From contig CANLWN010000004.1 of assembly GCA_947494825.1 (NCBI GenBank), positions 248,001 to 312,000 on the forward strand: a stretch of 64,000 nt of DNA. The letters are read 5' to 3'. Position numbers and translations under genes: made by a program. The notes below the pieces were generated by a model. The model saw only the letters and a list, made by a program, of their open reading frames with translations, was not told the origin of the DNA and made no database searches. Positions 1 to 64,000 of the stretch are shown piece by piece. This DNA comes from an uncultured Flavobacteriaceae bacterium (GTDB lineage: Bacteria; Bacteroidota; Bacteroidia; Flavobacteriales; Flavobacteriaceae). Within the stretch, counting starts at the first letter, position 1. Each line of letters begins with the position of its first letter.

Positions 1-501
1 TGGTCCCGCAATTAATTGGGGAAACATTGATATATACAAGGCCAAGGAGACCAAACTTTTTTGAGAGTCAACCTTTTCGTAATAAACATCGATTAGATAG
101 GACATTCCCTGAAATGTGAAAAATGAAATACCGATCGGTAATATTATTTCATTTAAGCTTGAAAAACTTAAAATTCCCATTTCATTGATATTGGTAATAA
201 TAAAGTTTGTGTACTTGAAATAACCAAGCATCAAGACATTCATCGCCACAAAAAAGAATAAGAAAGCCCTGGATGCTACTGGCCTACCTTCCCGAGCCAT
301 AAGATTTATCAAAATTCCTCCCAGATAATTGATTGAAATTGAAAAAATCATCAGCATAACCAGTTTTTGCTCTCCCCAAGCATAAAAAAAAAGACTAGAT
401 ATTGTAAGAAATATATTCCTCAGTCTAGTATTAATCAAGTAATAGATAATAAGAACTAAGGGTAAAAAAATGAAAAGGAAAGTAATGGAACTAAATACCA
501 T
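1..501 (-). CDS. MBOAT family O-acyltransferase (AlgI-like), N-terminal part, cut by window edge
   Basis: The 167 codons present are open from an ATG 6 bp after the rmlD stop to the window edge. The product is strongly hydrophobic with several membrane spans. It carries the signature of AlgI/DltB-type membrane-bound O-acyltransferases: PIGISFFTFQGMSYLID, then FPQLIAGP at the edge. Known family members move acyl groups, usually acetyl, across the inner membrane onto extracellular polysaccharide. As the last visible gene of the wzz-rml operon, it probably decorates the rhamnose-containing polymer; that is inference. The catalytic His of MBOAT proteins lies further downstream and is not in the window. 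The family assignment is firm, the substrate is not. Confidence 0.85.
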   Translation of the reverse strand, partial: MVFSSITFLFIFLPLVLIIYYLINTRLRNIFLTISSLFFYAWGEQKLVMLMIFSISINYLGGILINLMAREGRPVASRAFLFFFVAMNVLMLGYFKYTNFIITNINEMGILSFSSLNEIILPIGISFFTFQGMSYLIDVYYEKVDSQKSLVSLALYISMFPQLIAGP

Positions 502-507
502 AATACC

Positions 508-1365
508 TTAATGAGTTTTCAATAGTGAAAAGCAACTGATTAAACTATCGCTCCAAAATGGAATTGCAATTTTAAAGGTATTTATTGCTTTCATTTTGCT
601 AAGGTTGCTGTTTTTAGGTCTCCTGGCCGGGGTTGGGTAGTCCAAGGTACTAATAGAGTTGACTTTGATGTTCAATTCGGCAACCTCAAAGATTTTAGCC
701 GCAAAGTCATACCAACTTATTGTACCTTCATTACTATAATGGTATAGACCATATTCTTCCCTCTTATTCGTTATCAAGAACAATATGAAGGTGGCCAAGT
801 CCCCAGCATAAGTTGGAGAACCAACCTGATCATTGACCACGCTTATTTCTTTGTTTTCATTTCCCAGCTTTAGCATTGTTTTCATAAAATTGCGTCCATA
901 TTCCGAATACACCCATGATGTTCTTACAATGAAGTATTCTTCCAATATGTCCTGGACATAGCTTTCGCCTAGCAATTTGGAAGCTCCATAAACACCTAAG
1001 GGTCTCGGTTTGTCTTCCTCTGTATAGGGCATTGTTTTTTTTCCATCAAATACAAAATCCGTAGAAATATGAATTAATTTGCTATTATTTGCGCTACATG
1101 CTTCCGCCAAAGTTTTTACCGCTTCCGCATTAATCAAATACGCCTTATCCACTTGAGATTCAGCAAGGTCAACGGCCGTATATGCAGCACAATTTATACA
1201 GTAGTCAAATTTGTATTCTTTGAAGCAGTTTTCAATAGCCCTGGAATCTGTAATGTCCAATTCTTTGTAATCCGTAAAAACAAATTGCCATTCCGGGTAA
1301 CCCTTGGCAACATCTTGAATACATCTTCCCAGCTGTCCCTTAGAACCGGTAACCAATATTTTCAT
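508..1365 (-). CDS. rmlD: dTDP-4-dehydrorhamnose reductase
   Basis: Last step of dTDP-L-rhamnose synthesis: NAD(P)H-dependent reduction of dTDP-4-keto-L-rhamnose in the cytoplasm. The 285 residues match the usual family size. The N-terminal Rossmann motif is GSKGQLG (residues 7-13). STDFVFDG is at 101-108. The short-chain dehydrogenase pair Tyr126/Lys130 sits in YGASK. The start overlaps the rmlC stop by 4 bp (ATGA), indicating translational coupling. The MBOAT gene follows after 6 bp. Also called rfbD. Confidence 0.95.
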   Translation of the reverse strand: MKILVTGSKGQLGRCIQDVAKGYPEWQFVFTDYKELDITDSRAIENCFKEYKFDYCINCAAYTAVDLAESQVDKAYLINAEAVKTLAEACSANNSKLIHISTDFVFDGKKTMPYTEEDKPRPLGVYGASKLLGESYVQDILEEYFIVRTSWVYSEYGRNFMKTMLKLGNENKEISVVNDQVGSPTYAGDLATFILFLITNKREEYGLYHYSNEGTISWYDFAAKIFEVAELNIKVNSISTLDYPTPARRPKNSNLSKMKAINTFKIAIPFWSDSLISCFSLLKTH

Positions 1366-1910
1366 GCTATCTTGGCATTTTTGAATTCGGGCAAAAGCCT
1401 ATCCCTTTCAGAAACGCTTATATCCGTTTGCGGCAGGCCCCAATCGATACCCAATTCTTTATCATTGTAGACGATTCCCCCTTCTGAAGACTTGTTATAA
1501 AAATTATCGCATTTGTAAAAAAAGGTGGCTGATTCGCTCAGTACCGCAAAGCCATGGGCAAAGCCTCTTGGAACAAAAAGTTGTTTTTTGTTTTCCGCTG
1601 ATAATTCTATGGCTACATGTTTGCCAAAAGTCTCAGACTCTCTTCTGATATCTACGGCCACGTCCAAAACCCTTCCTTGTAGTACTCTAACCAATTTGGC
1701 CTGGGCATACGCTTCTAACTGATAATGCAAGGCCCTAACAACCCCGTAATGGGAAAATGATTGGTTATCCTGGACGAAATGAACTTCACTTTCCACCAGG
1801 GCATTGAATTTCCTTTGATTGAAGCTTTCAAAAAAATAACCTCTTTCATCAACGAAAACATTCGGTTCCAATACGAAACAGCCTTTAAGCTCGGTTTCCG
1901 TAGCAATCAT
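1362..1910 (-). CDS. rmlC: dTDP-4-dehydrorhamnose 3,5-epimerase
   Basis: Third step of dTDP-L-rhamnose synthesis: epimerisation at C3 and C5 of dTDP-4-keto-6-deoxyglucose. The protein is a 182-residue cupin of normal length. Conserved family features visible are the [10 protein letters not shown] segment (21-30), the catalytic-base His62 in RALHYQ, the [12 protein letters not shown] strand region (77-88), VPRGFAHGF (113-121) and the likely catalytic Tyr132. It overlaps its neighbours rmlA and rmlD by 4 bp on each side, so it sits in a tight operon. No anomaly seen. Also called rfbC. Confidence 0.95.
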
Positions 1911-2779
1911 TTTATCTTCCTTTTTAAAATCCCCAGTAGATTTCTGCCGTAACCGCTTTTCATTAGCGGTTTCGTCAATGCTATGAATTGGTCCCTGTCT
2001 ATAAATCCCATCTCAAAAGCAGCAGCTTCAATTGCTCCTATTTTTAAACCTTGGCGTTCTTCGATTACTTCTACAAACTGCGAGGCCTGCATTAGAGATT
2101 GAAACGTTCCCGTGTCTAGCCAAGCGGTTCCCCTGTCCAAAATGCTAACATTCAGCTTTCGCTTGTGCAAATAGACTTTGTTTACATCTGTAATTTCCAA
2201 TTCACCTCGAGCGCTTGGTGATATATTCTTGGCAATTTGCACCACCTCATTGTCATAAAAATAAATTCCTGGAACCGCATAGTTCGATTTTGGATGCTCG
2301 GGTTTTTCCTCTATACTAATGGCCTTCCCCTCTTCGTTAAATTCCACTACCCCATACCGTTCAGGATCATTGACCCTATATGCATAGATGATTCCCCCAT
2401 CGGGGTCGTTATTGGCCTGTAGCAGTTTGGCCAATCCAGAACCATAAAATATATTGTCTCCCAAGATAAGGGCCACCTTGTCCTTGCCAATAAACTGTTC
2501 CGCTATGATAAAGGCTTCCGCAAGCCCATTTGGCGCTTGCTGCACGGCATACGAAAAGCTACATCCGTATTTTTTTCCATCCCCCAATAGATCCTCAAAA
2601 AGGCTCAGGTCCTTGGGTGTAGAAATAATCAATATTTCGCGAATACCGGCATACATCAGTGTAGACAACGGATAATAGATCATCGGCTTGTCATATATGG
2701 GCATCAATTGCTTGCTTACCGAAAGCGTCAATGGATGTAAACGTGTGCCGGAACCACCGGCCAAAACAATTCCCTTCAT
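1907..2779 (-). CDS. rmlA: glucose-1-phosphate thymidylyltransferase
   Basis: First committed step of dTDP-rhamnose synthesis: glucose-1-phosphate plus dTTP gives dTDP-glucose and pyrophosphate. The 290 residues are the usual length. The nucleotidyltransferase motif [11 protein letters not shown] starts at residue 8, and the conserved lysine of [18 protein letters not shown] follows. LGDNIFYG provides the metal-binding Asp. [15 protein letters not shown] and the [11 protein letters not shown] segment are also typical. It is coupled to rmlB upstream and rmlC downstream by 4-bp overlaps. In this family, activity is commonly feedback-inhibited by dTDP-rhamnose. Also called rfbA. Confidence 0.96.
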
Positions 2780-3828
2780 TCGGCGTACATTTTTTTATAA
2801 TATTCCCGGTACTCACCAGAAGTAACATGTTCCAACCAGGCTCCATTGGTCAAGTACCAGTCTATCGTATATTCCAATCCCTCTTCAAAAGTCACAGACG
2901 GTTCCCAACCCAGTTCCTTGTTTATTTTACTTGCGTCTATTGCATAACGCAGGTCATGACCCGGGCGGTCCTTGACAAAAGAAATTAGCCTTTCCGAGGT
3001 CCCTTTCGCTCTTCCCAGCTTCTGGTCCATAAGCTTGCAAAGCAATTTGACCAGGTCAATATTTTGCCATTCGTTAAATCCCCCGATGTTATAAGTCTCC
3101 TGCCCTTTCCCTTTATGGAATATCAAGTCAATTGCCACAGCGTGATCTTCAACGAACAACCAGTCGCGGGTATATTTTCCATCACCATATACGGGCAAGG
3201 GAATATTGTTTATTATATTGTTTATGAAAAGTGGTATGAGTTTTTCCGGGAAATGGTTTGGCCCATAGTTATTAGAGCAGTTCGATATTACATAGGGAAG
3301 CCCATAAGTTTCTCCATAAGCCCTTACAAAATGATCTGAACTTGCCTTGGAGGCAGAATATGGCGAATTGGGATCATAAGCGGTACGCTCGGTAAACAAT
3401 CCTTTACTGCCCAAGGTGCCATAAACCTCATCCGTACTAATGTGATAAAAGCGCTTTTTGGAATACGCTCCTTTCCAAGCGTCCCTGGCTGAATTCAGTA
3501 AATTGACCGTGCCGATAATGTTTGTTCTTACGAAGGCCAAGGGGTCGGAAATGGATCGGTCCACATGTGATTCTGCGGCCAAATGTATTACGCCATCAAA
3601 ATCATATTTGGCAAACAGGCTTTGGACAAAATCGACATCAACGATATCTCCCTTTATAAAAGTGTAATTGGAATACCCTTCAACATCCTTTAAATTCTCC
3701 AAATTTCCCGCATAGGTCAGCACATCGAGATTGTAAATGTTATACCCAGCATAGCCTTTCACAAACCTCCTTACAACATGGGATCCGATAAAACCTGCTC
3801 CTCCTGTGATTAAAATATTCTTTGCCAT
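2776..3828 (-). CDS. rmlB: dTDP-glucose 4,6-dehydratase
   Basis: Second step of dTDP-rhamnose synthesis: NAD-dependent oxidation, dehydration and reduction of dTDP-glucose to the 4-keto-6-deoxy sugar. The extended SDR protein has 350 residues. It carries GGAGFIGSH (8-16) for NAD binding, [12 protein letters not shown], the STDEVYG motif containing the active-site Asp/Glu pair, YSASK with the catalytic Tyr and Lys, and RDWLFVEDH. It is the first rml gene of the operon and lies 47 bp after the Wzz-like gene, with no separate -7 box seen between them. Also called rfbB. Confidence 0.96.
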
Positions 3829-3875
3829 AATTATGCGTCCTGTGAAATAATGGAATTAATGCTTGGTGTTGATTC

Positions 3876-4868
3876 TTACAACTGCATTTCGGCAGCCTTG
3901 CGATTAAGGTATTTGCCTATGGAAATTAAAAAGAAAAGCCCAATGAGAATAGAGGGAATCAAAATAATGTTCTTCCCAAAAAAAGGCTTTTGAACTTGCT
4001 GCGGTTTTCCAAAATTGATGATGCTTATGGCCTGTGTATGTTCCTTCAGCTCGATTCTTTTTTGTTCCGTATCCCTGATCAAAACGTTCTTTAGCTCAAA
4101 AAGCCCTCGGACGTCCACGCGTTCCTCGTTGTCCAAGACAATCCTATTCTCATTTTGGGAATCTCCTGCAACCGCTAATTTATCCGTATAGTTTGCGATT
4201 AGCTCATCGAGCTGTGCAATCAAAACCTCATTCTTGGCTATTTTCTCCTTGGCGTTTTCATTGTACACTTGGGTCAAATCCGCAAAATAACCATTGGAAT
4301 TAATATAATCCATTATTTTTTTCGCGGCTTCCTGTCCTTTTTTGGCATCCTTGAAGTAAAAGCTGATACGATGGTTCAAAGAGCTTTTGTTCAGGATTTC
4401 CGACCGAACCACATCCGAGACTATAGCGCTGTTGTCAAACTTCTCCAAGAGTTCCAAATACTCCAAATCTATCTCATTGTCTGTTCCGGTGGCCGGACCA
4501 ATTATGATTTCAAACCCGCGCCAATCCATGTCCTCAATCCCGATGGAATTATAGAAAGTCGAATCCTTGGCCTTTGCATTGGCTTGTAATTCATCGACCA
4601 CGTCGTAGAGATAGTTCTTACTCTCCAAATTCGGCTTTACGATGACATCTGTCTTTAGTTTTTCATTGGTGATTTGGTTTAAGCCAAAACCTAGGGCAGC
4701 GCCCAATATCGCCAACCCCCCTAAAATAATCGCATTTCGTTTTAGGTATAAAAACAGCTTTAAAAATGCTTTGAACAGCCTTTGAAATACATCCCCGATC
4801 ATTTGGAACAGTTGTCCCAAATCTATCTCATCCGAGGAATTACCGTTATGTGGTCCGTTTTCTGCCAT
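3876..4868 (-). CDS. Wzz-like chain-length determinant / polysaccharide export inner-membrane protein
   Basis: A 330-residue protein with the two-span topology of polysaccharide co-polymerases. An acidic N-terminal tail (SSDEIDLGQLFQMIGD) precedes a first membrane helix at about 46-64. A largely helical periplasmic region of about 230 residues follows, with a second helix near 299-317 and a short basic C-terminus. There is no tyrosine-kinase domain. Wzz proteins set O-antigen or capsule chain length, and the position just before rmlBACD fits. Sequence similarity to classic Wzz is weak by eye; the call rests on topology, the N-terminal motif and context. It starts 2 bp after the upstream gene's stop, so they are probably co-translated. 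Confidence 0.7.
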   Translation of the reverse strand: MAENGPHNGNSSDEIDLGQLFQMIGDVFQRLFKAFLKLFLYLKRNAIILGGLAILGAALGFGLNQITNEKLKTDVIVKPNLESKNYLYDVVDELQANAKAKDSTFYNSIGIEDMDWRGFEIIIGPATGTDNEIDLEYLELLEKFDNSAIVSDVVRSEILNKSSLNHRISFYFKDAKKGQEAAKKIMDYINSNGYFADLTQVYNENAKEKIAKNEVLIAQLDELIANYTDKLAVAGDSQNENRIVLDNEERVDVRGLFELKNVLIRDTEQKRIELKEHTQAISIINFGKPQQVQKPFFGKNIILIPSILIGLFFLISIGKYLNRKAAEMQL

Positions 4869-4870
4869 GC

Positions 4871-6565
4871 TTATGAATTGAATATTTGTTCTAAAATCTT
4901 ATCGGTAATCAGGTAGGTGGGCTTTACTCCCGTTGTCCCCAATCCGCCCGACGCTAAGGTACTTCCCGTTTCCAAAGGGTTGTCCGAGGCATAATAGGCA
5001 TATCTCACCTTTACATCCTCGCGGATGCTCTTTCTAACTTTTGAGGCCGACTGTATCGCTTTTTGATAATGTACGCCTTCCATCTCCAGGCCAATGACGT
5101 TCCAAGTGGATTCATGGAAGAATTTCAAAATGTCCCTATTCTGCAGGGAAGTGCCCAAAACCGTAACCATAGTGCCTTCCAGTACCTTAAGCCCATAGCC
5201 CTTAAAATCCACGGAACACAATTCGTTTTCGAAGGGATAATTATCCCCCGTACCCTCAAAGATATGGGCCGATGGTATCATTAAATCGCCCTTTCCACCT
5301 TCCAAAATACCAGCTTTCCCCATGATGGAAATGGAGGCTACATCCAGGAACACTTTTTCACCCTCTTGATTTTCAAAAGGTTTTAGAAACTCGTCAATGG
5401 TCTCATAGGCCTGCTCGCCAAAAGCGTAGTCCATCACAAATATAACCGGTTTTGTGTCGTCCGAGGCCCCCTTGGGAAAATCATAACAACAGGCGCCTTT
5501 GCTTAATTTTGCCGTATCAAAAATCTGGACATCTATGTTGGTCCCCGACAGATCGTCCATGGCAATCATGCCATTTTTCTTCGCCAGGGTGGTCACTTTT
5601 TGGCGCAGGGCCATATTGTCCAATGAACTCAGCGCCTCGTAAATCTCCAGGGAGCCATTATCAGGGAATTCCTTTGCCAACGCCTTTCGGGCGAACAGGG
5701 AATTCATCACACTGTGCATATTGGCACTTATGATATGGATGGGCCTACCCAGGAGGCCATGTGCCTTCAATAGCTCCTTTATCGTATTTGCCCATCGCTC
5801 CCCGTGAATATGATGGCCAAGACGTTCGCGCAGGATGGTGCCGAAGGTAATCGCTCTACGCTCTCCAGTAGTTTCCTCCTCGATCGCCAGTTTTCCCAGC
5901 CAGTAGATTATTTTTAAAAAACGCTCGGGGTTTTTCTTGCTCGCCAAACGCTGGTACACCTCCAGCACTTCCACAAAAGATCGTCCAAGAATATTTGCGG
6001 TATGCAACAAGGCTACCTCCCTTTCGTCTTGGGAGAGCTTTTCCTTTTTCACCGCCGCTTCCAGTTTGTTCCAATCGCGTATGGTCTTGTCCGTATCCTC
6101 GATCAAGACACGTTTGCTGATTTTGCTGGACTCAATAAACAAAAAGGTAAGGTGGGTAAGGATATCATAAATATCCGATCGCCCCCGTGTAATCTCTATG
6201 TTCATCTGCTCTTCATCTATCCGATAGCAGTTTCTTCTTCTTTTTGGCGGGATAATGGGCTTAAAGTGCGACTTGGCATAGCCCTCATCCGAGGTTAGGT
6301 TAATGAAACGACACTGCTCTATGCCTTCTGGAAGGCGTTCCAAAACGTAGACCAGGCCATTTAGCTCGGCCTTTTCTTCCGCAATGGATCCGTAGATCTC
6401 CGGACGCAGCAGTAGGAGCGCATTCCTAAGCGCTTCCCCGGATACTCCGGAAGGCTTATAAAATCCCCTGTTGAACAAATGGCGCATGGTAATGTACAAA
6501 CGTTCAATGGCATTGGTAGATTCCTGTGCTCGGGTATTGTTCGTTGTGTTCGCTGTTTTGCTCAT
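4871..6565 (-). CDS. conserved Bacteroidota protein of unknown function (DUF6909-like)
   Basis: A 564-residue soluble protein with no signal peptide or membrane span. I associate it, from memory and tentatively, with DUF6909, a family found in Flavobacteria. The N-terminal 200 residues look helical and include a basic PPKRRRNCYRI stretch. The C-terminal part contains VTVLGTSLQNRD followed by GLEMEGVHYQKAI (from residue 492) and YYASDNP. This resembles the substrate-binding Met-Glu region and following Ser-Asp of nucleoside phosphorylases and AMP nucleosidases. It heads the wzz-rml transcript: a -7 box lies 15 bp upstream and the Wzz-like gene begins 2 bp downstream. Its function, and any link to polysaccharide, are unknown. 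Confidence 0.6.
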   Translation of the reverse strand: MSKTANTTNNTRAQESTNAIERLYITMRHLFNRGFYKPSGVSGEALRNALLLLRPEIYGSIAEEKAELNGLVYVLERLPEGIEQCRFINLTSDEGYAKSHFKPIIPPKRRRNCYRIDEEQMNIEITRGRSDIYDILTHLTFLFIESSKISKRVLIEDTDKTIRDWNKLEAAVKKEKLSQDEREVALLHTANILGRSFVEVLEVYQRLASKKNPERFLKIIYWLGKLAIEEETTGERRAITFGTILRERLGHHIHGERWANTIKELLKAHGLLGRPIHIISANMHSVMNSLFARKALAKEFPDNGSLEIYEALSSLDNMALRQKVTTLAKKNGMIAMDDLSGTNIDVQIFDTAKLSKGACCYDFPKGASDDTKPVIFVMDYAFGEQAYETIDEFLKPFENQEGEKVFLDVASISIMGKAGILEGGKGDLMIPSAHIFEGTGDNYPFENELCSVDFKGYGLKVLEGTMVTVLGTSLQNRDILKFFHESTWNVIGLEMEGVHYQKAIQSASKVRKSIREDVKVRYAYYASDNPLETGSTLASGGLGTTGVKPTYLITDKILEQIFNS

Positions 6566-6579
6566 AAAAAAAGTTCTGG

Positions 6580-6587
6580 CAAAATTA
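6580..6587 (-). promoter_or_regulatory. -7 promoter box for the 6565-1 polysaccharide operon
   Basis: Read on the minus strand this is TAATTTTG, matching the Bacteroidota -7 consensus TAnnTTTG. It lies 14 nt before the ATG of the first gene and 32 bp after the end of the upstream GH3 gene. No convincing -33 TTG was identified. Confidence 0.45.
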
Positions 6588-6619
6588 CAATTTAAATTTA
6601 TGATTTTAAGAACTGGCGC

Positions 6620-8116
6620 CTACTTTCTATACTTGCTTAGAAGGTCTGCCACCTTCCGGTCGTTCGCCAAACGCTGCACCTTGTTTTGTCCTCCAAGTTT
6701 TCCAATGGATTTCATATAATCCCGGAACCCCCCTGGTCTAATGGACGTTATTTTGAGCGGCTGTAGTATTTTCCCCGTTATCAAGTCCAAATAATAGCTG
6801 TTCTGCTCCTGCAAGGTGGTATCCAATATATGGGCAAAGTGGGCTGGGTCTTCTGGAGTCTTCTCGAACTCGATCAACCATTCGTGGTAAGGGAGTTCCT
6901 CCTTTTCCGGTGTTATTCTCGGCGCTACCGTAAATTCGTTTACGCTGGCCCCGGTTTGGTCAATGGCCGCCTTCATGGCCTCTTCCACTTCCTTGGCAAT
7001 AACGTGTTCACCAAAGGCCGAGATAAAGTGCTTTATTCGCCCCGAGACCACTATCCTATAGGGTTTGGTAGAAATAAACTGAACGGTATCTCCTAGGTTA
7101 TAGGCCCAAAGGCCGGCATTGGTCGTGATAATCATTACATAGTTTACCCCTGGGACCACTTCTCCGAGGGTAAGACGCTTGGCACCATCGTTAAAAAACT
7201 CTTCGGCCTTAACAAACTCATAAAAGATGCCCGAATTGAGCAGTAGCAGCATCCCTTTTTCCTTTTGTGAATCCTGATAGGCAAAGAATCCTTCGCTGGC
7301 CGGAAACAACTCGATACTATCTACCCGTCTTCCGATCAGTCTTTCAAACTTGGCCCGATAGGGTTCGTAGTTGACCCCCCCATAAATAAAGAGCTGAAAA
7401 TTTGGGAAAAGTTCACCTACCTTCTGGTGGTGCTTGGCGTTTAGCTTTTCAAAGTACATCTGTACCCAGGAGGGGATTCCCGCAATCACGGTCATATTTT
7501 GGTCCTCCGTCTCCCGTACTATCTCATTTACCTTGGTTTCCCAATCTGCTATGCAATTAGTCTCCCAACTGGGCAATCGGTTTTTTTGAAGGTACTTGGG
7601 TACGTAGTGGGCCGATATTCCGGACAAGCGCCCCAATTTAATGCCGTTCTTTTCCTGCATTTCCGGGCTGCCTTGTAAAAAAATCATTTTGCCGTTTACA
7701 AAATTGGCATTCCCCGTTTCATGGATGTAACTCAAAATGGCATTTCTGGAGGCCTCTACCTGGTGCTTTATGGAGGCCTTGGTTATCGGAATGTACTTGG
7801 CTCCGGAGGTAGTGCCCGAAGTCTTCGCAAAATAAATGGGCTTTCCGGGCCATAGTACATGTTGCTCCCCTGCAACGACCCTTTCCACATAGGACTTTAA
7901 GGCTTCATAATCCCTTATGGGCACACGGGATACAAAATCGCTATGCGATTGAATTTGATCAAAGCCGTGGTCCCTTCCAAAATGGGTATCCCTGGCGGTA
8001 CGGACAAGGTCATGGAAGACCTGCTCTTGCGTCCTTAAGGGATCGTTGATCCATTTGGTCGTCTTTCCGGCAATTTTTTTGGCGAAAATTTTAGCGGCAA
8101 ACGATTTTATCGACAT
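6620..8116 (-). CDS. GH3 (auxin-responsive promoter) family acyl-adenylate/amido synthetase-like protein
   Basis: A 498-residue member of the GH3 branch of adenylate-forming enzymes. In plants these conjugate amino acids to acyl acids. Bacterial members are common in Bacteroidota but have no settled substrate. The ATP-binding motif TSGTTSGAKYIPI is at 99-111. GGVNYEPYRAKFE, ELFPASEGFFAYQ and YNLGDTVQFIS correspond to later ATP/AMP-binding motifs. FGEHVIAKEVEEA begins the C-terminal cap domain. The gene starts 7 bp after the M23 peptidase stop and shares its transcript. Family assignment is strong, the substrate unknown. Confidence 0.88.
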   Translation of the reverse strand: MSIKSFAAKIFAKKIAGKTTKWINDPLRTQEQVFHDLVRTARDTHFGRDHGFDQIQSHSDFVSRVPIRDYEALKSYVERVVAGEQHVLWPGKPIYFAKTSGTTSGAKYIPITKASIKHQVEASRNAILSYIHETGNANFVNGKMIFLQGSPEMQEKNGIKLGRLSGISAHYVPKYLQKNRLPSWETNCIADWETKVNEIVRETEDQNMTVIAGIPSWVQMYFEKLNAKHHQKVGELFPNFQLFIYGGVNYEPYRAKFERLIGRRVDSIELFPASEGFFAYQDSQKEKGMLLLLNSGIFYEFVKAEEFFNDGAKRLTLGEVVPGVNYVMIITTNAGLWAYNLGDTVQFISTKPYRIVVSGRIKHFISAFGEHVIAKEVEEAMKAAIDQTGASVNEFTVAPRITPEKEELPYHEWLIEFEKTPEDPAHFAHILDTTLQEQNSYYLDLITGKILQPLKITSIRPGGFRDYMKSIGKLGGQNKVQRLANDRKVADLLSKYRK

Positions 8117-8123
8117 GCAATGA

Positions 8124-8993
8124 TTATTTAAAATCGATATAGTCCTTAGGGTTTACCGGACTTCCGTTGTTCCAAAGTTCAAAATGGAGATGGGGACCTG
8201 TGGTCAATTCCCCGGTATTCCCCACGGACGCAATGACCTCCCCAATGCGGACAATATCTCCCTGGGCCTTGTTTAACGAACCGTTGTGTTTATAAACCGA
8301 GATAAGGCCTTCCTTGTGTTCCAGGATGATGACATAACCGGTTTCGGAGGTCCACTCAGCAAAAATGACCATGCCATCGGCCACAGCCTTTACCGGTGCG
8401 TCCTTAGCGGCAACCACGTCTACTGCAAAATGTTTTTTCTCCGCATCGTACTCTTGCGACACCGTGCCGCTTACCGGGGTAAACAGGATTAGGCTTTTAC
8501 TTCCCGGTGCGCGCTCAAAAAGATTGTACTTGTCTTCCAAAGCCACCTGGGCCCTTAACAGGGAGTCCTCCCTGATAGGGGTTAAATCAACGGTGGACGG
8601 GTCTAATTTAAACTGTTCGAAGAGCGAATCCCTATTAATCTCACTGTTTTCGATATCTCCCTTTAGAACCAGCCGTATGTTGTCCAAATACCTATTGGTA
8701 TAATTTAAAACCGTCACCAGGGAATCCGTTTTATAGGTTAGTTCGGTAGCCTGGCGCTTAAGGCGGGTGGAGGAATATCCGGGAATATATTCCCGCAAGG
8801 GGGTAAAAGCGATCAAAAGGGTAGTAAGGCCAATAAGACCAATGATGACCAGAGATCCGGTAACAAATACATTGAGCCGGCTTAATTTAAAGGAAAGCTT
8901 TTCTTCAAAAGTACTTTCATTGAGAATAACCAAGCGATACTTGTGCAGTAACTTTCTTTTGATTTCCTTCCTTTTTCTTTCTTTTTTGGCCAT
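8124..8993 (-). CDS. M23 family peptidoglycan endopeptidase, membrane-anchored
   Basis: A 289-residue periplasmic zinc metallopeptidase. It has a basic N-terminus, one membrane helix at about residues 44-64, a linker with helical character (about 75-165) and a C-terminal LytM domain (about 175-285). Zinc ligands are visible as HFAVD (HxxxD) and GPHLHFE (HxH). Such proteins cut peptide cross-links or, when degenerate, activate amidases; here the ligands are intact. The ATG chosen is 9 nt inside the longest frame, because the upstream TTG lies within the -7 box TATATTTG and could not be in the transcript. GH3 follows after 7 bp. Confidence 0.9.
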   Translation of the reverse strand: MAKKERKRKEIKRKLLHKYRLVILNESTFEEKLSFKLSRLNVFVTGSLVIIGLIGLTTLLIAFTPLREYIPGYSSTRLKRQATELTYKTDSLVTVLNYTNRYLDNIRLVLKGDIENSEINRDSLFEQFKLDPSTVDLTPIREDSLLRAQVALEDKYNLFERAPGSKSLILFTPVSGTVSQEYDAEKKHFAVDVVAAKDAPVKAVADGMVIFAEWTSETGYVIILEHKEGLISVYKHNGSLNKAQGDIVRIGEVIASVGNTGELTTGPHLHFELWNNGSPVNPKDYIDFK

Positions 8994-8999
8994 CGTACG

Positions 9000-9007
9000 C
9001 AAATATA
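9000..9007 (-). promoter_or_regulatory. -7 promoter box for M23-GH3 transcript; suggests a leaderless start
   Basis: The minus strand reads TATATTTG and then six nt before the ATG of the M23 gene. With the usual distance from TAnnTTTG to the transcription start, RNA would begin at or next to the A of that ATG. This implies a leaderless or nearly leaderless message and decides the start codon. Confidence 0.5.
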
Positions 9008-9166
9008 AGGTTAGTATTGAATTTTGAGGGCAATCCCTTTTAAATTTCCATAAATTTCAAACTCGGCGCCATCCCTTATGTATACGAAAAATATCCACAT
9101 ATGGTCCAGCACAATTAAAATAGTACGGGGGCGTTATTATTAACAGCTTTCTAGTAACTTTTTTAG

Positions 9167-9174
9167 TACATTTG
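9167..9174 (+). promoter_or_regulatory. -7 promoter box for tatA
   Basis: TACATTTG matches the Bacteroidota consensus TAnnTTTG and lies 18 nt before the tatA ATG. The 190-bp spacer between the divergent M23 and tatA genes holds both promoters and nothing else recognised. Confidence 0.5.
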
Positions 9175-9192
9175 TCTTATAAATAAAATACC

Positions 9193-9378
9193 ATGATATC
9201 TTTACTTACATTTTTAGCGATAGGACCTTGGCAAATAGCCATTGTTGTAATGGTTGTGCTCCTTTTGTTTGGAGGGAAAAAAATTCCGGAATTAATGCGG
9301 GGTTTGGGAAGCGGCATCAAGGAATTTAAGGACGCTTCCAAGGAAGACGAAAAATTGGAGGAGAAAAAAGAAGATTAG
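9193..9378 (+). CDS. tatA: Sec-independent protein translocase subunit TatA/E
   Basis: A 61-residue pore-forming subunit of the twin-arginine translocase in the inner membrane. A short N-terminal segment ending in GPWQ leads into one hydrophobic helix (about 12-28). Then come the conserved [20 protein letters not shown] hinge and amphipathic helix, and an acidic/lysine-rich tail. Phe-Gly at the helix-hinge junction is the TatA hallmark. It is monocistronic: its own -7 box lies upstream and a hairpin terminator follows within 25 bp. No tatC is in the window. Confidence 0.93.
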
Positions 9379-9402
9379 CGAACAAGTATATAATCGTTGC
9401 AA

Positions 9403-9430
9403 AAACATCCTTGAAAAAGGATGTTTTTTT
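9403..9430 (+). terminator. rho-independent terminator of tatA
   Basis: AACATCC and GGATGTT form a 7-bp stem with a loop of about nine nt, followed by a T-run. Confidence 0.8.
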
Positions 9431-9628
9431 GTGCTTGTCCCTAAAAAATTCCAATTGGTACAAAAGTGTTTTGGCTGCCTAGAACAATCCCCCGCCGTGC
9501 CATTGTTGACAGTACTTTATCGTTAAGGTGCACAGGCCTTAAGGGTGCTTTTAGGGCCTCAAATCAGGTCTACGCGACAAAAAACAGCCGTTTCACAACA
9601 AAATTTAACAGGGGTGCATTAGAACTGT

Positions 9629-9636
9629 TAAATTTG
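9629..9636 (+). promoter_or_regulatory. candidate -7 box upstream of the SPOR-OmpA gene
   Basis: TAAATTTG fits TAnnTTTG and lies 25 nt before the proposed start codon. No clear -33 element. The rest of the 283-bp spacer after tatA holds only the tatA terminator. Confidence 0.35.
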
Positions 9637-9661
9637 ACGTTTAGTCTAGAACAAATAGCTA

Positions 9662-12196
9662 ATGCATAAACACTTACCCGAAATAATAACTGACTTTTTT
9701 GCGCTCCTGGTATCGATTTCCGGCATAAAAAAAAGTATTGCGATACTCGCTTTTCTGCTATCGCTCGGAATTTTCGCCCAAGATCTCCCCCAAAAAGGCT
9801 TGTTGGCCAACCCCAACACTTCAGGTGTGGTTGCCAATACCTCTTCACAAACGGTCAATACAGAGGCTAGGGATGCGGCTAGCGTAAGCACGTCCATAAA
9901 AAGCAGGACCTTCCACAACCTGGAAGGAGCCAAGGACGGGCATTATATTATTTCTGGTGTTTTTGGTAATAAGAAGAATACTAAAAGGGCCGTAAAAAAA
10001 TTGCTGAACCAAGGGTTCAACGCGGGTTATATCGCCAACCCCAACAACGGGTTAAATTATATCTATTTAGAACGATACGGCACCGAGTGGGAATCCATGG
10101 CCGCGGCAAAATCGCAGCTCAACGGTCGTTACACTCAGGAAATATGGGTTCTTCACATTGAAAACGAGGATAGTGACCTTTTAGAAAACAACGGTTTGGA
10201 ACCCGTTCCTGAAAATGTCATGCCCATAGAGGAGGTGACCTATGATATGATCCAAGCATCTCAAATAGATCAGGACAGGACTCCAACAGAAAACTCCGCT
10301 CAAAACAAGCTGCTGGAGAAGGCGGACCTCTATTTCAATAAAATGTGGTATGCCGAAGCAGCGGACCTCTACGAGGAAGCCCTGGGCCAGGGCAAACGAC
10401 AAGAATTTTCCTTTGACATTGTACAAAGGGCAGGAGATGCCCATTACTTTAACACCAATATGGAAAAGGCCTACTATTGGTATAATGTGTTGTATGAGCA
10501 ATACCAAGAGGAAATGTCAGCCGACAACATCTTTAAATTTGCCCATTCCTTAAAAGGCACGGGCAAGTACGCCAGAGCCAAACGTTTGATGCGCTTGTAC
10601 AACAAGAAACTAAAAGAAGGAAAGGTGGCTTATGATCCGTCCAAAAGAGCTAGGAAAGAAGCGGTATTGGACCAGATCAGGGGCCAGGAAGGGCTTTTTG
10701 AGATAAAGAACCTGGCCATCAATACCAGATATTCTGAATTTTCGCCCATGTTCCACGAAGGGAATAAAATGGTCTACGCTTCGGCCAAGGATTCCTCCTT
10801 TTTTACGACCCGGCGATATAAATGGAACAACCAGCCCTATCTGGATCTCTATGTGGCCAAAATCAACGAAGAATCGCAGGAGGTAAAAAATGCCATAAAA
10901 TTCTCCAAAAAAATAAACACCAAGTACCACGAGGCCGCGGTAACCTTTTCGCCAGACAACAAGACCATGTACTTTACACGGAACAACTACGGCAAAAAAT
11001 TAAAACGCGACAAGAACGGGATCAACAACCTAAAAATCTACACCTCGACCAAAGTAGATGGGGAGTGGACCGAGGCCCGGGAAGTTCCCTTTAACAGTGA
11101 TGATTATTCCACAGGGCATCCTGCATTGAGTCCTGATGGAAAACTCTTGTACTTTGTTTCCGATATGCCTGGAAGTTTGGGCGCTACTGACATTTTTGTG
11201 GTCGATGTGCTTTCCGAGGGCCGTTTTTCCGAACCGAGAAACCTGGGGCCGGAAATCAATACGGAACAAAAGGAAATGTTCCCTTTTATCAATGAAAAAA
11301 AGCTTTACTTCTCTTCCAATGGGCATGTGGGACTTGGCGGACTGGACATCTATGAGGCCGCATACGATGAGGATGGCTTCCAAGAGGTGAAGAATATGGG
11401 CAAGCCCATAAATAGTCGTAGGGACGATTTTTCATACATCATTAACGAGGAGACCCAAAAAGGTTTTTTCGCTTCCAACCGAAAGGGTGGGAAAGGAGAT
11501 GATGATATCTACTCCGTTGCCCGTCTCATCCCTGAAGAGGTAAATGAAAATGCCATTGCTGGCGTGGTCACCGAGATGATTACCGGGGAGGTTATGCCAG
11601 AAGCCCTTGTGATGCTTTTGGATGAGCACAATATGAAGCTCAAGGAAGTAGTTACGGACACAGATGGCAGCTTTGTCTTTGAGGATCTGGACAGTACCAC
11701 CAAGTATACCATCAAGACCTTAAAGGGATCCTATTTTGATGATGAACAGACTATTACCACCAAAGAAAACGAACTGGTAAACGTATCGGTTTCCATGAAA
11801 AAGTTGAAGGAACTTATCGTAATCGAGGAAGGCATCAAGAAACTTAAGACAGATCTGATTTATTTCGATTTTGATAAATTCTCGATACGAAGGGACGCTT
11901 CGGAAGAGCTCAACAAGTTGGTCGAGGTCATGGCCGAATATCCTGATATGGTCATTAAGATAGAGTCGCACACCGATTCCAGGGGCAGTAGGGTATACAA
12001 TAAGTACCTGTCGGACAAACGGGCCAAATCCTCCAGGGATTATCTGATCTCCAAAGGAGTGTCCCCTGATCGCATCGAGAGCGCCATTGGGTACGGTGAG
12101 GAAAGATTGCTCAACGAGTGCGACGGCACGGTGCGCTGCAGTGGTCAAAAACATGAATTTAACAGACGATCCGAATTTATTATTGTACGTATGTAG
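9662..12196 (+). CDS. SPOR / TPR / PD40 / OmpA multidomain envelope protein
   Basis: An 844-residue exported protein. A hydrophobic stretch ending LLSLGIFAQ is a signal sequence, with a longer than usual tail of about 22 residues before it; I see no better in-frame start codon. Domains in order: a SPOR-like domain (about 85-164), TPR-like helices (220-312), PD40/WD40-like beta-propeller strands (350-610) with SPDNKTMYFTRN and SPDGKLLYFVSD, a carboxypeptidase-regulatory-like beta domain (630-705), and a C-terminal OmpA domain (725-844) with ESHTDSRGS for peptidoglycan binding. Related PD40-OmpA proteins in Bacteroidetes accompany PorP/SprF or T9SS components, so a role linking outer membrane and cell wall is likely. 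The SPOR-like domain closely resembles those of the sprD-like gene 28 kb away. Confidence 0.85.
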   Translation: MHKHLPEIITDFFALLVSISGIKKSIAILAFLLSLGIFAQDLPQKGLLANPNTSGVVANTSSQTVNTEARDAASVSTSIKSRTFHNLEGAKDGHYIISGVFGNKKNTKRAVKKLLNQGFNAGYIANPNNGLNYIYLERYGTEWESMAAAKSQLNGRYTQEIWVLHIENEDSDLLENNGLEPVPENVMPIEEVTYDMIQASQIDQDRTPTENSAQNKLLEKADLYFNKMWYAEAADLYEEALGQGKRQEFSFDIVQRAGDAHYFNTNMEKAYYWYNVLYEQYQEEMSADNIFKFAHSLKGTGKYARAKRLMRLYNKKLKEGKVAYDPSKRARKEAVLDQIRGQEGLFEIKNLAINTRYSEFSPMFHEGNKMVYASAKDSSFFTTRRYKWNNQPYLDLYVAKINEESQEVKNAIKFSKKINTKYHEAAVTFSPDNKTMYFTRNNYGKKLKRDKNGINNLKIYTSTKVDGEWTEAREVPFNSDDYSTGHPALSPDGKLLYFVSDMPGSLGATDIFVVDVLSEGRFSEPRNLGPEINTEQKEMFPFINEKKLYFSSNGHVGLGGLDIYEAAYDEDGFQEVKNMGKPINSRRDDFSYIINEETQKGFFASNRKGGKGDDDIYSVARLIPEEVNENAIAGVVTEMITGEVMPEALVMLLDEHNMKLKEVVTDTDGSFVFEDLDSTTKYTIKTLKGSYFDDEQTITTKENELVNVSVSMKKLKELIVIEEGIKKLKTDLIYFDFDKFSIRRDASEELNKLVEVMAEYPDMVIKIESHTDSRGSRVYNKYLSDKRAKSSRDYLISKGVSPDRIESAIGYGEERLLNECDGTVRCSGQKHEFNRRSEFIIVRM

Positions 12197-12224
12197 CAGC
12201 CATTGGGGTGGGCGCTACACGCAT

Positions 12225-12265
12225 CCAAAACCACTCTCATCCATATGGGGGCGGTTTTGGTTTTT
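12225..12265 (+). terminator. rho-independent terminator after the SPOR-OmpA gene
   Basis: CCAAAACC and GGTTTTGG pair across a 20-nt loop and are followed directly by five T residues. Confidence 0.6.
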
Positions 12266-12373
12266 AGGCCCTCTGTACTACGCTCAAAAGGCCCATCAAG
12301 TTTAAAGTTTTACGTTTCACCACGATATCACTTCCATTCACAACAAACGGGCCCGGAAAAATACCTAAACCTC

Positions 12374-12381
12374 TAATTTTG
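12374..12381 (+). promoter_or_regulatory. candidate -7 box for the first small membrane-protein gene
   Basis: TAATTTTG fits TAnnTTTG and is 44 nt upstream of the ATG. Confidence 0.35.
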
Positions 12382-12425
12382 AGTTATATGGTAAGGAAAA
12401 CGATTCTAACCTAAAACCCAATACC

Positions 12426-12596
12426 ATGAAAAACCTACTACTCATCAAGCAGATTTATTTGGATGCTTTTAAAAACTTGGGGCACGTCTTTGTGAAATCT
12501 TATTTTAAAGCATTTGCATGGTTTTGTTTTGCAAGCTTTTTAATCGTCTTATATGCTTTTTTGTTCAGGGTTTCCACAGGTTTCGCCTTTGATTGA
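12426..12596 (+). CDS. 56-residue single-span membrane protein, tandem paralogue 1 (DUF6747-like)
   Basis: A short amphipathic N-terminus (LLLIKQIYLDAFKNLG) is followed by an aromatic-rich membrane helix (about 26-48) and the C-terminal tag STGFAFD. The gene 295 bp downstream encodes a protein of exactly the same length; 37 of 56 positions are identical by my alignment, and the conserved end shows that both are real genes. From memory, similar small proteins in Flavobacteria are listed as DUF6747; this is tentative and the function is unknown. Its own terminator follows, so it is a separate transcript from its paralogue. Confidence 0.75.
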   Translation: MKNLLLIKQIYLDAFKNLGHVFVKSYFKAFAWFCFASFLIVLYAFLFRVSTGFAFD

Positions 12597-12621
12597 CCCA
12601 AGAACACCTTATAGGTTATGG

Positions 12622-12650
12622 AAAAGCATCCTTTGCAAGGGTGCTTTTCT
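12622..12650 (+). terminator. rho-independent terminator after paralogue 1
   Basis: AAAAGCATCCTT pairs with AAGGGTGCTTTT (12 bp, one G-U) around a 3-nt loop, ending in a T-run. Confidence 0.8.
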
Positions 12651-12891
12651 ATTTTAAAACCTTTTCTATGGCGCCCCTACAATATCTCCTTAGCTGACAA
12701 AAATATGTAGTGCCCCCTATGGCTCCAAATAGATATCTACTGTGCTTAACCCAAGAAAATTGACCTTTGGTCGGACAAAAAAAAAGTGCGATTTGGGATA
12801 TCCAGAATTCGTGTCCTTTTATCCAATTAATTTATTCCGGTGGGGCTAAACATTGACCTTTGCACCAGTACTAAACTCAAAAATTAGGTGT

Positions 12892-13062
12892 ATGAGGAAA
12901 TTTTTACTTGTAAAGGAAATTTATGTGGATGCTTTTAGAAATTTAGGGAATATCATACTTACAAAGTACTTTAAGGCCTTTTCTTGGTTCTGTTTTGCTT
13001 TGTTCTTTGTGGTACTTTACGCCTTCATCTTCAGGTTATCCACGGGCTTTGCGTTCGATTAG
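12892..13062 (+). CDS. 56-residue single-span membrane protein, tandem paralogue 2 (DUF6747-like)
   Basis: Paralogue of the gene at 12426 and the same length. It starts MRKFLLVKEIYVDAFRNLG and shares the YFKAF-WFCFA membrane core, the VLYAF segment and the invariant STGFAFD end. The frame is open further upstream, but this ATG reproduces the paralogue's length exactly and so is preferred. A near-consensus -7 box (GACCTTTG, first base off) lies about 31 nt upstream. A terminator shared with the convergent DUF4837 gene follows. Function unknown; an inner-membrane location is inferred from the helix. Confidence 0.78.
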   Translation: MRKFLLVKEIYVDAFRNLGNIILTKYFKAFSWFCFALFFVVLYAFIFRLSTGFAFD

Positions 13063-13080
13063 AGATGAACGCTCCCGCAC

Positions 13081-13113
13081 AAAAAAAGGCGCCCAAAAGG
13101 GCGCTTTTTTATT
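13081..13113. terminator. bidirectional terminator
   Basis: GCGCCC and GGGCGC with an AAAA loop, flanked by an A-run on one side and a T-run on the other. It can serve the plus-strand small gene and the converging minus-strand DUF4837 gene, whose stop codon lies inside it. Confidence 0.8.
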
Positions 13114-14131
13114 CCTGGGCAATTTCTTTATTGCTTACTTGGCCTTTTCCGAAGTTTATGGTTTTTAAAATGGCCTCCAATTCAAACATGAATTCTCTTT
13201 TTTCCGTAGCAGGGGCAAAGGTGAAGCCTTCTATGACCACTTTTCTGCGGTTTTCTTGATCATTGATAATATAGGTGATAAAGGGTCCGGCCATAGGATA
13301 ATTGTTGATTTCCCATATGCCCTTGACTTCCACGGCCTTTCTTCCGGCTACCTCGGCAGGGAACACATAGGGTGCAAAAGCCTTTTCTGTCACCATAAAT
13401 GTGGTCTTTCCGGGCACGTCCGGGCCAGGAATATATTTCTGTCCTATAGAGTCGCGCATACGTACTATATCACGTACAAAAGTGGAATCATTGGTAAAGC
13501 TGTCCCACGGCATGGTGTATGCAATAATGTTCATGGTTCCCTTTAGAATCTGACGGTCTATCCACACAAAATTGTCTTCCTTTTTGCCCACTTTATAGAC
13601 CGAGGGCATGGTCAGGGAAATATTGAACTTTTCCTCCAACGCTTTTTCTTTGTTCAAGGACCTTAGAAAGCGCTTCTGCGTTTCCCGTATCTCCAGATTC
13701 TTAAAGGACGCTATGATTTCGCCCGACTTCCTTTCCAGATTTTCTATGATCTCTTCCTCCGTTCTACCCTTGATTACCGATATTCTTTGCGGCCTGGCAT
13801 ACACATCGCTCTTTATATGGGCTAGATTAAGGCTGTCCTGGTCTATGACCAAGACAGAGCGGGTGTTCCTCACTGTCCCCGTAAATACCTTGGCAGGCAT
13901 ATGATTAATGGTGAAGAGGGGTTCTTCCCAGGAAAGTCCAAGTATAGGTGCGGCAAAGGTTTCCCGAACCTTGTCGCCAACGGGCCCCTCCCAAAGTTGT
14001 TTGTCCATTACAACGGCCAAGGAATTAATGGCCCCAATGGAGGTGGGCCGATAATCCTTTCGTTTTGCTCCGTCGTTGCAAGAGATGGTTACAAGGATGG
14101 CGGCAATCAATAGTGTTCCTATTTTTTTCAT
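13109..14131 (-). CDS. DUF4837 family lipoprotein
   Basis: A 340-residue exported protein with a type II signal peptide: KK, a hydrophobic core, then LVTISC with Cys19 as the lipidated residue. The rest matches my recollection of DUF4837, a Bacteroidota-only family, including the GAINSLAVVMD-LWEGPVGD segment. Function unknown. The start was placed at the internal ATG of MKKIGTLL because the 10 residues before it would spoil the lipoprotein signal. It begins 11 bp after the MltD-like stop and is probably co-transcribed with it, which suggests an envelope role. Confidence 0.85.
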   Translation of the reverse strand: MKKIGTLLIAAILVTISCNDGAKRKDYRPTSIGAINSLAVVMDKQLWEGPVGDKVRETFAAPILGLSWEEPLFTINHMPAKVFTGTVRNTRSVLVIDQDSLNLAHIKSDVYARPQRISVIKGRTEEEIIENLERKSGEIIASFKNLEIRETQKRFLRSLNKEKALEEKFNISLTMPSVYKVGKKEDNFVWIDRQILKGTMNIIAYTMPWDSFTNDSTFVRDIVRMRDSIGQKYIPGPDVPGKTTFMVTEKAFAPYVFPAEVAGRKAVEVKGIWEINNYPMAGPFITYIINDQENRRKVVIEGFTFAPATEKREFMFELEAILKTINFGKGQVSNKEIAQE

Positions 14132-14142
14132 AAGAGTATTTT

Positions 14143-15792
14143 TTACGAAGAACAATCGCACAATTTCAGTTTTGTGCCCGGTTGTAGATTGTTACCGCTA
14201 ATACCGTTCCATTCTCGTAAATTTTCAATGGAAACTCCCGGATATTTTCTGGAGATGGTCCAAAGGGAGTCTCCCTCTTTGACCGTATGGACCTTGGTGC
14301 CCGCGGGAATCGATGCTGTGCTGGAGGTGGTTTTGGTGCCACTTCCCTTGGCGGCACTAGTGGCTACAGGCCTTCTGGAAAAAATAGTCAGCCGTTGTCC
14401 TATTCGCAGGTTATTGCTGCGCAGGCCGTTCCAACGTTTTATCTGACTTACCCCTACGCCGTACCTTTCCGCAATCTTTCCTAGATAATCGCCGCTTCGC
14501 ACCTTATACCGAATGCGGTTGTCTGCCTTGACCAGTTGTGGCAGGGGTTTTTCCTTTTTCTTTAATTCCTCGGTCACGTGTGCATAGATGGCGGTTTCGT
14601 TGTTCACGAATTTGCCCATGGCCTCCTTGGGAAGCCGCAAAGCATAATTCTTGCCCTTCACGTAAGGGATAATATTCAATTTATAGGAAGGATTAAGCAC
14701 CTCTAGTTCCTTGACGCCCACCCCGACCAACTCGGAAATTTGATCAAAGGTTATCAAGCTTTTTACATGGACCGTGTCGGTCTCAAAATACGGTCGTTCG
14801 GCCTTCCTGGCTTTAAGGCCGTGTTCCTCGGCATACTCAAACAGGTACATCGTAGCCAAAAATGCAGGGACGTAGCCGGCTGTTTCACGTGGAAGGTTTC
14901 TCCGAATGTTCCAATAGTTCTTATAGCCTCCTGATCTTCTGATCGCTTTGTTCACGTTCCCCGGGCCAGAATTGTATGCGGCAAGCGCCAAGTCCCAATC
15001 CCCAAAAATATCATACAGTCTTGACAAATAAGCACAAGCGGCCTTGGTGGAGGCAATGGGATCTCTTCTTTCATCTACATAACTGCTTACATCCAATTTG
15101 TACATTTTGCCTGTGCTGTACATGAATTGCCAAAGTCCAGTTGCTCCGACCCGTGATCTTGCCCTAGGGTTCAGGGCAGATTCTACTATGGCCAGGTATT
15201 TAATTTCCAAAGGGATGTTGTAACTATCCAATTCTTGTTCGAACATCGGGAAATAGAACTGGCTTGCGGTAAGCATGCGTTCCATCAGGTCCCTTCTACG
15301 GGTCAGGAAGGATTTTATAACATTTTCCAAGGAAGGATTGTACGCAATGTTGAACGGGGTTTTTTGGTTTAGGGCCTCCAATCTTTTTTTTAGCGTTTCC
15401 GTATCAAGGGTATACTCCGGTACGGTTTCCACGTCCAATTGCGACACCTCTTCATACATGGCATCGAAAAGCGATGCGTTTTCTGAAAGCTCCTTGAGCC
15501 AAAGGCTATCGAATTTGGCTGCTTCCGGATGGTCCTTGAGGGTGTAGTTGTTTTTTTCCTTGGTCAATAGCAGCGGGTTGCCCTCAGGTCCGGAGGGGGC
15601 CGACATCAGCTCCATTTGCTTGACACCTTCCATGTCCATGGCAAGTGTATCCAACGGTACCCGATTGGTGGTGTCGTTTTCCTTTTTTGAAATGGAATCT
15701 GCCTGTTGCGCCAAGCTGTGCCCGGTAAAAGCCAACAAGGTGCCGATTCCAATAATAAACGTCCTTAATCCCATAATAACAGTCCTTTTCAA
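14143..15792 (-). CDS. mltD: membrane-bound lytic murein transglycosylase D-like protein with two LysM domains
   Basis: A 549-residue exported peptidoglycan hydrolase that cleaves the MurNAc-GlcNAc bond. A signal peptide ends at SLAQQ (about residue 30). The transglycosylase domain occupies about 180-310, with the catalytic Glu204 in AIVESALNP, followed by GATGLWQFM and ALAAYNSGPGNV. Two LysM peptidoglycan-binding domains follow (428-471 and 500-545), each with the RxGDxL/EGDSLW and N-GL/N-GI hallmarks. The protein ends CDCSS. Gene naming follows family resemblance to E. coli MltD. A DUF4837 lipoprotein gene follows at 11 bp. Confidence 0.9.
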   Translation of the reverse strand: MKRTVIMGLRTFIIGIGTLLAFTGHSLAQQADSISKKENDTTNRVPLDTLAMDMEGVKQMELMSAPSGPEGNPLLLTKEKNNYTLKDHPEAAKFDSLWLKELSENASLFDAMYEEVSQLDVETVPEYTLDTETLKKRLEALNQKTPFNIAYNPSLENVIKSFLTRRRDLMERMLTASQFYFPMFEQELDSYNIPLEIKYLAIVESALNPRARSRVGATGLWQFMYSTGKMYKLDVSSYVDERRDPIASTKAACAYLSRLYDIFGDWDLALAAYNSGPGNVNKAIRRSGGYKNYWNIRRNLPRETAGYVPAFLATMYLFEYAEEHGLKARKAERPYFETDTVHVKSLITFDQISELVGVGVKELEVLNPSYKLNIIPYVKGKNYALRLPKEAMGKFVNNETAIYAHVTEELKKKEKPLPQLVKADNRIRYKVRSGDYLGKIAERYGVGVSQIKRWNGLRSNNLRIGQRLTIFSRRPVATSAAKGSGTKTTSSTASIPAGTKVHTVKEGDSLWTISRKYPGVSIENLREWNGISGNNLQPGTKLKLCDCSS

Positions 15793-15893
15793 AGAAAGGG
15801 AGCTAACGAAAATCGTATTTTTTTTGGAAAGAATAAAATTTAAGTCGTTAAACCGCCCTTAAAAGCCCTGGGGCCCGTTTATCGATAACGCCT

Positions 15894-17087
15894 TTAGGGC
15901 TCCAATATTGCAGCAATTCCGGGTAAGGATCTTCCCTCAAGACTCTCCAACATGGCGCCACCTCCTGTGGACACATAACTTACCTTGTCCTGAAATCCAA
16001 ATTGTTTTACAGCTGCTACCGAATCGCCTCCTCCCACCAGGGAAAAAGCGCCATTTTGTGTAGCCTCGTCAATGAAATTACCAACGGCCACGGTTCCCTT
16101 AGCAAAGGACTCCATTTCAAAAACCCCAACAGGACCGTTCCATAGGATGGTCTTGGATGCCAAGATGACCGCTTTAAAGTTCTCCAAGGTTACGGGTCCG
16201 GCATCCAGGCCTTGCCATCCGTCGGGAATTGCGTTCACCGCCACAATCCGGGTTTGGGCGTCATTGCTAAAATCATCGGCCGCCAGCACATCAACGGGCA
16301 AATGAATTGCTACACCCTTTGCTTTGGCCTGCTCTAAAATCTCCAGGGCCAGGGTCATCTTGTCGTCCTCACAAATGGAGTCGCCTACAAATCCTCCTTG
16401 TGCCTTAACGAAGGTATAGGTCATTCCGCCACCAATAATCAAATGGTCTACCTTATCCAAGATGTTTTCGATAATGGTAATTTTGGAAGACACTTTGGCG
16501 CCCCCTAAAATGGCGGTTACTGGTTTTTCACCTGTGCGCATCACCTTTTCAATGGCCTCGATCTCCTTGGCCAAGAGATATCCAAAGCACTTCTGTCCCG
16601 GGAAAAACCGGGCAACAATGGTGGTAGAGGCATGGGCCCTATGAGCGGTGCCAAAGGCATCGTTCACATAAATGTCGCCCAGGCGCGAAAGTTGTTCGGC
16701 GAAGTCTACATCCCCAGTGGTTTCCTCTGCGTGGAACCGAAGATTTTCCAATAACAACACCTCGCCGCTTTGTAGTTCGGAAACTGCCTTCTCGGCTTTC
16801 TCCCCTACACAATCATCCACAAATTTTACCGAGACCCCTATGATTTCCGAAACCGTCTGGCAGATATGGCCCAGGGACATATCGGGATTTCGAATCCCTT
16901 TTGGGCGCCCCAAATGACTCATCAGCACAGCACTGCCGCCATCTTCCAATACTTTTATAATGGTAGGTTTTGCCGCTTCTATGCGATTGGTGTCGGTTAC
17001 ATTGAAATCTGCGTCCAAGGGAACGTTGAAATCCACGCGAATCAATACTCGTTTGTCTTCAAAATTGAAATCTTCAAGGGTTTTCAT
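15894..17087 (-). CDS. pgk: phosphoglycerate kinase
   Basis: Glycolytic enzyme: 1,3-bisphosphoglycerate plus ADP gives 3-phosphoglycerate plus ATP. The 397 residues are of standard bacterial length. Near the N-terminus it has [14 protein letters not shown], then [29 protein letters not shown], the hinge segment [11 protein letters not shown], and the C-terminal nucleotide-binding [13 protein letters not shown] and [12 protein letters not shown] -7 box TACATTTG lies 25 bp upstream. No operon partner is evident; mltD starts 101 bp downstream. Confidence 0.97.
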
Positions 17088-17112
17088 GTGCTAGCGGCTT
17101 TTATACGAAAGG

Positions 17113-17120
17113 CAAATGTA
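17113..17120 (-). promoter_or_regulatory. -7 promoter box for pgk
   Basis: The minus strand reads TACATTTG, a full match to TAnnTTTG, 25 nt before the pgk ATG. Confidence 0.45.
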
Positions 17121-17226
17121 AAGATTTATGCTTGGCATAAAAAGAAGGGCGCCCTATTATTTGTTACGTTCGTTTTAACCCTCTTTCCCAATAGATAGGG
17201 GCAATGGGCGAAATATCAAAATAATG

Positions 17227-17234
17227 TATCTTTG
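17227..17234 (+). promoter_or_regulatory. candidate -7 box for holB
   Basis: TATCTTTG matches TAnnTTTG but ends only 4 nt before the ATG at 17239, so any transcript from it would start at or just inside the start codon. This is either a leaderless message or a chance match. Confidence 0.3.
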
Positions 17235-17238
17235 GTCA

Positions 17239-18390
17239 ATGCTTTTTGAGGATATTTTAGCACAAACACATATCAAAAACCACTTGGCCTTCAGTGCGGA
17301 TGCAGGACGTCTCCCGCACGCCCAATTATTTGTGGGCCCTGAAGGGTGTGGTACCTTGCCCATGGCCGTGGCCTATGCACAGTACATACTATGTGGCCAC
17401 CAATACAATAAAAACGTCCCGGGGGATGAAGCCTGTAATCTGAAATGTGCTTCCCTCACCCATCCGGACCTGCATTTTGCGTTCCCGGTAGCCAATAGTG
17501 CCAAGGTCAAGAGCCATGCGGTAAGCAACCACTATATGCAGGATTGGCGCCAATTTTTTAAGGAACAGCCCTATGGGAACCTCTTTGACTGGTACCGGCT
17601 TATTGGCGTTGAAAAGAAACAAGCTCAAATAGGGGTCGACGAGGCCCAGGATATCGTTAAAAAGCTATCGTTAAAAGCTTATGAGGGCGGCTATAAAATC
17701 ATGATTATTTGGATGGCCGACAAAATGAATGTTGCCGCCTCCAACAAGCTTTTGAAACTGATCGAGGAACCTCCGGAAAAGACCATCTTTATTTTGGTAG
17801 CCGAAGATGAGGAGCAAATCATACAGACCATTCGTTCCCGTTGCCAACTATTACATTTTCCGGCCCTGCCAGAGGAAGCTATCGCGAACGCCCTGGTTCA
17901 AGAAGGCATTAAAAGGGAAGAGGCTTTAAAAATAGCCCATGAGGCAAACGGGAATTTTAACAAGGCCTTGGACCTCTCCCATAATGACTCTGAAGATCTG
18001 GTGTTTGAACGCTGGTTTGTGCAATGGGTGCGCAGCGCTTTTAAGGCCAAAGGTAACCGGGCCGCTGTTCACGAGCTTATCCTTTGGAGCGAGGAGGTGG
18101 CCAAAACAGGTCGAGAAACCCAAAAGAATTTTTTGCGCTATTGCCTTGCGATGATGCGGCAGGCCCTATTGATCAACTATAAGGTGGAGGAGTTGGCTTA
18201 TATGCGAATCCATGTGGATACGTTTCAAATGGAAAATTTTGCCCCTTTTGTGCACGAGAACAATATTGAGGACATTGTTCATGAGTTGGAAACTGCCATT
18301 TTTCACATTGAGCGCAACGGCAACTCAAAAATCATATTGACCGATCTGTCCATTAAACTAACGCGTCTGCTACATAAAAAAGCGGCCTAA
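17239..18390 (+). CDS. holB: DNA polymerase III delta-prime-like clamp-loader subunit
   Basis: A 383-residue AAA+ protein of the replicative clamp loader. The P-loop position reads GPEGCGTLPMA, lacking the Lys-Ser/Thr of a working Walker A, as expected for delta-prime, which does not hydrolyse ATP. A zinc-binding Cys cluster starts at CGH and includes CNLKC. The sensor region IRSRCQ contains the conserved SRC motif. NKLLKLIEEPPEKTIF is typical of DnaX/HolB proteins. The ATG giving MLFEDIL was chosen over one five codons earlier, because family members begin with F-x-(D/I)-(I/V)-(L/I)-G/A-Q. A DoxX-like gene follows by 10 bp. Confidence 0.9.
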   Translation: MLFEDILAQTHIKNHLAFSADAGRLPHAQLFVGPEGCGTLPMAVAYAQYILCGHQYNKNVPGDEACNLKCASLTHPDLHFAFPVANSAKVKSHAVSNHYMQDWRQFFKEQPYGNLFDWYRLIGVEKKQAQIGVDEAQDIVKKLSLKAYEGGYKIMIIWMADKMNVAASNKLLKLIEEPPEKTIFILVAEDEEQIIQTIRSRCQLLHFPALPEEAIANALVQEGIKREEALKIAHEANGNFNKALDLSHNDSEDLVFERWFVQWVRSAFKAKGNRAAVHELILWSEEVAKTGRETQKNFLRYCLAMMRQALLINYKVEELAYMRIHVDTFQMENFAPFVHENNIEDIVHELETAIFHIERNGNSKIILTDLSIKLTRLLHKKAA

Positions 18391-18400
18391 AACCTTTGCT

Positions 18401-18799
18401 ATGGAATACCTGTTTGACAATGCCACGGAAATCCTATTATTGCTTTTTCTCATCATTACCTTTCTACAAAGCGGTATAGACAAAGTGTTCGATTGGGCAG
18501 GAAACCTGGCATGGCTCAAAGGACATTTTGCAGACACCCCTTTTAAGAATATCGTACCGCTGCTATTGGGTGTTGTACTATTGTCCGAGGTAATTGCGGG
18601 CACCCTGTGCGCCATTGGGATATATCAACTGGTCATCCAAGGGAAAGGCACCATGGCACTATATGGGGCCATTATGTCCTGTGTGTCCCTTTTGATGCTG
18701 TTGTTCGGGCAGCGCTTGGCCAAGGATTATGAAGGGGCCAAAACTATTGCGGTCTATTTTGTTCCCGCTGTTTTTCTGGTATTCCTATTGCAGCAATAA
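18401..18799 (+). CDS. DoxX-like small integral membrane protein
   Basis: A 132-residue protein with four predicted membrane helices (about 8-25, 45-67, 75-98, 110-130). The FLQSGIDKVFDWAGNLAWLKGHF segment near the N-terminus resembles the DoxX/DUF4870-type pattern in which a short amphipathic loop follows helix 1. The function of most DoxX-like proteins is unknown; some take part in oxidative stress or quinone chemistry. It lies 10 bp after holB and is presumably co-transcribed, without an obvious functional link. The family call is by topology and weak motif only. Confidence 0.65.
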   Translation: MEYLFDNATEILLLLFLIITFLQSGIDKVFDWAGNLAWLKGHFADTPFKNIVPLLLGVVLLSEVIAGTLCAIGIYQLVIQGKGTMALYGAIMSCVSLLMLLFGQRLAKDYEGAKTIAVYFVPAVFLVFLLQQ

Positions 18800-18813
18800 G
18801 GTAGGCCCTGCAC

Positions 18814-18847
18814 CAAAAAAAAAGCCCCAACGATATCCGTTCGGGCC
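18814..18847 (-). terminator. rho-independent terminator of the OmpH-like gene
   Basis: On the minus strand, GCCC-AACG pairs with CGTT-GGGC (one internal mismatch) around a GATAT loop, followed by a run of nine T. It lies in the 70-bp spacer between convergent genes. Confidence 0.7.
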
Positions 18848-18869
18848 CTGTGGTTTCTAAGTTCCAAGT

Positions 18870-19376
18870 CTATTTCTTATACCCGTCGTTTAATTCCTTC
18901 AGAATCATTTCCGTGAGGTCCTTGGATCCTTCACCATAAAGCACGCTTCCGCTATCTCCTCCGCCAAAGATATAGGTATATCCATTGGTCTTGCCGTATT
19001 CCCTAATGTGCTTTTTTACCTTGCTTACCAAACTGTCCAACTCGGTCTGATTTAAAAGCTGTAATTGTTGCTCCTCCTGTTGTAGTTGCTGACTTATGAA
19101 CTGTCCCTTCTGCTGTAGCACGGCGTACTCTTCCTGTGCTTTCTTTTGGGGCATACCCTGGGCCTTGGTCTGAAAAGCCTGGGCCTCTATTTGAAAGGCT
19201 TGTGATATACTATCCCGCTTTTTTGCAAAGGATTCGGCCTTACCCTTAAACTTGTTGTCGATATCCACTTTTTCCTGGTAGCCTTCCATAAGTTTTATGC
19301 TATCCACAAAAGCTATCTTGTCTTGTTTACAGGACATGAGCCCTAACAGGGCTAAGCCCAATACTATTTTTTTCAT
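18870..19376 (-). CDS. OmpH/Skp-like periplasmic lipoprotein chaperone
   Basis: A 168-residue exported protein. The signal ends LLGLMSCKQ with a lipobox Cys. A Skp-type core follows: a short strand (IAFVDSIKLMEGYQEK), a long helical arm rich in Gln, Lys and Glu (about 45-120), and a return helix and strand (TYIFGGGDSGSVLYGE). Skp/OmpH proteins hold unfolded outer-membrane proteins in the periplasm. Lipid attachment is less common for Skp but occurs in Bacteroidota. The start was moved to the ATG of MKKIVLG, 20 codons inside the longest frame, because it gives a proper signal. Confidence 0.82.
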   Translation of the reverse strand: MKKIVLGLALLGLMSCKQDKIAFVDSIKLMEGYQEKVDIDNKFKGKAESFAKKRDSISQAFQIEAQAFQTKAQGMPQKKAQEEYAVLQQKGQFISQQLQQEEQQLQLLNQTELDSLVSKVKKHIREYGKTNGYTYIFGGGDSGSVLYGEGSKDLTEMILKELNDGYKK

Positions 19377-19473
19377 CCGGTTATATTTTTTATCGGTCAA
19401 ATGCAACGAGTCATTTACTATACGGGTAAGTCCCAACGTTCAGTTATGGCACGTGCTCTCTTTTTAAGTTGCG

Positions 19474-19481
19474 CAAAAATA
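19474..19481 (-). promoter_or_regulatory. candidate -7 box for the OmpH-like gene
   Basis: The minus strand reads TATTTTTG, fitting TAnnTTTG, about 97 nt before the chosen start. This would leave a leader of roughly 90 nt. Confidence 0.3.
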
Positions 19482-19537
19482 GGAAAGCTTTATGGAATTT
19501 TCGTCAATTTATGTCGGCAAAAACCATTTTTTGGGCC

Positions 19538-20668
19538 CTAGTTCCCCAAATCCCTGAAAAAATCCGCGGTCGCCTTTTCCAAAAGTACAGCCGCATGTTC
19601 CATATTATACTGTAGGGATTTTGCAGGGTCACCGCTCTCAATAATATGATCCAGCCCAAGCTCCTGCAGGTTCCGATGTTTCAGATCTAGCTTGCCGCAC
19701 ACCCCTATTACGGGTATGTTAAAGCGAGTGCCCATATCAATTACACCCTTGATCAATTTTCCGTTCAAGGTTTGGTCATCCAGTTTTCCCTCGCCGGTAA
19801 TGATATAGTCTATCCTTATGCTGTTCACCAAGCGGTCTACCCGGGCCAGATCAAGAACAAAATCTACACCACTGATAAACTCGGCCTTTAAAAAAGCTTT
19901 CAATCCGAACGCCGATCCCCCAGCAGCTCCAGCGCCGGGAATGCCGGCCAGATCACTCCCTAAATGTTGTTTCACTGTTTGGTTCAGCTTTATAAGGCCC
20001 CTATCTAGGGTTTTAATGTCTGACGGTCCTGCTCCTTTCTGTTGGGCATAGACATGGGCAGCTCCCTGCACACCGAACAGCGGGTTGTTTACATCGTTAA
20101 TGGCGAAAAAGGAAACCTTGGTAAAACCAGGTGTTCTTGGCCCCTCAATACGTGCCATTTGTTCCAGGTTTCCGCCAACAGGCAGCAATTCCGTTCCATG
20201 TAAATCCAGAAATCGAAAACCCAAAGCCCTGGCCATACCGGTACCACCGTCATTGGTTGCACTTCCCCCAAGCCCCAAATAAATATTTCTGGCCCCTTTG
20301 GCAATAGCGTGTTTGATCTGCAGTCCTGTGCCGTAAGTGGTTGTTTTAAGTGGATTCCGTTCCGCTTCGTCCAAGAGGACCATGCCCGAAGCTGTTGCCA
20401 GTTCTATATAGGCCGATGCAGTTTTGGACTCCCATAGATATGCGGCCTTGATGGGACGGCCCAAGGGGTCTTGGGTGTCTGTAATCATCTGTTGGGTATT
20501 CTTATGGATAGCGACAGCATCCAAAAAACCGTCTCCCCCGTCGGAAGCCAGTACGGAATGAATCTCGGCCTTGGGTCTTACATGACGTATGGCCTTTGAC
20601 AAAGATGCAATAACCTCTTCCGAGGAAAGGGAGCCTTTAAATTTATCTGGGATCAGTAAGATGTTCAT
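19538..20668 (-). CDS. glycerate kinase
   Basis: A 376-residue type II (GarK/GlxK-like) glycerate kinase: ATP-dependent phosphorylation of D-glycerate, usually to 2-phosphoglycerate. Family motifs: ILLIPDKFKGSLSS at the N-terminus, ASDGGDGFLDA (about 42-52), LGLGGSATNDGGTGMARALG in the middle, PGAGAAGGSAFGLKAFL, and DYIITGEGKLDDQTLNGK near the C-terminus. Length is standard. A small open frame overlaps its start by 4 bp. No other glycerate-pathway gene is nearby. Confidence 0.93.
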   Translation of the reverse strand: MNILLIPDKFKGSLSSEEVIASLSKAIRHVRPKAEIHSVLASDGGDGFLDAVAIHKNTQQMITDTQDPLGRPIKAAYLWESKTASAYIELATASGMVLLDEAERNPLKTTTYGTGLQIKHAIAKGARNIYLGLGGSATNDGGTGMARALGFRFLDLHGTELLPVGGNLEQMARIEGPRTPGFTKVSFFAINDVNNPLFGVQGAAHVYAQQKGAGPSDIKTLDRGLIKLNQTVKQHLGSDLAGIPGAGAAGGSAFGLKAFLKAEFISGVDFVLDLARVDRLVNSIRIDYIITGEGKLDDQTLNGKLIKGVIDMGTRFNIPVIGVCGKLDLKHRNLQELGLDHIIESGDPAKSLQYNMEHAAVLLEKATADFFRDLGN

Positions 20669-20865
20669 GATTTAACATTTTGCCGTGCTTCAAGCCGTGC
20701 CAAAAAACATTCTGCCTTCCGTAGAAGTCCTTTAGTCCTCTTAAGTAAAATTGGAGTGTTTTCATATGCGTTGGTGAATTTAAGCGAACTGCTTCTTTCT
20801 TCCCTAAGCGCGTTCGAAAATTGAGCGGAAAAAATCATAGGCCACGAGTGTTTGCTAAAGACCAT
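20665..20865 (-). CDS. doubtful small open frame upstream of glycerate kinase
   Basis: 66 codons ending in an ATGA overlap with the glycerate kinase start, the arrangement seen for coupled genes. The product has no recognised motif; its second half is basic and probably helical (RTKGLLRKAECFLARLEARQ). There is no -7 box directly upstream. It could be a small regulator, a gene remnant or chance. Included only because of the overlap. Confidence 0.25.
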   Translation of the reverse strand: MVFSKHSWPMIFSAQFSNALREERSSSLKFTNAYENTPILLKRTKGLLRKAECFLARLEARQNVKS

Positions 20866-21021
20866 TCAATATAGATAAAATTTATTCCCAAAACCAATTG
20901 TCATTGTTTTTTCTTATTTAAATAGCTTCCTTTTTTGCGCCTCTTTTGGGAAATCTTTTTGCGCCGGCCCCTTCCTATGGCCGACATATCGAAAATGCGT
21001 GAGACGTCCTTAAAACCGTTT

Positions 21022-21849
21022 TTAACCGTTTTTCAACACATATATGTGGGAGGAGTATTCACCGCTGCGCCATGCGCTAAGGTTGGACCGCAAGCCTACC
21101 CAAAATGCCTTCAGCAAATTTTGTTTCCCCGTTTTATATTTTTCGGAAAGCAAGGAAACATAAAAAGCATCATAGCGCATAGGTAAGGTGCACACCAGCT
21201 GCATCCCATGCTCCTCGAATATTTTTTGGATGGCCGTTTTGGAAAAATGCCACAGATGTCTTGGTACGTCATAAGCAGCCCAAAAGTTTTTGTAATATCG
21301 AGCATCGTAGGATTTAAAGTTCGGCACCGCAACGATCAGGGTGCCGTTCTGTGCAAGGACCTTTTTCATTTGGACTATTTGCTCATCCAAATTGGGAAGG
21401 TGCTCCAAGACATGCCAAAGCGTAATCAGTTCATATTCCTGCTTGGGCAAAAGGTGTAGCTCTGGCACCAAGGTCAACCCCTTCGCAGCTGCCAATTGTA
21501 CCGCTTTTTGGTTGGGTTCCACTCCAGACACCTCGTAGTTCCCACGCTTTGCAGCCAGCAAAAAATCGCCCGTGCCCGCACCAATGTCCAAGAGGCTTTT
21601 TTTTGATTGCGTATAGGTGTCCAACAGTTTTACCTTCTTGCGAAGGCTTCGCTTCTTTATCTGCTGATAAATACGATCCACAAAACTTTTATTGGCGTCG
21701 GTATGCGATATATAGGCCTCGCTTTCGTAATACTTTTTCAGGTCGCTGGGCTGTGGCTTCGTAATGAGCATATCCAACTCGGTATCGTGCACCAATTCAA
21801 ACCCTTCGCCGGAAATGGAATGATCCTTAGTCTTTAAAAACAGTTTCAT
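21022..21849 (-). CDS. class I SAM-dependent methyltransferase
   Basis: A 275-residue protein of the Methyltransf_23 type. The SAM-binding motif I is LLDIGAGTGDFLLAA (about 75-89), followed by the acidic loop GVEPNQ. LITLWHVLEHLPNLDEQI and VLAQNGTLIVAVPN are the typical middle motifs. The N-terminal ~70 residues lack a zinc-type Cys motif. Close relatives often modify lipids, sugars or quinones; the substrate is unknown. Its start overlaps the end of the upstream lipoprotein gene by 23 bp, so they are probably co-translated. Confidence 0.85.
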   Translation of the reverse strand: MKLFLKTKDHSISGEGFELVHDTELDMLITKPQPSDLKKYYESEAYISHTDANKSFVDRIYQQIKKRSLRKKVKLLDTYTQSKKSLLDIGAGTGDFLLAAKRGNYEVSGVEPNQKAVQLAAAKGLTLVPELHLLPKQEYELITLWHVLEHLPNLDEQIVQMKKVLAQNGTLIVAVPNFKSYDARYYKNFWAAYDVPRHLWHFSKTAIQKIFEEHGMQLVCTLPMRYDAFYVSLLSEKYKTGKQNLLKAFWVGLRSNLSAWRSGEYSSHIYVLKNG

Positions 21850-22369
21850 GATAGTTGTGGGTGGACAAATACTCTTCCTTTAAAGTCCGAAGATAGTTCA
21901 AAACCAAACTTCTTGAAAGGGAATTTTCATGTAAACAGTCGTTCTCATCATCGCTGTACACCTCAATAGCCAAGTACCAATTCCCCTCCCTAGTGCTGTG
22001 CACCTCTTCCAGCAGGGGATCCATCTCGGCCTGATCCAACAGGCCGTCAATCATAATCGGGATAAGATTAATGGTCTTGGTGGGTATTTCCACCTCATAA
22101 AAGGAAAAGAAAAACTGTTTGCCCTTTATGCGAAAAGGGACATCGTCATACACTTGCTGATGTTCAAGAGCGAATTTTGTGTTGACGTAATCGTAAAAGG
22201 CATTGGCCTCCTTAGGGTCTTCAAAGATGAACATTTGACGTTTGGGCAAACTTCTTTTGAACCGTTTTCCCTGGGTGATTTTGTGATCCTTGATCTTTGG
22301 TGCTATCCTTAGTGGAATGCAGGAACCAAAAAGGACAAAGGACAATAAAAGGAGTAGTGTTTTTTTCAT
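21827..22369 (-). CDS. putative lipoprotein of unknown function
   Basis: A 180-residue exported protein. It starts MKKTLLLLLSFVLFGSCIP, a clear lipoprotein signal with a lipobox Cys. The mature part begins basic (KIKDHKITQGKRFKRSLPK) and has alternating hydrophobic strands, with PFRIKGKQFFFSFYEVEIPT in the middle. I do not recognise the family. The start was set at the ATG giving this signal, 10 codons inside the longest frame. It sits between mnmG and the methyltransferase, overlapping the latter by 23 bp. Confidence 0.65.
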   Translation of the reverse strand: MKKTLLLLLSFVLFGSCIPLRIAPKIKDHKITQGKRFKRSLPKRQMFIFEDPKEANAFYDYVNTKFALEHQQVYDDVPFRIKGKQFFFSFYEVEIPTKTINLIPIMIDGLLDQAEMDPLLEEVHSTREGNWYLAIEVYSDDENDCLHENSLSRSLVLNYLRTLKEEYLSTHNYHETVFKD

Positions 22370-22445
22370 TTTGGCTTGGTGTTTCCCTAGGCTCAACACC
22401 TATCAAAAACCAAACCAAAGCCCTTCTTTTTGGGAATGTACCCTC

Positions 22446-22465
22446 AATGTTCCACGTGGAACATT
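22446..22465. promoter_or_regulatory. parS-like ParB-binding palindrome, downstream of mnmG
   Basis: A perfect 20-bp palindrome, AATGTTCCACGTGGAACATT, whose 16-bp core TGTTCCACGTGGAACA fits the chromosomal parS pattern TGTTnCACGTGnAACA. It lies 3 bp beyond the mnmG stop codon in the 99-bp gap before the lipoprotein gene. A second copy of the core is found 1.9 kb away at 24349. Confidence 0.8.
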
Positions 22466-22468
22466 CTG

Positions 22469-24337
22469 CTATCTGCCCATAAAAACCAATAAAATGCTGA
22501 TGTCGCTAGGGGATACCCCGCTAATTCTGGAAGCCTGGGATATCGTTACCGGACGTATGGCGCTAAGCTTTTCCCGTGCTTCAAAGGAGAGGGATTTAAG
22601 CTTGGAGTAATCAAAATCAGCGGGGATCTTGATGTTTTCCAACCGCTGCAGTTTGTCCGCATTGTTTTTTTCCTTTTCAATATAGCCCGCATACTTGACC
22701 TGTATCTCCGCCTGTTCCATCACTTCTCTGTCCAAATCCTTTTCCGACACAAAACTGGACACCTTTTCCAATTGCATCATATGATCCATGGTTACCTTGG
22801 GCCTTGAAAAAACCTTGAACATTTTGTCGGATTGTTTTACCGGGGAAGAAGAAACACTTTCCAAGATCGGATTGATGTCTTCCGGCAGTACGCTGGTGTC
22901 CCTAAAAAATTTTACAAAAACGTCGGATTTGCGACGTTTCTCCTCCATACGCTTAAGACGCTCTTCCCTGGCCAAACCGATTTCATGACTTTTCGGGGTA
23001 AGCCGTAGGTCTGCATTATCCTGCCGCAATAAGGTACGGTATTCCGCTCTGGAGGTAAACATTCTATAGGGTTCTTCCGTTCCTTTCGTAATCAGGTCGT
23101 CAATAAGCACCCCTATATAGGCCTCGTCCCTGCGGAGCACAAAGGGGTCCTTTTCATTAATCTTAAGGTGTGCATTGATGCCGGACATAAGCCCCTGCGA
23201 GGCTGCTTCCTCGTAACCTGTGGTGCCATTAATCTGTCCTGCAAAATACAGGTTTTCCACCAGCTTGGTCTCCAAAGTGTGCCTTAGCTGCGTTGGAGGA
23301 AAGTAGTCATATTCTATCGCATAGCCAGGTCGGAAAAATTTAACCTTCTCAAAGCCTTTAACGGACTTCAACGCCTTGTACTGTACATCTTCCGGCAAGG
23401 AAGTGGAAAACCCATTGACATAAACCTCAACCGTATGCCACCCTTCCGGCTCTACAAAAATCTGGTGGCTGTCCTTATCCGCAAAACGATTGATCTTATC
23501 CTCAATGGATGGGCAGTAACGCGGGCCAATGCTCTTAATCCGTCCATTGAACATGGGTGAGCGGTCAAAGCCTTCGCGTAACAGCTCATGTACCGTCGCA
23601 CTGGTATGGGTCATATGGCAGTCCCGTTGCGCTTTTAAAACAGAGGTCTCCAAATACGAAAACTTCTCCGGATTGGTATCACCGGGTTGGGGGATCATCT
23701 TGGTATAGTCAAGTGACCGCCCATCTACCCTGGGCGGTGTACCGGTTTTCATTCGGCCGCTATCAAACCCAAAATCCACCAATTGTTCCGTTATTCCCGT
23801 GGCCGCCTTTTCCCCTGCGCGTCCGCCACCGAACTGCTTTTCCCCAATATGGATGAGTCCATTTAAAAATGTTCCGTTTGTCAGGACCACGGCCTTGGCC
23901 CTAACATCAATTCCAAGGGACGTTCTTACGCCCACAACCCGTGTGCCCTCCACTAATAAACCGGACACCATCTCCTGGTAAAAATCCACATTCGGAGTGC
24001 CCTCCAATGCCAGTCTCCATTCCTCTGCAAAGCGCATACGGTCGTTCTGGGCCCTTGGACTCCACATGGCGGGACCCTTGGATTTGTTCAACATTTTAAA
24101 CTGGATAGCCGAATGGTCTGTAATAATGCCGCTATAACCCCCTAGTGCATCTATCTCACGTACAATTTGTCCTTTTGCAATTCCGCCCATAGCTGGGTTG
24201 CATGACATTTGCCCTATGGTCTGCAAATTCATGGTAATCAACAGGGTCTTGGACCCCATATTGGCAGCCGCGGCCGCGGCTTCCGCACCAGCATGCCCCC
24301 CGCCTACTACAATAATATCGTACGCCTTTTCAAACAT
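22469..24337 (-). CDS. mnmG: tRNA uridine-5-carboxymethylaminomethyl modification enzyme, FAD subunit
   Basis: A 622-residue FAD protein that, with MnmE, places carboxymethylaminomethyl groups on the wobble uridine of several tRNAs. The dinucleotide fold VVGGGHAGAEAA is at the N-terminus. CNPAMGGIAKGQIVREIDA, GTFLNGLIHIG, LKTGTPPR-type (MKTGTPPRVDGRS) and FAGQINGTTGYEEAA are canonical. The start was taken at MFEKAYD, 11 codons inside the longest frame, because the earlier codons overlap the parS-like site and the ybeY end. Also known as gidA. parS-like palindromes sit immediately at both ends. Confidence 0.96.
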   Translation of the reverse strand: MFEKAYDIIVVGGGHAGAEAAAAAANMGSKTLLITMNLQTIGQMSCNPAMGGIAKGQIVREIDALGGYSGIITDHSAIQFKMLNKSKGPAMWSPRAQNDRMRFAEEWRLALEGTPNVDFYQEMVSGLLVEGTRVVGVRTSLGIDVRAKAVVLTNGTFLNGLIHIGEKQFGGGRAGEKAATGITEQLVDFGFDSGRMKTGTPPRVDGRSLDYTKMIPQPGDTNPEKFSYLETSVLKAQRDCHMTHTSATVHELLREGFDRSPMFNGRIKSIGPRYCPSIEDKINRFADKDSHQIFVEPEGWHTVEVYVNGFSTSLPEDVQYKALKSVKGFEKVKFFRPGYAIEYDYFPPTQLRHTLETKLVENLYFAGQINGTTGYEEAASQGLMSGINAHLKINEKDPFVLRRDEAYIGVLIDDLITKGTEEPYRMFTSRAEYRTLLRQDNADLRLTPKSHEIGLAREERLKRMEEKRRKSDVFVKFFRDTSVLPEDINPILESVSSSPVKQSDKMFKVFSRPKVTMDHMMQLEKVSSFVSEKDLDREVMEQAEIQVKYAGYIEKEKNNADKLQRLENIKIPADFDYSKLKSLSFEAREKLSAIRPVTISQASRISGVSPSDISILLVFMGR

Positions 24338-24344
24338 AATCTTT

Positions 24345-24764
24345 CTAATGTTCCACGTGGAACAATGCAATCATTTCGTTTTCCTTGTTCCGCATCAAGG
24401 TCTTATCCTCATCGGTCTTATCCCTATACCCCATCAAATGAAGCACCCCATGCACCATGACCCGTAACACTTCCTCTCGAAAGGAAACACCATAAGTTGC
24501 TGCGTTTTCCCTTAAGCGGTCTGTGGAAATAAAGATGTCCCCAGACAGTTTCTCGCCCTCCGTGTAATCAAAGGTGATAATATCGGTAAAGGTGTCGTGG
24601 TCCAGGTATTTCTTATTCATCTCCAACATAGATTCATCCGAACAAAAAATATAGGTCAGCGGTCCAAGATCCCGTGTCTCCGCCTTAATTACCCTAGTAA
24701 TCCAATCGGTAAAGTGTTTTTCCCCTTCCAGCTTAAAATCCGTCTGGTAATGATACTCAATCAT
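24345..24764 (-). CDS. ybeY: endoribonuclease YbeY (rRNA maturation factor)
   Basis: A 139-residue metal-dependent RNase involved in 16S rRNA 3' maturation and ribosome quality control. It has the family segment ITFDYTEGEKLSGDIFIS and the metal site HGVLHLMGYRD. The first two His are present but the third ligand position of the usual HGxLHLxGyDH motif is Asp, which I recall as common in Bacteroidota. The last codons, FHVEH-stop, are written with the parS-like palindrome. It overlaps the DUF4175-like gene by 8 bp and precedes mnmG by 7 bp. Confidence 0.93.
   Translation of the reverse strand: MIEYHYQTDFKLEGEKHFTDWITRVIKAETRDLGPLTYIFCSDESMLEMNKKYLDHDTFTDIITFDYTEGEKLSGDIFISTDRLRENAATYGVSFREEVLRVMVHGVLHLMGYRDKTDEDKTLMRNKENEMIALFHVEH
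24349..24364. promoter_or_regulatory. parS-like ParB-binding palindrome, inside the ybeY 3' end
   Basis: A perfect 16-bp palindrome TGTTCCACGTGGAACA, identical to the core at 22450. It encodes the C-terminal residues of YbeY and lies 12 bp upstream of the chosen mnmG ATG. With the other copy it brackets mnmG. Confidence 0.8.
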
Positions 24765-27700
24765 TTTTCCTAAAATAGTTCTTCACCTTGTTCTGGAAAA
24801 TTTGCTGCAAAGGTAGTGCTTGCCTGCTTAAAATCTCTATTTCATTGCGATAATTCTCAAGCAGCTCCGGTTTCGTGGTCACTGGGTTTTGAAAGGTATT
24901 CTTGTTGGTGTTGCTCTCCCGTTCCGGCTTTTTGCCTTGCTTTAGGGCGGCATTTTCCAACTTCAGAAGCTCATATTGAATCCGATTTACCTTGTTCAAC
25001 GCCCGTTCGGTAAAACCATTCTCGAGCAAGTCGCGCTCAAAATCCTCCATCTGTTGAATAAGTCGCTGCGCCAATTGCTTATCCCTTGTACGTATCATAT
25101 CCTCAAGCTGCTGCTCCAATTGCTCCCGCAAGCGTTGCTGCTCCTTGTAAATTTCATAAATCTCCTTCAGCTCTTGTTCGCTCTTACCATCTCCTCCGGA
25201 CTGGGTGCCCTGCTGCTTTCCTTCCTGGCCATCACCGCTTTCCCCATTTTCACCCTGGCCCTGACCTTTTTTATCACCTTCCCCCTTCTTGTCACCCTCT
25301 CCTTCACCCGATTCCCCGGATCCTTTGGAACTGCCAGATTTTCCCCTTTCTCCCATCTTCTCCTGTAGCTCTCCCTGGCCCTTAATAATATCCGGAAGTT
25401 GAAATCCCTCGGAACTATTGCCCGATCCCGCGCCCGGCTTCATACTCTGCTGCATATTGTCCAAAACATTTGCCAAAAAGTCGGCCAAGCTATTGGAAGC
25501 CGTTAATATGCGTTGTTGGTAAGCCACTCCCTGATACATTTGGCGTTCTGCCATACTTTCCAGAGCCTTATCCGTGTTATAGTAGACCTCCGTAATCTGT
25601 TCGTTTACAAACTCAGCCAATTCCGCCCGGCGCAACGACAACGCAAACAAACTGTCATCCACATGCTCAAAAAGCTCCCTCAACTGCTGTTGCTGGCGCA
25701 CGCTACTTGAAAAATGCGCAATGTTGGTATCCGCACCTTCCAAACTATCGTACAGGGCCTCTTGTTTAAAAGAAAAAGTCACCAAGTTGTCCAAAATTTG
25801 CCGTAGCATCTCGGCGTCCTCGGTAATACTTGATCCCCCTCCGCCGGAAGCGGACTGCTGCAACTGTTCGCTCATCTCCTTCATCTTCTCGGCAGCCGAT
25901 TTCTGCTTTTGGGCCGCTTTGTTGGCATCATTCTTCTTTTCTCCTTCCGCCTGGGGGCTCTCCCCTTTCTCTTGTTTCCCCAACTCCTCCAATGCCTCCT
26001 GTTGGTCCTTTTTGATACCCTCCTGTTTGGCCTTATCGAAATCAATATTTAAGGGCTTCTTTAAATTCTTGTTGTCCTTTTTCAATTCCTCCATCTCCTT
26101 TGCAAGTTCCTCGAATGCCTTATTGAGATCCGACTGCTCCTTTTTCTCACTACCGTCACGCTCCTTTTCCGCAGCGGCCTGTTGCTTTTCCGCCAAGCGT
26201 TCCAAATCTCTGGCCAATTGTGCAGTCTTTTCGGTAACATAGTACCTTTTGGTGAGCTCCAATAACTGCTCCAGACCTCGCTCACTATTCTGCTGTTTCT
26301 TGCCCAGTTCCTCCAAACGCTTAGTAAGCTCCTCCTTGTCTATTTTATCCGCAATCTTGTTTAACTCCTCCAAGAGCTTCTCATTTTTTTGTGCCTCCAA
26401 TTCCTGTCGTTCCAATCGCTCTTTCATTAACTCGCTTAGCCGATCGTCCTTCTTTAAGTTCTCTTTGAGCTGTTTGCTGAACTTTTGCATCAGATTTTCT
26501 TGCCGCTGCTGTTTCTGAAGAAAATCCTTTATCTTATTTTGGTCGTTGAAGTTCAAAAGGTTCTTTTCACGTTGTTCCTTATTAATCTGCTTTAAGGTCT
26601 CCTTTTGTTCCTTAAACTTCTCCAAAGACCTATCCATATTGGATATGACCGATTGTTGAAAATCTAACTGCTTGTTTTTCAGTTGGTTACTATCCAAAAC
26701 TGCAAAATTAAAGGTGCGGGTACGCGCCGTTTTGCCCTTGTGCAAGGCATCATTATCCGTTGCTTGGAAATAAAAACTGTAGGCCCTGCCCGCCTCCAGA
26801 TCGAGGCCTGATGGGAATGTATAGTAGAATTGATCTACGTTGGTACCCGGTCTGCCAAGTTCTAAAACCTGTGTGCTCTTTGGGTCTTGGTCCGGATAAC
26901 ACACCAAGGAAATGGAGCGTATCTTATAATCATCGGAAGCTTCCCCGACATAATAGGAAATGTTGGGATTTAAGGAATCCAAAACCTGGGAAGCCCTAAT
27001 AAGCGGATAGGCGTCCTTAACCACATTAAAATTATAATCCAGCGTTTCATAATCCCTCACATTTTCATTGGAAGTGGTCAATTGATAGGGAAAATCCGCA
27101 AAGATCCGTTTTGACAGGGTGAACTCGTTCCCCTGTTTTTCAAATTGTAAGGTGGTGTCCCGGATCGTTAACCCAATCCTGTCCGTATGCCGTCCGGCTA
27201 TGGACCAGCTTACCCGGGTGCCCTCAGGAAAAGTCGCGTTCCCCGTGCTTTTAATGGTCTGTGTGGGTTTGTTGGTGTAGTCCGGATAGTCCAAGATTAA
27301 CTTAAAGTCTTGGATAGAGGGTGTTTTCAAGACGTTTAACGTATAGGTCCCGGATTTGATCCCATTAGCGGAAAAATAAAATTCCACGCCTTGTAAGGGG
27401 GGCGAAAAGACATATTGATATGCTCCGTTCTCTTCCTGCAAAAACAACTCTTTGCCATTAACGACCATGGATATGCCCTCAGGTTTTACCTCCCCTACCG
27501 TGGTGACCCTGGCCGTATAGGTCTCGCTCTCCAGCACATCCAAGTTCTCCGACAGGAAATTAAAACGGAAGGGTGCGGGCGGCTCATAGGCCAGATCGTA
27601 ATTTACCACCCGGTCATAAGAACCAAAAAAGGAACTAAGGTTTCCAGAAAGCCAGATAGCGGCAAAAATTAAGAGGGGTATTGCCAAAAACTTAAGGTAT

Positions 27701-28152
27701 TTTAGGTTTTCCCGTAAATTAATGGCGTTGACAAAAGGGACCGGTTTGAGCTTTTGCGAACGTTGTTCTATACTGGCCATGAGCAATTCCGTGCTGTTGG
27801 GGTCGTCCGCCAGATCCAACAGGTTACGCAACTTATCGCCCACCTCGGGGAAATGCTTCCCGATAAGTATGGAGGCCTGCTTGTTGCTGATGCCCTTCTT
27901 TAATCTGACCAAATAGAAAATTGGGGTAAGCAGATACCTATACAGCAAAAAGAACGCTACCCCCATAAACAGAAGAAACAGGATAAGGCGTCCAACGGAA
28001 TTCAGCCAAAGAAAATATTCAACGGCAAGAATGCCCATAAAAAACAGTATTCCTAAAAACAAAAATAGCAAGGTGCCCTTCATCAGCATCTTGCCGTAAT
28101 ACTTCTTGGAAAACTTATTCAGCTTCTCTAGTATGTTGTGATAACTGTCCAA
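24757..28152 (-). CDS. large membrane-anchored coiled-coil protein (DUF4175-like)
   Basis: 1131 residues. Membrane helices lie at about 25-47 and 53-72, with a third near 155-172. Beta-rich periplasmic sequence follows to about 500. A long Glu/Lys/Gln coiled-coil region runs through about 500-740. There is a Gly/Glu/Lys-rich low-complexity stretch near 930-990 and a final helical region. The layout and the N-terminal QASILIGKHFPEVGDKLRNL segment fit what I recall as DUF4175, common in Bacteroidota and of unknown function. ybeY and mnmG follow in the same transcript. The coiled coil suggests an envelope-spanning structural role; this is inference. Confidence 0.75.
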   Translation of the reverse strand: MDSYHNILEKLNKFSKKYYGKMLMKGTLLFLFLGILFFMGILAVEYFLWLNSVGRLILFLLFMGVAFFLLYRYLLTPIFYLVRLKKGISNKQASILIGKHFPEVGDKLRNLLDLADDPNSTELLMASIEQRSQKLKPVPFVNAINLRENLKYLKFLAIPLLIFAAIWLSGNLSSFFGSYDRVVNYDLAYEPPAPFRFNFLSENLDVLESETYTARVTTVGEVKPEGISMVVNGKELFLQEENGAYQYVFSPPLQGVEFYFSANGIKSGTYTLNVLKTPSIQDFKLILDYPDYTNKPTQTIKSTGNATFPEGTRVSWSIAGRHTDRIGLTIRDTTLQFEKQGNEFTLSKRIFADFPYQLTTSNENVRDYETLDYNFNVVKDAYPLIRASQVLDSLNPNISYYVGEASDDYKIRSISLVCYPDQDPKSTQVLELGRPGTNVDQFYYTFPSGLDLEAGRAYSFYFQATDNDALHKGKTARTRTFNFAVLDSNQLKNKQLDFQQSVISNMDRSLEKFKEQKETLKQINKEQREKNLLNFNDQNKIKDFLQKQQRQENLMQKFSKQLKENLKKDDRLSELMKERLERQELEAQKNEKLLEELNKIADKIDKEELTKRLEELGKKQQNSERGLEQLLELTKRYYVTEKTAQLARDLERLAEKQQAAAEKERDGSEKKEQSDLNKAFEELAKEMEELKKDNKNLKKPLNIDFDKAKQEGIKKDQQEALEELGKQEKGESPQAEGEKKNDANKAAQKQKSAAEKMKEMSEQLQQSASGGGGSSITEDAEMLRQILDNLVTFSFKQEALYDSLEGADTNIAHFSSSVRQQQQLRELFEHVDDSLFALSLRRAELAEFVNEQITEVYYNTDKALESMAERQMYQGVAYQQRILTASNSLADFLANVLDNMQQSMKPGAGSGNSSEGFQLPDIIKGQGELQEKMGERGKSGSSKGSGESGEGEGDKKGEGDKKGQGQGENGESGDGQEGKQQGTQSGGDGKSEQELKEIYEIYKEQQRLREQLEQQLEDMIRTRDKQLAQRLIQQMEDFERDLLENGFTERALNKVNRIQYELLKLENAALKQGKKPERESNTNKNTFQNPVTTKPELLENYRNEIEILSRQALPLQQIFQNKVKNYFRKND

Positions 28153-28225
28153 AATCCGCTATATTTAATACCAAGATACCCGTTACCACAAAATAAAGCA
28201 TCAAAAATTTGTTAAAAAGCACACC

Positions 28226-29266
28226 ATGAAGGATTTAAAGTATTTGGCCGCCCTGAGCATCCCCGCTTCCATACTCATCGGCCTCTATTTTAAGGGATAC
28301 TGGAGTTTCTTCACCCCCATCTATGCTTTTGTCTTGATTCCCATTTTAGAATTGCTGTTACCGCACGATGCTTCCAACTATGAAGGTGCGCTACGGGAAG
28401 CAAAGAAGAAAAACGTTGTTTTTGATTGGATGTTGTACCTCAACATTCCCATTGTTTTTGGACTATTGTTCTATATTTTGGTCCAGTTGCCCCAAAATAC
28501 CTACGCGTTCCATGAACTTGTGGGTCTGGTCCTTTCTATGGGCATTATATTGGGTACCAACGGAATCAATGTTGCACACGAGCTCGGCCATAGACAGGGT
28601 AGCAAAGAACGCTATTGGGCCAAACTATTGCTCTTGCCTTCCTTTTATATGCACTTTTACATTGAGCACAATTATGGTCATCACCTGTACGCCGCTACCC
28701 GGGAAGATCCTGCCACGGCGAGATACAACCAATCGGTATACTCCTTTTGGGTCAGCTCCGTAGTCCGACAATATTTTAGTGCTTGGAAATTACAGGCAAA
28801 GCTTCTAAAAGCTTCTGATCGATCTTTCCTATCCACAAAAAACGATATGTTGTGGTATAGTATTTTCCAGGCGACCTATCTATTGGCCCTTTTTCTATTT
28901 TTTGGTCAGGCGGGGCTTTTCTTTGCCATGGCCGCTGGCGTGGTCGGCTTCCTTTTGCTCGAAACGGTGAACTATATTGAGCATTATGGTCTCCTCCGTA
29001 AAAAATTGCCCTCGGGCAGGTATGAGCGCGTGCGCGAAATCCATTCCTGGAACAGCAATCATGTAATGGGCCGCATTATCCTCTACGAACTCACCCGGCA
29101 TAGCGACCATCACTACAAGTCTTCCAAAAAGTATCAGCTATTGGACTATCACGACACCTCCCCGCAAATGCCCTACGGATATCCCACCTCCATGGTCCTG
29201 TCCTTTTTTCCGCCCCTTTGGTTCAATACCATGAACAAAAGGATTCCTCTGGAGATGAAAGTATAG
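28226..29266 (+). CDS. alkB: alkane 1-monooxygenase (AlkB-like) membrane di-iron hydroxylase
   Basis: A 346-residue integral membrane protein with about six helices. The three-box His pattern of the AlkB family is clear: HELGHR, then HNYGHHLYAATREDPATA, and HSDHHYKSSKKYQLL near the C-terminus. NYIEHYGL is a further conserved box. These ligands hold two irons that hydroxylate the terminal carbon of alkanes or fatty acids. It lies alone between the divergent DUF4175-like gene and gltX, with no rubredoxin or reductase gene in the window, so electrons must come from elsewhere. The substrate may not be an alkane. Confidence 0.88.
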   Translation: MKDLKYLAALSIPASILIGLYFKGYWSFFTPIYAFVLIPILELLLPHDASNYEGALREAKKKNVVFDWMLYLNIPIVFGLLFYILVQLPQNTYAFHELVGLVLSMGIILGTNGINVAHELGHRQGSKERYWAKLLLLPSFYMHFYIEHNYGHHLYAATREDPATARYNQSVYSFWVSSVVRQYFSAWKLQAKLLKASDRSFLSTKNDMLWYSIFQATYLLALFLFFGQAGLFFAMAAGVVGFLLLETVNYIEHYGLLRKKLPSGRYERVREIHSWNSNHVMGRIILYELTRHSDHHYKSSKKYQLLDYHDTSPQMPYGYPTSMVLSFFPPLWFNTMNKRIPLEMKV

Positions 29267-29328
29267 GGCTGTACCATAGGCTGTGGTCAAAGAGGCCGTA
29301 TTTTATTTTTTCTTGTAGGGTCATATTC

Positions 29329-29336
29329 TATCTTTG
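29329..29336 (+). promoter_or_regulatory. -7 promoter box for gltX
   Basis: TATCTTTG matches TAnnTTTG and is 18 nt before the chosen gltX ATG. It overlaps the longer alternative reading frame start, supporting the shorter protein. Confidence 0.5.
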
Positions 29337-29354
29337 CACCTCAATTCAATATCC

Positions 29355-30863
29355 ATGAGTCAAAAAGTCCGTGTCCGTTTTGCGCCCAGTCCCACCGGGC
29401 CCTTACATATTGGAGGTGTGCGCACCGCCCTTTTCAATTATCTCTTTGCCAAAAAACACGGCGGCGATTTCGTGCTTAGGATAGAGGATACTGACCAGAA
29501 CCGGTACGTGGAAGGCGCCGAGGATTATATTATAGCCGCCTTAAACTGGTGCGGTATACCCTTTGATGAGGGTCCCGGTAAAGATGGGGGCTTTGGGCCG
29601 TACCGACAAAGCGAGCGCAAAACGATCTATAAGAAATACGCGGACGAGCTGGTAGCCAAGGGTATGGCCTATTACGCCTTTGATTCGGCGGAAAAGCTCG
29701 ACTTTCATCGAAAGGACCACGAAGCCAAGGGGAAGACCTTTATTTACAACTGGCACAATCGGTTAAAGTTGATGAATTCCCTCTCGCTGTCCCCGGAGGA
29801 GACCCGGACCCGACTGGATGCCGGGGAGGATTATGTAATCCGTTTTAAGACTCCACAAGATGAAAAGGTGGTGTTGCACGACCTCGTGCGGGGTACTATT
29901 GAAATTGATACGAATATTCTTGATGATAAGGTTTTGTTCAAGAGCGATGGCATGCCAACCTATCATTTGGCCAATATTGTGGATGATCATCTTATGGAAA
30001 TTACCCATGTAATACGAGGGGAGGAGTGGTTGCCCTCCCTAGCACTACATCAACAATTGTACGATGCTTTGGGTTGGACCGCCCCGCAATTTGCCCATCT
30101 GCCTTTGATCCTGAAGCCCGTAGGCAAGGGCAAACTAGGTAAGCGCGATGGGGACAAAGGCGGTTTTCCCGTCTTTCCGCTAGCGTGGAAAGACGCCCAG
30201 GGGTACCGTGAAGCAGGTTATTTTCCCGAAGCAGTCGTTAACTTTCTGGCACTATTGGGCTGGAATCCAGGAACCGAACAAGAGCTCTTTACTTTAGAAG
30301 AGTTGGTCCACGCCTTTAGTCTGGAGCGCGTTAACAAGGCAGGCGCGCGCTTTGACCCCGAAAAGACCATGTGGTACAATCAACAGATGCTGCAACGGAA
30401 GAGCACACCAGCGTTGGCCCAGCTTTTCCTACCCTTTGTGGAAAAAAACGGTTTGGTGGCCAAAGAAAAAACGACGCCGGACTATTTGGAAAGGGTAGTC
30501 TCACTGATCAAGGAACGGGCCACTTTTGTGTCCGATTTATGGGAGCTTGGCCAATACTTTTTTTTGGCGCCCACCACCTATGCCGAAAAGGCGGTAAGAA
30601 AACAATGGAAGGAAGATACGCCCGGAATACTGAATGAGGTGATAGGGGTTTTGGAAAGTGTGGACGAGTTTTCCTCCCAGCAGATAGAGATCCAATTAAA
30701 GACATGGATCGCGGATCGGGAACTGCCCTTTGGAAAAGTGATGGCCCCGTTGCGGCTGGCCCTAGTGGGCGACCTAAAGGGACCCCATGTATTTGATATT
30801 CTTGAACTGTTGGGCCAAACAGAAAGCGTCGCCCGTATCAAAAGGGCCGTTGCTCAACTTTAA
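29355..30863 (+). CDS. gltX: glutamyl-tRNA synthetase
   Basis: A 502-residue class I aminoacyl-tRNA synthetase charging tRNA-Glu. The HIGH-type motif is PTGPLHIGGVRTALFNY near residue 10, followed by LRIEDTDQNR. The KMSKS-type motif is KLGKRDGDKG. HVIRGEEWLPS and the AFAHLPLIL-type segment (PQFAHLPLIL) are also canonical. The start MSQKVRVRFAPSPTG was chosen because the seven codons before it overlap the -7 box. A separate gene for glutaminyl-tRNA synthetase lies 1.4 kb downstream, so this enzyme need not mischarge tRNA-Gln. Confidence 0.97.
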   Translation: MSQKVRVRFAPSPTGPLHIGGVRTALFNYLFAKKHGGDFVLRIEDTDQNRYVEGAEDYIIAALNWCGIPFDEGPGKDGGFGPYRQSERKTIYKKYADELVAKGMAYYAFDSAEKLDFHRKDHEAKGKTFIYNWHNRLKLMNSLSLSPEETRTRLDAGEDYVIRFKTPQDEKVVLHDLVRGTIEIDTNILDDKVLFKSDGMPTYHLANIVDDHLMEITHVIRGEEWLPSLALHQQLYDALGWTAPQFAHLPLILKPVGKGKLGKRDGDKGGFPVFPLAWKDAQGYREAGYFPEAVVNFLALLGWNPGTEQELFTLEELVHAFSLERVNKAGARFDPEKTMWYNQQMLQRKSTPALAQLFLPFVEKNGLVAKEKTTPDYLERVVSLIKERATFVSDLWELGQYFFLAPTTYAEKAVRKQWKEDTPGILNEVIGVLESVDEFSSQQIEIQLKTWIADRELPFGKVMAPLRLALVGDLKGPHVFDILELLGQTESVARIKRAVAQL

Positions 30864-31029
30864 CCGCATTGTCCATGATGGTTTTTAAGGACAATTTTCC
30901 CGACTGTAACAAATGCGTCAAAAAAGCTACAGATATATTGGGGAGTTTTGTAAATTACCGAGATAGGGACATTTAGCTGACTCTTCGCATAGACGTCTCA
31001 AATTAATACAAACTTAAAACTTTAAAATT

Positions 31030-31965
31030 ATGGGCAATTTATTGTGGGTACCTGTAATCCTTTTTGGTATCCTTCTTCTTTTTTCTTTCGTTTTTATTGT
31101 AAAACAACAGACCGCCGTCTTAATTGAAACTTTCGGCAGGTTTACCAGTGTTCGGCATTCGGGCATTCAATTGAAAATTCCGTTTGTTCAACGAATATCG
31201 GCGCGGGTGGGACTAAAAATCCAACAACTGGATGTTATTATTGAAACAAAAACCCTGGACGATGTCTTTGTAAAACTCAAGGTATCCGTGCAGTATGTAG
31301 TCATCAAGGAAAAGGTCTATGAGGCCTTCTACAAATTGGAATACCCGCATGATCAAATTACCTCTTACGTTTTTGATGTGGTCCGGGCCGAGGTTCCAAA
31401 AATGAAATTGGACGATGTCTTTGTGAAAAAGGACGATATTGCCATTGCTGTAAAGTCGGAACTTCAGGAGGCCATGTTGGAATACGGCTATGATATTATC
31501 AAGACCCTGGTGACAGACATTGATCCCGATGCGCAGGTAAAAGAGGCCATGAACCGAATCAACGCTTCTGAGCGCGAAAAGATTGCCGCCCAGTTTGAAG
31601 GGGATGCGGCACGCATTCTAATTGTGGAAAAAGCAAAGGCCGAAGCCGAGAGCAAGCGCCTGCAGGGACAAGGTATTGCCGATCAGCGCCGTGAAATCGC
31701 GCGTGGTCTGGAAGAATCCGTTGAAGTCTTGAACAAGGTGGGTATCAACTCCCAGGAAGCCTCTGCCCTAATTGTGGTTACCCAACATTACGACACCTTG
31801 CAGTCCATCGGGGAGGAAACCAACACCAATTTGATTCTCTTACCGAATTCCCCCCAAGCGGGTAGTGACATGTTGAACAATATGGTTGCCTCATTTACCG
31901 CAAGCAACATGATCGGCGAATCCATGAAAAAACAAGATCCAAAAAACAAAGGCAAGGAAGCATAG
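31030..31965 (+). CDS. SPFH/Band 7 (stomatin-like) membrane protein
   Basis: 311 residues. An N-terminal membrane anchor (about 5-25) leads into a Band 7 domain (QQTAVLIETFGRFTSVRHSG onward) with LKIQQLDVIIETKTLDDVFV. A helical coiled-coil segment follows with ASEREKIAAQFEGDAARI and AKAEAESKRLQGQG, then LIVVTQHYDTL and a polar tail. Such proteins form large membrane cages or scaffolds in lipid microdomains and often regulate FtsH-type proteolysis. No NfeD-type partner is adjacent. A strong terminator follows, so this is probably a single-gene transcript. Confidence 0.9.
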   Translation: MGNLLWVPVILFGILLLFSFVFIVKQQTAVLIETFGRFTSVRHSGIQLKIPFVQRISARVGLKIQQLDVIIETKTLDDVFVKLKVSVQYVVIKEKVYEAFYKLEYPHDQITSYVFDVVRAEVPKMKLDDVFVKKDDIAIAVKSELQEAMLEYGYDIIKTLVTDIDPDAQVKEAMNRINASEREKIAAQFEGDAARILIVEKAKAEAESKRLQGQGIADQRREIARGLEESVEVLNKVGINSQEASALIVVTQHYDTLQSIGEETNTNLILLPNSPQAGSDMLNNMVASFTASNMIGESMKKQDPKNKGKEA

Positions 31966-32000
31966 TCGTCCACTACAGGGGCATACAACTTTTCATCACA

Positions 32001-32027
32001 ACCGGGGCCAACGCTCCGGTTTTTTTT
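32001..32027 (+). terminator. rho-independent terminator of the SPFH gene
   Basis: ACCGGGGC pairs with GCTCCGGT (8 bp, one G-U) around a CAAC loop, followed by eight T. Confidence 0.85.
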
Positions 32028-32213
32028 GTCCCGAATGGGCATTTGAAAGGGTTGGTCACCAAAAAGCACACAGAGGCCCGTACTGCCGTTTTAAGGCCCT
32101 GAGTCGTACCAATCGGTTCTTTATTTCCAAAACCCCCTTAAAACGACCTGAAACAAGTGCGTTTGAATAGAAAATACCAATTGTTATAATTAGATCGATA
32201 AGGAATCCCTATA

Positions 32214-33899
32214 CTATCCCTGTCCCTGGATTTTCGCCCAGGTGTCGCGCAATCCCACCGTTTTGTTAAAAACCAAATGTTCTGGCGAGGAATCCAAATC
32301 GACATTAAAATAGCCCAAACGCTGAAACTGGAATTGTTCCTCCGGCTTCGCGGTTTTTAAGCTCGGTTCCACGTAGGCGGTAATGAGCTTTAAGGAATCG
32401 GGGTTGATGAACTCCATAAAATCTTTATCCTTGTGCGTATCCGGGCTTTCGTCCGAAAAGAGTCGGTCGTATAACCGCACCTCGGCTGGTATGGCATGTG
32501 CGACCGAGACCCAGTGCAGGGTGCCCTTCACTTTTCTGAGGCTCTCTTCGCTGCCGCTGCCACTCTTGCTTTTGGGGTCGTAGCTGCATTGAATTTCCGT
32601 AATGTTCCCATCGGTATCTTTTGTACAGCTCTCTGCCTTAATGATATAGCCGTTTTTAAGTCGCACTTCCCCACCAAGTTTCAATCGAAAGAACTTTCGG
32701 TTGGCCTCCTCCCTAAAGTCTTCCCTTTCTATATAGAGTTCCCTGGAAAAAGGTACTTTTCTGGATCCTGCCTCCTCATCTCCTGGGTTGTTCTCCGCAT
32801 CGAGCCATTCTTCCTGCCCCTCTGGGTAATTGGTAATAACTAGTTTAACCGGATCCAGTACGGCCATTACCCTTGGCGCAATCTTGTTCAAATGCTCCCG
32901 AGCATGGAACTCCAAGAGGGAAACGTCTATGAGATTCTCCCTTTTGGCAATACCGATGGTTTCCGCAAAATTACGGATAGATTCGGGTGTATACCCTCTT
33001 CTGCGAAGTCCAGAAATGGTGGGCATCCTAGGATCGTCCCACCCCTTCACAACGCCTTCCTCCACCAAACGAAGCAATTTTCTTTTGCTCACTACGGTAT
33101 GGCTTAGGTTTCTTCTGGCAAATTCCCGTTGCTTTGGGCGCACTTTTTCGGTCTCGGTCACTTGGTCCAGGAACCAATCGTAGAGCTCCCTGTGCATGGC
33201 AAATTCCAAGGTGCACAGGGAATGGGAAACCTGCTCTATATAATCGCTCTCCCCATGTGTCCAGTCGTACATCGGATAAATACACCAATCGGTATTTGTT
33301 CTGTGGTGCGCCTTGTGCAGTACCCTGTACATAATGGGGTCACGCATCAGCATATTGGAGGAGCCCATATCGATCTTGGCCCGTAAGACGTGCGTGCCCT
33401 CTTCGAAGTCGCCCTTTTTCATCCCCTCGAAAAGCGCAAGGTTCTCTTCTACGGGCCGGTCCCTATAGGGGCTGGGGGTCCCGGGTTCTGATGGGGCGCC
33501 CTTTTGGGCGGCCATTTCCTCTGAGGACTGGCTATCCACATACGCTTTCCCCTGTTTGATGAGCGCTACCGCCCAGTCGTACAATTGTTGAAAATAATCA
33601 GACGCATAACACTCTGTATCCCATTGATAACCAAGCCATTCCACGTCCTTTTTTATAGCATCTACATACGCCTTTTCCTCCTTGGCCGGATTGGTGTCGT
33701 CAAACCTAAGGTTTACCGGAGCACCATACCGCAGCCCAAGTCCAAAATTGAGGCAAATGGAGCTTGCATGACCTATGTGGAGGTACCCATTGGGTTCGGG
33801 AGGAAAACGAAAGCGCAGTTGTGCCCTGGGAAAGCCATTGCCCAAATCTTCCTCTACGATATGCTCTATAAAATTCAGCGATTTCGAGGCTTCGCCCAT
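32214..33899 (-). CDS. glnS: glutaminyl-tRNA synthetase
   Basis: A 561-residue class I synthetase charging tRNA-Gln. PEPNGYLHIGHASSICLNFG carries the HIGH motif, followed by RFDDTNPAKEE. VVSKRKLLRLV is the KMSKS-type motif. YDWTHGESDYIEQVSHSLCTLEF is typical of GlnRS rather than GluRS. The C-terminal anticodon-binding beta-barrels are complete. A -7 box lies 20 bp upstream. It is divergent from the sprC-like gene; the 281-bp spacer holds this promoter and AT-rich sequence. Confidence 0.97.
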   Translation of the reverse strand: MGEASKSLNFIEHIVEEDLGNGFPRAQLRFRFPPEPNGYLHIGHASSICLNFGLGLRYGAPVNLRFDDTNPAKEEKAYVDAIKKDVEWLGYQWDTECYASDYFQQLYDWAVALIKQGKAYVDSQSSEEMAAQKGAPSEPGTPSPYRDRPVEENLALFEGMKKGDFEEGTHVLRAKIDMGSSNMLMRDPIMYRVLHKAHHRTNTDWCIYPMYDWTHGESDYIEQVSHSLCTLEFAMHRELYDWFLDQVTETEKVRPKQREFARRNLSHTVVSKRKLLRLVEEGVVKGWDDPRMPTISGLRRRGYTPESIRNFAETIGIAKRENLIDVSLLEFHAREHLNKIAPRVMAVLDPVKLVITNYPEGQEEWLDAENNPGDEEAGSRKVPFSRELYIEREDFREEANRKFFRLKLGGEVRLKNGYIIKAESCTKDTDGNITEIQCSYDPKSKSGSGSEESLRKVKGTLHWVSVAHAIPAEVRLYDRLFSDESPDTHKDKDFMEFINPDSLKLITAYVEPSLKTAKPEEQFQFQRLGYFNVDLDSSPEHLVFNKTVGLRDTWAKIQGQG

Positions 33900-33918
33900 A
33901 GCTTATAAATTTAAGGCA

Positions 33919-33926
33919 CAAATGTA
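33919..33926 (-). promoter_or_regulatory. -7 promoter box for glnS
   Basis: The minus strand reads TACATTTG, a full TAnnTTTG match, 19 nt before the glnS ATG. Confidence 0.45.
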
Positions 33927-34180
33927 GGAAAAATGCAGTGATCACAGTCTATAAAAAGCCTTCACCATACAATAAATGCATTTCACAACATATTTAAATG
34001 CCGCTACAACATTATATTTTCCACCATGTAATTATATGTCATATTTGTTGTTGGATACTAGGTAAACCAAAGCCTATTGCATTTTTGGCTTCCCTAGCAC
34101 CGGAAAAACCGTAACGTTTTACGTGTTGTTCCAACCCAAATCTGAAAGATAAACCACAGGGGCTCAAAACTGCACTACTT

Positions 34181-36439
34181 ATGAAACGAAAACTATTTTA
34201 CAGAATCCCTTTCGTATTGGTTGTATTTCTCATGCTGGGCACCCTTCAGGTGGCAGCACAGGTTCTTAACAAGCCAATACCAGCTGACAATCCCAACTTG
34301 GCGGGTAACTCCCCCTGGACGGCGGCATGTGCTTCCTCGACTTTTAACGAATACTTTGTGAATTTTACCTGGGGGCCTCCCTTGGTAAACAGTGATAATG
34401 AATTTATACTGGAACTATCTGATGCCAGTGGCAATTTCGGCAGTGCCGTAGAATTGGCCCGGCTAAGTGATAAAAACACCAACTTCGACTTTGAGTTTCA
34501 AATGGCCATTCCCACGACAACTAGGGGAGAAGGCTATCGCATGCGGGTAAGGAGCACCAGTCCGGCCATGACAAGCCCTGTCTCCGACCCCTACGCCATG
34601 TACTATATAGACGTGGACACCGGTCTTACCATTAGACAATCGGGGCAAGCCGATTTTGGCGATGGTACCGCTCAGGTCTGTGATGGAAATTCCATCACTT
34701 TGGAGGTTTACGACCTTCCAAACGCCGGTACCTATCAGTACAACTGGTACCGAAGCGGCACCCTTTTAAGTGAAAAAAGCGAATCGATCTCTGCTACCCA
34801 AGCAGGAATGTACAATGCTGAAATTGATTATGGTAGCTGTTCGGGATCTGGAAATACACTGTCTAACCTTATTGATGTATCCACGGGAAGCAGCTTGGGA
34901 ATTGCCATTAATCCTCCCACAAAGACCGCTTTGTGCAGCGGAGAAACAGAAATCCTACAAGCCAACATTACCGGGCAGGGCCTTACCTATACCTGGTTTA
35001 AGGACGGTTCGGCCATCACGACACCAACGGTAGACGATGACAGTTATACCGTAGATGCATCGGTCGCAGGTTTCGAAGGCGATTACCAGGTAGAGATCTT
35101 TGGTACCGGCGCTTGTGTTGAGCGTTCTGCTGCCATAACGATCACCAATGCAGGAAATTTCACAGTAACCCGAGTGAACGCCGCCAATCTGGTGGTGCTC
35201 CCAGGACAGCCCCAAACCTTAAGCGTTACCACCGATGCTTCGGCTCCAACCTACCAATGGTATAGGGATGGAAACCCGGTCTCCGGTGCAACCGGAAGCA
35301 GCATAACCGTTAACGATACGGAAACAGGAACCTACTTTGTGCGCGTTAGCCTCACCGGCGGATCTTGTTCTTCCACTTCCATAGATTCCGATGCCACTGT
35401 GGTGGTTTCACCGGCCTCTTTTGAGCTTATTGCCGACTATGCCACCTCCTATACCGCCTGCGGAAATACCAGTATTGTGCTGCAGATAGCCACTATAAAT
35501 GCGGTGGCTTCGGACGGCAGCAGGACCGATGTTACCAGCAGTCTAGTGAACAGCTTTGTCTATCAATGGAAGAAAGATGGAGTAAACATTGGGGGTGCCA
35601 CATCAAACAGTATTAGTCTAACCGATACGAGTGAAAACGGAAGCTATGAAGTAGATGGTGTTTTGAGCACCTATAATGCTACTTCAAACCAATTGCCCGT
35701 GCAACTCAGGGTCAATATAGATATTAGCATTACCAGTACCAGTTTGGTCTATTGCGCGGGAGGAGATCCCGTAAGCATGGATAGCGCCCTGGACCTTAAT
35801 GGGGAAAGCTTTCAATGGGAGCGAGATGGGGCAGTGCTAAGCACGACCGACATTACGCTCGCTGTAAACGCCACTGGAACATACCGATTGGTAGTTTCTA
35901 GGGGAGGCTGTGATATTATTTCCAATGAGGTGGTTATATCGCCTTTTGATGATTCCTCTATTACCATGGATTCCCCTGCCAATGTGGTCTTCCCAGAGGG
36001 CAGTTCACGGACTGTTACCGCAAGCGGAGGAACCGCCTATCAGTGGTTCGATGTCAACAATACACTATTGAGCAGCACAGACTCCTACACGTTCACGGAA
36101 GAAGGCAACTTCGTCTTGATAGCCACTGTAGGAAGTTGCGAAGTGGTAAGACAACTCACCGCGGAATACCTGGACACTTTTAAGGTGCCCAATGTAATCA
36201 CCGTTAACGGCGATGGCATAAACGACTTGTGGGTCATTCCCAATTCGTACTCCAACGACCCTGAAGTAAATATCATCATTTATAGCGATCAGGGTGAAGA
36301 GATACTGAATGAATTTAATTATCAAAATAACTGGCCGCAGTCCTCTACGGTCTTCCCGAAACAAAACATGGTGTTCTTCTATAAAATAAGGAATGCACAA
36401 GAAGTCTTGAAGCAGGGAACCATAACCATTATACGTTAA
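34181..36439 (+). CDS. sprC: SprC-like Ig-repeat surface protein with CHU_C (gliding motility-associated) C-terminal domain
   Basis: A 752-residue exported protein: a signal peptide (ends about LQVAAQ, residue 27), then a chain of beta-sandwich modules. Several have an Ig-like YQWYRDGNPV / YQWKKDGVNI / FQWERDGAVL core with paired Cys. The end (about 665-752) is a CHU_C-type domain, FKVPNVITVNGDGINDLWVIP, that targets proteins to the T9SS. It is the first gene of a four-gene operon whose order (sprC, sprD, sprB, sprF) matches that described in Flavobacterium johnsoniae; the name rests on that synteny and not on a measured alignment. The next gene starts 6 bp after its stop. Confidence 0.75.
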   Translation: MKRKLFYRIPFVLVVFLMLGTLQVAAQVLNKPIPADNPNLAGNSPWTAACASSTFNEYFVNFTWGPPLVNSDNEFILELSDASGNFGSAVELARLSDKNTNFDFEFQMAIPTTTRGEGYRMRVRSTSPAMTSPVSDPYAMYYIDVDTGLTIRQSGQADFGDGTAQVCDGNSITLEVYDLPNAGTYQYNWYRSGTLLSEKSESISATQAGMYNAEIDYGSCSGSGNTLSNLIDVSTGSSLGIAINPPTKTALCSGETEILQANITGQGLTYTWFKDGSAITTPTVDDDSYTVDASVAGFEGDYQVEIFGTGACVERSAAITITNAGNFTVTRVNAANLVVLPGQPQTLSVTTDASAPTYQWYRDGNPVSGATGSSITVNDTETGTYFVRVSLTGGSCSSTSIDSDATVVVSPASFELIADYATSYTACGNTSIVLQIATINAVASDGSRTDVTSSLVNSFVYQWKKDGVNIGGATSNSISLTDTSENGSYEVDGVLSTYNATSNQLPVQLRVNIDISITSTSLVYCAGGDPVSMDSALDLNGESFQWERDGAVLSTTDITLAVNATGTYRLVVSRGGCDIISNEVVISPFDDSSITMDSPANVVFPEGSSRTVTASGGTAYQWFDVNNTLLSSTDSYTFTEEGNFVLIATVGSCEVVRQLTAEYLDTFKVPNVITVNGDGINDLWVIPNSYSNDPEVNIIIYSDQGEEILNEFNYQNNWPQSSTVFPKQNMVFFYKIRNAQEVLKQGTITIIR

Positions 36440-36445
36440 CCAAAA

Positions 36446-38557
36446 ATGTTAAAGAGAAGTTCCATATACATCGTATTATTTATGCTGTCACTGATTACCG
36501 CCAGTGCTCAGGAAGACAGCCCTTTCGTCGCCTATGATGTGCCTGCTCAGAACTTGCTGAAATTCAACAGGTTCTTGATCAACCCCACCTTTTCAACGGT
36601 TAGGGAGAACAACTCTTACATTAATTTGTTTCATAGAAACCAATCGGTATCTTTTGATGACAACAACCAGACCTACTTCCTAAGCTACAGCGGTCGTATC
36701 AACGACCGCACCGGCTTGGGACTTAGCTTATACACACAACGCGAAGGGATCATCACCAATTTTGGTGTCCTTGCCAATTATGCTTACGGCATAAAACTAA
36801 GCGACAAAAGCAACTTTACCTTTGGGGCAAATATTTCCTATTACAATAGTGGCTTTGACGAGAGTAGGGCCAACCCCGTGCAGGTAGACCCTTTGTTAAA
36901 TGGGTTTCAAGACAGTAATTTACTGTCCTTTCAGCCCGGGTTTAACCTTTCCTATGACAAATTTGATTTCGGTCTTTTAGCGGAAAACTTGTTTGACTAC
37001 AACTTAAAGACCAGTGAATCGGTTACCAGTTTCAATGAAAAGACCTTTTCCGGGCACTTGCAATACACCTACGACTTTGAAAATGGTGACGGTGTGCTGG
37101 AAGGCGGACGCTTAATGCCTTTGGCGCGTGTTCGCAAAGTGGGCGAAGGGGATATCACCCTTGGAGGCAGCCTTATTTTTGACCTCCCAAAAATTGGGTG
37201 GTTACAGGCCGGGTATGACGATTTTTATGGCGCCTCTGCAGGTCTTGGTTTTAATCTAAACCGTAAACTGTCCCTGGGCTACACCATGGAAAAAGGCCTT
37301 TCGAATAGCCTGGACAATTTTGGGCTGACCCATGAAATTTCCTTTGCCTATTCCTTTACTCCCAATCTTACCGAAGATCGGGTCATGTTGGAGGACAATC
37401 CGGATGAGGTAGTGGAAAATAATGCCGATGAAAACAGCAATGGATCCTTGGCATCCAAGGACGAGGAAATTGAAAAATTAAAACAGCGCCTACAGGAAAA
37501 TGACGCTATTCTGGCCGAACTGATGTTCCGTCAGGACTCTTTGGAGGCCAACCGACAAAAGGACTTGGAGCGACGCTTCGAAATGGTGATGCGCATGGTC
37601 CGTTCAGAAACGGACGGTGATCGTCCGGACCTGGAGGAAAAGGCCAAACAGATCTATTTCCTTAACAATGACCAAAGCGGAGCCAATTCAGAACTTGCAC
37701 AAACGGAAACATCTGTGGATGAGGCCTCAACCCATCACACAGCAGGTTCCAATGGAATTAAAACAAACGGTATAAAAAGAAAGGATGTCCTTGTCGCCAA
37801 CCAAGCGCCCACCAAGGTCTACCCTACAGCAAAAAAAGACCGTACAAGCACCCAAAACAAAACAAAACAAGCCCAGCGCAAACAGGTTAAAAGCCAAAAA
37901 TTCAGAGATCTGGATGGAGTAACCGATGGCTATTATGTAGTGGCCAATGTGTATCGGGGAGAGCACTATTTAAACAAATTTATAGATGGGCTCAACGAAC
38001 AGGGGCTGCAAGCCGATTATATTGACAATCCCAAGAACGGTTTAAAATACGTATACCTTGACCGTTATGACACCTGGCAGGAAGCCTTACAGGCCCATAG
38101 ATCCAAGCTAAACGGCAGCTACGATGGCGACCTGTGGATCATGAATGTGCAAAACAGATATTCCAATGAGGCCTATGCCGAGAATGTGAACAAGATCAAG
38201 GAGAAATCATCCAAATACGGCACGGACGTCTTGCAAAAGAATGTCATCGTAAAAGACAAGGTGGCTTCCCAAAACCCTTCAGCCCGGGATTACAAAATAA
38301 ATGGTGTTGGCAGTGGCTATTATATCATAGCCAATGTATTTGCCAGCCCAAAAAACGCCAACCGATTCGTAAAATTATTGAATTCCAGAGGGCTCAGTGC
38401 CAGTTATTTTATCAACCCAAAAAACAACTGGCGCTATGTCTATTTAAAGAAACACGGCTCTTGGAACAACGCACTCATATCTTACTACTCCCAACTGAAC
38501 GACTCGTATAATGACAAAATGTGGATTATGCGGGTAACACCAAACCTACTGACCTAA
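36446..38557 (+). CDS. sprD: SprD-like protein: PorP/SprF barrel plus coiled coil and two SPOR-like domains
   Basis: 703 residues. The signal peptide ends SLITASAQ (about 22). Residues 25-310 form a PorP/SprF-type outer-membrane barrel (FNRFLINPTFSTVRENNSY onward, ending GLTHEISFAYSF). A coiled coil follows at 332-388, then a Lys/Gln/Thr-rich linker. Two SPOR-like domains (487-568 and 612-703) begin GVTDGYYVVANV and GVGSGYYIIANV, with shared NPKNGLKYVYL/NPKNNWRYVYL cores. SPOR domains bind denuded peptidoglycan, so this may tie an outer-membrane barrel to the wall; that is inference. Its stop and the sprB-like start share a base (TAATG), implying coupling. Named by synteny with the sprCDBF operon. 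Confidence 0.75.
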   Translation: MLKRSSIYIVLFMLSLITASAQEDSPFVAYDVPAQNLLKFNRFLINPTFSTVRENNSYINLFHRNQSVSFDDNNQTYFLSYSGRINDRTGLGLSLYTQREGIITNFGVLANYAYGIKLSDKSNFTFGANISYYNSGFDESRANPVQVDPLLNGFQDSNLLSFQPGFNLSYDKFDFGLLAENLFDYNLKTSESVTSFNEKTFSGHLQYTYDFENGDGVLEGGRLMPLARVRKVGEGDITLGGSLIFDLPKIGWLQAGYDDFYGASAGLGFNLNRKLSLGYTMEKGLSNSLDNFGLTHEISFAYSFTPNLTEDRVMLEDNPDEVVENNADENSNGSLASKDEEIEKLKQRLQENDAILAELMFRQDSLEANRQKDLERRFEMVMRMVRSETDGDRPDLEEKAKQIYFLNNDQSGANSELAQTETSVDEASTHHTAGSNGIKTNGIKRKDVLVANQAPTKVYPTAKKDRTSTQNKTKQAQRKQVKSQKFRDLDGVTDGYYVVANVYRGEHYLNKFIDGLNEQGLQADYIDNPKNGLKYVYLDRYDTWQEALQAHRSKLNGSYDGDLWIMNVQNRYSNEAYAENVNKIKEKSSKYGTDVLQKNVIVKDKVASQNPSARDYKINGVGSGYYIIANVFASPKNANRFVKLLNSRGLSASYFINPKNNWRYVYLKKHGSWNNALISYYSQLNDSYNDKMWIMRVTPNLLT

Positions 38558-41500
38558 TGAAACCAAATCTTAGTAAAGTACTCCTACTGATCTGTATCGG
38601 TTTATTTTCCTATGCAGGCTTTTCGCAAGAATACAACACCTTTGATGTTAGATACCAGGATAACATCAAGGGCGATCTTACTTTTATAGCCAATAATATT
38701 GTCAACCGTGACGATGGAACAGCCACCGGGGAGCCGGAGGACGCCTATGATCTGACAGGGAATTCATCCACGTATAACGACTGGTTGGACATGCAATATA
38801 TAGATGTGGACAGTGACCCAACCACCTTCAGTTCCAGTACGGCCACTTTAACCTACCCACAAGCAGATTGTAATCTCATCCGTTACGCAGGATTGTACTG
38901 GTCCGCGACCTATCCGAGCGCAAACGCCGGAGATCCTGTAGGAACTGGCCGGCAAAGCGATTTTAACCAAGTAAAATTTATGGTTCCAGGAGGAACCTAT
39001 GTGGACGTCGTTGCCGATGAAATTCTTTTCGATGGCTTTACAAATGCAAGCACCCAGCAAAATAGCCCATACGCCTGTTACGCAGATGTTACGGCTTTGG
39101 TTACACCTCTTACGAATCCCGAAGGAGACTACACAGTTGCCAATGTACGGTCTGTTGTAGGCTCACTTTCTCCGGGTGGTGGGGCCGCAGGCGGATGGAC
39201 CCTGATCATCGTTTATGAAAACCCCAACCTTACCGGTAAACTTATTACCACCTTTGATGGTTTTGCCAGGGTACGAAGTGCAAACCCAAGTGTGGACATC
39301 AACTATTCTGGGTTTAACACCATCCCTTCGGGGCCCGTAAATGCCAACATAGGTGTGGCCGCCCTAGAGGGCGACAATAGAATTACCGGTGATGGAATGC
39401 GCATTAGAGCCAATAGCAGTGGTTCGTTTACTACCATTAGCAACACCACCAATCCATCAAACAATTTTTTTAACAGTAATATTACCTTGGATGGCGTGGT
39501 GACCACCAATAGAACCCCCAACAGTATTAACACCCTGGGGTATGACACGGATATCTTCTTACTGAGCAACCCGGCAAACTCTGTCATACCCAATGATGAA
39601 ACTGCAGCGACTTTCAGATTTACATCTAGTGGAGATCAGTACTACCCTTTTTTCAATTCCTTTAACGTTGAAATTATTGAGCCCAACATTGTTTTGGAGA
39701 AAAAGGTAGAGGATATTGCCGGAAATGATATTACCGGCTTAGGGGTTAACTTAGGGCAACAGTTGGATTATGTACTTTCTTTCCAGAATATTGGAAACGA
39801 TGATGGAACCAACTACACCATTCGGGATGTACTGCCCATTAATGTTACCTTGGACGAACTTAATATTACACTACCTGCTGGGGTAACCTATACCTATGAC
39901 GCACCCACACGTGCGGTGGTATTTACCATCCCCGACAACCTGATAGAGGAGGGGGATCCAGCTTCAGCAATACGTATGCGGGTGCAAGTGGCCTCAAATT
40001 GTTTTGACTTTGTGGATGCTTGTACGGACCTAATCGAAAACCTGGCCTATTCTACCTATGAAGGTGTTATAAACGACAATCAAATTACGGACGACCCCAG
40101 TGTGTCGGACTTTGACAATTGTGGGTTTGTTACGCCCGGGGCCACCAATTTTTTGTTGGACGACCTTTCTACCTGTGGTTTTGACCGAACCGTAGAGCTC
40201 TGTGGGGACACTGCAGTCCTGGATGCAGGGGACAATTTTGATAATTATATCTGGTACCGTGATGAAAATGGGAACAACCTCATAGATGCTGGGGACACCG
40301 TCCTTAGCGATGGAGATCCGGATGGTGACCCTAGCACGCTGCTGGTTTCTGAAATAGGCACCTATATTGTGGACAAGCAGGTGGCCGACCCCTGTAAAGG
40401 GTTCCAAGAAATAATCAACTTAGTATTTTTCGGTACCACACAAACCAATCCGATCACCGCCCTGATCAATGATACCACCAATACCGTAGAGGGCGAGGTT
40501 GTAATCTGCCCCAATGATGGGGACGAACTGCCTAAGGTTTTCCTTTGCGGTCTCAATGACACCGAACTCATTTCGATCAATATTCCAGATGCGACCAGCA
40601 TAGACTGGGAACAACTGGATGAAGCTAGTTGTACTGCATCTGTAGCCGATTGTGCCAATAAGAACGCTTCTTGTACCTGGAACAGTGTGGGTACGGGCAA
40701 CGATTTTCTGGCCTCCGATGCCGGGGAATATAGAGTGGTCATCAACTACCTTAACGGTTGTTTTACCCGCTTCTATTTCAACATCTTTAAAAATCCGCTA
40801 GACCCGCAATACAACAGCACCGACCTTATCTGTACCACCCCTGGGAACATAACGGTCACCAATATGCCGGTAGATTATGAGTATCAACTCTTGGATGCCA
40901 CAGATAGTTCTGTTTTGGTGCCTTATAGTGCCAACAACGGCCCCAGTTTTACCATCAACAGTAACGGGGCCTACCGGGTTGAAATGCGCCAGCAAGGTGT
41001 TGTGGACGGTTGTGTCTTTGTACTGGACAATATCGGTATTTTAACGCGGGATTTTCAAGTGGATGTCATCACTCAAGATGCAGATTGTAATGGTTTGGGC
41101 GAGATTTCCATCTCGGCTTTAAACGTGGAGCCCCAGTACTACTATGAAATATCGCAGGGAGGTACTTCAGTGGATACTTTTGGACCTTCTAGTGACAATA
41201 ACTATACCTTTCAAAATCTCAATCCTGGGGTATATGATGTCCTATTGACAACGGACGATGGCTGTTCCTATACCGAACAGGTGACCATCAATGACAACAG
41301 CGATCTGGACCTTCAGGCCGTAATATCCCAACACATCACTTGTAGGGAGGGTAACATTCAAATGCAATCCACAGGCGGCCAAACGCCCCACAACTATGCC
41401 ATTTGGTCCTTTGTGGACGATGGTGGTACTACCGTTATTTCATACCCCACCGTAGGTGATATTCCGGCCTCGGCCTATCAGACCAGTGTTATTTTTGACG

Positions 41501-44500
41501 TTTTGACCCCTGGTGATTACACTTTTGTGGTGGTAGACCGAAACAATTGTTCTGCCATTTCCAATACAGTGACCATTGTATTGGAGCCTTCTGTGGATTA
41601 TACCGTTGTAACAACGGATGAAAGTTGTTTGGGGGCATCCGATGGAACGGTGTCCTACAACATCGTTACCTCCAACGGTTATAGCGTGGAGTACACCCTG
41701 ACCTATCCTGACACCTCCACCGCCACCAACAGCTCCGGAACCTTTACCGGTTTGCCCCAAGGCAACTATTCCGTAGTGCTGACACAGCGAAAGGGAAGTA
41801 GCGTTTGTGATTTTACGGACACTTTTACCATTGGTGGCCCCGCCGACGCAGTGACAGGTACCGCAGCATTGATACAGGATTATACCTGTTTACAAAATGG
41901 AATTATAGAAGCGCAGGGTGTTACGGGCGGAACTCCTCCCTATGAATACAGCATTGATGGAGTAAACTTTGTCAGCGGTGCAGGGGCGGAAACCTTTTCC
42001 AACCTTACCGATGGCACATACAATATTACTATTAGGGACGATAACGGGTGTACCTTTGTTACCAATGCCATAACCCTAGATCCCTTAAACCCGCCGACCG
42101 ACCTAACTTTTGCGGCCACCGTGCCCAATTGTCCCGCACTCACCTCGGATGTAACCGTAAGTGTAATAGGCGGCAACACCCCTTTTATTTATGAAATCAC
42201 GGCCCCAGCGGCCAGTGCGGTCAACAACGGCAACGATCCGGTCTTTACCGGTTTGGCGCCAGGAACCTATACCTATCAGGTCACCGATGCCAAGGGGTGT
42301 ACCTATAGCGAGGACCATACCATCGCTCCGGTAAGCCCGATCAATGTGGTAGGGCAGTTGATAAGCAATATCACTTGTTTAACCGATACGGATGGGGAGG
42401 TGCTCTTCACAATTTCCGGTTTTAATACCAGCTATGATTACAGTGTTACGGGACCAGCGGCCTTTAATGGTGTCGCTGAAACCAGTACTACCATTCCTTT
42501 GCCCAATTTGGATGATGGCACCTATACGATTACCGTAACCGACAATGATACCAACTGCACGGATACGGCTAACGTAACCGTGGCCGCCCCAAGTGCGGTC
42601 TTAACCTTGAGTGCCAGCGAAATACACCCTACCTGTGTTTCCGATGGCAGCGTGACCTTGACTTCTACCGGTGGGTGGGGCGGCAATGATTTTAGCCTTA
42701 CCTATCCCGATGGTGTTACTGTGGTAAACAACACCACCGGCGCTTTTGCCGGACTTACACAGACCGGCACCTACAACGCCACTGTAACGGATGCCAATGG
42801 TTGCGTGGTAGCTACCAACTTTGATTTGGATCCCGCTGTCGCGCCGGTTTTACAGATCGTACCCAACGACACTTGTTATGATGCTGTGGTAGGACTTGCC
42901 TTGACCGCAAACGTAACTTCTGGGGGCGACGGCAATTATGAATACAGTCTTAACGGGGGAGTCTTTGGGGCTACCAACGTTTTTACTGGCTTAGCACCAG
43001 GAACGCACAGTATTGAAGTTCGTGATGGCAAGGATTGTACCGATACGGCGACCATCACGATAGATCCAGAACTTACTTTGGTTGCCACGGCCCCGAACAT
43101 CACGGCCTGTGGCACGGATACCGATATCACCATAACCGCCGCGGGCGGCGACGGTTCCTACGTCTACGCCGTTGTGGCCGACGGGGTGGCGCCCGTGCCC
43201 GGCGATTTTGCCGTCACCAACCCCATCACCGTCACCGGTGCCGGGGACTATGACGTCTACGTAAGGGACAACAGCGGAGCGGCAGGCTTCTGCCAGGCCG
43301 CCTTCGACATTGCCATCGTACAGGACGCGCCCATTGCCATTACGCCATCGGCCGTGCCCGTGATATGCTTCGGGGAATCCAACGGGAGCATCAACATCGC
43401 AGTGGCCGGCGGCAACGCGCCCTACCAGTACAGTATAGACAACGGCGCCAACTACCAGCTCACCGGGGACTTCATCAACCTCCCCGCGGGCACCTATCCC
43501 ATACGCGTGCGCGACGCCAACAACTGTGAGCAGACCACGTCCATTGACGTCCTCGAACCGGCACAGCTCGCCGCCGAGGCCGTACAGACACAGGCATATA
43601 CCTGCCTACAGCTGGGACAGATCACCGTGGGAAGCGTAACGCCAACATCAGGGGGGTCCGGCGACTACCAGTACCGCATCAACGGAAGCGCATGGAGCGC
43701 CATTACCACAGGGGGGACCGTCTTCACCGACCTGGCCGACGGCACCTATTCCATAGAGGTCCGGGACGCCAATGCCACTTCCTGTACCCTGGTACTGCCC
43801 GACGTGGTCATCGCGCCCCTGCCCACAGAGCCCGTGCCCGCCTCTTCCGTGACCTACAACTGTGACGGCAGCGGGAACATCACCATATTGCCCAACGATC
43901 CAACCTATACCTATAGCATCGACGCCGGCGCGCCACAGGCATCCAACGTCTTCAACAACATCGCCGTGGGAAGCCATACCGTGACCATAGACTACGGAAG
44001 CGACTGTACCGTGGACACCACCGTGGTGGTAGATCCCGGGAACGCCTTCGGCGCGAACATCGACGCCTTTACCGATATCAGCTGTAACGGACTGGCAGAC
44101 GGCGATATCACCATATCGGCCGAAAACTTCGACGGGGCCACAGGCTTCGAGTACAACATCAACGGAGGGGGCTTCACCACATCACTGGTATCCCCCGTGA
44201 CCCTGTCGGGGCTCACCGCACAGGCATACACCATAATCGTAAGGGACCTTAGGGACACGGCCAACTGTTCCGTGACCCTGAACCAGGCCCTCACCCAGCC
44301 AACGCCCATCGTGGCCGCGGCATCCATCACCGACCCCTTTACCTGTAACAACACGGGGGCCACCATTACCGCAAGCGCAAGCGGCGGGACCCCCGCTTAC
44401 CAGTACCAACTGGAGGACAATGTAGGGGGCGTGATCACCGCATACCAGGCCAGTGCCATCTTCAACAATGTCGGCGCCGGGGACTATATCATCAGGGCAA

Positions 44501-47500
44501 GGGACAACAACCTGTGCTCCGACCCCATTGACACGGCCATAACCGTTGCCGCACCGAGCAACCCCACCTTTACCGTTACCGAAACGGCATGCTACAGCGG
44601 CGCCAACGACGCCACCATACAGGTCGACGTCACATCACTGCCCGGCAACGGAGGCTTCCAGTTCAGCATCAACAGCGGACCCTGGATGACACCAACGCCC
44701 GCAACCGCAACAACATACACCTTCGCCAACCTGGCCAACGGAACCTATACCATTGACGTACAGGACCAGTTCGGATGCCCGGCAACGCAGCAGTCCGTGA
44801 CCATTGAACCTAATCTGACCATTACCGCCACGGCCCCGAACATCACGGCCTGTGGCACGGATACCGATATCACCATAACCGCCGCGGGCGGCGACGGTTC
44901 CTACGTCTACGCCGTTGTGGCCGACGGGGTGGCGCCCGTGCCCGGCGATTTTGCCGTCACCAACCCCATCACCGTCACCGGTGCCGGGGACTATGACGTC
45001 TACGTAAGGGACAACAGCGGAGCGGCAGGCTTCTGCCAGGCCGCCTTCGACATTGCCATCGTACAGGACGCGCCCATTGCCATTACGCCATCGGCCGTGC
45101 CCGTGATATGCTTCGGGGAATCCAACGGGAGCATCAACATCGCAGTGGCCGGCGGCAACGCGCCCTACCAGTACAGTATAGACAACGGCGCCAACTACCA
45201 GCTCACCGGGGACTTCATCAACCTCCCCGCGGGCACCTATCCCATACGCGTGCGCGACGCCAACAACTGTGAGCAGACCACGTCCATTGACGTCCTCGAA
45301 CCGGCACAGCTCGCCGCCGAGGCCGTACAGACACAGGCATATACCTGCCTACAGCTGGGACAGATCACCGTGGGAAGCGTAACGCCAACATCAGGGGGGT
45401 CCGGCGACTACCAGTACCGCATCAACGGAAGCGCATGGAGCGCCATTACCACAGGGGGGACCGTCTTCACCGACCTGGCCGACGGCACCTATTCCATAGA
45501 GGTCCGGGACGCCAATGCCACTTCCTGTACCCTGGTACTGCCCGACGTGGTCATCGCGCCCCTGCCCACAGAGCCCGTGCCCGCCTCTTCCGTGACCTAC
45601 AACTGTGACGGCAGCGGGAACATCACCATATTGCCCAACGATCCAACCTATACCTATAGCATCGACGCCGGCGCGCCACAGGCATCCAACGTCTTCAACA
45701 ACATCGCCGTGGGAAGCCATACCGTGACCATAGACTACGGAAGCGACTGTACCGTGGACACCACCGTGGTGGTAGATCCCGGGAACGCCTTCGGCGCGAA
45801 CATCGACGCCTTTACCGATATCAGCTGTAACGGACTGGCAGACGGCGATATCACCATATCGGCCGAAAACTTCGACGGGGCCACAGGCTTCGAGTACAAC
45901 ATCAACGGAGGGGGCTTCACCACATCACTGGTATCCCCCGTGACCCTGTCGGGGCTCACCGCACAGGCATACACCATAATCGTAAGGGACCTTAGGGACA
46001 CGGCCAACTGTTCCGTGACCCTGAACCAGGCCCTCACCCAGCCAACGCCCATCGTGGCCGCGGCATCCATCACCGACCCCTTTACCTGTAACAACACGGG
46101 GGCCACCATTACCGCAAGCGCAAGCGGCGGGACCCCCGCTTACCAGTACCAACTGGAGGACAATGTAGGGGGCGTGATCACCGCATACCAGGCCAGTGCC
46201 ATCTTCAACAATGTCGGCGCCGGGGACTATATCATCAGGGCAAGGGACAACAACCTGTGCTCCGACCCCATTGACACGGCCATAACCGTTGCCGCACCGA
46301 GCAACCCCACCTTTACCGTTACCGAAACGGCATGCTACAGCGGCGCCAACGACGCCACCATACAGGTCGACGTCACATCACTGCCCGGCAACGGAGGCTT
46401 CCAGTTCAGCATCAACAGCGGACCCTGGATGACACCAACGCCCGCAACCGCAACAACATACACCTTCGCCAACCTGGCCAACGGAACCTATACCATTGAC
46501 GTACAGGACCAGTTCGGATGCCCGGCAACGCAACAGTCCGTGACCATTAACCCACAACTTACGGCCAACGCCCTATTAAATACGGACCTGACCTGTTTGG
46601 CCAATGCGTCGGTAACCATAACGCCCAGCGGAGGTTCGGGAAGCTACTCCTACGAGTGGTCCAACGATGCAGGAGTTAATTATTTCACAACCAACTTTGT
46701 TGCCAATGTATTTAGCACACCTACAGCTGGATCCTATATCTTTAGGGTAACCGATACCACGGCACCTACGGCCTGTACCGTAGTGACCAATACCATCGTT
46801 GTTAACCCCGCCGATACCCCTGTCATCACTTCCATTACGCCAACCCATGTCCTTTGTAACGGAGACAGCACGGGCGCCTTGGATGTGGTCATAGATACGT
46901 CTATAGGAAGTCCACCGTACGTCATTGAGGTAATAGAAACCGTTTCGGCTACCAACTATGGTACACAGACTACGGGCTTGCCTGCAGGGGACTACGAAGT
47001 GACCATAACAGATGATAAAGGATGTACCTCTGCGGTATTTCCAGTCTCCATCAACCAGCCTGATGCCATCACCTATGGCATTAATTTGGTGCCCATAACC
47101 TGTAATCCGGCCACCGGAACCGACCCCGGGTCGATTACCGTCGAGAATTTGCTCGGAGGAACAGCGGAATATACCTATTATCTTACTGGAAATAACGGTC
47201 ATACAGATAACTATGTAACCACCGCAGGTGGGGAAGACCACACCTTTGCCATCTTGGAATTCGGCATCTACGAAGTGGATGTGGTAGATGCCAATGGATG
47301 TTCTGTAAGAACCACCAACATTATTGCATCTCCCCCGGATGATCTGGATATAGACGTTTCGGCGATAACGGCAGATTGCGCAACTGGAGGAACAGCTGTA
47401 GTAACCGTAACAACCGCCATTTTGGGAACAAACTATGAATTTGGAATTTTGGATACTTTCGCGGTGCCCTACGCTTCCACCTATTTCCCGCCAGATGTTG

Positions 47501-50500
47501 CGGGTGGACCTACCCATACTTTTACGGGCCTTACCCCTGGTATTACCTATACGTTCGTGGTGCATGATATCACCACCAATTGTTATTACTTTGAAACGGC
47601 GGCCGCTCCGATCAATACCCTTTCGAACATGACCGCTACCTTGGACGCTGTGGCCAATATTACCTGTACCGGGGCTGCCAACGGAAATGTTTCGTTTACC
47701 TTTGACAATTACGACGCTGGAGCCACGGATGTTACCTATGAAATCTTTAATGCCCAGTCCAATCTTACCACCGGTTTTACCGGAACGGCATCTGTTAATC
47801 CCCCTGCAGGAGGGGTTAGCATATCCAATTTTGGCACCTTGCCACAAGGCGTATATTACATCCTGTTGACCGAGGTTGGAGGCACACATAATGGCTGTTC
47901 CATAAGCACGGCCGATTTTACCATAGACGAATCTGCCAACCTCTTAACGGTAACAGCGGCCTCGCCTACCAATGACAATTGTAACCTGAATGCCGGTGTA
48001 ATTACCGCTACCGCGCAATTTGGTACCGCTCCTTATGAATTTCAGTATTTGTTGAGCACTGATCCAGCACCTACTGCGGCTTCCGCTGGGTGGGTAAGCG
48101 CTACTACATCCAACGTGGAATCCGGTGATTACATCGTGTATGTAAAAGATGCGAACAATTGTATCCAAAATGACGCCATTACGGTAAATCTAGACCCAAG
48201 TCCGGAAATCTCCTTGTCTATCGTGGACGAGTGTGCGGCCGAAGGAACTTTTGAGGTACTGGTTACCTTGGATGTGGCCGGAATTACCCCTTATCAACTA
48301 CGTGTCAATGGAGGTGCCTACCAGAGTATTACCTTCAACGTGAGTAACGAATATACGGTAAGTGGACTCAGTTCAGGAGCCGCGCAAACCATTGAAATTA
48401 GAGATCTCAACGGATGTGGGGAAACAGAAAATTTCACCATACATCCTCCGTTACAGTTCAATGCTACCTTGACCACACTCTTGGATTGTGAGGTGGCCAC
48501 GGCCAATAATGCAGAGATAACAATCGATGTAATTGCCGGTTCCGGCACTTATGAATACTCCGTTGCAGGACCCGTAAACCAAGTGCAAACAGCGCTGCCA
48601 TCAGATCCCTTTGTTTGGACCTTGGCGAGCCTGCCCGGTACCTACACCGTCTCCGTCTATGATGCGAGTACTTCGGTGCCCTATTGTCTAGGGTCCATTG
48701 ATGTGGTGGTCCCGGCAGCGGTTACGCCCATTTTCACCGAAACACATATAGACCTAAGCTGTAATGGTGCCAATGACGGATCCATAAGCCTTTTCCAGAC
48801 AGAAAATGGTATCAATCCGTTGACCTATACGATCTCACCGGTAGCAGGCACCTTCAATGCGGCTACCAATACCTTTGAAAATTTACCGCCGAACACCTAT
48901 ACGGTTACGGCGACAGGCACCAATAGCTGTACCACGGACATCGCAGGAATTGTTATTGCGGAACCCAACATCATCAATATTCCAGTGGTCACCGTCACCG
49001 AATTCGCCTGTGCCACGGGCAACAACGTGGACAGTGCCATCATCTCCGTGGACGGTACCGCCGTCACGGGGGGGAGCGGCTCCTATGTCCTATACGAGTT
49101 CATCGACGACCAGGGCACCCCCGCCACCGGAGACGACGTCGTGGTGCAGTCAGGGCCCAATACCTCATATGCCGAGACCGACCTCCTGGGGGGGACCTAC
49201 ATCATCAACGTATACGACGATATGGGGTGCGTGGGCACCACTACGGCGACCATACTGCCCTATGACCAACTGTTGACGGCTTCGGCCGCCATCACAGCGG
49301 CCATTAGCTGTACCCCGGGGACCGACGGGGAGATCACCGTCACCGTGACCTCCACCAACAGCGACCCCACACGCTTCGAGTACAGTATCGACAACGGGGC
49401 CAATTACCAGGCATCCAACGTCTTTGCCGGACTCGGCGTAGGGACCCATAACTTCCTCGTAAGGCACGTGGACACCGGGTGTACCATAAGCACTTCCGAG
49501 ACCATCACCGACCCCAATACCTTTACCATTGACGTGGTGAAGCTCAGCGACGTGATCTGCTTCGGGACCAATACCGGCGCCGTTACCTTCGAACTCGTGG
49601 ACGCCACCTATCCCGGAGGCTTCGACTGGGAGATATTCGATACCAACGGGACACCGGCCAACCTGGCGGACGATACCTCAGTGGCCACCGGTAACGAAGC
49701 CACCAACGGGCCAACGGCCACCATCAACCTGGCCGCCGGAAGCTATTACGTGACCATAACACAGACCAACCACCCCTTCTGCCCCAATACCGAGGCCTTC
49801 ACCATCAACGGGCCCTCGGCGGCGATCACCGCAAACACCCAGGTGACACCCGTGACCTGCGCCCTGAACGACGGCGTAATAGAGGTCATAGACGTACTCG
49901 GGGGATGGGGAGGATATACCTATTTCGTGGACCTGGCATCCAACCCGGCCCCAACGTACCCGGCCAGCTACCAGGCTTCGCCCAGCTTCTCAGCCCTTGC
50001 GGGCGGACTGGCACCTGGGACCGACTACCAGGTATGGGTGGCCGATATGAACGGGTGCGAGTTCCAGCTCCCCGACGTGACCCTGGTCGACCCGACACCG
50101 ATCTCGGCAAGCCTGCAGATCAACCAGGAGAACTGTACCAACCTCGAGGGAGAGATCGAAGTGATCGGAACCACCGGCGGACAGGGAAGCAACTATACCT
50201 ACCAGCTCGTAAGGGGGGGCATCGATACCGGAGCGCCCCAGACAACCACCGTGTTCCCAGGCCTAGGAGCGGGAAGCTACCAGGTGCGCGTCACCGACCA
50301 GTGGTCGTGTAGCTTTACGACACCGGCGACTCTGCTCTATGATGAAATTGTCCCCTTGGCAACTATCGTAAAACCCATAGACTGTACCGTAACTCCGGGC
50401 GGTGAAATAACAATTACACAGACCGGGGGCTCCGGAAGCTTCGACTATTTGGTCACCTTCCCCGACCTGGTTACCACTATTGCCAATACCACCGGTGTAT

Positions 50501-53500
50501 TTACCGGACTGACCCAAGTGGGCACCTATAGTTTTACCATTACGGATCAAGCCGTTGGACATGCGTGTAGTACCACGATTGATCAAGAACTTGTGGATGC
50601 GGTCTTACCGATTCTTTCCATAAGCGCCTTTACCGATGTCACCTGTAACGGGGCCGATGACGGAACCATAACCGTCGCCGCCGTAGATAATGGCGTTGGG
50701 CCGTATACTTTTGAAATCATATCCGGGCCTGGAAGTAGCGCGGCTTTCCCGATAGCTCCCACAGCGACCACCGCTACAACTGCAAGTTTTAGTGGATTGG
50801 AAGGTGTTGTCGGTGCCGGGATTACCTACACCATTCGTGCAACAGCAACCAACGCTTGTACCACGGATATAGCACAAGTTATTGTACAGCCCGATCCTAT
50901 TGCAAATGTGAATGCTACCGTCACCGAATTCGCCTGTGCCACGGGCAACAACGTGGACAGTGCCATCATCTCCGTGGACGGTACCGCCGTCACGGGGGGG
51001 AGCGGCTCCTATGTCCTATACGAGTTCATCGACGACCAGGGCACCCCCGCCACCGGAGACGACGTCGTGGTGCAGTCAGGGCCCAATACCTCATATGCCG
51101 AGACCGACCTCCTGGGGGGGACCTACATCATCAACGTATACGACGATATGGGGTGCGTGGGCACCACTACGGCGACCATACTGCCCTATGACCAACTGTT
51201 GACGGCTTCGGCCGCCATCACAGCGGCCATTAGCTGTACCCCGGGGACCGACGGGGAGATCACCGTCACCGTGACCTCCACCAACAGCGACCCCACACGC
51301 TTCGAGTACAGTATCGACAACGGGGCCAATTACCAGGCATCCAACGTCTTTGCCGGACTCGGCGTAGGGACCCATAACTTCCTCGTAAGGCACGTGGACA
51401 CCGGGTGTACCATAAGCACTTCCGAGACCATCACCGACCCCAATACCTTTACCATTGACGTGGTGAAGCTCAGCGACGTGATCTGCTTCGGGACCAATAC
51501 CGGCGCCGTTACCTTCGAACTCGTGGACGCCACCTATCCCGGAGGCTTCGACTGGGAGATATTCGATACCAACGGGACACCGGCCAACCTGGCGGACGAT
51601 ACCTCAGTGGCCACCGGTAACGAAGCCACCAACGGGCCAACGGCCACCATCAACCTGGCCGCCGGAAGCTATTACGTGACCATAACACAGACCAACCACC
51701 CCTTCTGCCCCAATACCGAGGCCTTCACCATCAACGGGCCCTCGGCGGCGATCACCGCAAACACCCAGGTGACACCCGTGACCTGCGCCCTGAACGACGG
51801 CGTAATAGAGGTCATAGACGTACTCGGGGGATGGGGAGGATATACCTATTTCGTGGACCTGGCATCCAACCCGGCCCCAACGTACCCGGCCAGCTACCAG
51901 GCTTCGCCCAGCTTCTCAGCCCTTGCGGGCGGACTGGCACCTGGGACCGACTACCAGGTATGGGTGGCCGATATGAACGGGTGCGAGTTCCAGCTCCCCG
52001 ACGTGACCCTGGTCGACCCGACACCGATCTCGGCAAGCCTGCAGATCAACCAGGAGAACTGTACCAACCTCGAGGGAGAGATCGAAGTGATCGGAACCAC
52101 CGGCGGACAGGGAAGCAACTATACCTACCAGCTCGTAAGGGGGGGCATCGATACCGGAGCGCCCCAGACAACCACCGTGTTCCCAGGCCTAGGAGCGGGA
52201 AGCTACCAGGTGCGCGTCACCGACCAGTGGTCGTGTAGCTTTACGACACCGGCGACTCTGCTCTATGATGAAATTGTCCCCTTGGCAACTATCGTAAAAC
52301 CCATAGACTGTACCGTAACTCCGGGCGGTGAGATTACTGTCGCTGCAAGCGGAGGATCCGCCAACCTTGATTTCACCATCACCTTCCCTGATCTGGTCAC
52401 CACGGTTTCCAACGCAACCGGCGTGTTTACCGGACTTACCCAGGTGGGAACCTATAGTTTTGTGGTTACCGATCTTGATACGGCAAGTCCCGTATGTACA
52501 AAAACAATCACACAGGTATTGGATGCACCAACACCGGTTACCTTTGATCCACATACTATTGTCAACGTTTCTTGTAACGGTCTTAGCGATGGGGAGATTA
52601 CTGTTAATCTAGCTCCTGCCGCTTTAGGCGTAAACGACAACCCGGTCTATACCTATAACCTGTACGATGCCCTGGGCACCACCTTATTGGCCGGTCCGCA
52701 GACGGATCCAACATTTAGTGGATTATCCGCTGCCTTCTACCAAGTAGAGGCCATCTCTAGCAGAAGTTGTTCATTGCGGGAAACCGTGGAAGTCACGGAA
52801 CCTACACAACTGTTGATCGATGCATCGGCTACGGCCTTTGACTGTAATCCGGACAACAGTGTGAACACATCGACTATAACTGTCAATATTTTGGATGGCG
52901 CAACGACGCCTGGAGTGCCTTCCGGAACCGGACCTTATCTGTACAGTATCGATAATGTAAACTTCCAGGTGGCCAATACCTTTGAAATCATAGATGATGG
53001 AACCGCCCAAAATATCACGGTATACGTCACCGATGCGAACAATTGCCCAGCAAGTTTTGCCGTGCCTACGATTGAGCCTTTGAACACCTTCATGGCTACC
53101 GTTTCCCAAGATGTGGCGATAAGCTGTACGGGACCCGAGGAAGTAACGATTACCGTTGCCGACAATGGCAATCCGGCCAACAGCTATACCTATGAACTCT
53201 TGCCGCTTGGGAATCCAAATGGAACCGAAGTCCCAACGGCCTTGAATACCACGACGGAATTTGACCTTACCGCTGTGGGAAGCTATACCTTCCGGGTTAC
53301 CGATACAACAACGGGTTGCTATGTGGATACAGCACCTTATGTGATTGCTCCCTATGACCTTATTGACGTCGTAGCAACGGCGACCACGCCGGTGACCTGT
53401 TTTGGCGATACCAATGGTGCGCTGGAAATAACTGTAACGGATTATGCCGGTGCGTATACCTATGAAGTGTTTACCGATGCTGGTGTAACTACAGGAATCA

Positions 53501-55887
53501 CAGGTGCGGGCAACACCACGACAAATCCGTTCCCCATAGCTGGACTCTCAGGTGGAAATTACTTTGTAAGGGTAACCGAAACCGCCAACCCCCTATGTGT
53601 GGAAGATTCCAACACGATTACAATAGTCTCTCCGGATACCCCGTTAGTGGCCATTGTATCTGAGGAAGCCAATGTGACCTGTACCAACGACCAGGGCGAG
53701 ATATTGGTGGACCCCAATGGTGGGTATGCCCCATACGATATCGTATTGACCAATACCACAACAGCTCAGGTATACAATGTTTCCAACGTCGGCAGTCATG
53801 TCTTTACCGGTCTTTCCGCAGGGAACTTCACCATTGCCGTAACCGATAACGGCGGTTGCGTGTACAATGATGCGATAAACTTGATCCAACCCACCCCAAT
53901 TACAGCGGATATAACCGCAACACCAACCACTTTGGTCTGTTTTGGGGATACCAATGCCACTGTGACCGCCATAAACGTGCTCAATGGGGAAGGGGTGTAC
54001 CAGTATCAATTGAACTATTACGATGCTGTGGGTACAACGATTACCTTTACCAGTGGCGCACAGAGTTCACCAATATTTGATAACCTTGGTGCTGGTATAT
54101 ACAGCATCACCGTTTCGGATGGTTGGAGCTGTGGTGTGGAAACCATTCAGGTGACCATTAGCGAACCGACGGATGTGGCCAGCTCTCTGATACAGACGAG
54201 TCCTTTGACCTGTACTACCCATGCCTCATTGGAACTTTCTGCCACTGGCGGTACCGGACCTTATCAATATAGTACGGACAATGTAACCTTCTTCCCTTTC
54301 AGCGGAGGAACCACACATACCTTCAACGGAATTGCCGCAGGAGATTATCAATACTACGTACAGGATGCCTTTGGGTGTAGTGGTTTGATTTCGAATCAAA
54401 TTACTGTTGACCCCATTCTACCCTTGACCATAACTATCGATGACAGTGCGGCCGTTATCAACTGTACCGGCGAGGCCACGGCGACCATTATTGCCAACGT
54501 AACCGGAGGTCTGGGCAATTATTCGTACGAACTGTATGGAGATGCCGCCCTGACGAGTTTATTGGCGGGTCCACAGACCAGCGATGAGTTCAACGGCCTC
54601 ACTGCCGGAAGTTACTATGTACGCGTTACCAGTGTTGATTGTGAGACGGTCTCCAACGAAGTGTTGATTACCGATCCCGCTCCCCTACAGATCGACAGGC
54701 AGGAGTTTACTGATGTAACCTGTGCCGGACTGAATGATGGTACAATAACCGTTGAAGTATCCGGTGGAACCGGAAGCATCCTATATGCTATAAGCCCGAA
54801 CCTCAATCAGTTCGATACCGAAAATGTGTTCACTGATCTTGCGCCGGGCGTATATGATGTAATTGCACAGGATGAGCTGGGTTGTTTTATTCCCTTCCAG
54901 TTCACCATTGTGGAGCCCGCGCCCATAGATGCCACGTTTACGGCATTGCCCGAAGTTTGCTTCGGTAGTGCGGACGGTTCCATAGATGTGACGATCAATG
55001 GTGGTACAGCGCCCTACCGAACAAGCCTAAACTCCAACAACGATGCAGATTTTGTGCTGGGTCAAACGAGTTTTACGGATTTGGCTGCAGGTACCTATGT
55101 GGTGTTCGTTAGGGATGCCCAGGATTGTGAAACCAATCTTATCATCACTATTGACCCTGGTGTAAATCTCAATGCAACGGTTGTTCCCGTCTATGAATGT
55201 GATGGGGATACCCCAAACAATTATGTGAACATTACACTCGAGGACGATACCGTTCTGGGCTCTGTAATGTATGCCCTGGATTCCACCGATCCGGCAGATA
55301 TGCAACTGAATCCCGATTTTAGGGATTCCACACCGGGAATGCATTTCATTGCTATTTCGCATGCCAACGGATGTGTTAATACGGTCGATTTCGAAATCTT
55401 GGATTTTGAACCCTTGACCCTGACGTTGGAGCAAAACAATATCAATGAGATCACCGCTGTTGCCGCTGGAGGCCTGGAGGATTATACCTTCTTCTTTGGC
55501 GATGTGGACAACGGAACGGACAATACCTTCATCATAAACAGAACCGATACATATACCGTAAGGCTGGTGGATCAGAATGGTTGTGAGGTTTCCGGAGACA
55601 TATTTATAGAGTTTATAGATATCGAGATTCCCAATTTCTTTACCCCGGATGGAGATGGTCTCAATGACTTCTGGGTGCCCAGAAACCAAGAGGCTTTCCC
55701 CGAGATACTAACCATCATATTTGACCGTTATGGTAGAGAGGTCTATCGAATGGGCTTGAATGACCCGGGATGGGACGGTATGTATCACAATACAGAGCTC
55801 CCTACAGGCGATTACTGGTATGTAATTAAGCTTCAGGGCGAGACCGATGACCGTGAATTTATTGGACATTTTACCCTTTATCGCTAA
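38557..55887 (+). CDS. sprB: giant SprB-like repeat adhesin secreted by T9SS
   Basis: 5776 residues. The signal peptide ends SYAGFSQ (about 24). The N-terminal ~360 residues are a non-repeated beta-rich domain, followed by a DUF11-like domain (about 380-500; NIVLEKKVEDIAGND). Then come dozens of modules of about 75-95 residues of the SprB-repeat type, each with an early Cys in a (T/S)CNG-DG-I pattern, a central GG-PY-Y-(D/N)G, an aGTY-V-V-D strand and a closing GC. The end (from about 5690) is a CHU_C sorting domain, IPNFFTPDGDGLNDFW. F. johnsoniae SprB is a mobile gliding adhesin; a role here is inferred from homology and the following sprF-like gene. Two long in-frame duplications lie inside. 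The start ATG overlaps the sprD-like stop; an upstream ATG would lack a signal peptide. Confidence 0.88.
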   Translation: MKPNLSKVLLLICIGLFSYAGFSQEYNTFDVRYQDNIKGDLTFIANNIVNRDDGTATGEPEDAYDLTGNSSTYNDWLDMQYIDVDSDPTTFSSSTATLTYPQADCNLIRYAGLYWSATYPSANAGDPVGTGRQSDFNQVKFMVPGGTYVDVVADEILFDGFTNASTQQNSPYACYADVTALVTPLTNPEGDYTVANVRSVVGSLSPGGGAAGGWTLIIVYENPNLTGKLITTFDGFARVRSANPSVDINYSGFNTIPSGPVNANIGVAALEGDNRITGDGMRIRANSSGSFTTISNTTNPSNNFFNSNITLDGVVTTNRTPNSINTLGYDTDIFLLSNPANSVIPNDETAATFRFTSSGDQYYPFFNSFNVEIIEPNIVLEKKVEDIAGNDITGLGVNLGQQLDYVLSFQNIGNDDGTNYTIRDVLPINVTLDELNITLPAGVTYTYDAPTRAVVFTIPDNLIEEGDPASAIRMRVQVASNCFDFVDACTDLIENLAYSTYEGVINDNQITDDPSVSDFDNCGFVTPGATNFLLDDLSTCGFDRTVELCGDTAVLDAGDNFDNYIWYRDENGNNLIDAGDTVLSDGDPDGDPSTLLVSEIGTYIVDKQVADPCKGFQEIINLVFFGTTQTNPITALINDTTNTVEGEVVICPNDGDELPKVFLCGLNDTELISINIPDATSIDWEQLDEASCTASVADCANKNASCTWNSVGTGNDFLASDAGEYRVVINYLNGCFTRFYFNIFKNPLDPQYNSTDLICTTPGNITVTNMPVDYEYQLLDATDSSVLVPYSANNGPSFTINSNGAYRVEMRQQGVVDGCVFVLDNIGILTRDFQVDVITQDADCNGLGEISISALNVEPQYYYEISQGGTSVDTFGPSSDNNYTFQNLNPGVYDVLLTTDDGCSYTEQVTINDNSDLDLQAVISQHITCREGNIQMQSTGGQTPHNYAIWSFVDDGGTTVISYPTVGDIPASAYQTSVIFDVLTPGDYTFVVVDRNNCSAISNTVTIVLEPSVDYTVVTTDESCLGASDGTVSYNIVTSNGYSVEYTLTYPDTSTATNSSGTFTGLPQGNYSVVLTQRKGSSVCDFTDTFTIGGPADAVTGTAALIQDYTCLQNGIIEAQGVTGGTPPYEYSIDGVNFVSGAGAETFSNLTDGTYNITIRDDNGCTFVTNAITLDPLNPPTDLTFAATVPNCPALTSDVTVSVIGGNTPFIYEITAPAASAVNNGNDPVFTGLAPGTYTYQVTDAKGCTYSEDHTIAPVSPINVVGQLISNITCLTDTDGEVLFTISGFNTSYDYSVTGPAAFNGVAETSTTIPLPNLDDGTYTITVTDNDTNCTDTANVTVAAPSAVLTLSASEIHPTCVSDGSVTLTSTGGWGGNDFSLTYPDGVTVVNNTTGAFAGLTQTGTYNATVTDANGCVVATNFDLDPAVAPVLQIVPNDTCYDAVVGLALTANVTSGGDGNYEYSLNGGVFGATNVFTGLAPGTHSIEVRDGKDCTDTATITIDPELTLVATAPNITACGTDTDITITAAGGDGSYVYAVVADGVAPVPGDFAVTNPITVTGAGDYDVYVRDNSGAAGFCQAAFDIAIVQDAPIAITPSAVPVICFGESNGSINIAVAGGNAPYQYSIDNGANYQLTGDFINLPAGTYPIRVRDANNCEQTTSIDVLEPAQLAAEAVQTQAYTCLQLGQITVGSVTPTSGGSGDYQYRINGSAWSAITTGGTVFTDLADGTYSIEVRDANATSCTLVLPDVVIAPLPTEPVPASSVTYNCDGSGNITILPNDPTYTYSIDAGAPQASNVFNNIAVGSHTVTIDYGSDCTVDTTVVVDPGNAFGANIDAFTDISCNGLADGDITISAENFDGATGFEYNINGGGFTTSLVSPVTLSGLTAQAYTIIVRDLRDTANCSVTLNQALTQPTPIVAAASITDPFTCNNTGATITASASGGTPAYQYQLEDNVGGVITAYQASAIFNNVGAGDYIIRARDNNLCSDPIDTAITVAAPSNPTFTVTETACYSGANDATIQVDVTSLPGNGGFQFSINSGPWMTPTPATATTYTFANLANGTYTIDVQDQFGCPATQQSVTIEPNLTITATAPNITACGTDTDITITAAGGDGSYVYAVVADGVAPVPGDFAVTNPITVTGAGDYDVYVRDNSGAAGFCQAAFDIAIVQDAPIAITPSAVPVICFGESNGSINIAVAGGNAPYQYSIDNGANYQLTGDFINLPAGTYPIRVRDANNCEQTTSIDVLEPAQLAAEAVQTQAYTCLQLGQITVGSVTPTSGGSGDYQYRINGSAWSAITTGGTVFTDLADGTYSIEVRDANATSCTLVLPDVVIAPLPTEPVPASSVTYNCDGSGNITILPNDPTYTYSIDAGAPQASNVFNNIAVGSHTVTIDYGSDCTVDTTVVVDPGNAFGANIDAFTDISCNGLADGDITISAENFDGATGFEYNINGGGFTTSLVSPVTLSGLTAQAYTIIVRDLRDTANCSVTLNQALTQPTPIVAAASITDPFTCNNTGATITASASGGTPAYQYQLEDNVGGVITAYQASAIFNNVGAGDYIIRARDNNLCSDPIDTAITVAAPSNPTFTVTETACYSGANDATIQVDVTSLPGNGGFQFSINSGPWMTPTPATATTYTFANLANGTYTIDVQDQFGCPATQQSVTINPQLTANALLNTDLTCLANASVTITPSGGSGSYSYEWSNDAGVNYFTTNFVANVFSTPTAGSYIFRVTDTTAPTACTVVTNTIVVNPADTPVITSITPTHVLCNGDSTGALDVVIDTSIGSPPYVIEVIETVSATNYGTQTTGLPAGDYEVTITDDKGCTSAVFPVSINQPDAITYGINLVPITCNPATGTDPGSITVENLLGGTAEYTYYLTGNNGHTDNYVTTAGGEDHTFAILEFGIYEVDVVDANGCSVRTTNIIASPPDDLDIDVSAITADCATGGTAVVTVTTAILGTNYEFGILDTFAVPYASTYFPPDVAGGPTHTFTGLTPGITYTFVVHDITTNCYYFETAAAPINTLSNMTATLDAVANITCTGAANGNVSFTFDNYDAGATDVTYEIFNAQSNLTTGFTGTASVNPPAGGVSISNFGTLPQGVYYILLTEVGGTHNGCSISTADFTIDESANLLTVTAASPTNDNCNLNAGVITATAQFGTAPYEFQYLLSTDPAPTAASAGWVSATTSNVESGDYIVYVKDANNCIQNDAITVNLDPSPEISLSIVDECAAEGTFEVLVTLDVAGITPYQLRVNGGAYQSITFNVSNEYTVSGLSSGAAQTIEIRDLNGCGETENFTIHPPLQFNATLTTLLDCEVATANNAEITIDVIAGSGTYEYSVAGPVNQVQTALPSDPFVWTLASLPGTYTVSVYDASTSVPYCLGSIDVVVPAAVTPIFTETHIDLSCNGANDGSISLFQTENGINPLTYTISPVAGTFNAATNTFENLPPNTYTVTATGTNSCTTDIAGIVIAEPNIINIPVVTVTEFACATGNNVDSAIISVDGTAVTGGSGSYVLYEFIDDQGTPATGDDVVVQSGPNTSYAETDLLGGTYIINVYDDMGCVGTTTATILPYDQLLTASAAITAAISCTPGTDGEITVTVTSTNSDPTRFEYSIDNGANYQASNVFAGLGVGTHNFLVRHVDTGCTISTSETITDPNTFTIDVVKLSDVICFGTNTGAVTFELVDATYPGGFDWEIFDTNGTPANLADDTSVATGNEATNGPTATINLAAGSYYVTITQTNHPFCPNTEAFTINGPSAAITANTQVTPVTCALNDGVIEVIDVLGGWGGYTYFVDLASNPAPTYPASYQASPSFSALAGGLAPGTDYQVWVADMNGCEFQLPDVTLVDPTPISASLQINQENCTNLEGEIEVIGTTGGQGSNYTYQLVRGGIDTGAPQTTTVFPGLGAGSYQVRVTDQWSCSFTTPATLLYDEIVPLATIVKPIDCTVTPGGEITITQTGGSGSFDYLVTFPDLVTTIANTTGVFTGLTQVGTYSFTITDQAVGHACSTTIDQELVDAVLPILSISAFTDVTCNGADDGTITVAAVDNGVGPYTFEIISGPGSSAAFPIAPTATTATTASFSGLEGVVGAGITYTIRATATNACTTDIAQVIVQPDPIANVNATVTEFACATGNNVDSAIISVDGTAVTGGSGSYVLYEFIDDQGTPATGDDVVVQSGPNTSYAETDLLGGTYIINVYDDMGCVGTTTATILPYDQLLTASAAITAAISCTPGTDGEITVTVTSTNSDPTRFEYSIDNGANYQASNVFAGLGVGTHNFLVRHVDTGCTISTSETITDPNTFTIDVVKLSDVICFGTNTGAVTFELVDATYPGGFDWEIFDTNGTPANLADDTSVATGNEATNGPTATINLAAGSYYVTITQTNHPFCPNTEAFTINGPSAAITANTQVTPVTCALNDGVIEVIDVLGGWGGYTYFVDLASNPAPTYPASYQASPSFSALAGGLAPGTDYQVWVADMNGCEFQLPDVTLVDPTPISASLQINQENCTNLEGEIEVIGTTGGQGSNYTYQLVRGGIDTGAPQTTTVFPGLGAGSYQVRVTDQWSCSFTTPATLLYDEIVPLATIVKPIDCTVTPGGEITVAASGGSANLDFTITFPDLVTTVSNATGVFTGLTQVGTYSFVVTDLDTASPVCTKTITQVLDAPTPVTFDPHTIVNVSCNGLSDGEITVNLAPAALGVNDNPVYTYNLYDALGTTLLAGPQTDPTFSGLSAAFYQVEAISSRSCSLRETVEVTEPTQLLIDASATAFDCNPDNSVNTSTITVNILDGATTPGVPSGTGPYLYSIDNVNFQVANTFEIIDDGTAQNITVYVTDANNCPASFAVPTIEPLNTFMATVSQDVAISCTGPEEVTITVADNGNPANSYTYELLPLGNPNGTEVPTALNTTTEFDLTAVGSYTFRVTDTTTGCYVDTAPYVIAPYDLIDVVATATTPVTCFGDTNGALEITVTDYAGAYTYEVFTDAGVTTGITGAGNTTTNPFPIAGLSGGNYFVRVTETANPLCVEDSNTITIVSPDTPLVAIVSEEANVTCTNDQGEILVDPNGGYAPYDIVLTNTTTAQVYNVSNVGSHVFTGLSAGNFTIAVTDNGGCVYNDAINLIQPTPITADITATPTTLVCFGDTNATVTAINVLNGEGVYQYQLNYYDAVGTTITFTSGAQSSPIFDNLGAGIYSITVSDGWSCGVETIQVTISEPTDVASSLIQTSPLTCTTHASLELSATGGTGPYQYSTDNVTFFPFSGGTTHTFNGIAAGDYQYYVQDAFGCSGLISNQITVDPILPLTITIDDSAAVINCTGEATATIIANVTGGLGNYSYELYGDAALTSLLAGPQTSDEFNGLTAGSYYVRVTSVDCETVSNEVLITDPAPLQIDRQEFTDVTCAGLNDGTITVEVSGGTGSILYAISPNLNQFDTENVFTDLAPGVYDVIAQDELGCFIPFQFTIVEPAPIDATFTALPEVCFGSADGSIDVTINGGTAPYRTSLNSNNDADFVLGQTSFTDLAAGTYVVFVRDAQDCETNLIITIDPGVNLNATVVPVYECDGDTPNNYVNITLEDDTVLGSVMYALDSTDPADMQLNPDFRDSTPGMHFIAISHANGCVNTVDFEILDFEPLTLTLEQNNINEITAVAAGGLEDYTFFFGDVDNGTDNTFIINRTDTYTVRLVDQNGCEVSGDIFIEFIDIEIPNFFTPDGDGLNDFWVPRNQEAFPEILTIIFDRYGREVYRMGLNDPGWDGMYHNTELPTGDYWYVIKLQGETDDREFIGHFTLYR
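43084..44805 (+). repeat. long direct repeat A, copy 1 (inside the SprB-like gene)
   Basis: A 1722-bp unit repeated in frame at a distance of 1743 bp (581 codons). Reading the copies side by side I saw one base difference (g at 44790, a at 46533), and the encoded segments are identical. It covers about seven SprB-type modules, residues about 1510-2083. It is much more GC-rich than the flanks. Confidence 0.93.
44827..46548 (+). repeat. long direct repeat A, copy 2 (inside the SprB-like gene)
   Basis: Second copy of repeat A, separated from copy 1 by 21 bp that encode a module linker (E-P-N-L-T-I-T). Confidence 0.93.
48991..50405 (+). repeat. long direct repeat B, copy 1 (inside the SprB-like gene)
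   Basis: A 1415-bp unit repeated in frame at a distance of 1926 bp (642 codons). No difference was seen between copies on reading them. It covers residues about 3478-3950. Boundaries are sharp: the base before it differs between copies and identity stops mid-codon at the end. Confidence 0.93.
50917..52331 (+). repeat. long direct repeat B, copy 2 (inside the SprB-like gene)
   Basis: Second copy of repeat B. The 511 bp between the copies is ordinary, less GC-rich module sequence that is not duplicated. Confidence 0.93.
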
Positions 55888-55906
55888 AAACTTAACCTAC
55901 AGTATT

Positions 55907-56851
55907 ATGCGCACTAAAATATTGACTCTAATGCTGCTCGTGAGCGCGCTTGTTGCCACAGGACAAGAGCTGACCATACCTCAGCTGTCGCAGTACTTGG
56001 CCGACAATCCCTTTGTGATGTCGCCTACCTATGCCGGCATCGGGGATCATGTAAAAATACGTTTGAACGGACTTACCCAGTGGGTGGGCATTAAAGACGC
56101 CCCGGACACCCAGTCCCTTGCGGCGGATATGCGCATCGGCCAACGATCGGGGATAGGCATCGTATTGTACAATGACAGCAATGGTGAAACAAAACAGCGT
56201 GGCGCCCGTGCCTCTTTCGCGCACCATTTGACCTTGGACCGGTATGACGATGAGTTTCTTTCTTTTGGGGCCTCCTACAATTTTAACCAGTTCAGGATCG
56301 ATATCGAGAATTTCGATGACATAGACCCCAGTGTAACCGATGACAGGGCCACTACCAACCACAATTTTGATATTGGTGTTCTCTATAGAAAGGACAAGTT
56401 CTACTTCAGCGTAAACGCCTCCAACTTGTTGGAGAAGGACCTTACGCAATTCAATCCGGTCTTTGAGCCCAACACCTTGAGAAACTACTACGTTTACACG
56501 GGCTACCGCTATACCAAGAACAAAAACAGCAATCTGGAGATAGAACCCTCGATATTTTTCCAGCTTTTCGAAAGTGATGGTCGGTCCGTGACGGATTTGA
56601 ACGTGAAATTTCGTTGGTACGATTTTGAGGATTATTACTACGCCGGCGTCACCTATCGTTTTCTGAACGACCAAATTGGCGATCCTTTGTATATAGCCCC
56701 TATTGTTGGGTTCAAGAAAAGTAACTTTTACTTTGGGTATTCCTATCAGGTCATTCTCAATGAGATTCTGGGCTTCAGTACGGGGACCCACGTGCTTACC
56801 GTAGGGGTAGATCTCTTCCAGGGCCTGAGCAATTGCAGATGTACCTATTAA
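55907..56851 (+). CDS. sprF: PorP/SprF family T9SS outer-membrane protein (SprF-like)
   Basis: A 314-residue outer-membrane protein. The signal peptide is MRTKILTLMLLVSALVATGQ, chosen over an earlier start that would overlap the sprB-like end and lack a signal. The family hallmark QLSQYLADNPFVMSPTYAG follows. The rest alternates in beta strands (FSFGASYNF-like, FYFSVNASNLLEK, YYAGVTYRF). In F. johnsoniae SprF is needed for secretion of SprB and is encoded directly after it, as here (19 bp). It ends the operon. Confidence 0.9.
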   Translation: MRTKILTLMLLVSALVATGQELTIPQLSQYLADNPFVMSPTYAGIGDHVKIRLNGLTQWVGIKDAPDTQSLAADMRIGQRSGIGIVLYNDSNGETKQRGARASFAHHLTLDRYDDEFLSFGASYNFNQFRIDIENFDDIDPSVTDDRATTNHNFDIGVLYRKDKFYFSVNASNLLEKDLTQFNPVFEPNTLRNYYVYTGYRYTKNKNSNLEIEPSIFFQLFESDGRSVTDLNVKFRWYDFEDYYYAGVTYRFLNDQIGDPLYIAPIVGFKKSNFYFGYSYQVILNEILGFSTGTHVLTVGVDLFQGLSNCRCTY

Positions 56852-56912
56852 TGGATGGCAAACCCGTCCCTATGCATCCTTAACAATTCCGTTTACAAGC
56901 GGGTAATTGTCC

Positions 56913-56920
56913 TACCTTTG
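56913..56920 (+). promoter_or_regulatory. -7 promoter box for folB
   Basis: TACCTTTG matches TAnnTTTG and lies 29 nt before the folB ATG, in the 98-bp gap after the sprF-like gene. Confidence 0.45.
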
Positions 56921-56949
56921 CACTAAGTTTGTGCAAATTTTACCATAAC

Positions 56950-57309
56950 ATGGGAGTCGTAAAAGTAAACAATATTAGGGTGTATGCCCACCACGGTTGC
57001 TTGGCCGAGGAAAGTATCATAGGCAGTGATTACCGGGTAGACGTCTTGGTCCGCGCAAACCTTTCTCCAGCATCGATATCCGATAAATTGGCAGATACCG
57101 TGGATTACGTCCAGATCAACCAAATTGTAGTGGAAGAGATGAAAATTGCTTCAAAACTATTGGAGCATGTGGCAAAACGCATACTCAATCGTATTTTTTC
57201 AGAAATCGAGATGGCCACCGAAGCCGAAGTCTCCGTTTCCAAGATAAATCCTCCTATAGGCGGGGATGTTGAAATGGTTACCGTGCAACTAAACGAAAAG
57301 AGATTGTAA
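56950..57309 (+). CDS. folB: dihydroneopterin aldolase
   Basis: A 119-residue folate-pathway enzyme converting dihydroneopterin to hydroxymethyl-dihydropterin and glycolaldehyde. VNNIRVYAHHGCLAEES is the typical N-terminal motif with the active-site Glu. YVQINQIVVEEM and LLEHVAKRIL follow in the expected order, and the C-terminus has VSKINPPIGGDVEMVTV with the catalytic-site Lys. The ATG of MGVVKV was chosen because the upstream TTG is weaker and gives a non-family N-terminus. A tRNA-Cys gene with its own promoter follows. Confidence 0.93.
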   Translation: MGVVKVNNIRVYAHHGCLAEESIIGSDYRVDVLVRANLSPASISDKLADTVDYVQINQIVVEEMKIASKLLEHVAKRILNRIFSEIEMATEAEVSVSKINPPIGGDVEMVTVQLNEKRL

Positions 57310-57317
57310 TTTACCTT

Positions 57318-57345
57318 TTGTAAATTTAAAAAAGTACTACATTTG
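57318..57345 (+). promoter_or_regulatory. promoter of the tRNA-Cys gene
   Basis: TTG at 57318-57320, 17 nt, then TACATTTG at 57338-57345: a good match to the Bacteroidota pattern TTG-N17-23-TAnnTTTG. The mature tRNA begins 12 nt later. Confidence 0.65.
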
Positions 57346-57357
57346 CACCACAATAAT

Positions 57358-57431
57358 GGCATCGTGGCCGAGTGGCTAGGCACAGCTCTGCAAAAGCTTG
57401 TACAGCGGTTCGAATCCGCTCGATGCCTCCA
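57358..57431 (+). tRNA. tRNA-Cys (anticodon GCA)
   Basis: The 7-bp acceptor stem GGCATCG/CGATGCC is closed by discriminator T, and CCA is encoded. The D arm GCCGAGTGGCTAGGC, an anticodon loop CTGCAAA (anticodon GCA), and a T arm with GGTTCGAATCC are all in place. It is 71 nt plus CCA with a short variable loop. This is the only tRNA gene I found in the window. Confidence 0.95.
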
Positions 57432-57438
57432 AAAAAAG

Positions 57439-57464
57439 ACCTGTCTTCAACGGCAGGTTTTTTT
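57439..57464 (+). terminator. rho-independent terminator of the tRNA-Cys gene
   Basis: ACCTGTC pairs with GGCAGGT (one G-U) around a 6-nt loop, followed by a T-run. It starts 8 bp after the tRNA. Confidence 0.8.
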
Positions 57465-57485
57465 GTTTTTGGCCAACTACCGAAC

Positions 57486-58154
57486 TTATTGTTCTCGCAT
57501 CATTTCGATTCCCTTTTCTATGTTCAACCTGTCCTTGGGCAAAAAGCCCTTGGTAATCAGCACCAGCCCACAGATAATCAAAATAACCCCTATTCCCTTT
57601 TTTATAAGATGGATACGCTTGCTCGTTAGGCGCCTTCTCAGTTGCTTGGCCAGTAAAATCTTAAAAACATCTGTAATAAGATAGGCGATGATCATGGCGG
57701 TAAAGAAAACCACTATCCTATCGGGGTCATTGTCCAAACTAGGGCCAACGACGATGATGACGCCCAACCAGAATACCAGCACCCCAATGTTGATAAAATT
57801 GAGCAGAAAGCCCTTTACAAACAAACTAAGGTAATCGCCCTTGGTAACCCTTAGATTGGGTTGCGCTTCCTTGGCCTGCTTTTTAATGAAGGTGGTAATG
57901 CCGTACACTAAGAGAATGACGCCCCCAAAAACATAGAGTCCTGGTTGATTGCTCAGGTTTTCCAGAAGTTGAAAACTACTGAAGTAGGCAATGGTAATAA
58001 AAAGCAGGTCGGCTAAAATTACTCCGAGGTCAAAACAAAGGGCGGCCCTAAATCCTTTGACTGCACTAGTTTCCAATAGCACAAAAAAAACAGGCCCTAT
58101 GATAAAGCTCAATAAAAAGCCCAGTGGTATCGCCGCCTGTATATCCTCTAACAT
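57486..58154 (-). CDS. LysE/RhtB family exporter
   Basis: A 222-residue inner-membrane protein with six predicted helices. The family N-terminal motif is IPLGFLLSFIIGPVFFVLLETSAVKGFRAAL, where the conserved Gly-Pro and the G-R-A turn are visible. FDLGVILADLLFI follows. Members export amino acids such as lysine, threonine or homoserine lactones; the substrate here is unknown. It begins 23 bp after the GIN-domain gene and is probably in the rnr transcript. Its end faces the tRNA terminator. Confidence 0.88.
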   Translation of the reverse strand: MLEDIQAAIPLGFLLSFIIGPVFFVLLETSAVKGFRAALCFDLGVILADLLFITIAYFSSFQLLENLSNQPGLYVFGGVILLVYGITTFIKKQAKEAQPNLRVTKGDYLSLFVKGFLLNFINIGVLVFWLGVIIVVGPSLDNDPDRIVVFFTAMIIAYLITDVFKILLAKQLRRRLTSKRIHLIKKGIGVILIICGLVLITKGFLPKDRLNIEKGIEMMREQ

Positions 58155-58177
58155 AGCACGTCCTTGGTTCTCGTAAT

Positions 58178-58858
58178 TTACATTCTTGTAATTTTGCCTC
58201 CGAACACCGTCTTCTCGTCCATTTTGGCCGGATCGCCGTATACCGATACCTCGCCCCCTGCCTTAACCGTGGCCTTCACATAGTCTGTTGCATATATTTC
58301 GGCACTGGAGCCCGCATTTACCGCAATGGTGCAAAATTTTGTACGCATGTCCTTTCCTTGATATACGCCGCCGGTGTTAATATTTACATCCTGTACCCTG
58401 GCCGTTCCAGTGGCCGTGATCACACCACCGCTCACGGTCTTTATCAATAGTTGTTCAACCTCGGAATTCAATTCTATTTCTCCACCCTCTTGAGCCTTAA
58501 GTTCCAATACCTCTTGTGTTAGGGTCTGATCCGATGTAATTCTGGCATCTTCATTTACATCAATGACCACCAATGTTTCGGTGTAATACAGGTCAATAAA
58601 GGTTCGGTATCCACTAAAGATCTTATCGATCTGCATGCGTATCTTCAGCAGGCCATTGTTGTTCACTATGGCCACTTTTTGTGTGTTGGCCCCGGTAATC
58701 ACCGCCCTGTTACTATCCGATTTTATCAAGTTGATGGAAATGCCGTCAAAACCCTTAATCTCTGTAAATTTCTCTAGTTCCCGGGTTATCTTTTCCTCCT
58801 GGCCCCTTAGGGACGGAAATCCGAACAGTAAGACCAAGCATAAAATCAGTTTTTTCAT
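58178..58858 (-). CDS. exported GIN-domain (DUF2807) protein
   Basis: A 226-residue protein with a signal peptide (KKLILCLVLLFGFPSLRGQ) followed by a right-handed beta-helix type repeat: ELKAQEGGEIELNSEVEQL, SGGVITATGTARVQDV, NAGSSAEIYATDYVKATVKAGGEVSVYG. This is the head GIN/DUF2807 fold common in Bacteroidota envelope proteins; no enzymatic function is known. It lies 31 bp after rnr and 23 bp before the exporter gene, in the same orientation. Confidence 0.85.
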   Translation of the reverse strand: MKKLILCLVLLFGFPSLRGQEEKITRELEKFTEIKGFDGISINLIKSDSNRAVITGANTQKVAIVNNNGLLKIRMQIDKIFSGYRTFIDLYYTETLVVIDVNEDARITSDQTLTQEVLELKAQEGGEIELNSEVEQLLIKTVSGGVITATGTARVQDVNINTGGVYQGKDMRTKFCTIAVNAGSSAEIYATDYVKATVKAGGEVSVYGDPAKMDEKTVFGGKITRM

Positions 58859-58889
58859 GGTATTGGTTTTAGAGATGCTCCTGTTGCGT

Positions 58890-61079
58890 TTACAAATCTT
58901 GTTCCACTAGGGTAAAATCCAAGTGTCTTTTTATCAAATCCGTGTTTTTCACCATAACATGGACTTCATCGCCCAGCTGGTACATGCGTTTTTTGCGTTC
59001 TCCGACTATGGCATACTGCCTTTCGTCAAAGGTATAATAATCATCTTTTATATCCCTGATGCGCACCATGCCCTCACATTTGTTCTCAATAATTTCTACA
59101 TAGATGCCCCATTCGGTAACGCCCGATATTACACCTAAAAACTCCCTATCACTATGGTCCTGCATAAATTTTATCTGCATATATTTTATGGAATCGCGTT
59201 CGGCATTGGCGGCAAGGTTTTCCATGTCAGATGAATGCTTACATTTTTCCTCGTAAATCTCGGCCTTGGGCGATTTGCCCCCATCGAGATAATGCTGAAG
59301 CAATCGATGCACAATTACATCAGGGTAGCGTCTAATTGGGGAGGTAAAATGGGAGTAATAGGTAAAGGCCAGGCCATAGTGCCCTATGTTGTCCGTGGTG
59401 TAAATAGCCTTGCTCATACTGCGAATGGCAAGTGTATCTACCAAATTCTGTTCTTTTTTGCCCTTAACGTCCTCGAGAAGCTTATTTAGAGAGTCGCTAA
59501 CGGTCTTTTTGTCCTTAAAGTTAAGTCTATGTCCAAATCGGGATATTATACCGTTCAGAGCCATTAATTTGTCTTCGTCAGGTTCGTCATGGATACGGTA
59601 TACAAAGGTCTTCGTGGGCTTCTGCTTGCCAATGAATTCCGCTACCTTGCGATTGGCCAGCAACATGAACTCCTCTATCAGTTTGTTCGCGTCTTTGGCT
59701 TCCTTAAAATATACGCTCTCCGGTTCGTTATTTTCGGTGAGCTTAAAGCGTACCTCTACCTTATCAAACGAAATAGCGCCAGAGCGCATTCTCGCCGCTC
59801 GCATAATTTTTGCAAGCCTGTCCAATATCAAAGTGGCCTGGACCACATTGTCCGATACGGAATACGCTCCTTCGCGAATGGAAATGTCTGACGGGATTTT
59901 TCCTTGCTTTGTCTCTATGATATGCTGCGCCTCTTCATAGGCAAAACGTTCATCCGAGTTGATGACCGTACGCCCAAACCATTGTCCCTTGAGCTGTGCG
60001 TTTTGATCGAGTTCAAAAATGGCGGAGAAGGTGTATTTTTCTTCATGTGGTCGCAGGGAACACGCATTATTGGACAACACTTCTGGCAACATGGGCACTA
60101 CCCGATCCACAAGATAGACCGAAGTCGCCCGTTCATAGGCCTCGTCGTCCAAAATGGTCCCTGGAAGTAAGTAATGGGACACATCCGCAATATGTATTCC
60201 TATTTCGTAATTCCCATTTTCCAAAGGTTCAAAGGACAAGGCATCATCAAAATCCTTGGCATCCTTTGGATCTATGGTGAAGGTGAGGACATTTCTCATA
60301 TCCCGTCTTTTCGAAATCTCTTCCTTTTTTATGGTCGTGTCCAAGGTATCGGCATAACGTTCCACCTCGGCCGGAAATTCGTACGGGAGGCCGTATTCTG
60401 CCAATATGGAATGTATTTCTGTCTGGTGTTCCCCGGGTTTCCCCAAAACATCGGTAATTTTCCCAAAGGGTGAATCTGTCTTATCGGGCCAATCGTAAAT
60501 CGTTACAATGACCTTGTCCCCGTTCTGTGCCTTCCCTATTTTGTCCCTGGGGACAAAAATATCCGTATACATCCTGAAATCCGTGGGGCGGACAAAAGCA
60601 AAGGTCTTCTGCATTTCAACAATTCCGACAAATTCGGACTTCTTTCGCTCTATTATCCGGGTCACTTCACCTTCAGGTTTCTTCCCTTTTCTCCTAGGAA
60701 AAACGTACACCTCAACAATGTCCCCATGGAACGCTTTATTGAGTTTGTTGTAGGGCACGAAGATATCGTCATCCAACTCCTCCGATATAATATAGGCGTT
60801 ACCTCTTGCGGTGATGTCCACCTTCCCGGAATGGGAGGTCTTAGCAGTTGCAAGTGCCTGGTATTGGCCCCTGCTCACTTCCAAGATTCTTTTTTTCTCT
60901 TTTAATTGAACCAGGCTTTTTATCAGCTGATTACGTCCAGAAGGGTCTTGGATGTTAAGTTTGGCTGCAATTTGCTTATAATTGTAAGTTTTGTTGGCTT
61001 CTTTTTCAAGTACAGTGAAGATTCCTTTGGTAATCTTGTTTTTTCTTTGACTTTTTGTTCTTTTTTGTTTCTTCGACAT
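58890..61079 (-). CDS. rnr: ribonuclease R
   Basis: A 729-residue 3'-5' exoribonuclease of the RNB family. A basic N-terminus and a helix-turn-helix-like segment (about 15-60) precede cold-shock OB domains (about 75-230). The RNB catalytic domain starts DAKDFDDALSFE, with the Asp cluster that binds Mg. YSHFTSPIRRYPDVIVHRLL is the conserved C-terminal catalytic motif. An S1 domain ends the protein (GVISGVTEWGIYVEI onward). It degrades structured RNA and helps in RNA quality control. It is the first gene of a likely rnr-GIN-LysE transcript. Confidence 0.95.
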   Translation of the reverse strand: MSKKQKRTKSQRKNKITKGIFTVLEKEANKTYNYKQIAAKLNIQDPSGRNQLIKSLVQLKEKKRILEVSRGQYQALATAKTSHSGKVDITARGNAYIISEELDDDIFVPYNKLNKAFHGDIVEVYVFPRRKGKKPEGEVTRIIERKKSEFVGIVEMQKTFAFVRPTDFRMYTDIFVPRDKIGKAQNGDKVIVTIYDWPDKTDSPFGKITDVLGKPGEHQTEIHSILAEYGLPYEFPAEVERYADTLDTTIKKEEISKRRDMRNVLTFTIDPKDAKDFDDALSFEPLENGNYEIGIHIADVSHYLLPGTILDDEAYERATSVYLVDRVVPMLPEVLSNNACSLRPHEEKYTFSAIFELDQNAQLKGQWFGRTVINSDERFAYEEAQHIIETKQGKIPSDISIREGAYSVSDNVVQATLILDRLAKIMRAARMRSGAISFDKVEVRFKLTENNEPESVYFKEAKDANKLIEEFMLLANRKVAEFIGKQKPTKTFVYRIHDEPDEDKLMALNGIISRFGHRLNFKDKKTVSDSLNKLLEDVKGKKEQNLVDTLAIRSMSKAIYTTDNIGHYGLAFTYYSHFTSPIRRYPDVIVHRLLQHYLDGGKSPKAEIYEEKCKHSSDMENLAANAERDSIKYMQIKFMQDHSDREFLGVISGVTEWGIYVEIIENKCEGMVRIRDIKDDYYTFDERQYAIVGERKKRMYQLGDEVHVMVKNTDLIKRHLDFTLVEQDL

Positions 61080-61832
61080 TCAAATTTTTTATTTCGCGAA
61101 AATTACGAATTATAATCTATTGGTGGTTCCTGTAAGATAAAACTTATTCAATATTAATGGCTGCCCCTTCCAGGGCCAAGCTTAACTTTTTCAACATCCC
61201 TTGGAAAGGCATATAAAGCTCCCACCTTCCTAAATTGTTTCCCTAACCCCCATTGGCAATTCGCCAACATTGATTTTTATCCATCTGGGAAGAACGTTCT
61301 TATGAACAATTGTATTATAATTATTTCTTTCTTTAGTAATTTTAAAAAGGAAAATGATGTTTATGATAGTCTGTTGATAATTGAAATAAAAAAACGGTTG
61401 AAATTTTGCTGTTAACCATTTTTAGAATTTGTTGACAATTTCTACCTGACCTGTACAACATATTCCATTTTACAAATCAACTACTTAGGTTTGTTATCAA
61501 CGAATGCTGATAACCATTTTGAACAGCATTTTTTTGATAAGTAAAATTTTTCCCGCTGTTAATTTCCGTAGGATACATTTGAATATCTTCTCAATATCAT
61601 TTGAGAAATTAATTGTTGGTTCTGACAGTTGTTTTGTAAGGCAGTATTTTGAAAGGAAATAAAAATTTAGTACTTACTTTTTATTAGTGGTTTGTTAACA
61701 ATGCCTTGGAAATCATAAGACCTTAATTTACAATACGTTCAACTTTTTTTAAAATATGTCTTGTTAATAAGCCCGGTTCTACCTTGTAATCGTATCTATT
61801 TGTACCTTTGTCCTTATTAAGCAGAACAGATT
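61080..61832. other. 753-bp AT-rich non-coding region with repeated TGTTRAYAA-like words; origin-of-replication candidate
   Basis: No open frame of note. On the plus strand I find TGTTGATAA (61372), TGTTAACCA (61410), TGTTGACAA (61430), TGTTATCAA (61492), TGTTAATTT (61557), TGTTAACAA (61693) and TGTTAATAA (61762), plus a TGATAACCA at 61508. These resemble degenerate DnaA boxes (TGTGGATAA and variants) in an AT-rich setting between divergent rnr and rpiB. It is the only gap over 300 bp in the window. dnaA is not in the window. Alternatives are a long regulatory leader or a binding region for another protein. Confidence 0.4.
61803..61810 (+). promoter_or_regulatory. -7 promoter box for the rpiB operon
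   Basis: TACCTTTG matches TAnnTTTG, with TTG 16 nt upstream (61784-61786), and lies 22 nt before the rpiB ATG. Confidence 0.5.
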
Positions 61833-62264
61833 ATGAAAATAGCTATTGGTAACGATCACGCCGGCACGGAATACAAACTTGCCATCCTGGGGCTTTTAAA
61901 ATCCAAGGGTATAGAAATTAACAATCATGGTACCGATGGTAGCGACAGCGTGGACTATCCGGATTTTGTACATCCCGTTGCAAAAGATGTGGCCGAGGGA
62001 AATGTAGATTGGGGCATCATCATATGTGGAAGCGGTAACGGGGCCTCCATGACTGCCAACAAACATCAAAAGGTACGGGCCGCATTATGCTGGACCAAGG
62101 AAATAGTACAGTTGGCCAGGGAGCACAATGATGCCAATATTCTTAGTTTACCTGCACGTTTTATTGCCCTACCGCAGGCCCTGGAAATGGTAAAAACATT
62201 TTTGGACACCAAATTTGAGGGAGGTAGGCATGAAAGAAGAATAGAAAAAATACCTTGTATGTAG
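61833..62264 (+). CDS. rpiB: ribose 5-phosphate isomerase B
   Basis: A 143-residue pentose-phosphate enzyme interconverting ribose 5-phosphate and ribulose 5-phosphate. It starts KIAIGNDHAGTEYK. VDYPDFVHPVAKDV and IIICGSGNGASMTANKH follow, the latter containing the active-site Cys and the phosphate loop. It ends RHERRIEKI. RpiB and galactose-6-phosphate isomerase (LacAB) share this fold; the lone gene favours RpiB. It is the first of three closely packed genes. Confidence 0.93.
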   Translation: MKIAIGNDHAGTEYKLAILGLLKSKGIEINNHGTDGSDSVDYPDFVHPVAKDVAEGNVDWGIIICGSGNGASMTANKHQKVRAALCWTKEIVQLAREHNDANILSLPARFIALPQALEMVKTFLDTKFEGGRHERRIEKIPCM

Positions 62265-62267
62265 TCC

Positions 62268-63185
62268 ATGGGACATTCCCACCGTCACGATCACTCGCAT
62301 ACCCATCCCGATCTGAAAGGCCGTAACCTCGTTATTTCCATCCTGCTCAATGTGCTTATAACCCTGGCCCAGGTGGTTGGGGGCATTGTTTCGGGCAGTT
62401 TGGCCTTATTGTCGGATGCGCTCCATAATTTCAGTGATGTCCTTTCCCTTTTAATAAGTTATAGTGCCAATCTCTTGGCCAAAAAAGAAGCCTCCTCCAA
62501 TAAGACCTTTGGGTACAAAAGAGCGGAGATTATAGCAGCTTTTGTAAATGCGGCTACCTTGATCATTGTGGCCATTATTTTGATAAAGGAAGCTGTGGAA
62601 CGCTTTTTGGAACCGCAGGAAGTAGCATCCGATCTTGTTATTTGGCTTTCCCTTTTGGGGATTGTGGCCAATGGATTTAGTGTACTTTTGCTAAAACGGG
62701 ATTCGAGCCGTAACATGAACATGAAATCGGCCTATTTGCATTTGTTTACCGACATGATGGCTTCGGTCGCAGTGTTGACCGGGGGAATTTTAATGAAATT
62801 CTTTGGCCTCTTCTGGATAGATCCCGCACTAACCTTGATAATAGCGGTCTACCTGATTTATATGGGATACGATCTTTTAAAGGTATCCACCAAGGTACTG
62901 ATGTTGTTTACCCCTGAGACCATAGAGGTAAAGCAAATCGTTGCGGCCATTAACGAAATACCTCCGATTAAGAACGTACATCATGTGCATATTTGGCAGC
63001 TCAATGAGGATGAGGTTCATCTTGAGGCGCATATCGATTTCAAAGAGGATATTAAGCTTTCAGAGTTTGATGCGATACTGAACCAGATAGAGGAAAAGGC
63101 CTATCGCGAATTTGGTATCAATCACGTAAACATTCAGCCAGAGTTTGGCAAATGTGACAGTAAAAAGATAATCGTACAGGACTAG
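62268..63185 (+). CDS. cation diffusion facilitator (CzcD/ZitB-like) metal transporter
   Basis: A 305-residue inner-membrane antiporter exporting Zn or similar divalent metals. The His-rich N-terminus (HSHRHDHSHTH) is followed by six helices. LSDALHNFSDV in helix 2 and HLFTDMMASV in helix 5 each carry the HxxxD metal pair. The C-terminal cytoplasmic domain (about 215-300) has NVHHVHIWQLNEDEVHLEAH, the ferredoxin-like metal-binding fold. The gene begins 3 bp after rpiB and ends 6 bp before the acetyltransferase, so it is in that operon. Confidence 0.93.
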   Translation: MGHSHRHDHSHTHPDLKGRNLVISILLNVLITLAQVVGGIVSGSLALLSDALHNFSDVLSLLISYSANLLAKKEASSNKTFGYKRAEIIAAFVNAATLIIVAIILIKEAVERFLEPQEVASDLVIWLSLLGIVANGFSVLLLKRDSSRNMNMKSAYLHLFTDMMASVAVLTGGILMKFFGLFWIDPALTLIIAVYLIYMGYDLLKVSTKVLMLFTPETIEVKQIVAAINEIPPIKNVHHVHIWQLNEDEVHLEAHIDFKEDIKLSEFDAILNQIEEKAYREFGINHVNIQPEFGKCDSKKIIVQD

Positions 63186-63191
63186 GATAAG

Positions 63192-63650
63192 ATGATGAGA
63201 ACAGTTGTAAAGACATTTGACAGCTTAACCACCACAGAGCTCTATAGCATTTTACAATTACGCAGCGCAGTCTTTGTCGTAGAACAGGATTGTGTATACC
63301 AGGACATGGACGGCAAGGATAAAAGTGCACTTCACGTATTGGGGATTAAAAAGGATGAAGTGGTGGCCTATACCCGGATTTTTGGCCCAGGCGATTATTT
63401 TGATGCAGCCAGCATAGGCAGGGTAGTGGTGCGTGACGATGAACGAAAATACGGTTATGGCCGGGACATCATGGAAGCATCGATAAAAGCGGTTGTAGCG
63501 CACTTTGGGGAGACAGAAATACAGGTATCTGCACAGGCCCATCTAGAAAAGTTTTACACTTCATTGGAATTCACGGCCTTTGGTGAAGGGTATTTGGAAG
63601 ACGGCATCCCACACATAGGCATGAGACGTCCCAAGAGAATCAAGAATTGA
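63192..63650 (+). CDS. ElaA-like GNAT family N-acetyltransferase
   Basis: A 152-residue acetyltransferase. The ElaA-type N-terminal signature LRSAVFVVEQDCVYQDMDGKD is present. SIGRVVVRDDERKYGYGRDIM is the acetyl-CoA-binding motif A (R-x-x-G-x-G/A), and HLEKFYTSLEF is the C-terminal motif. The substrate of ElaA is unknown. The start could be the first or second of two adjacent Met codons. Its 3' end overlaps the convergent DNA methyltransferase gene by 11 bp. Confidence 0.88.
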   Translation: MMRTVVKTFDSLTTTELYSILQLRSAVFVVEQDCVYQDMDGKDKSALHVLGIKKDEVVAYTRIFGPGDYFDAASIGRVVVRDDERKYGYGRDIMEASIKAVVAHFGETEIQVSAQAHLEKFYTSLEFTAFGEGYLEDGIPHIGMRRPKRIKN

Positions 63651-64000
63651 TTTTGGCGTATAACGATGCCCCGATTTTCTCTACGATTCCGACCACAAGG
63701 GCATTGCCCATCAAAAAAGCTCTTTTAGCATCGGACACCCCGGTTTTTTTGGTATGATTGTCCGGAAACATATTTAGGCGCTCCAATTCCACTGGCGTTA
63801 AGCGTCTTAGGCCAGCGGGCGACTGCACCACATGCTTGAATCGGGAGGGCGATTTGCCCCCTTCCCCGGTAATTATGGTTCGTGAGGCGGCGTTTATATC
63901 ATCTGGAAAGGTCATACTGCCCTCACTGTACTGATAACTAAACCCGTTTTTAGCTTTCCTTCCTTCCTTTTTGGCACCCTTGAGGTATTCCCATTTTGGG
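63640..64000 (-). CDS. cytosine-5 DNA methyltransferase, C-terminal part, cut by window edge
   Basis: 120 codons are open from the window edge to the stop. SRTIITGEGGKSPSRFKHVV and RRLTPVELERLNMFP match motif IX and the region before motif X of C5 methyltransferases. AKRAFLMGNALVVGIVEKIG is motif X, which completes the SAM pocket. The catalytic Pro-Cys motif and the target-recognition region lie outside the window. The sequence resembles type II enzymes rather than a Dcm orphan, but whether a restriction enzyme gene is adjacent cannot be seen. The reading frame extends beyond the first Met visible (63915). Confidence 0.9.
   Translation of the reverse strand, partial: PKWEYLKGAKKEGRKAKNGFSYQYSEGSMTFPDDINAASRTIITGEGGKSPSRFKHVVQSPAGLRRLTPVELERLNMFPDNHTKKTGVSDAKRAFLMGNALVVGIVEKIGASLYAKINS

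Follow-up and report, generated by a model that had tools for sequence, protein, structure and literature searches.

A predicted chromosomal centromere at mnmG in an uncultured Flavobacteriaceae bacterium, with parS sites at the same gene in most sampled Bacteroidota

Chromosomal parS sites were reportedly first surveyed by Livny et al. in 2007. The usual second job of such a site is the loading of SMC; recruitment of SMC-ScpAB is common and is not strictly defining. The sites of ParABS systems have been reviewed (PMC7333895) and, in the accessible part of that review, they are 16-bp TGTTnCACGTGnAACA palindromes, present in few copies near the origin of genomes that encode the cognate ParA and ParB. 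In gut bacteria, including Bacteroides caecimuris and Muribaculum intestinale, parS sites were found mostly clustered at the origins seen by Hi-C, the position of the origin did not systematically match that of dnaA, and no homologue of a known condensin was identified in these two species, according to the accessible part of PMC10197239. In the part of PMC2099444 at hand, gidA (mnmG) is among the listed origin genes. The locus described here is like the reviewed sites in its palindrome, its few copies, its position near the origin and its cognate ParA and ParB, and like the gut species in having parS near the origin, dnaA away from it in relatives and no SMC or ScpB found. It differs from the reviewed sites, as far as that part of PMC7333895 goes, in its location at mnmG, with one site reaching into the end of ybeY, far from parB in five relatives, and in a genome without SMC above the cut-off and without ScpB. 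The accessible text of PMC10197239 makes no mention of mnmG, and the present case is a member of the Flavobacteriaceae with a two-sided bracket around this gene. Compared with the old origin gene cluster (PMC2099444, same part), gidA is again linked to the origin and gidB still follows it in three deep lineages; unlike that cluster, the present one has kept parS next to gidA close to the origin given by skew, with parB and dnaA located elsewhere.

The sequence TGTTCCACGTGGAACA occurs in two exact copies, at positions 22448-22463 and 24349-24364 of the window, by which we mean the whole 64-kb stretch of DNA that was analysed. The first copy is the core of a 20-bp palindrome, AATGTTCCACGTGGAACATT (22446-22465), and in the second the palindrome is limited to 16 bp; neither is assigned a strand. 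Between them, on the minus strand, lies the tRNA-modification gene mnmG (gidA; 22469-24337, with its ATG start at 24337; TIGR00136, 847 bits). Site 1 is found 5 bp beyond the mnmG stop codon, and site 2 is found 11 bp ahead of its start codon, within the last codons of ybeY (24345-24764, minus strand; TIGR00043, 108 bits), so that a minus-strand reading of site 2 gives the YbeY end ...LFHVEH-stop. The initial annotation, which had described identical palindromes after the stop and before the start of mnmG, the first extended to 20 bp, was right on each of these points. It had also proposed that the palindromes are parS sites, and this identity is supported by the exact match of both copies to the chromosomal parS consensus, TGTTnCACGTGnAACA. 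On the other side of mnmG, a methyltransferase gene (21022-21849, minus strand; PF13489) is a usual neighbour in Flavobacteriales, where the site pair lies between ybeY and the methyltransferase neighbourhood; we give it for context only. As a terminator, site 1 was rejected, since no terminator-like site was found in 22000-24900. Further along the window (38521-55887) there is one open frame of 5,788 amino acids, with a GC content of up to 0.61 compared with about 0.45 in most of the window. It adjoins CHU_C/Ig and PorP/SprF genes, and its product is probably a giant type IX-secreted surface protein.

With up to two mismatches allowed, the two copies are the only matches in the window, and 100 shuffled sequences gave a mean of 0.01 matches with none reaching 2. 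Across the 32 contigs of the genome (4,538,061 bases; 99.97% complete), the same threshold returned the same two copies of TGTTCCACGTGGAACA only, and one match to the reversed pattern. Simple arithmetic puts the expected number of copies of an exact 16-mer in 4.5 Mb at about 0.001. The genome-wide search that had been suggested as a check therefore found no scatter of the 16-mer, the pair being its sole two copies.

The genome contains one match to the ParB model (TIGR00180, 4.9e-49), on contig C2. The protein has the ParB_N, HTH_ParB and ParB_C domains (Pfam), and parA lies directly upstream of its gene, giving one parA-parB operon. The initial annotation had held that an absence of parAB would speak against parS; the cognate operon is present in the same genome, on a contig other than that of the sites. 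The palindromes are almost certainly ParB loading sites for the segregation of copied chromosomes and, judged from sequence, the pair is very probably the centromere of this chromosome, formed by two parS sites that flank mnmG near the origin and would load ParB. As known ParABS biology would have it, ParB from the distant parAB operon would bind each 16-bp site and close as a CTP-dependent clamp. Such clamps would then slide onto the DNA around mnmG, and ParA would draw apart the ParB-coated origin regions of the sister chromosomes.

The position of the replication origin was approached through GC skew. The pair is located at 270-272 kb of contig C4, where the skew, sampled in 20-kb stretches, is negative in 10 of 10 stretches up to 320 kb, about zero at 320-340 kb and positive in four of six from 360 kb. 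After strand correction, the best break falls between the midpoints 310 and 330 kb (R2 of 0.82 vs 0.42 without a break), at a distance of about 50 kb from the pair. Five single-chromosome relatives (G119, G195, G199, G113 and G062) were also analyzed, with 20 skew stretches each. The raw-skew origin interval includes the pair in four of the five: G119, G195, G199 (Polaribacter sp. BM10) and G113. In G062 the raw-skew origin is about 0.56 Mb from its site. With third-position skew the pair is inside the interval in two of the five only (G199 and G113), and in the other three the pair falls outside, at a distance of about 0.15 Mb (G119), 0.7 Mb (G195) and 0.56 Mb (G062); the R2 values for an origin at parS and for the best position are 0.81 and 0.83, 0.62 and 0.66, and 0.54 and 0.73 in these three genomes, respectively. 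The earlier claim that the window is near the origin thus stands for contig C4 and, by raw skew, for four of the five relatives, while G062 speaks against it and third-position skew agrees with it in the two genomes named.

In all five relatives parB and dnaA are 0.99-2.12 Mb away from the pair, parB by 0.99-1.46 Mb (26-41% of the chromosome) and dnaA by 1.01-2.12 Mb (34-37%). Raw skew is better described by an origin at parS than by one at dnaA (higher R2) in four of the four genomes in which this was computable, G199 being the one in which it was not. On the basis of this distance and these R2 values dnaA was rejected as an origin marker. A search for clusters of DnaA boxes (TTATNCACA, the E. 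coli-type box) found at most one box per kb in the sampled stretches, and oriC was not located by it.

Within the family, the exact 16-mer is present in 136 of 199 genomes, in one to three copies, and its reversed control gave 0 matches in all 199. In 62 of the other 63 genomes TGTTNCACGTGNAACA is found at up to one mismatch, in a search where chance matches occur, as the reversed control also has one to three matches in part of the genomes. Among the matches listed, mnmG is within 1.5 kb of the exact site in 27 of 30 fetched loci; one of the remaining three has ybeY only and two have the neighbouring methyltransferase only. Weaker sites are at mnmG in 25 of 30 fetched loci, again among the matches listed, and the five misses (L057, L061, L071, L079 and L082) were judged on the fetched locus alone and not on the other sites of the genome.

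The bracket itself was followed in 80 named mnmG loci from GTDB genomes, which are the best 80 of at least 591 relatives. At up to two mismatches, 73 of them have sites on both sides of the gene, four on the upstream side only, one on the downstream side only and two (L143 and L163) have none near mnmG; by side, this amounts to 77 loci upstream and 74 downstream, and the reversed pattern gave two matches in 1.03 Mb. The conservation of the pair around mnmG in other Flavobacteriaceae, which the initial annotation had put forward for checking, is therefore borne out. In these best 80 of at least 591 relatives the median gap to mnmG is 15 bp for the nearest upstream site and 8 bp for the downstream one, and a methyltransferase homologue is present in 74 of the 80 loci. 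The same variant is found on both sides in 28 of the 73 two-sided loci, compared with a mean of 10.7 and a largest value of 19 after shuffling. The contrast in information content computed for these loci is too high at the 16 positions, as a pattern had been used to pick the sites. The upstream site overlaps the coding end of ybeY in 44 of the 80, by an automatic reading that is doubtful for at least L159, and half of these printed ends (22 of 44) are FHVEQ, FHVEH or FHVER. In five loci (L108, L112, L115, L120 and L121) the 5' side of mnmG carries an array of 4 to 12 parS-like sites, with neighbouring sites mostly separated by tens of bases up to about 130 bp. Four of these are from Flavobacterium and L115 is labelled as a Limnohabitans MAG.

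Conservation extends beyond the Flavobacteriaceae, the scope of the initial annotation, through a phylum sample of 60 genomes from 24 families, all 60 of which have mnmG. A site is found at mnmG in 49 of the 60 (28 of 30 at up to two mismatches and 21 of 30 by exact match), and such genomes are found in 21 of the 24 families. In the 30 loci that were fetched, sites were searched in the 1.5-kb flanks, where the reversed control gave 0 matches in 143 kb. Sorted by gene orientation, eight of these loci have sites on both sides, five on the 5' side only, 14 on the 3' side only and three none; in one of these three, L265, the automatic gene edge missed two sites lying within 600 bp of the gene. The 30 unfetched genomes were searched for exact sites only, which are absent from nine of them; all 33 sites of the other 21 are within 160 bp of mnmG or inside the gene, and nine genomes have the bracket on both sides. 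Families f3 and f5 (one genome each) have no exact site, and in family f15 (two of two genomes) the exact sites are located away from mnmG. The close exact pairs of f15 (G212:C2:70233-70294 and G230:C56:77314-77379) are the clearest exception. One exact site, G215:C1:1086925-1086940, is within the mnmG coding sequence (1086557-1088413). Most sampled members of the phylum thus have sites at mnmG though parB is far off.

A class sample gave exact sites in 60 of 99 genomes and none in 39. Among the matches listed, 28 loci were new, some of them from genomes already within the phylum sample, and 25 of the 28 have mnmG within 1.5 kb; two of the other three have ybeY at the contig end and one (L311) is near an apparent recF. 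In another genome (G278), which has 12 exact parS sites in total, L306 carries seven exact copies at 1501-2122, as a 99-bp tandem array that starts directly after ybeY and runs to the contig end.

The gene order around mnmG is different in three deeper lineages. In L263 (family f9), L253 (f17) and L246 (f20), rsmG (gidB; identified by TIGR00138 or GidB) directly follows mnmG and the sites start 3-6 bp after mnmG, which is the mnmG-rsmG junction. In L263 mnmE precedes mnmG and an N-acetylmuramic acid etherase gene follows rsmG, in L253 a YqgE-family gene precedes mnmG and mfd follows rsmG, and in L246 a WYL-domain gene follows rsmG. The L246 rsmG scores 63.5, below the NCBIfam cut-off of 99.5, and is above that of Pfam. 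The gene upstream of mnmG in L274 was named by neither NCBIfam nor Pfam.

The sequence bound by Noc differs from parS, which counts against the idea that a Noc-like paralogue, and not the segregation ParB, binds here. This idea could draw on the NCBIfam models, since the one with the lowest E-value for our ParB is nucleoid_noc; yet its score of 230.5 bits is below the cut-off of 315, whereas parB_part, with 166.4 bits, is above its cut-off of 58.45, and no second protein in the genome matches the ParB model. The residues point the same way. According to the accessible part of PMC7383237, R173 and G201 are specific for parS and Noc has Q173 and R201. The ParB helix-turn-helix (GKKRSTITN...MGHGR) was aligned with M. 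xanthus ParB and B. subtilis Spo0J, and the numbering of PMC7383237 was transferred by motif, not from the Caulobacter sequence. It keeps R173 and G201, together with most of the shared-contact residues named in that part of the paper (Q162, G170, K171, N178 and R204), and has K at position 172, where S is named; the Noc-type set of Q173, K179, K184 and R201 is not found. A Noc-type site was rejected on the residues and the nucleoid_noc score, and we see next to no chance for it. The palindromes might instead be operators or RNA hairpins that control the expression of ybeY and mnmG and are unrelated to segregation. Such a role would suit a site placed just before the mnmG start and another just past its stop, and sites that are at mnmG whether its neighbour is ybeY or rsmG. 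However, the letters are those of a ParB site in a genome whose ParB has parS-type residues, the region has no terminator-like site, and 19 of the 30 fetched phylum loci have sites on one side only. A hairpin would also lose its pairing by one-half changes such as TGTTCCACGTGAAACA, yet these are common: this variant by itself accounts for 10 of 73 sites downstream and 5 of 76 upstream in the best 80 of at least 591 relatives. We therefore regard expression control as very improbable.

With the pair read as ParB-loading sites of a centromere, another question is why they are found at mnmG. Most likely they descend from an old gidA/gidB/parAB/dnaA cluster (PMC2099444, the part at hand). We lean towards a history in which mnmG, rsmG, parA, parB and dnaA were once one origin cluster; in Bacteroidota parA-parB and dnaA would have left it and parS would have remained at mnmG, which in Flavobacteriales has lost rsmG as its neighbour as well. 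Such a relic is favoured because the site is at the mnmG-rsmG junction in the three deep lineages. Another explanation is that parS is linked to mnmG by selection: ParB clamps loaded at the edges of the gene would spread over it and adjust how it is transcribed, or its transcription would shape the ParB zone. The spread of the site at mnmG over most sampled families is what selection could give, and so is its persistence next to different neighbours, which are ybeY and the methyltransferase in Flavobacteriales and mnmE, rsmG or the YqgE-family gene deeper in the phylum. The excess of same-variant pairs over shuffling in the best 80 of at least 591 relatives can be counted here too, although shared ancestry also gives such pairs. 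But these observations are also accounted for by a relic of the old cluster, the junction speaks for the relic, and the side and number of the sites vary; a link by selection seems unlikely to us. We are equally doubtful that mnmG is a fixed centromere seat in Bacteroidota through functional coupling, where edge-loaded ParB would enclose the gene and tie tRNA modification (or mnmG transcription) to origin segregation.

The usual partner of parS was also searched for. SMC (TIGR02168) is above the cut-off in none of eight Flavobacteriales genomes, i.e. the present one and seven others, with best matches below 30 bits, compared with eight of nine other phylum genomes; the ninth (G226) has two large pieces below the cut-off. 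ScpB (TIGR00281) is in none of the eight Flavobacteriales genomes and in all nine more distant phylum members. There is thus an apparent loss of the main condensin in Flavobacteriales, in a search that covered SMC and ScpB. As SMC and ScpB were not found, parS cannot load SMC in the known way here, and these eight genomes do not show the recruitment of SMC-ScpAB that is common in ParABS systems. The initial annotation had mentioned neither this absence, nor the overlap of the pair with ybeY, nor its separation from parAB and dnaA in relatives.

The type of site described here is already known, and its attachment to mnmG was not found in the literature searched: among the matches listed no paper ties parS to mnmG in Bacteroidota, and the tables of Livny et al. 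(2007) may list such sites. What our analysis offers is a predicted centromere for a phylum with little segregation work. It also names one gene, mnmG, with which parS stayed in most sampled families, parB and dnaA being elsewhere. Since dnaA is about one third of the chromosome away from the parS pair in the five relatives, taking dnaA as position 1 may misplace the origin. The site pair is probably a better origin marker than dnaA. In gidA, the gene name stands for glucose-inhibited division, and there is an old link between this gene, the origin and division. If the coupling were true, it would give this link a physical basis, in a lineage that apparently segregates without SMC. In Flavobacteriales ParB-parS seems to act without SMC-ScpAB, and the ParA-driven part of chromosome segregation could therefore be studied there alone.
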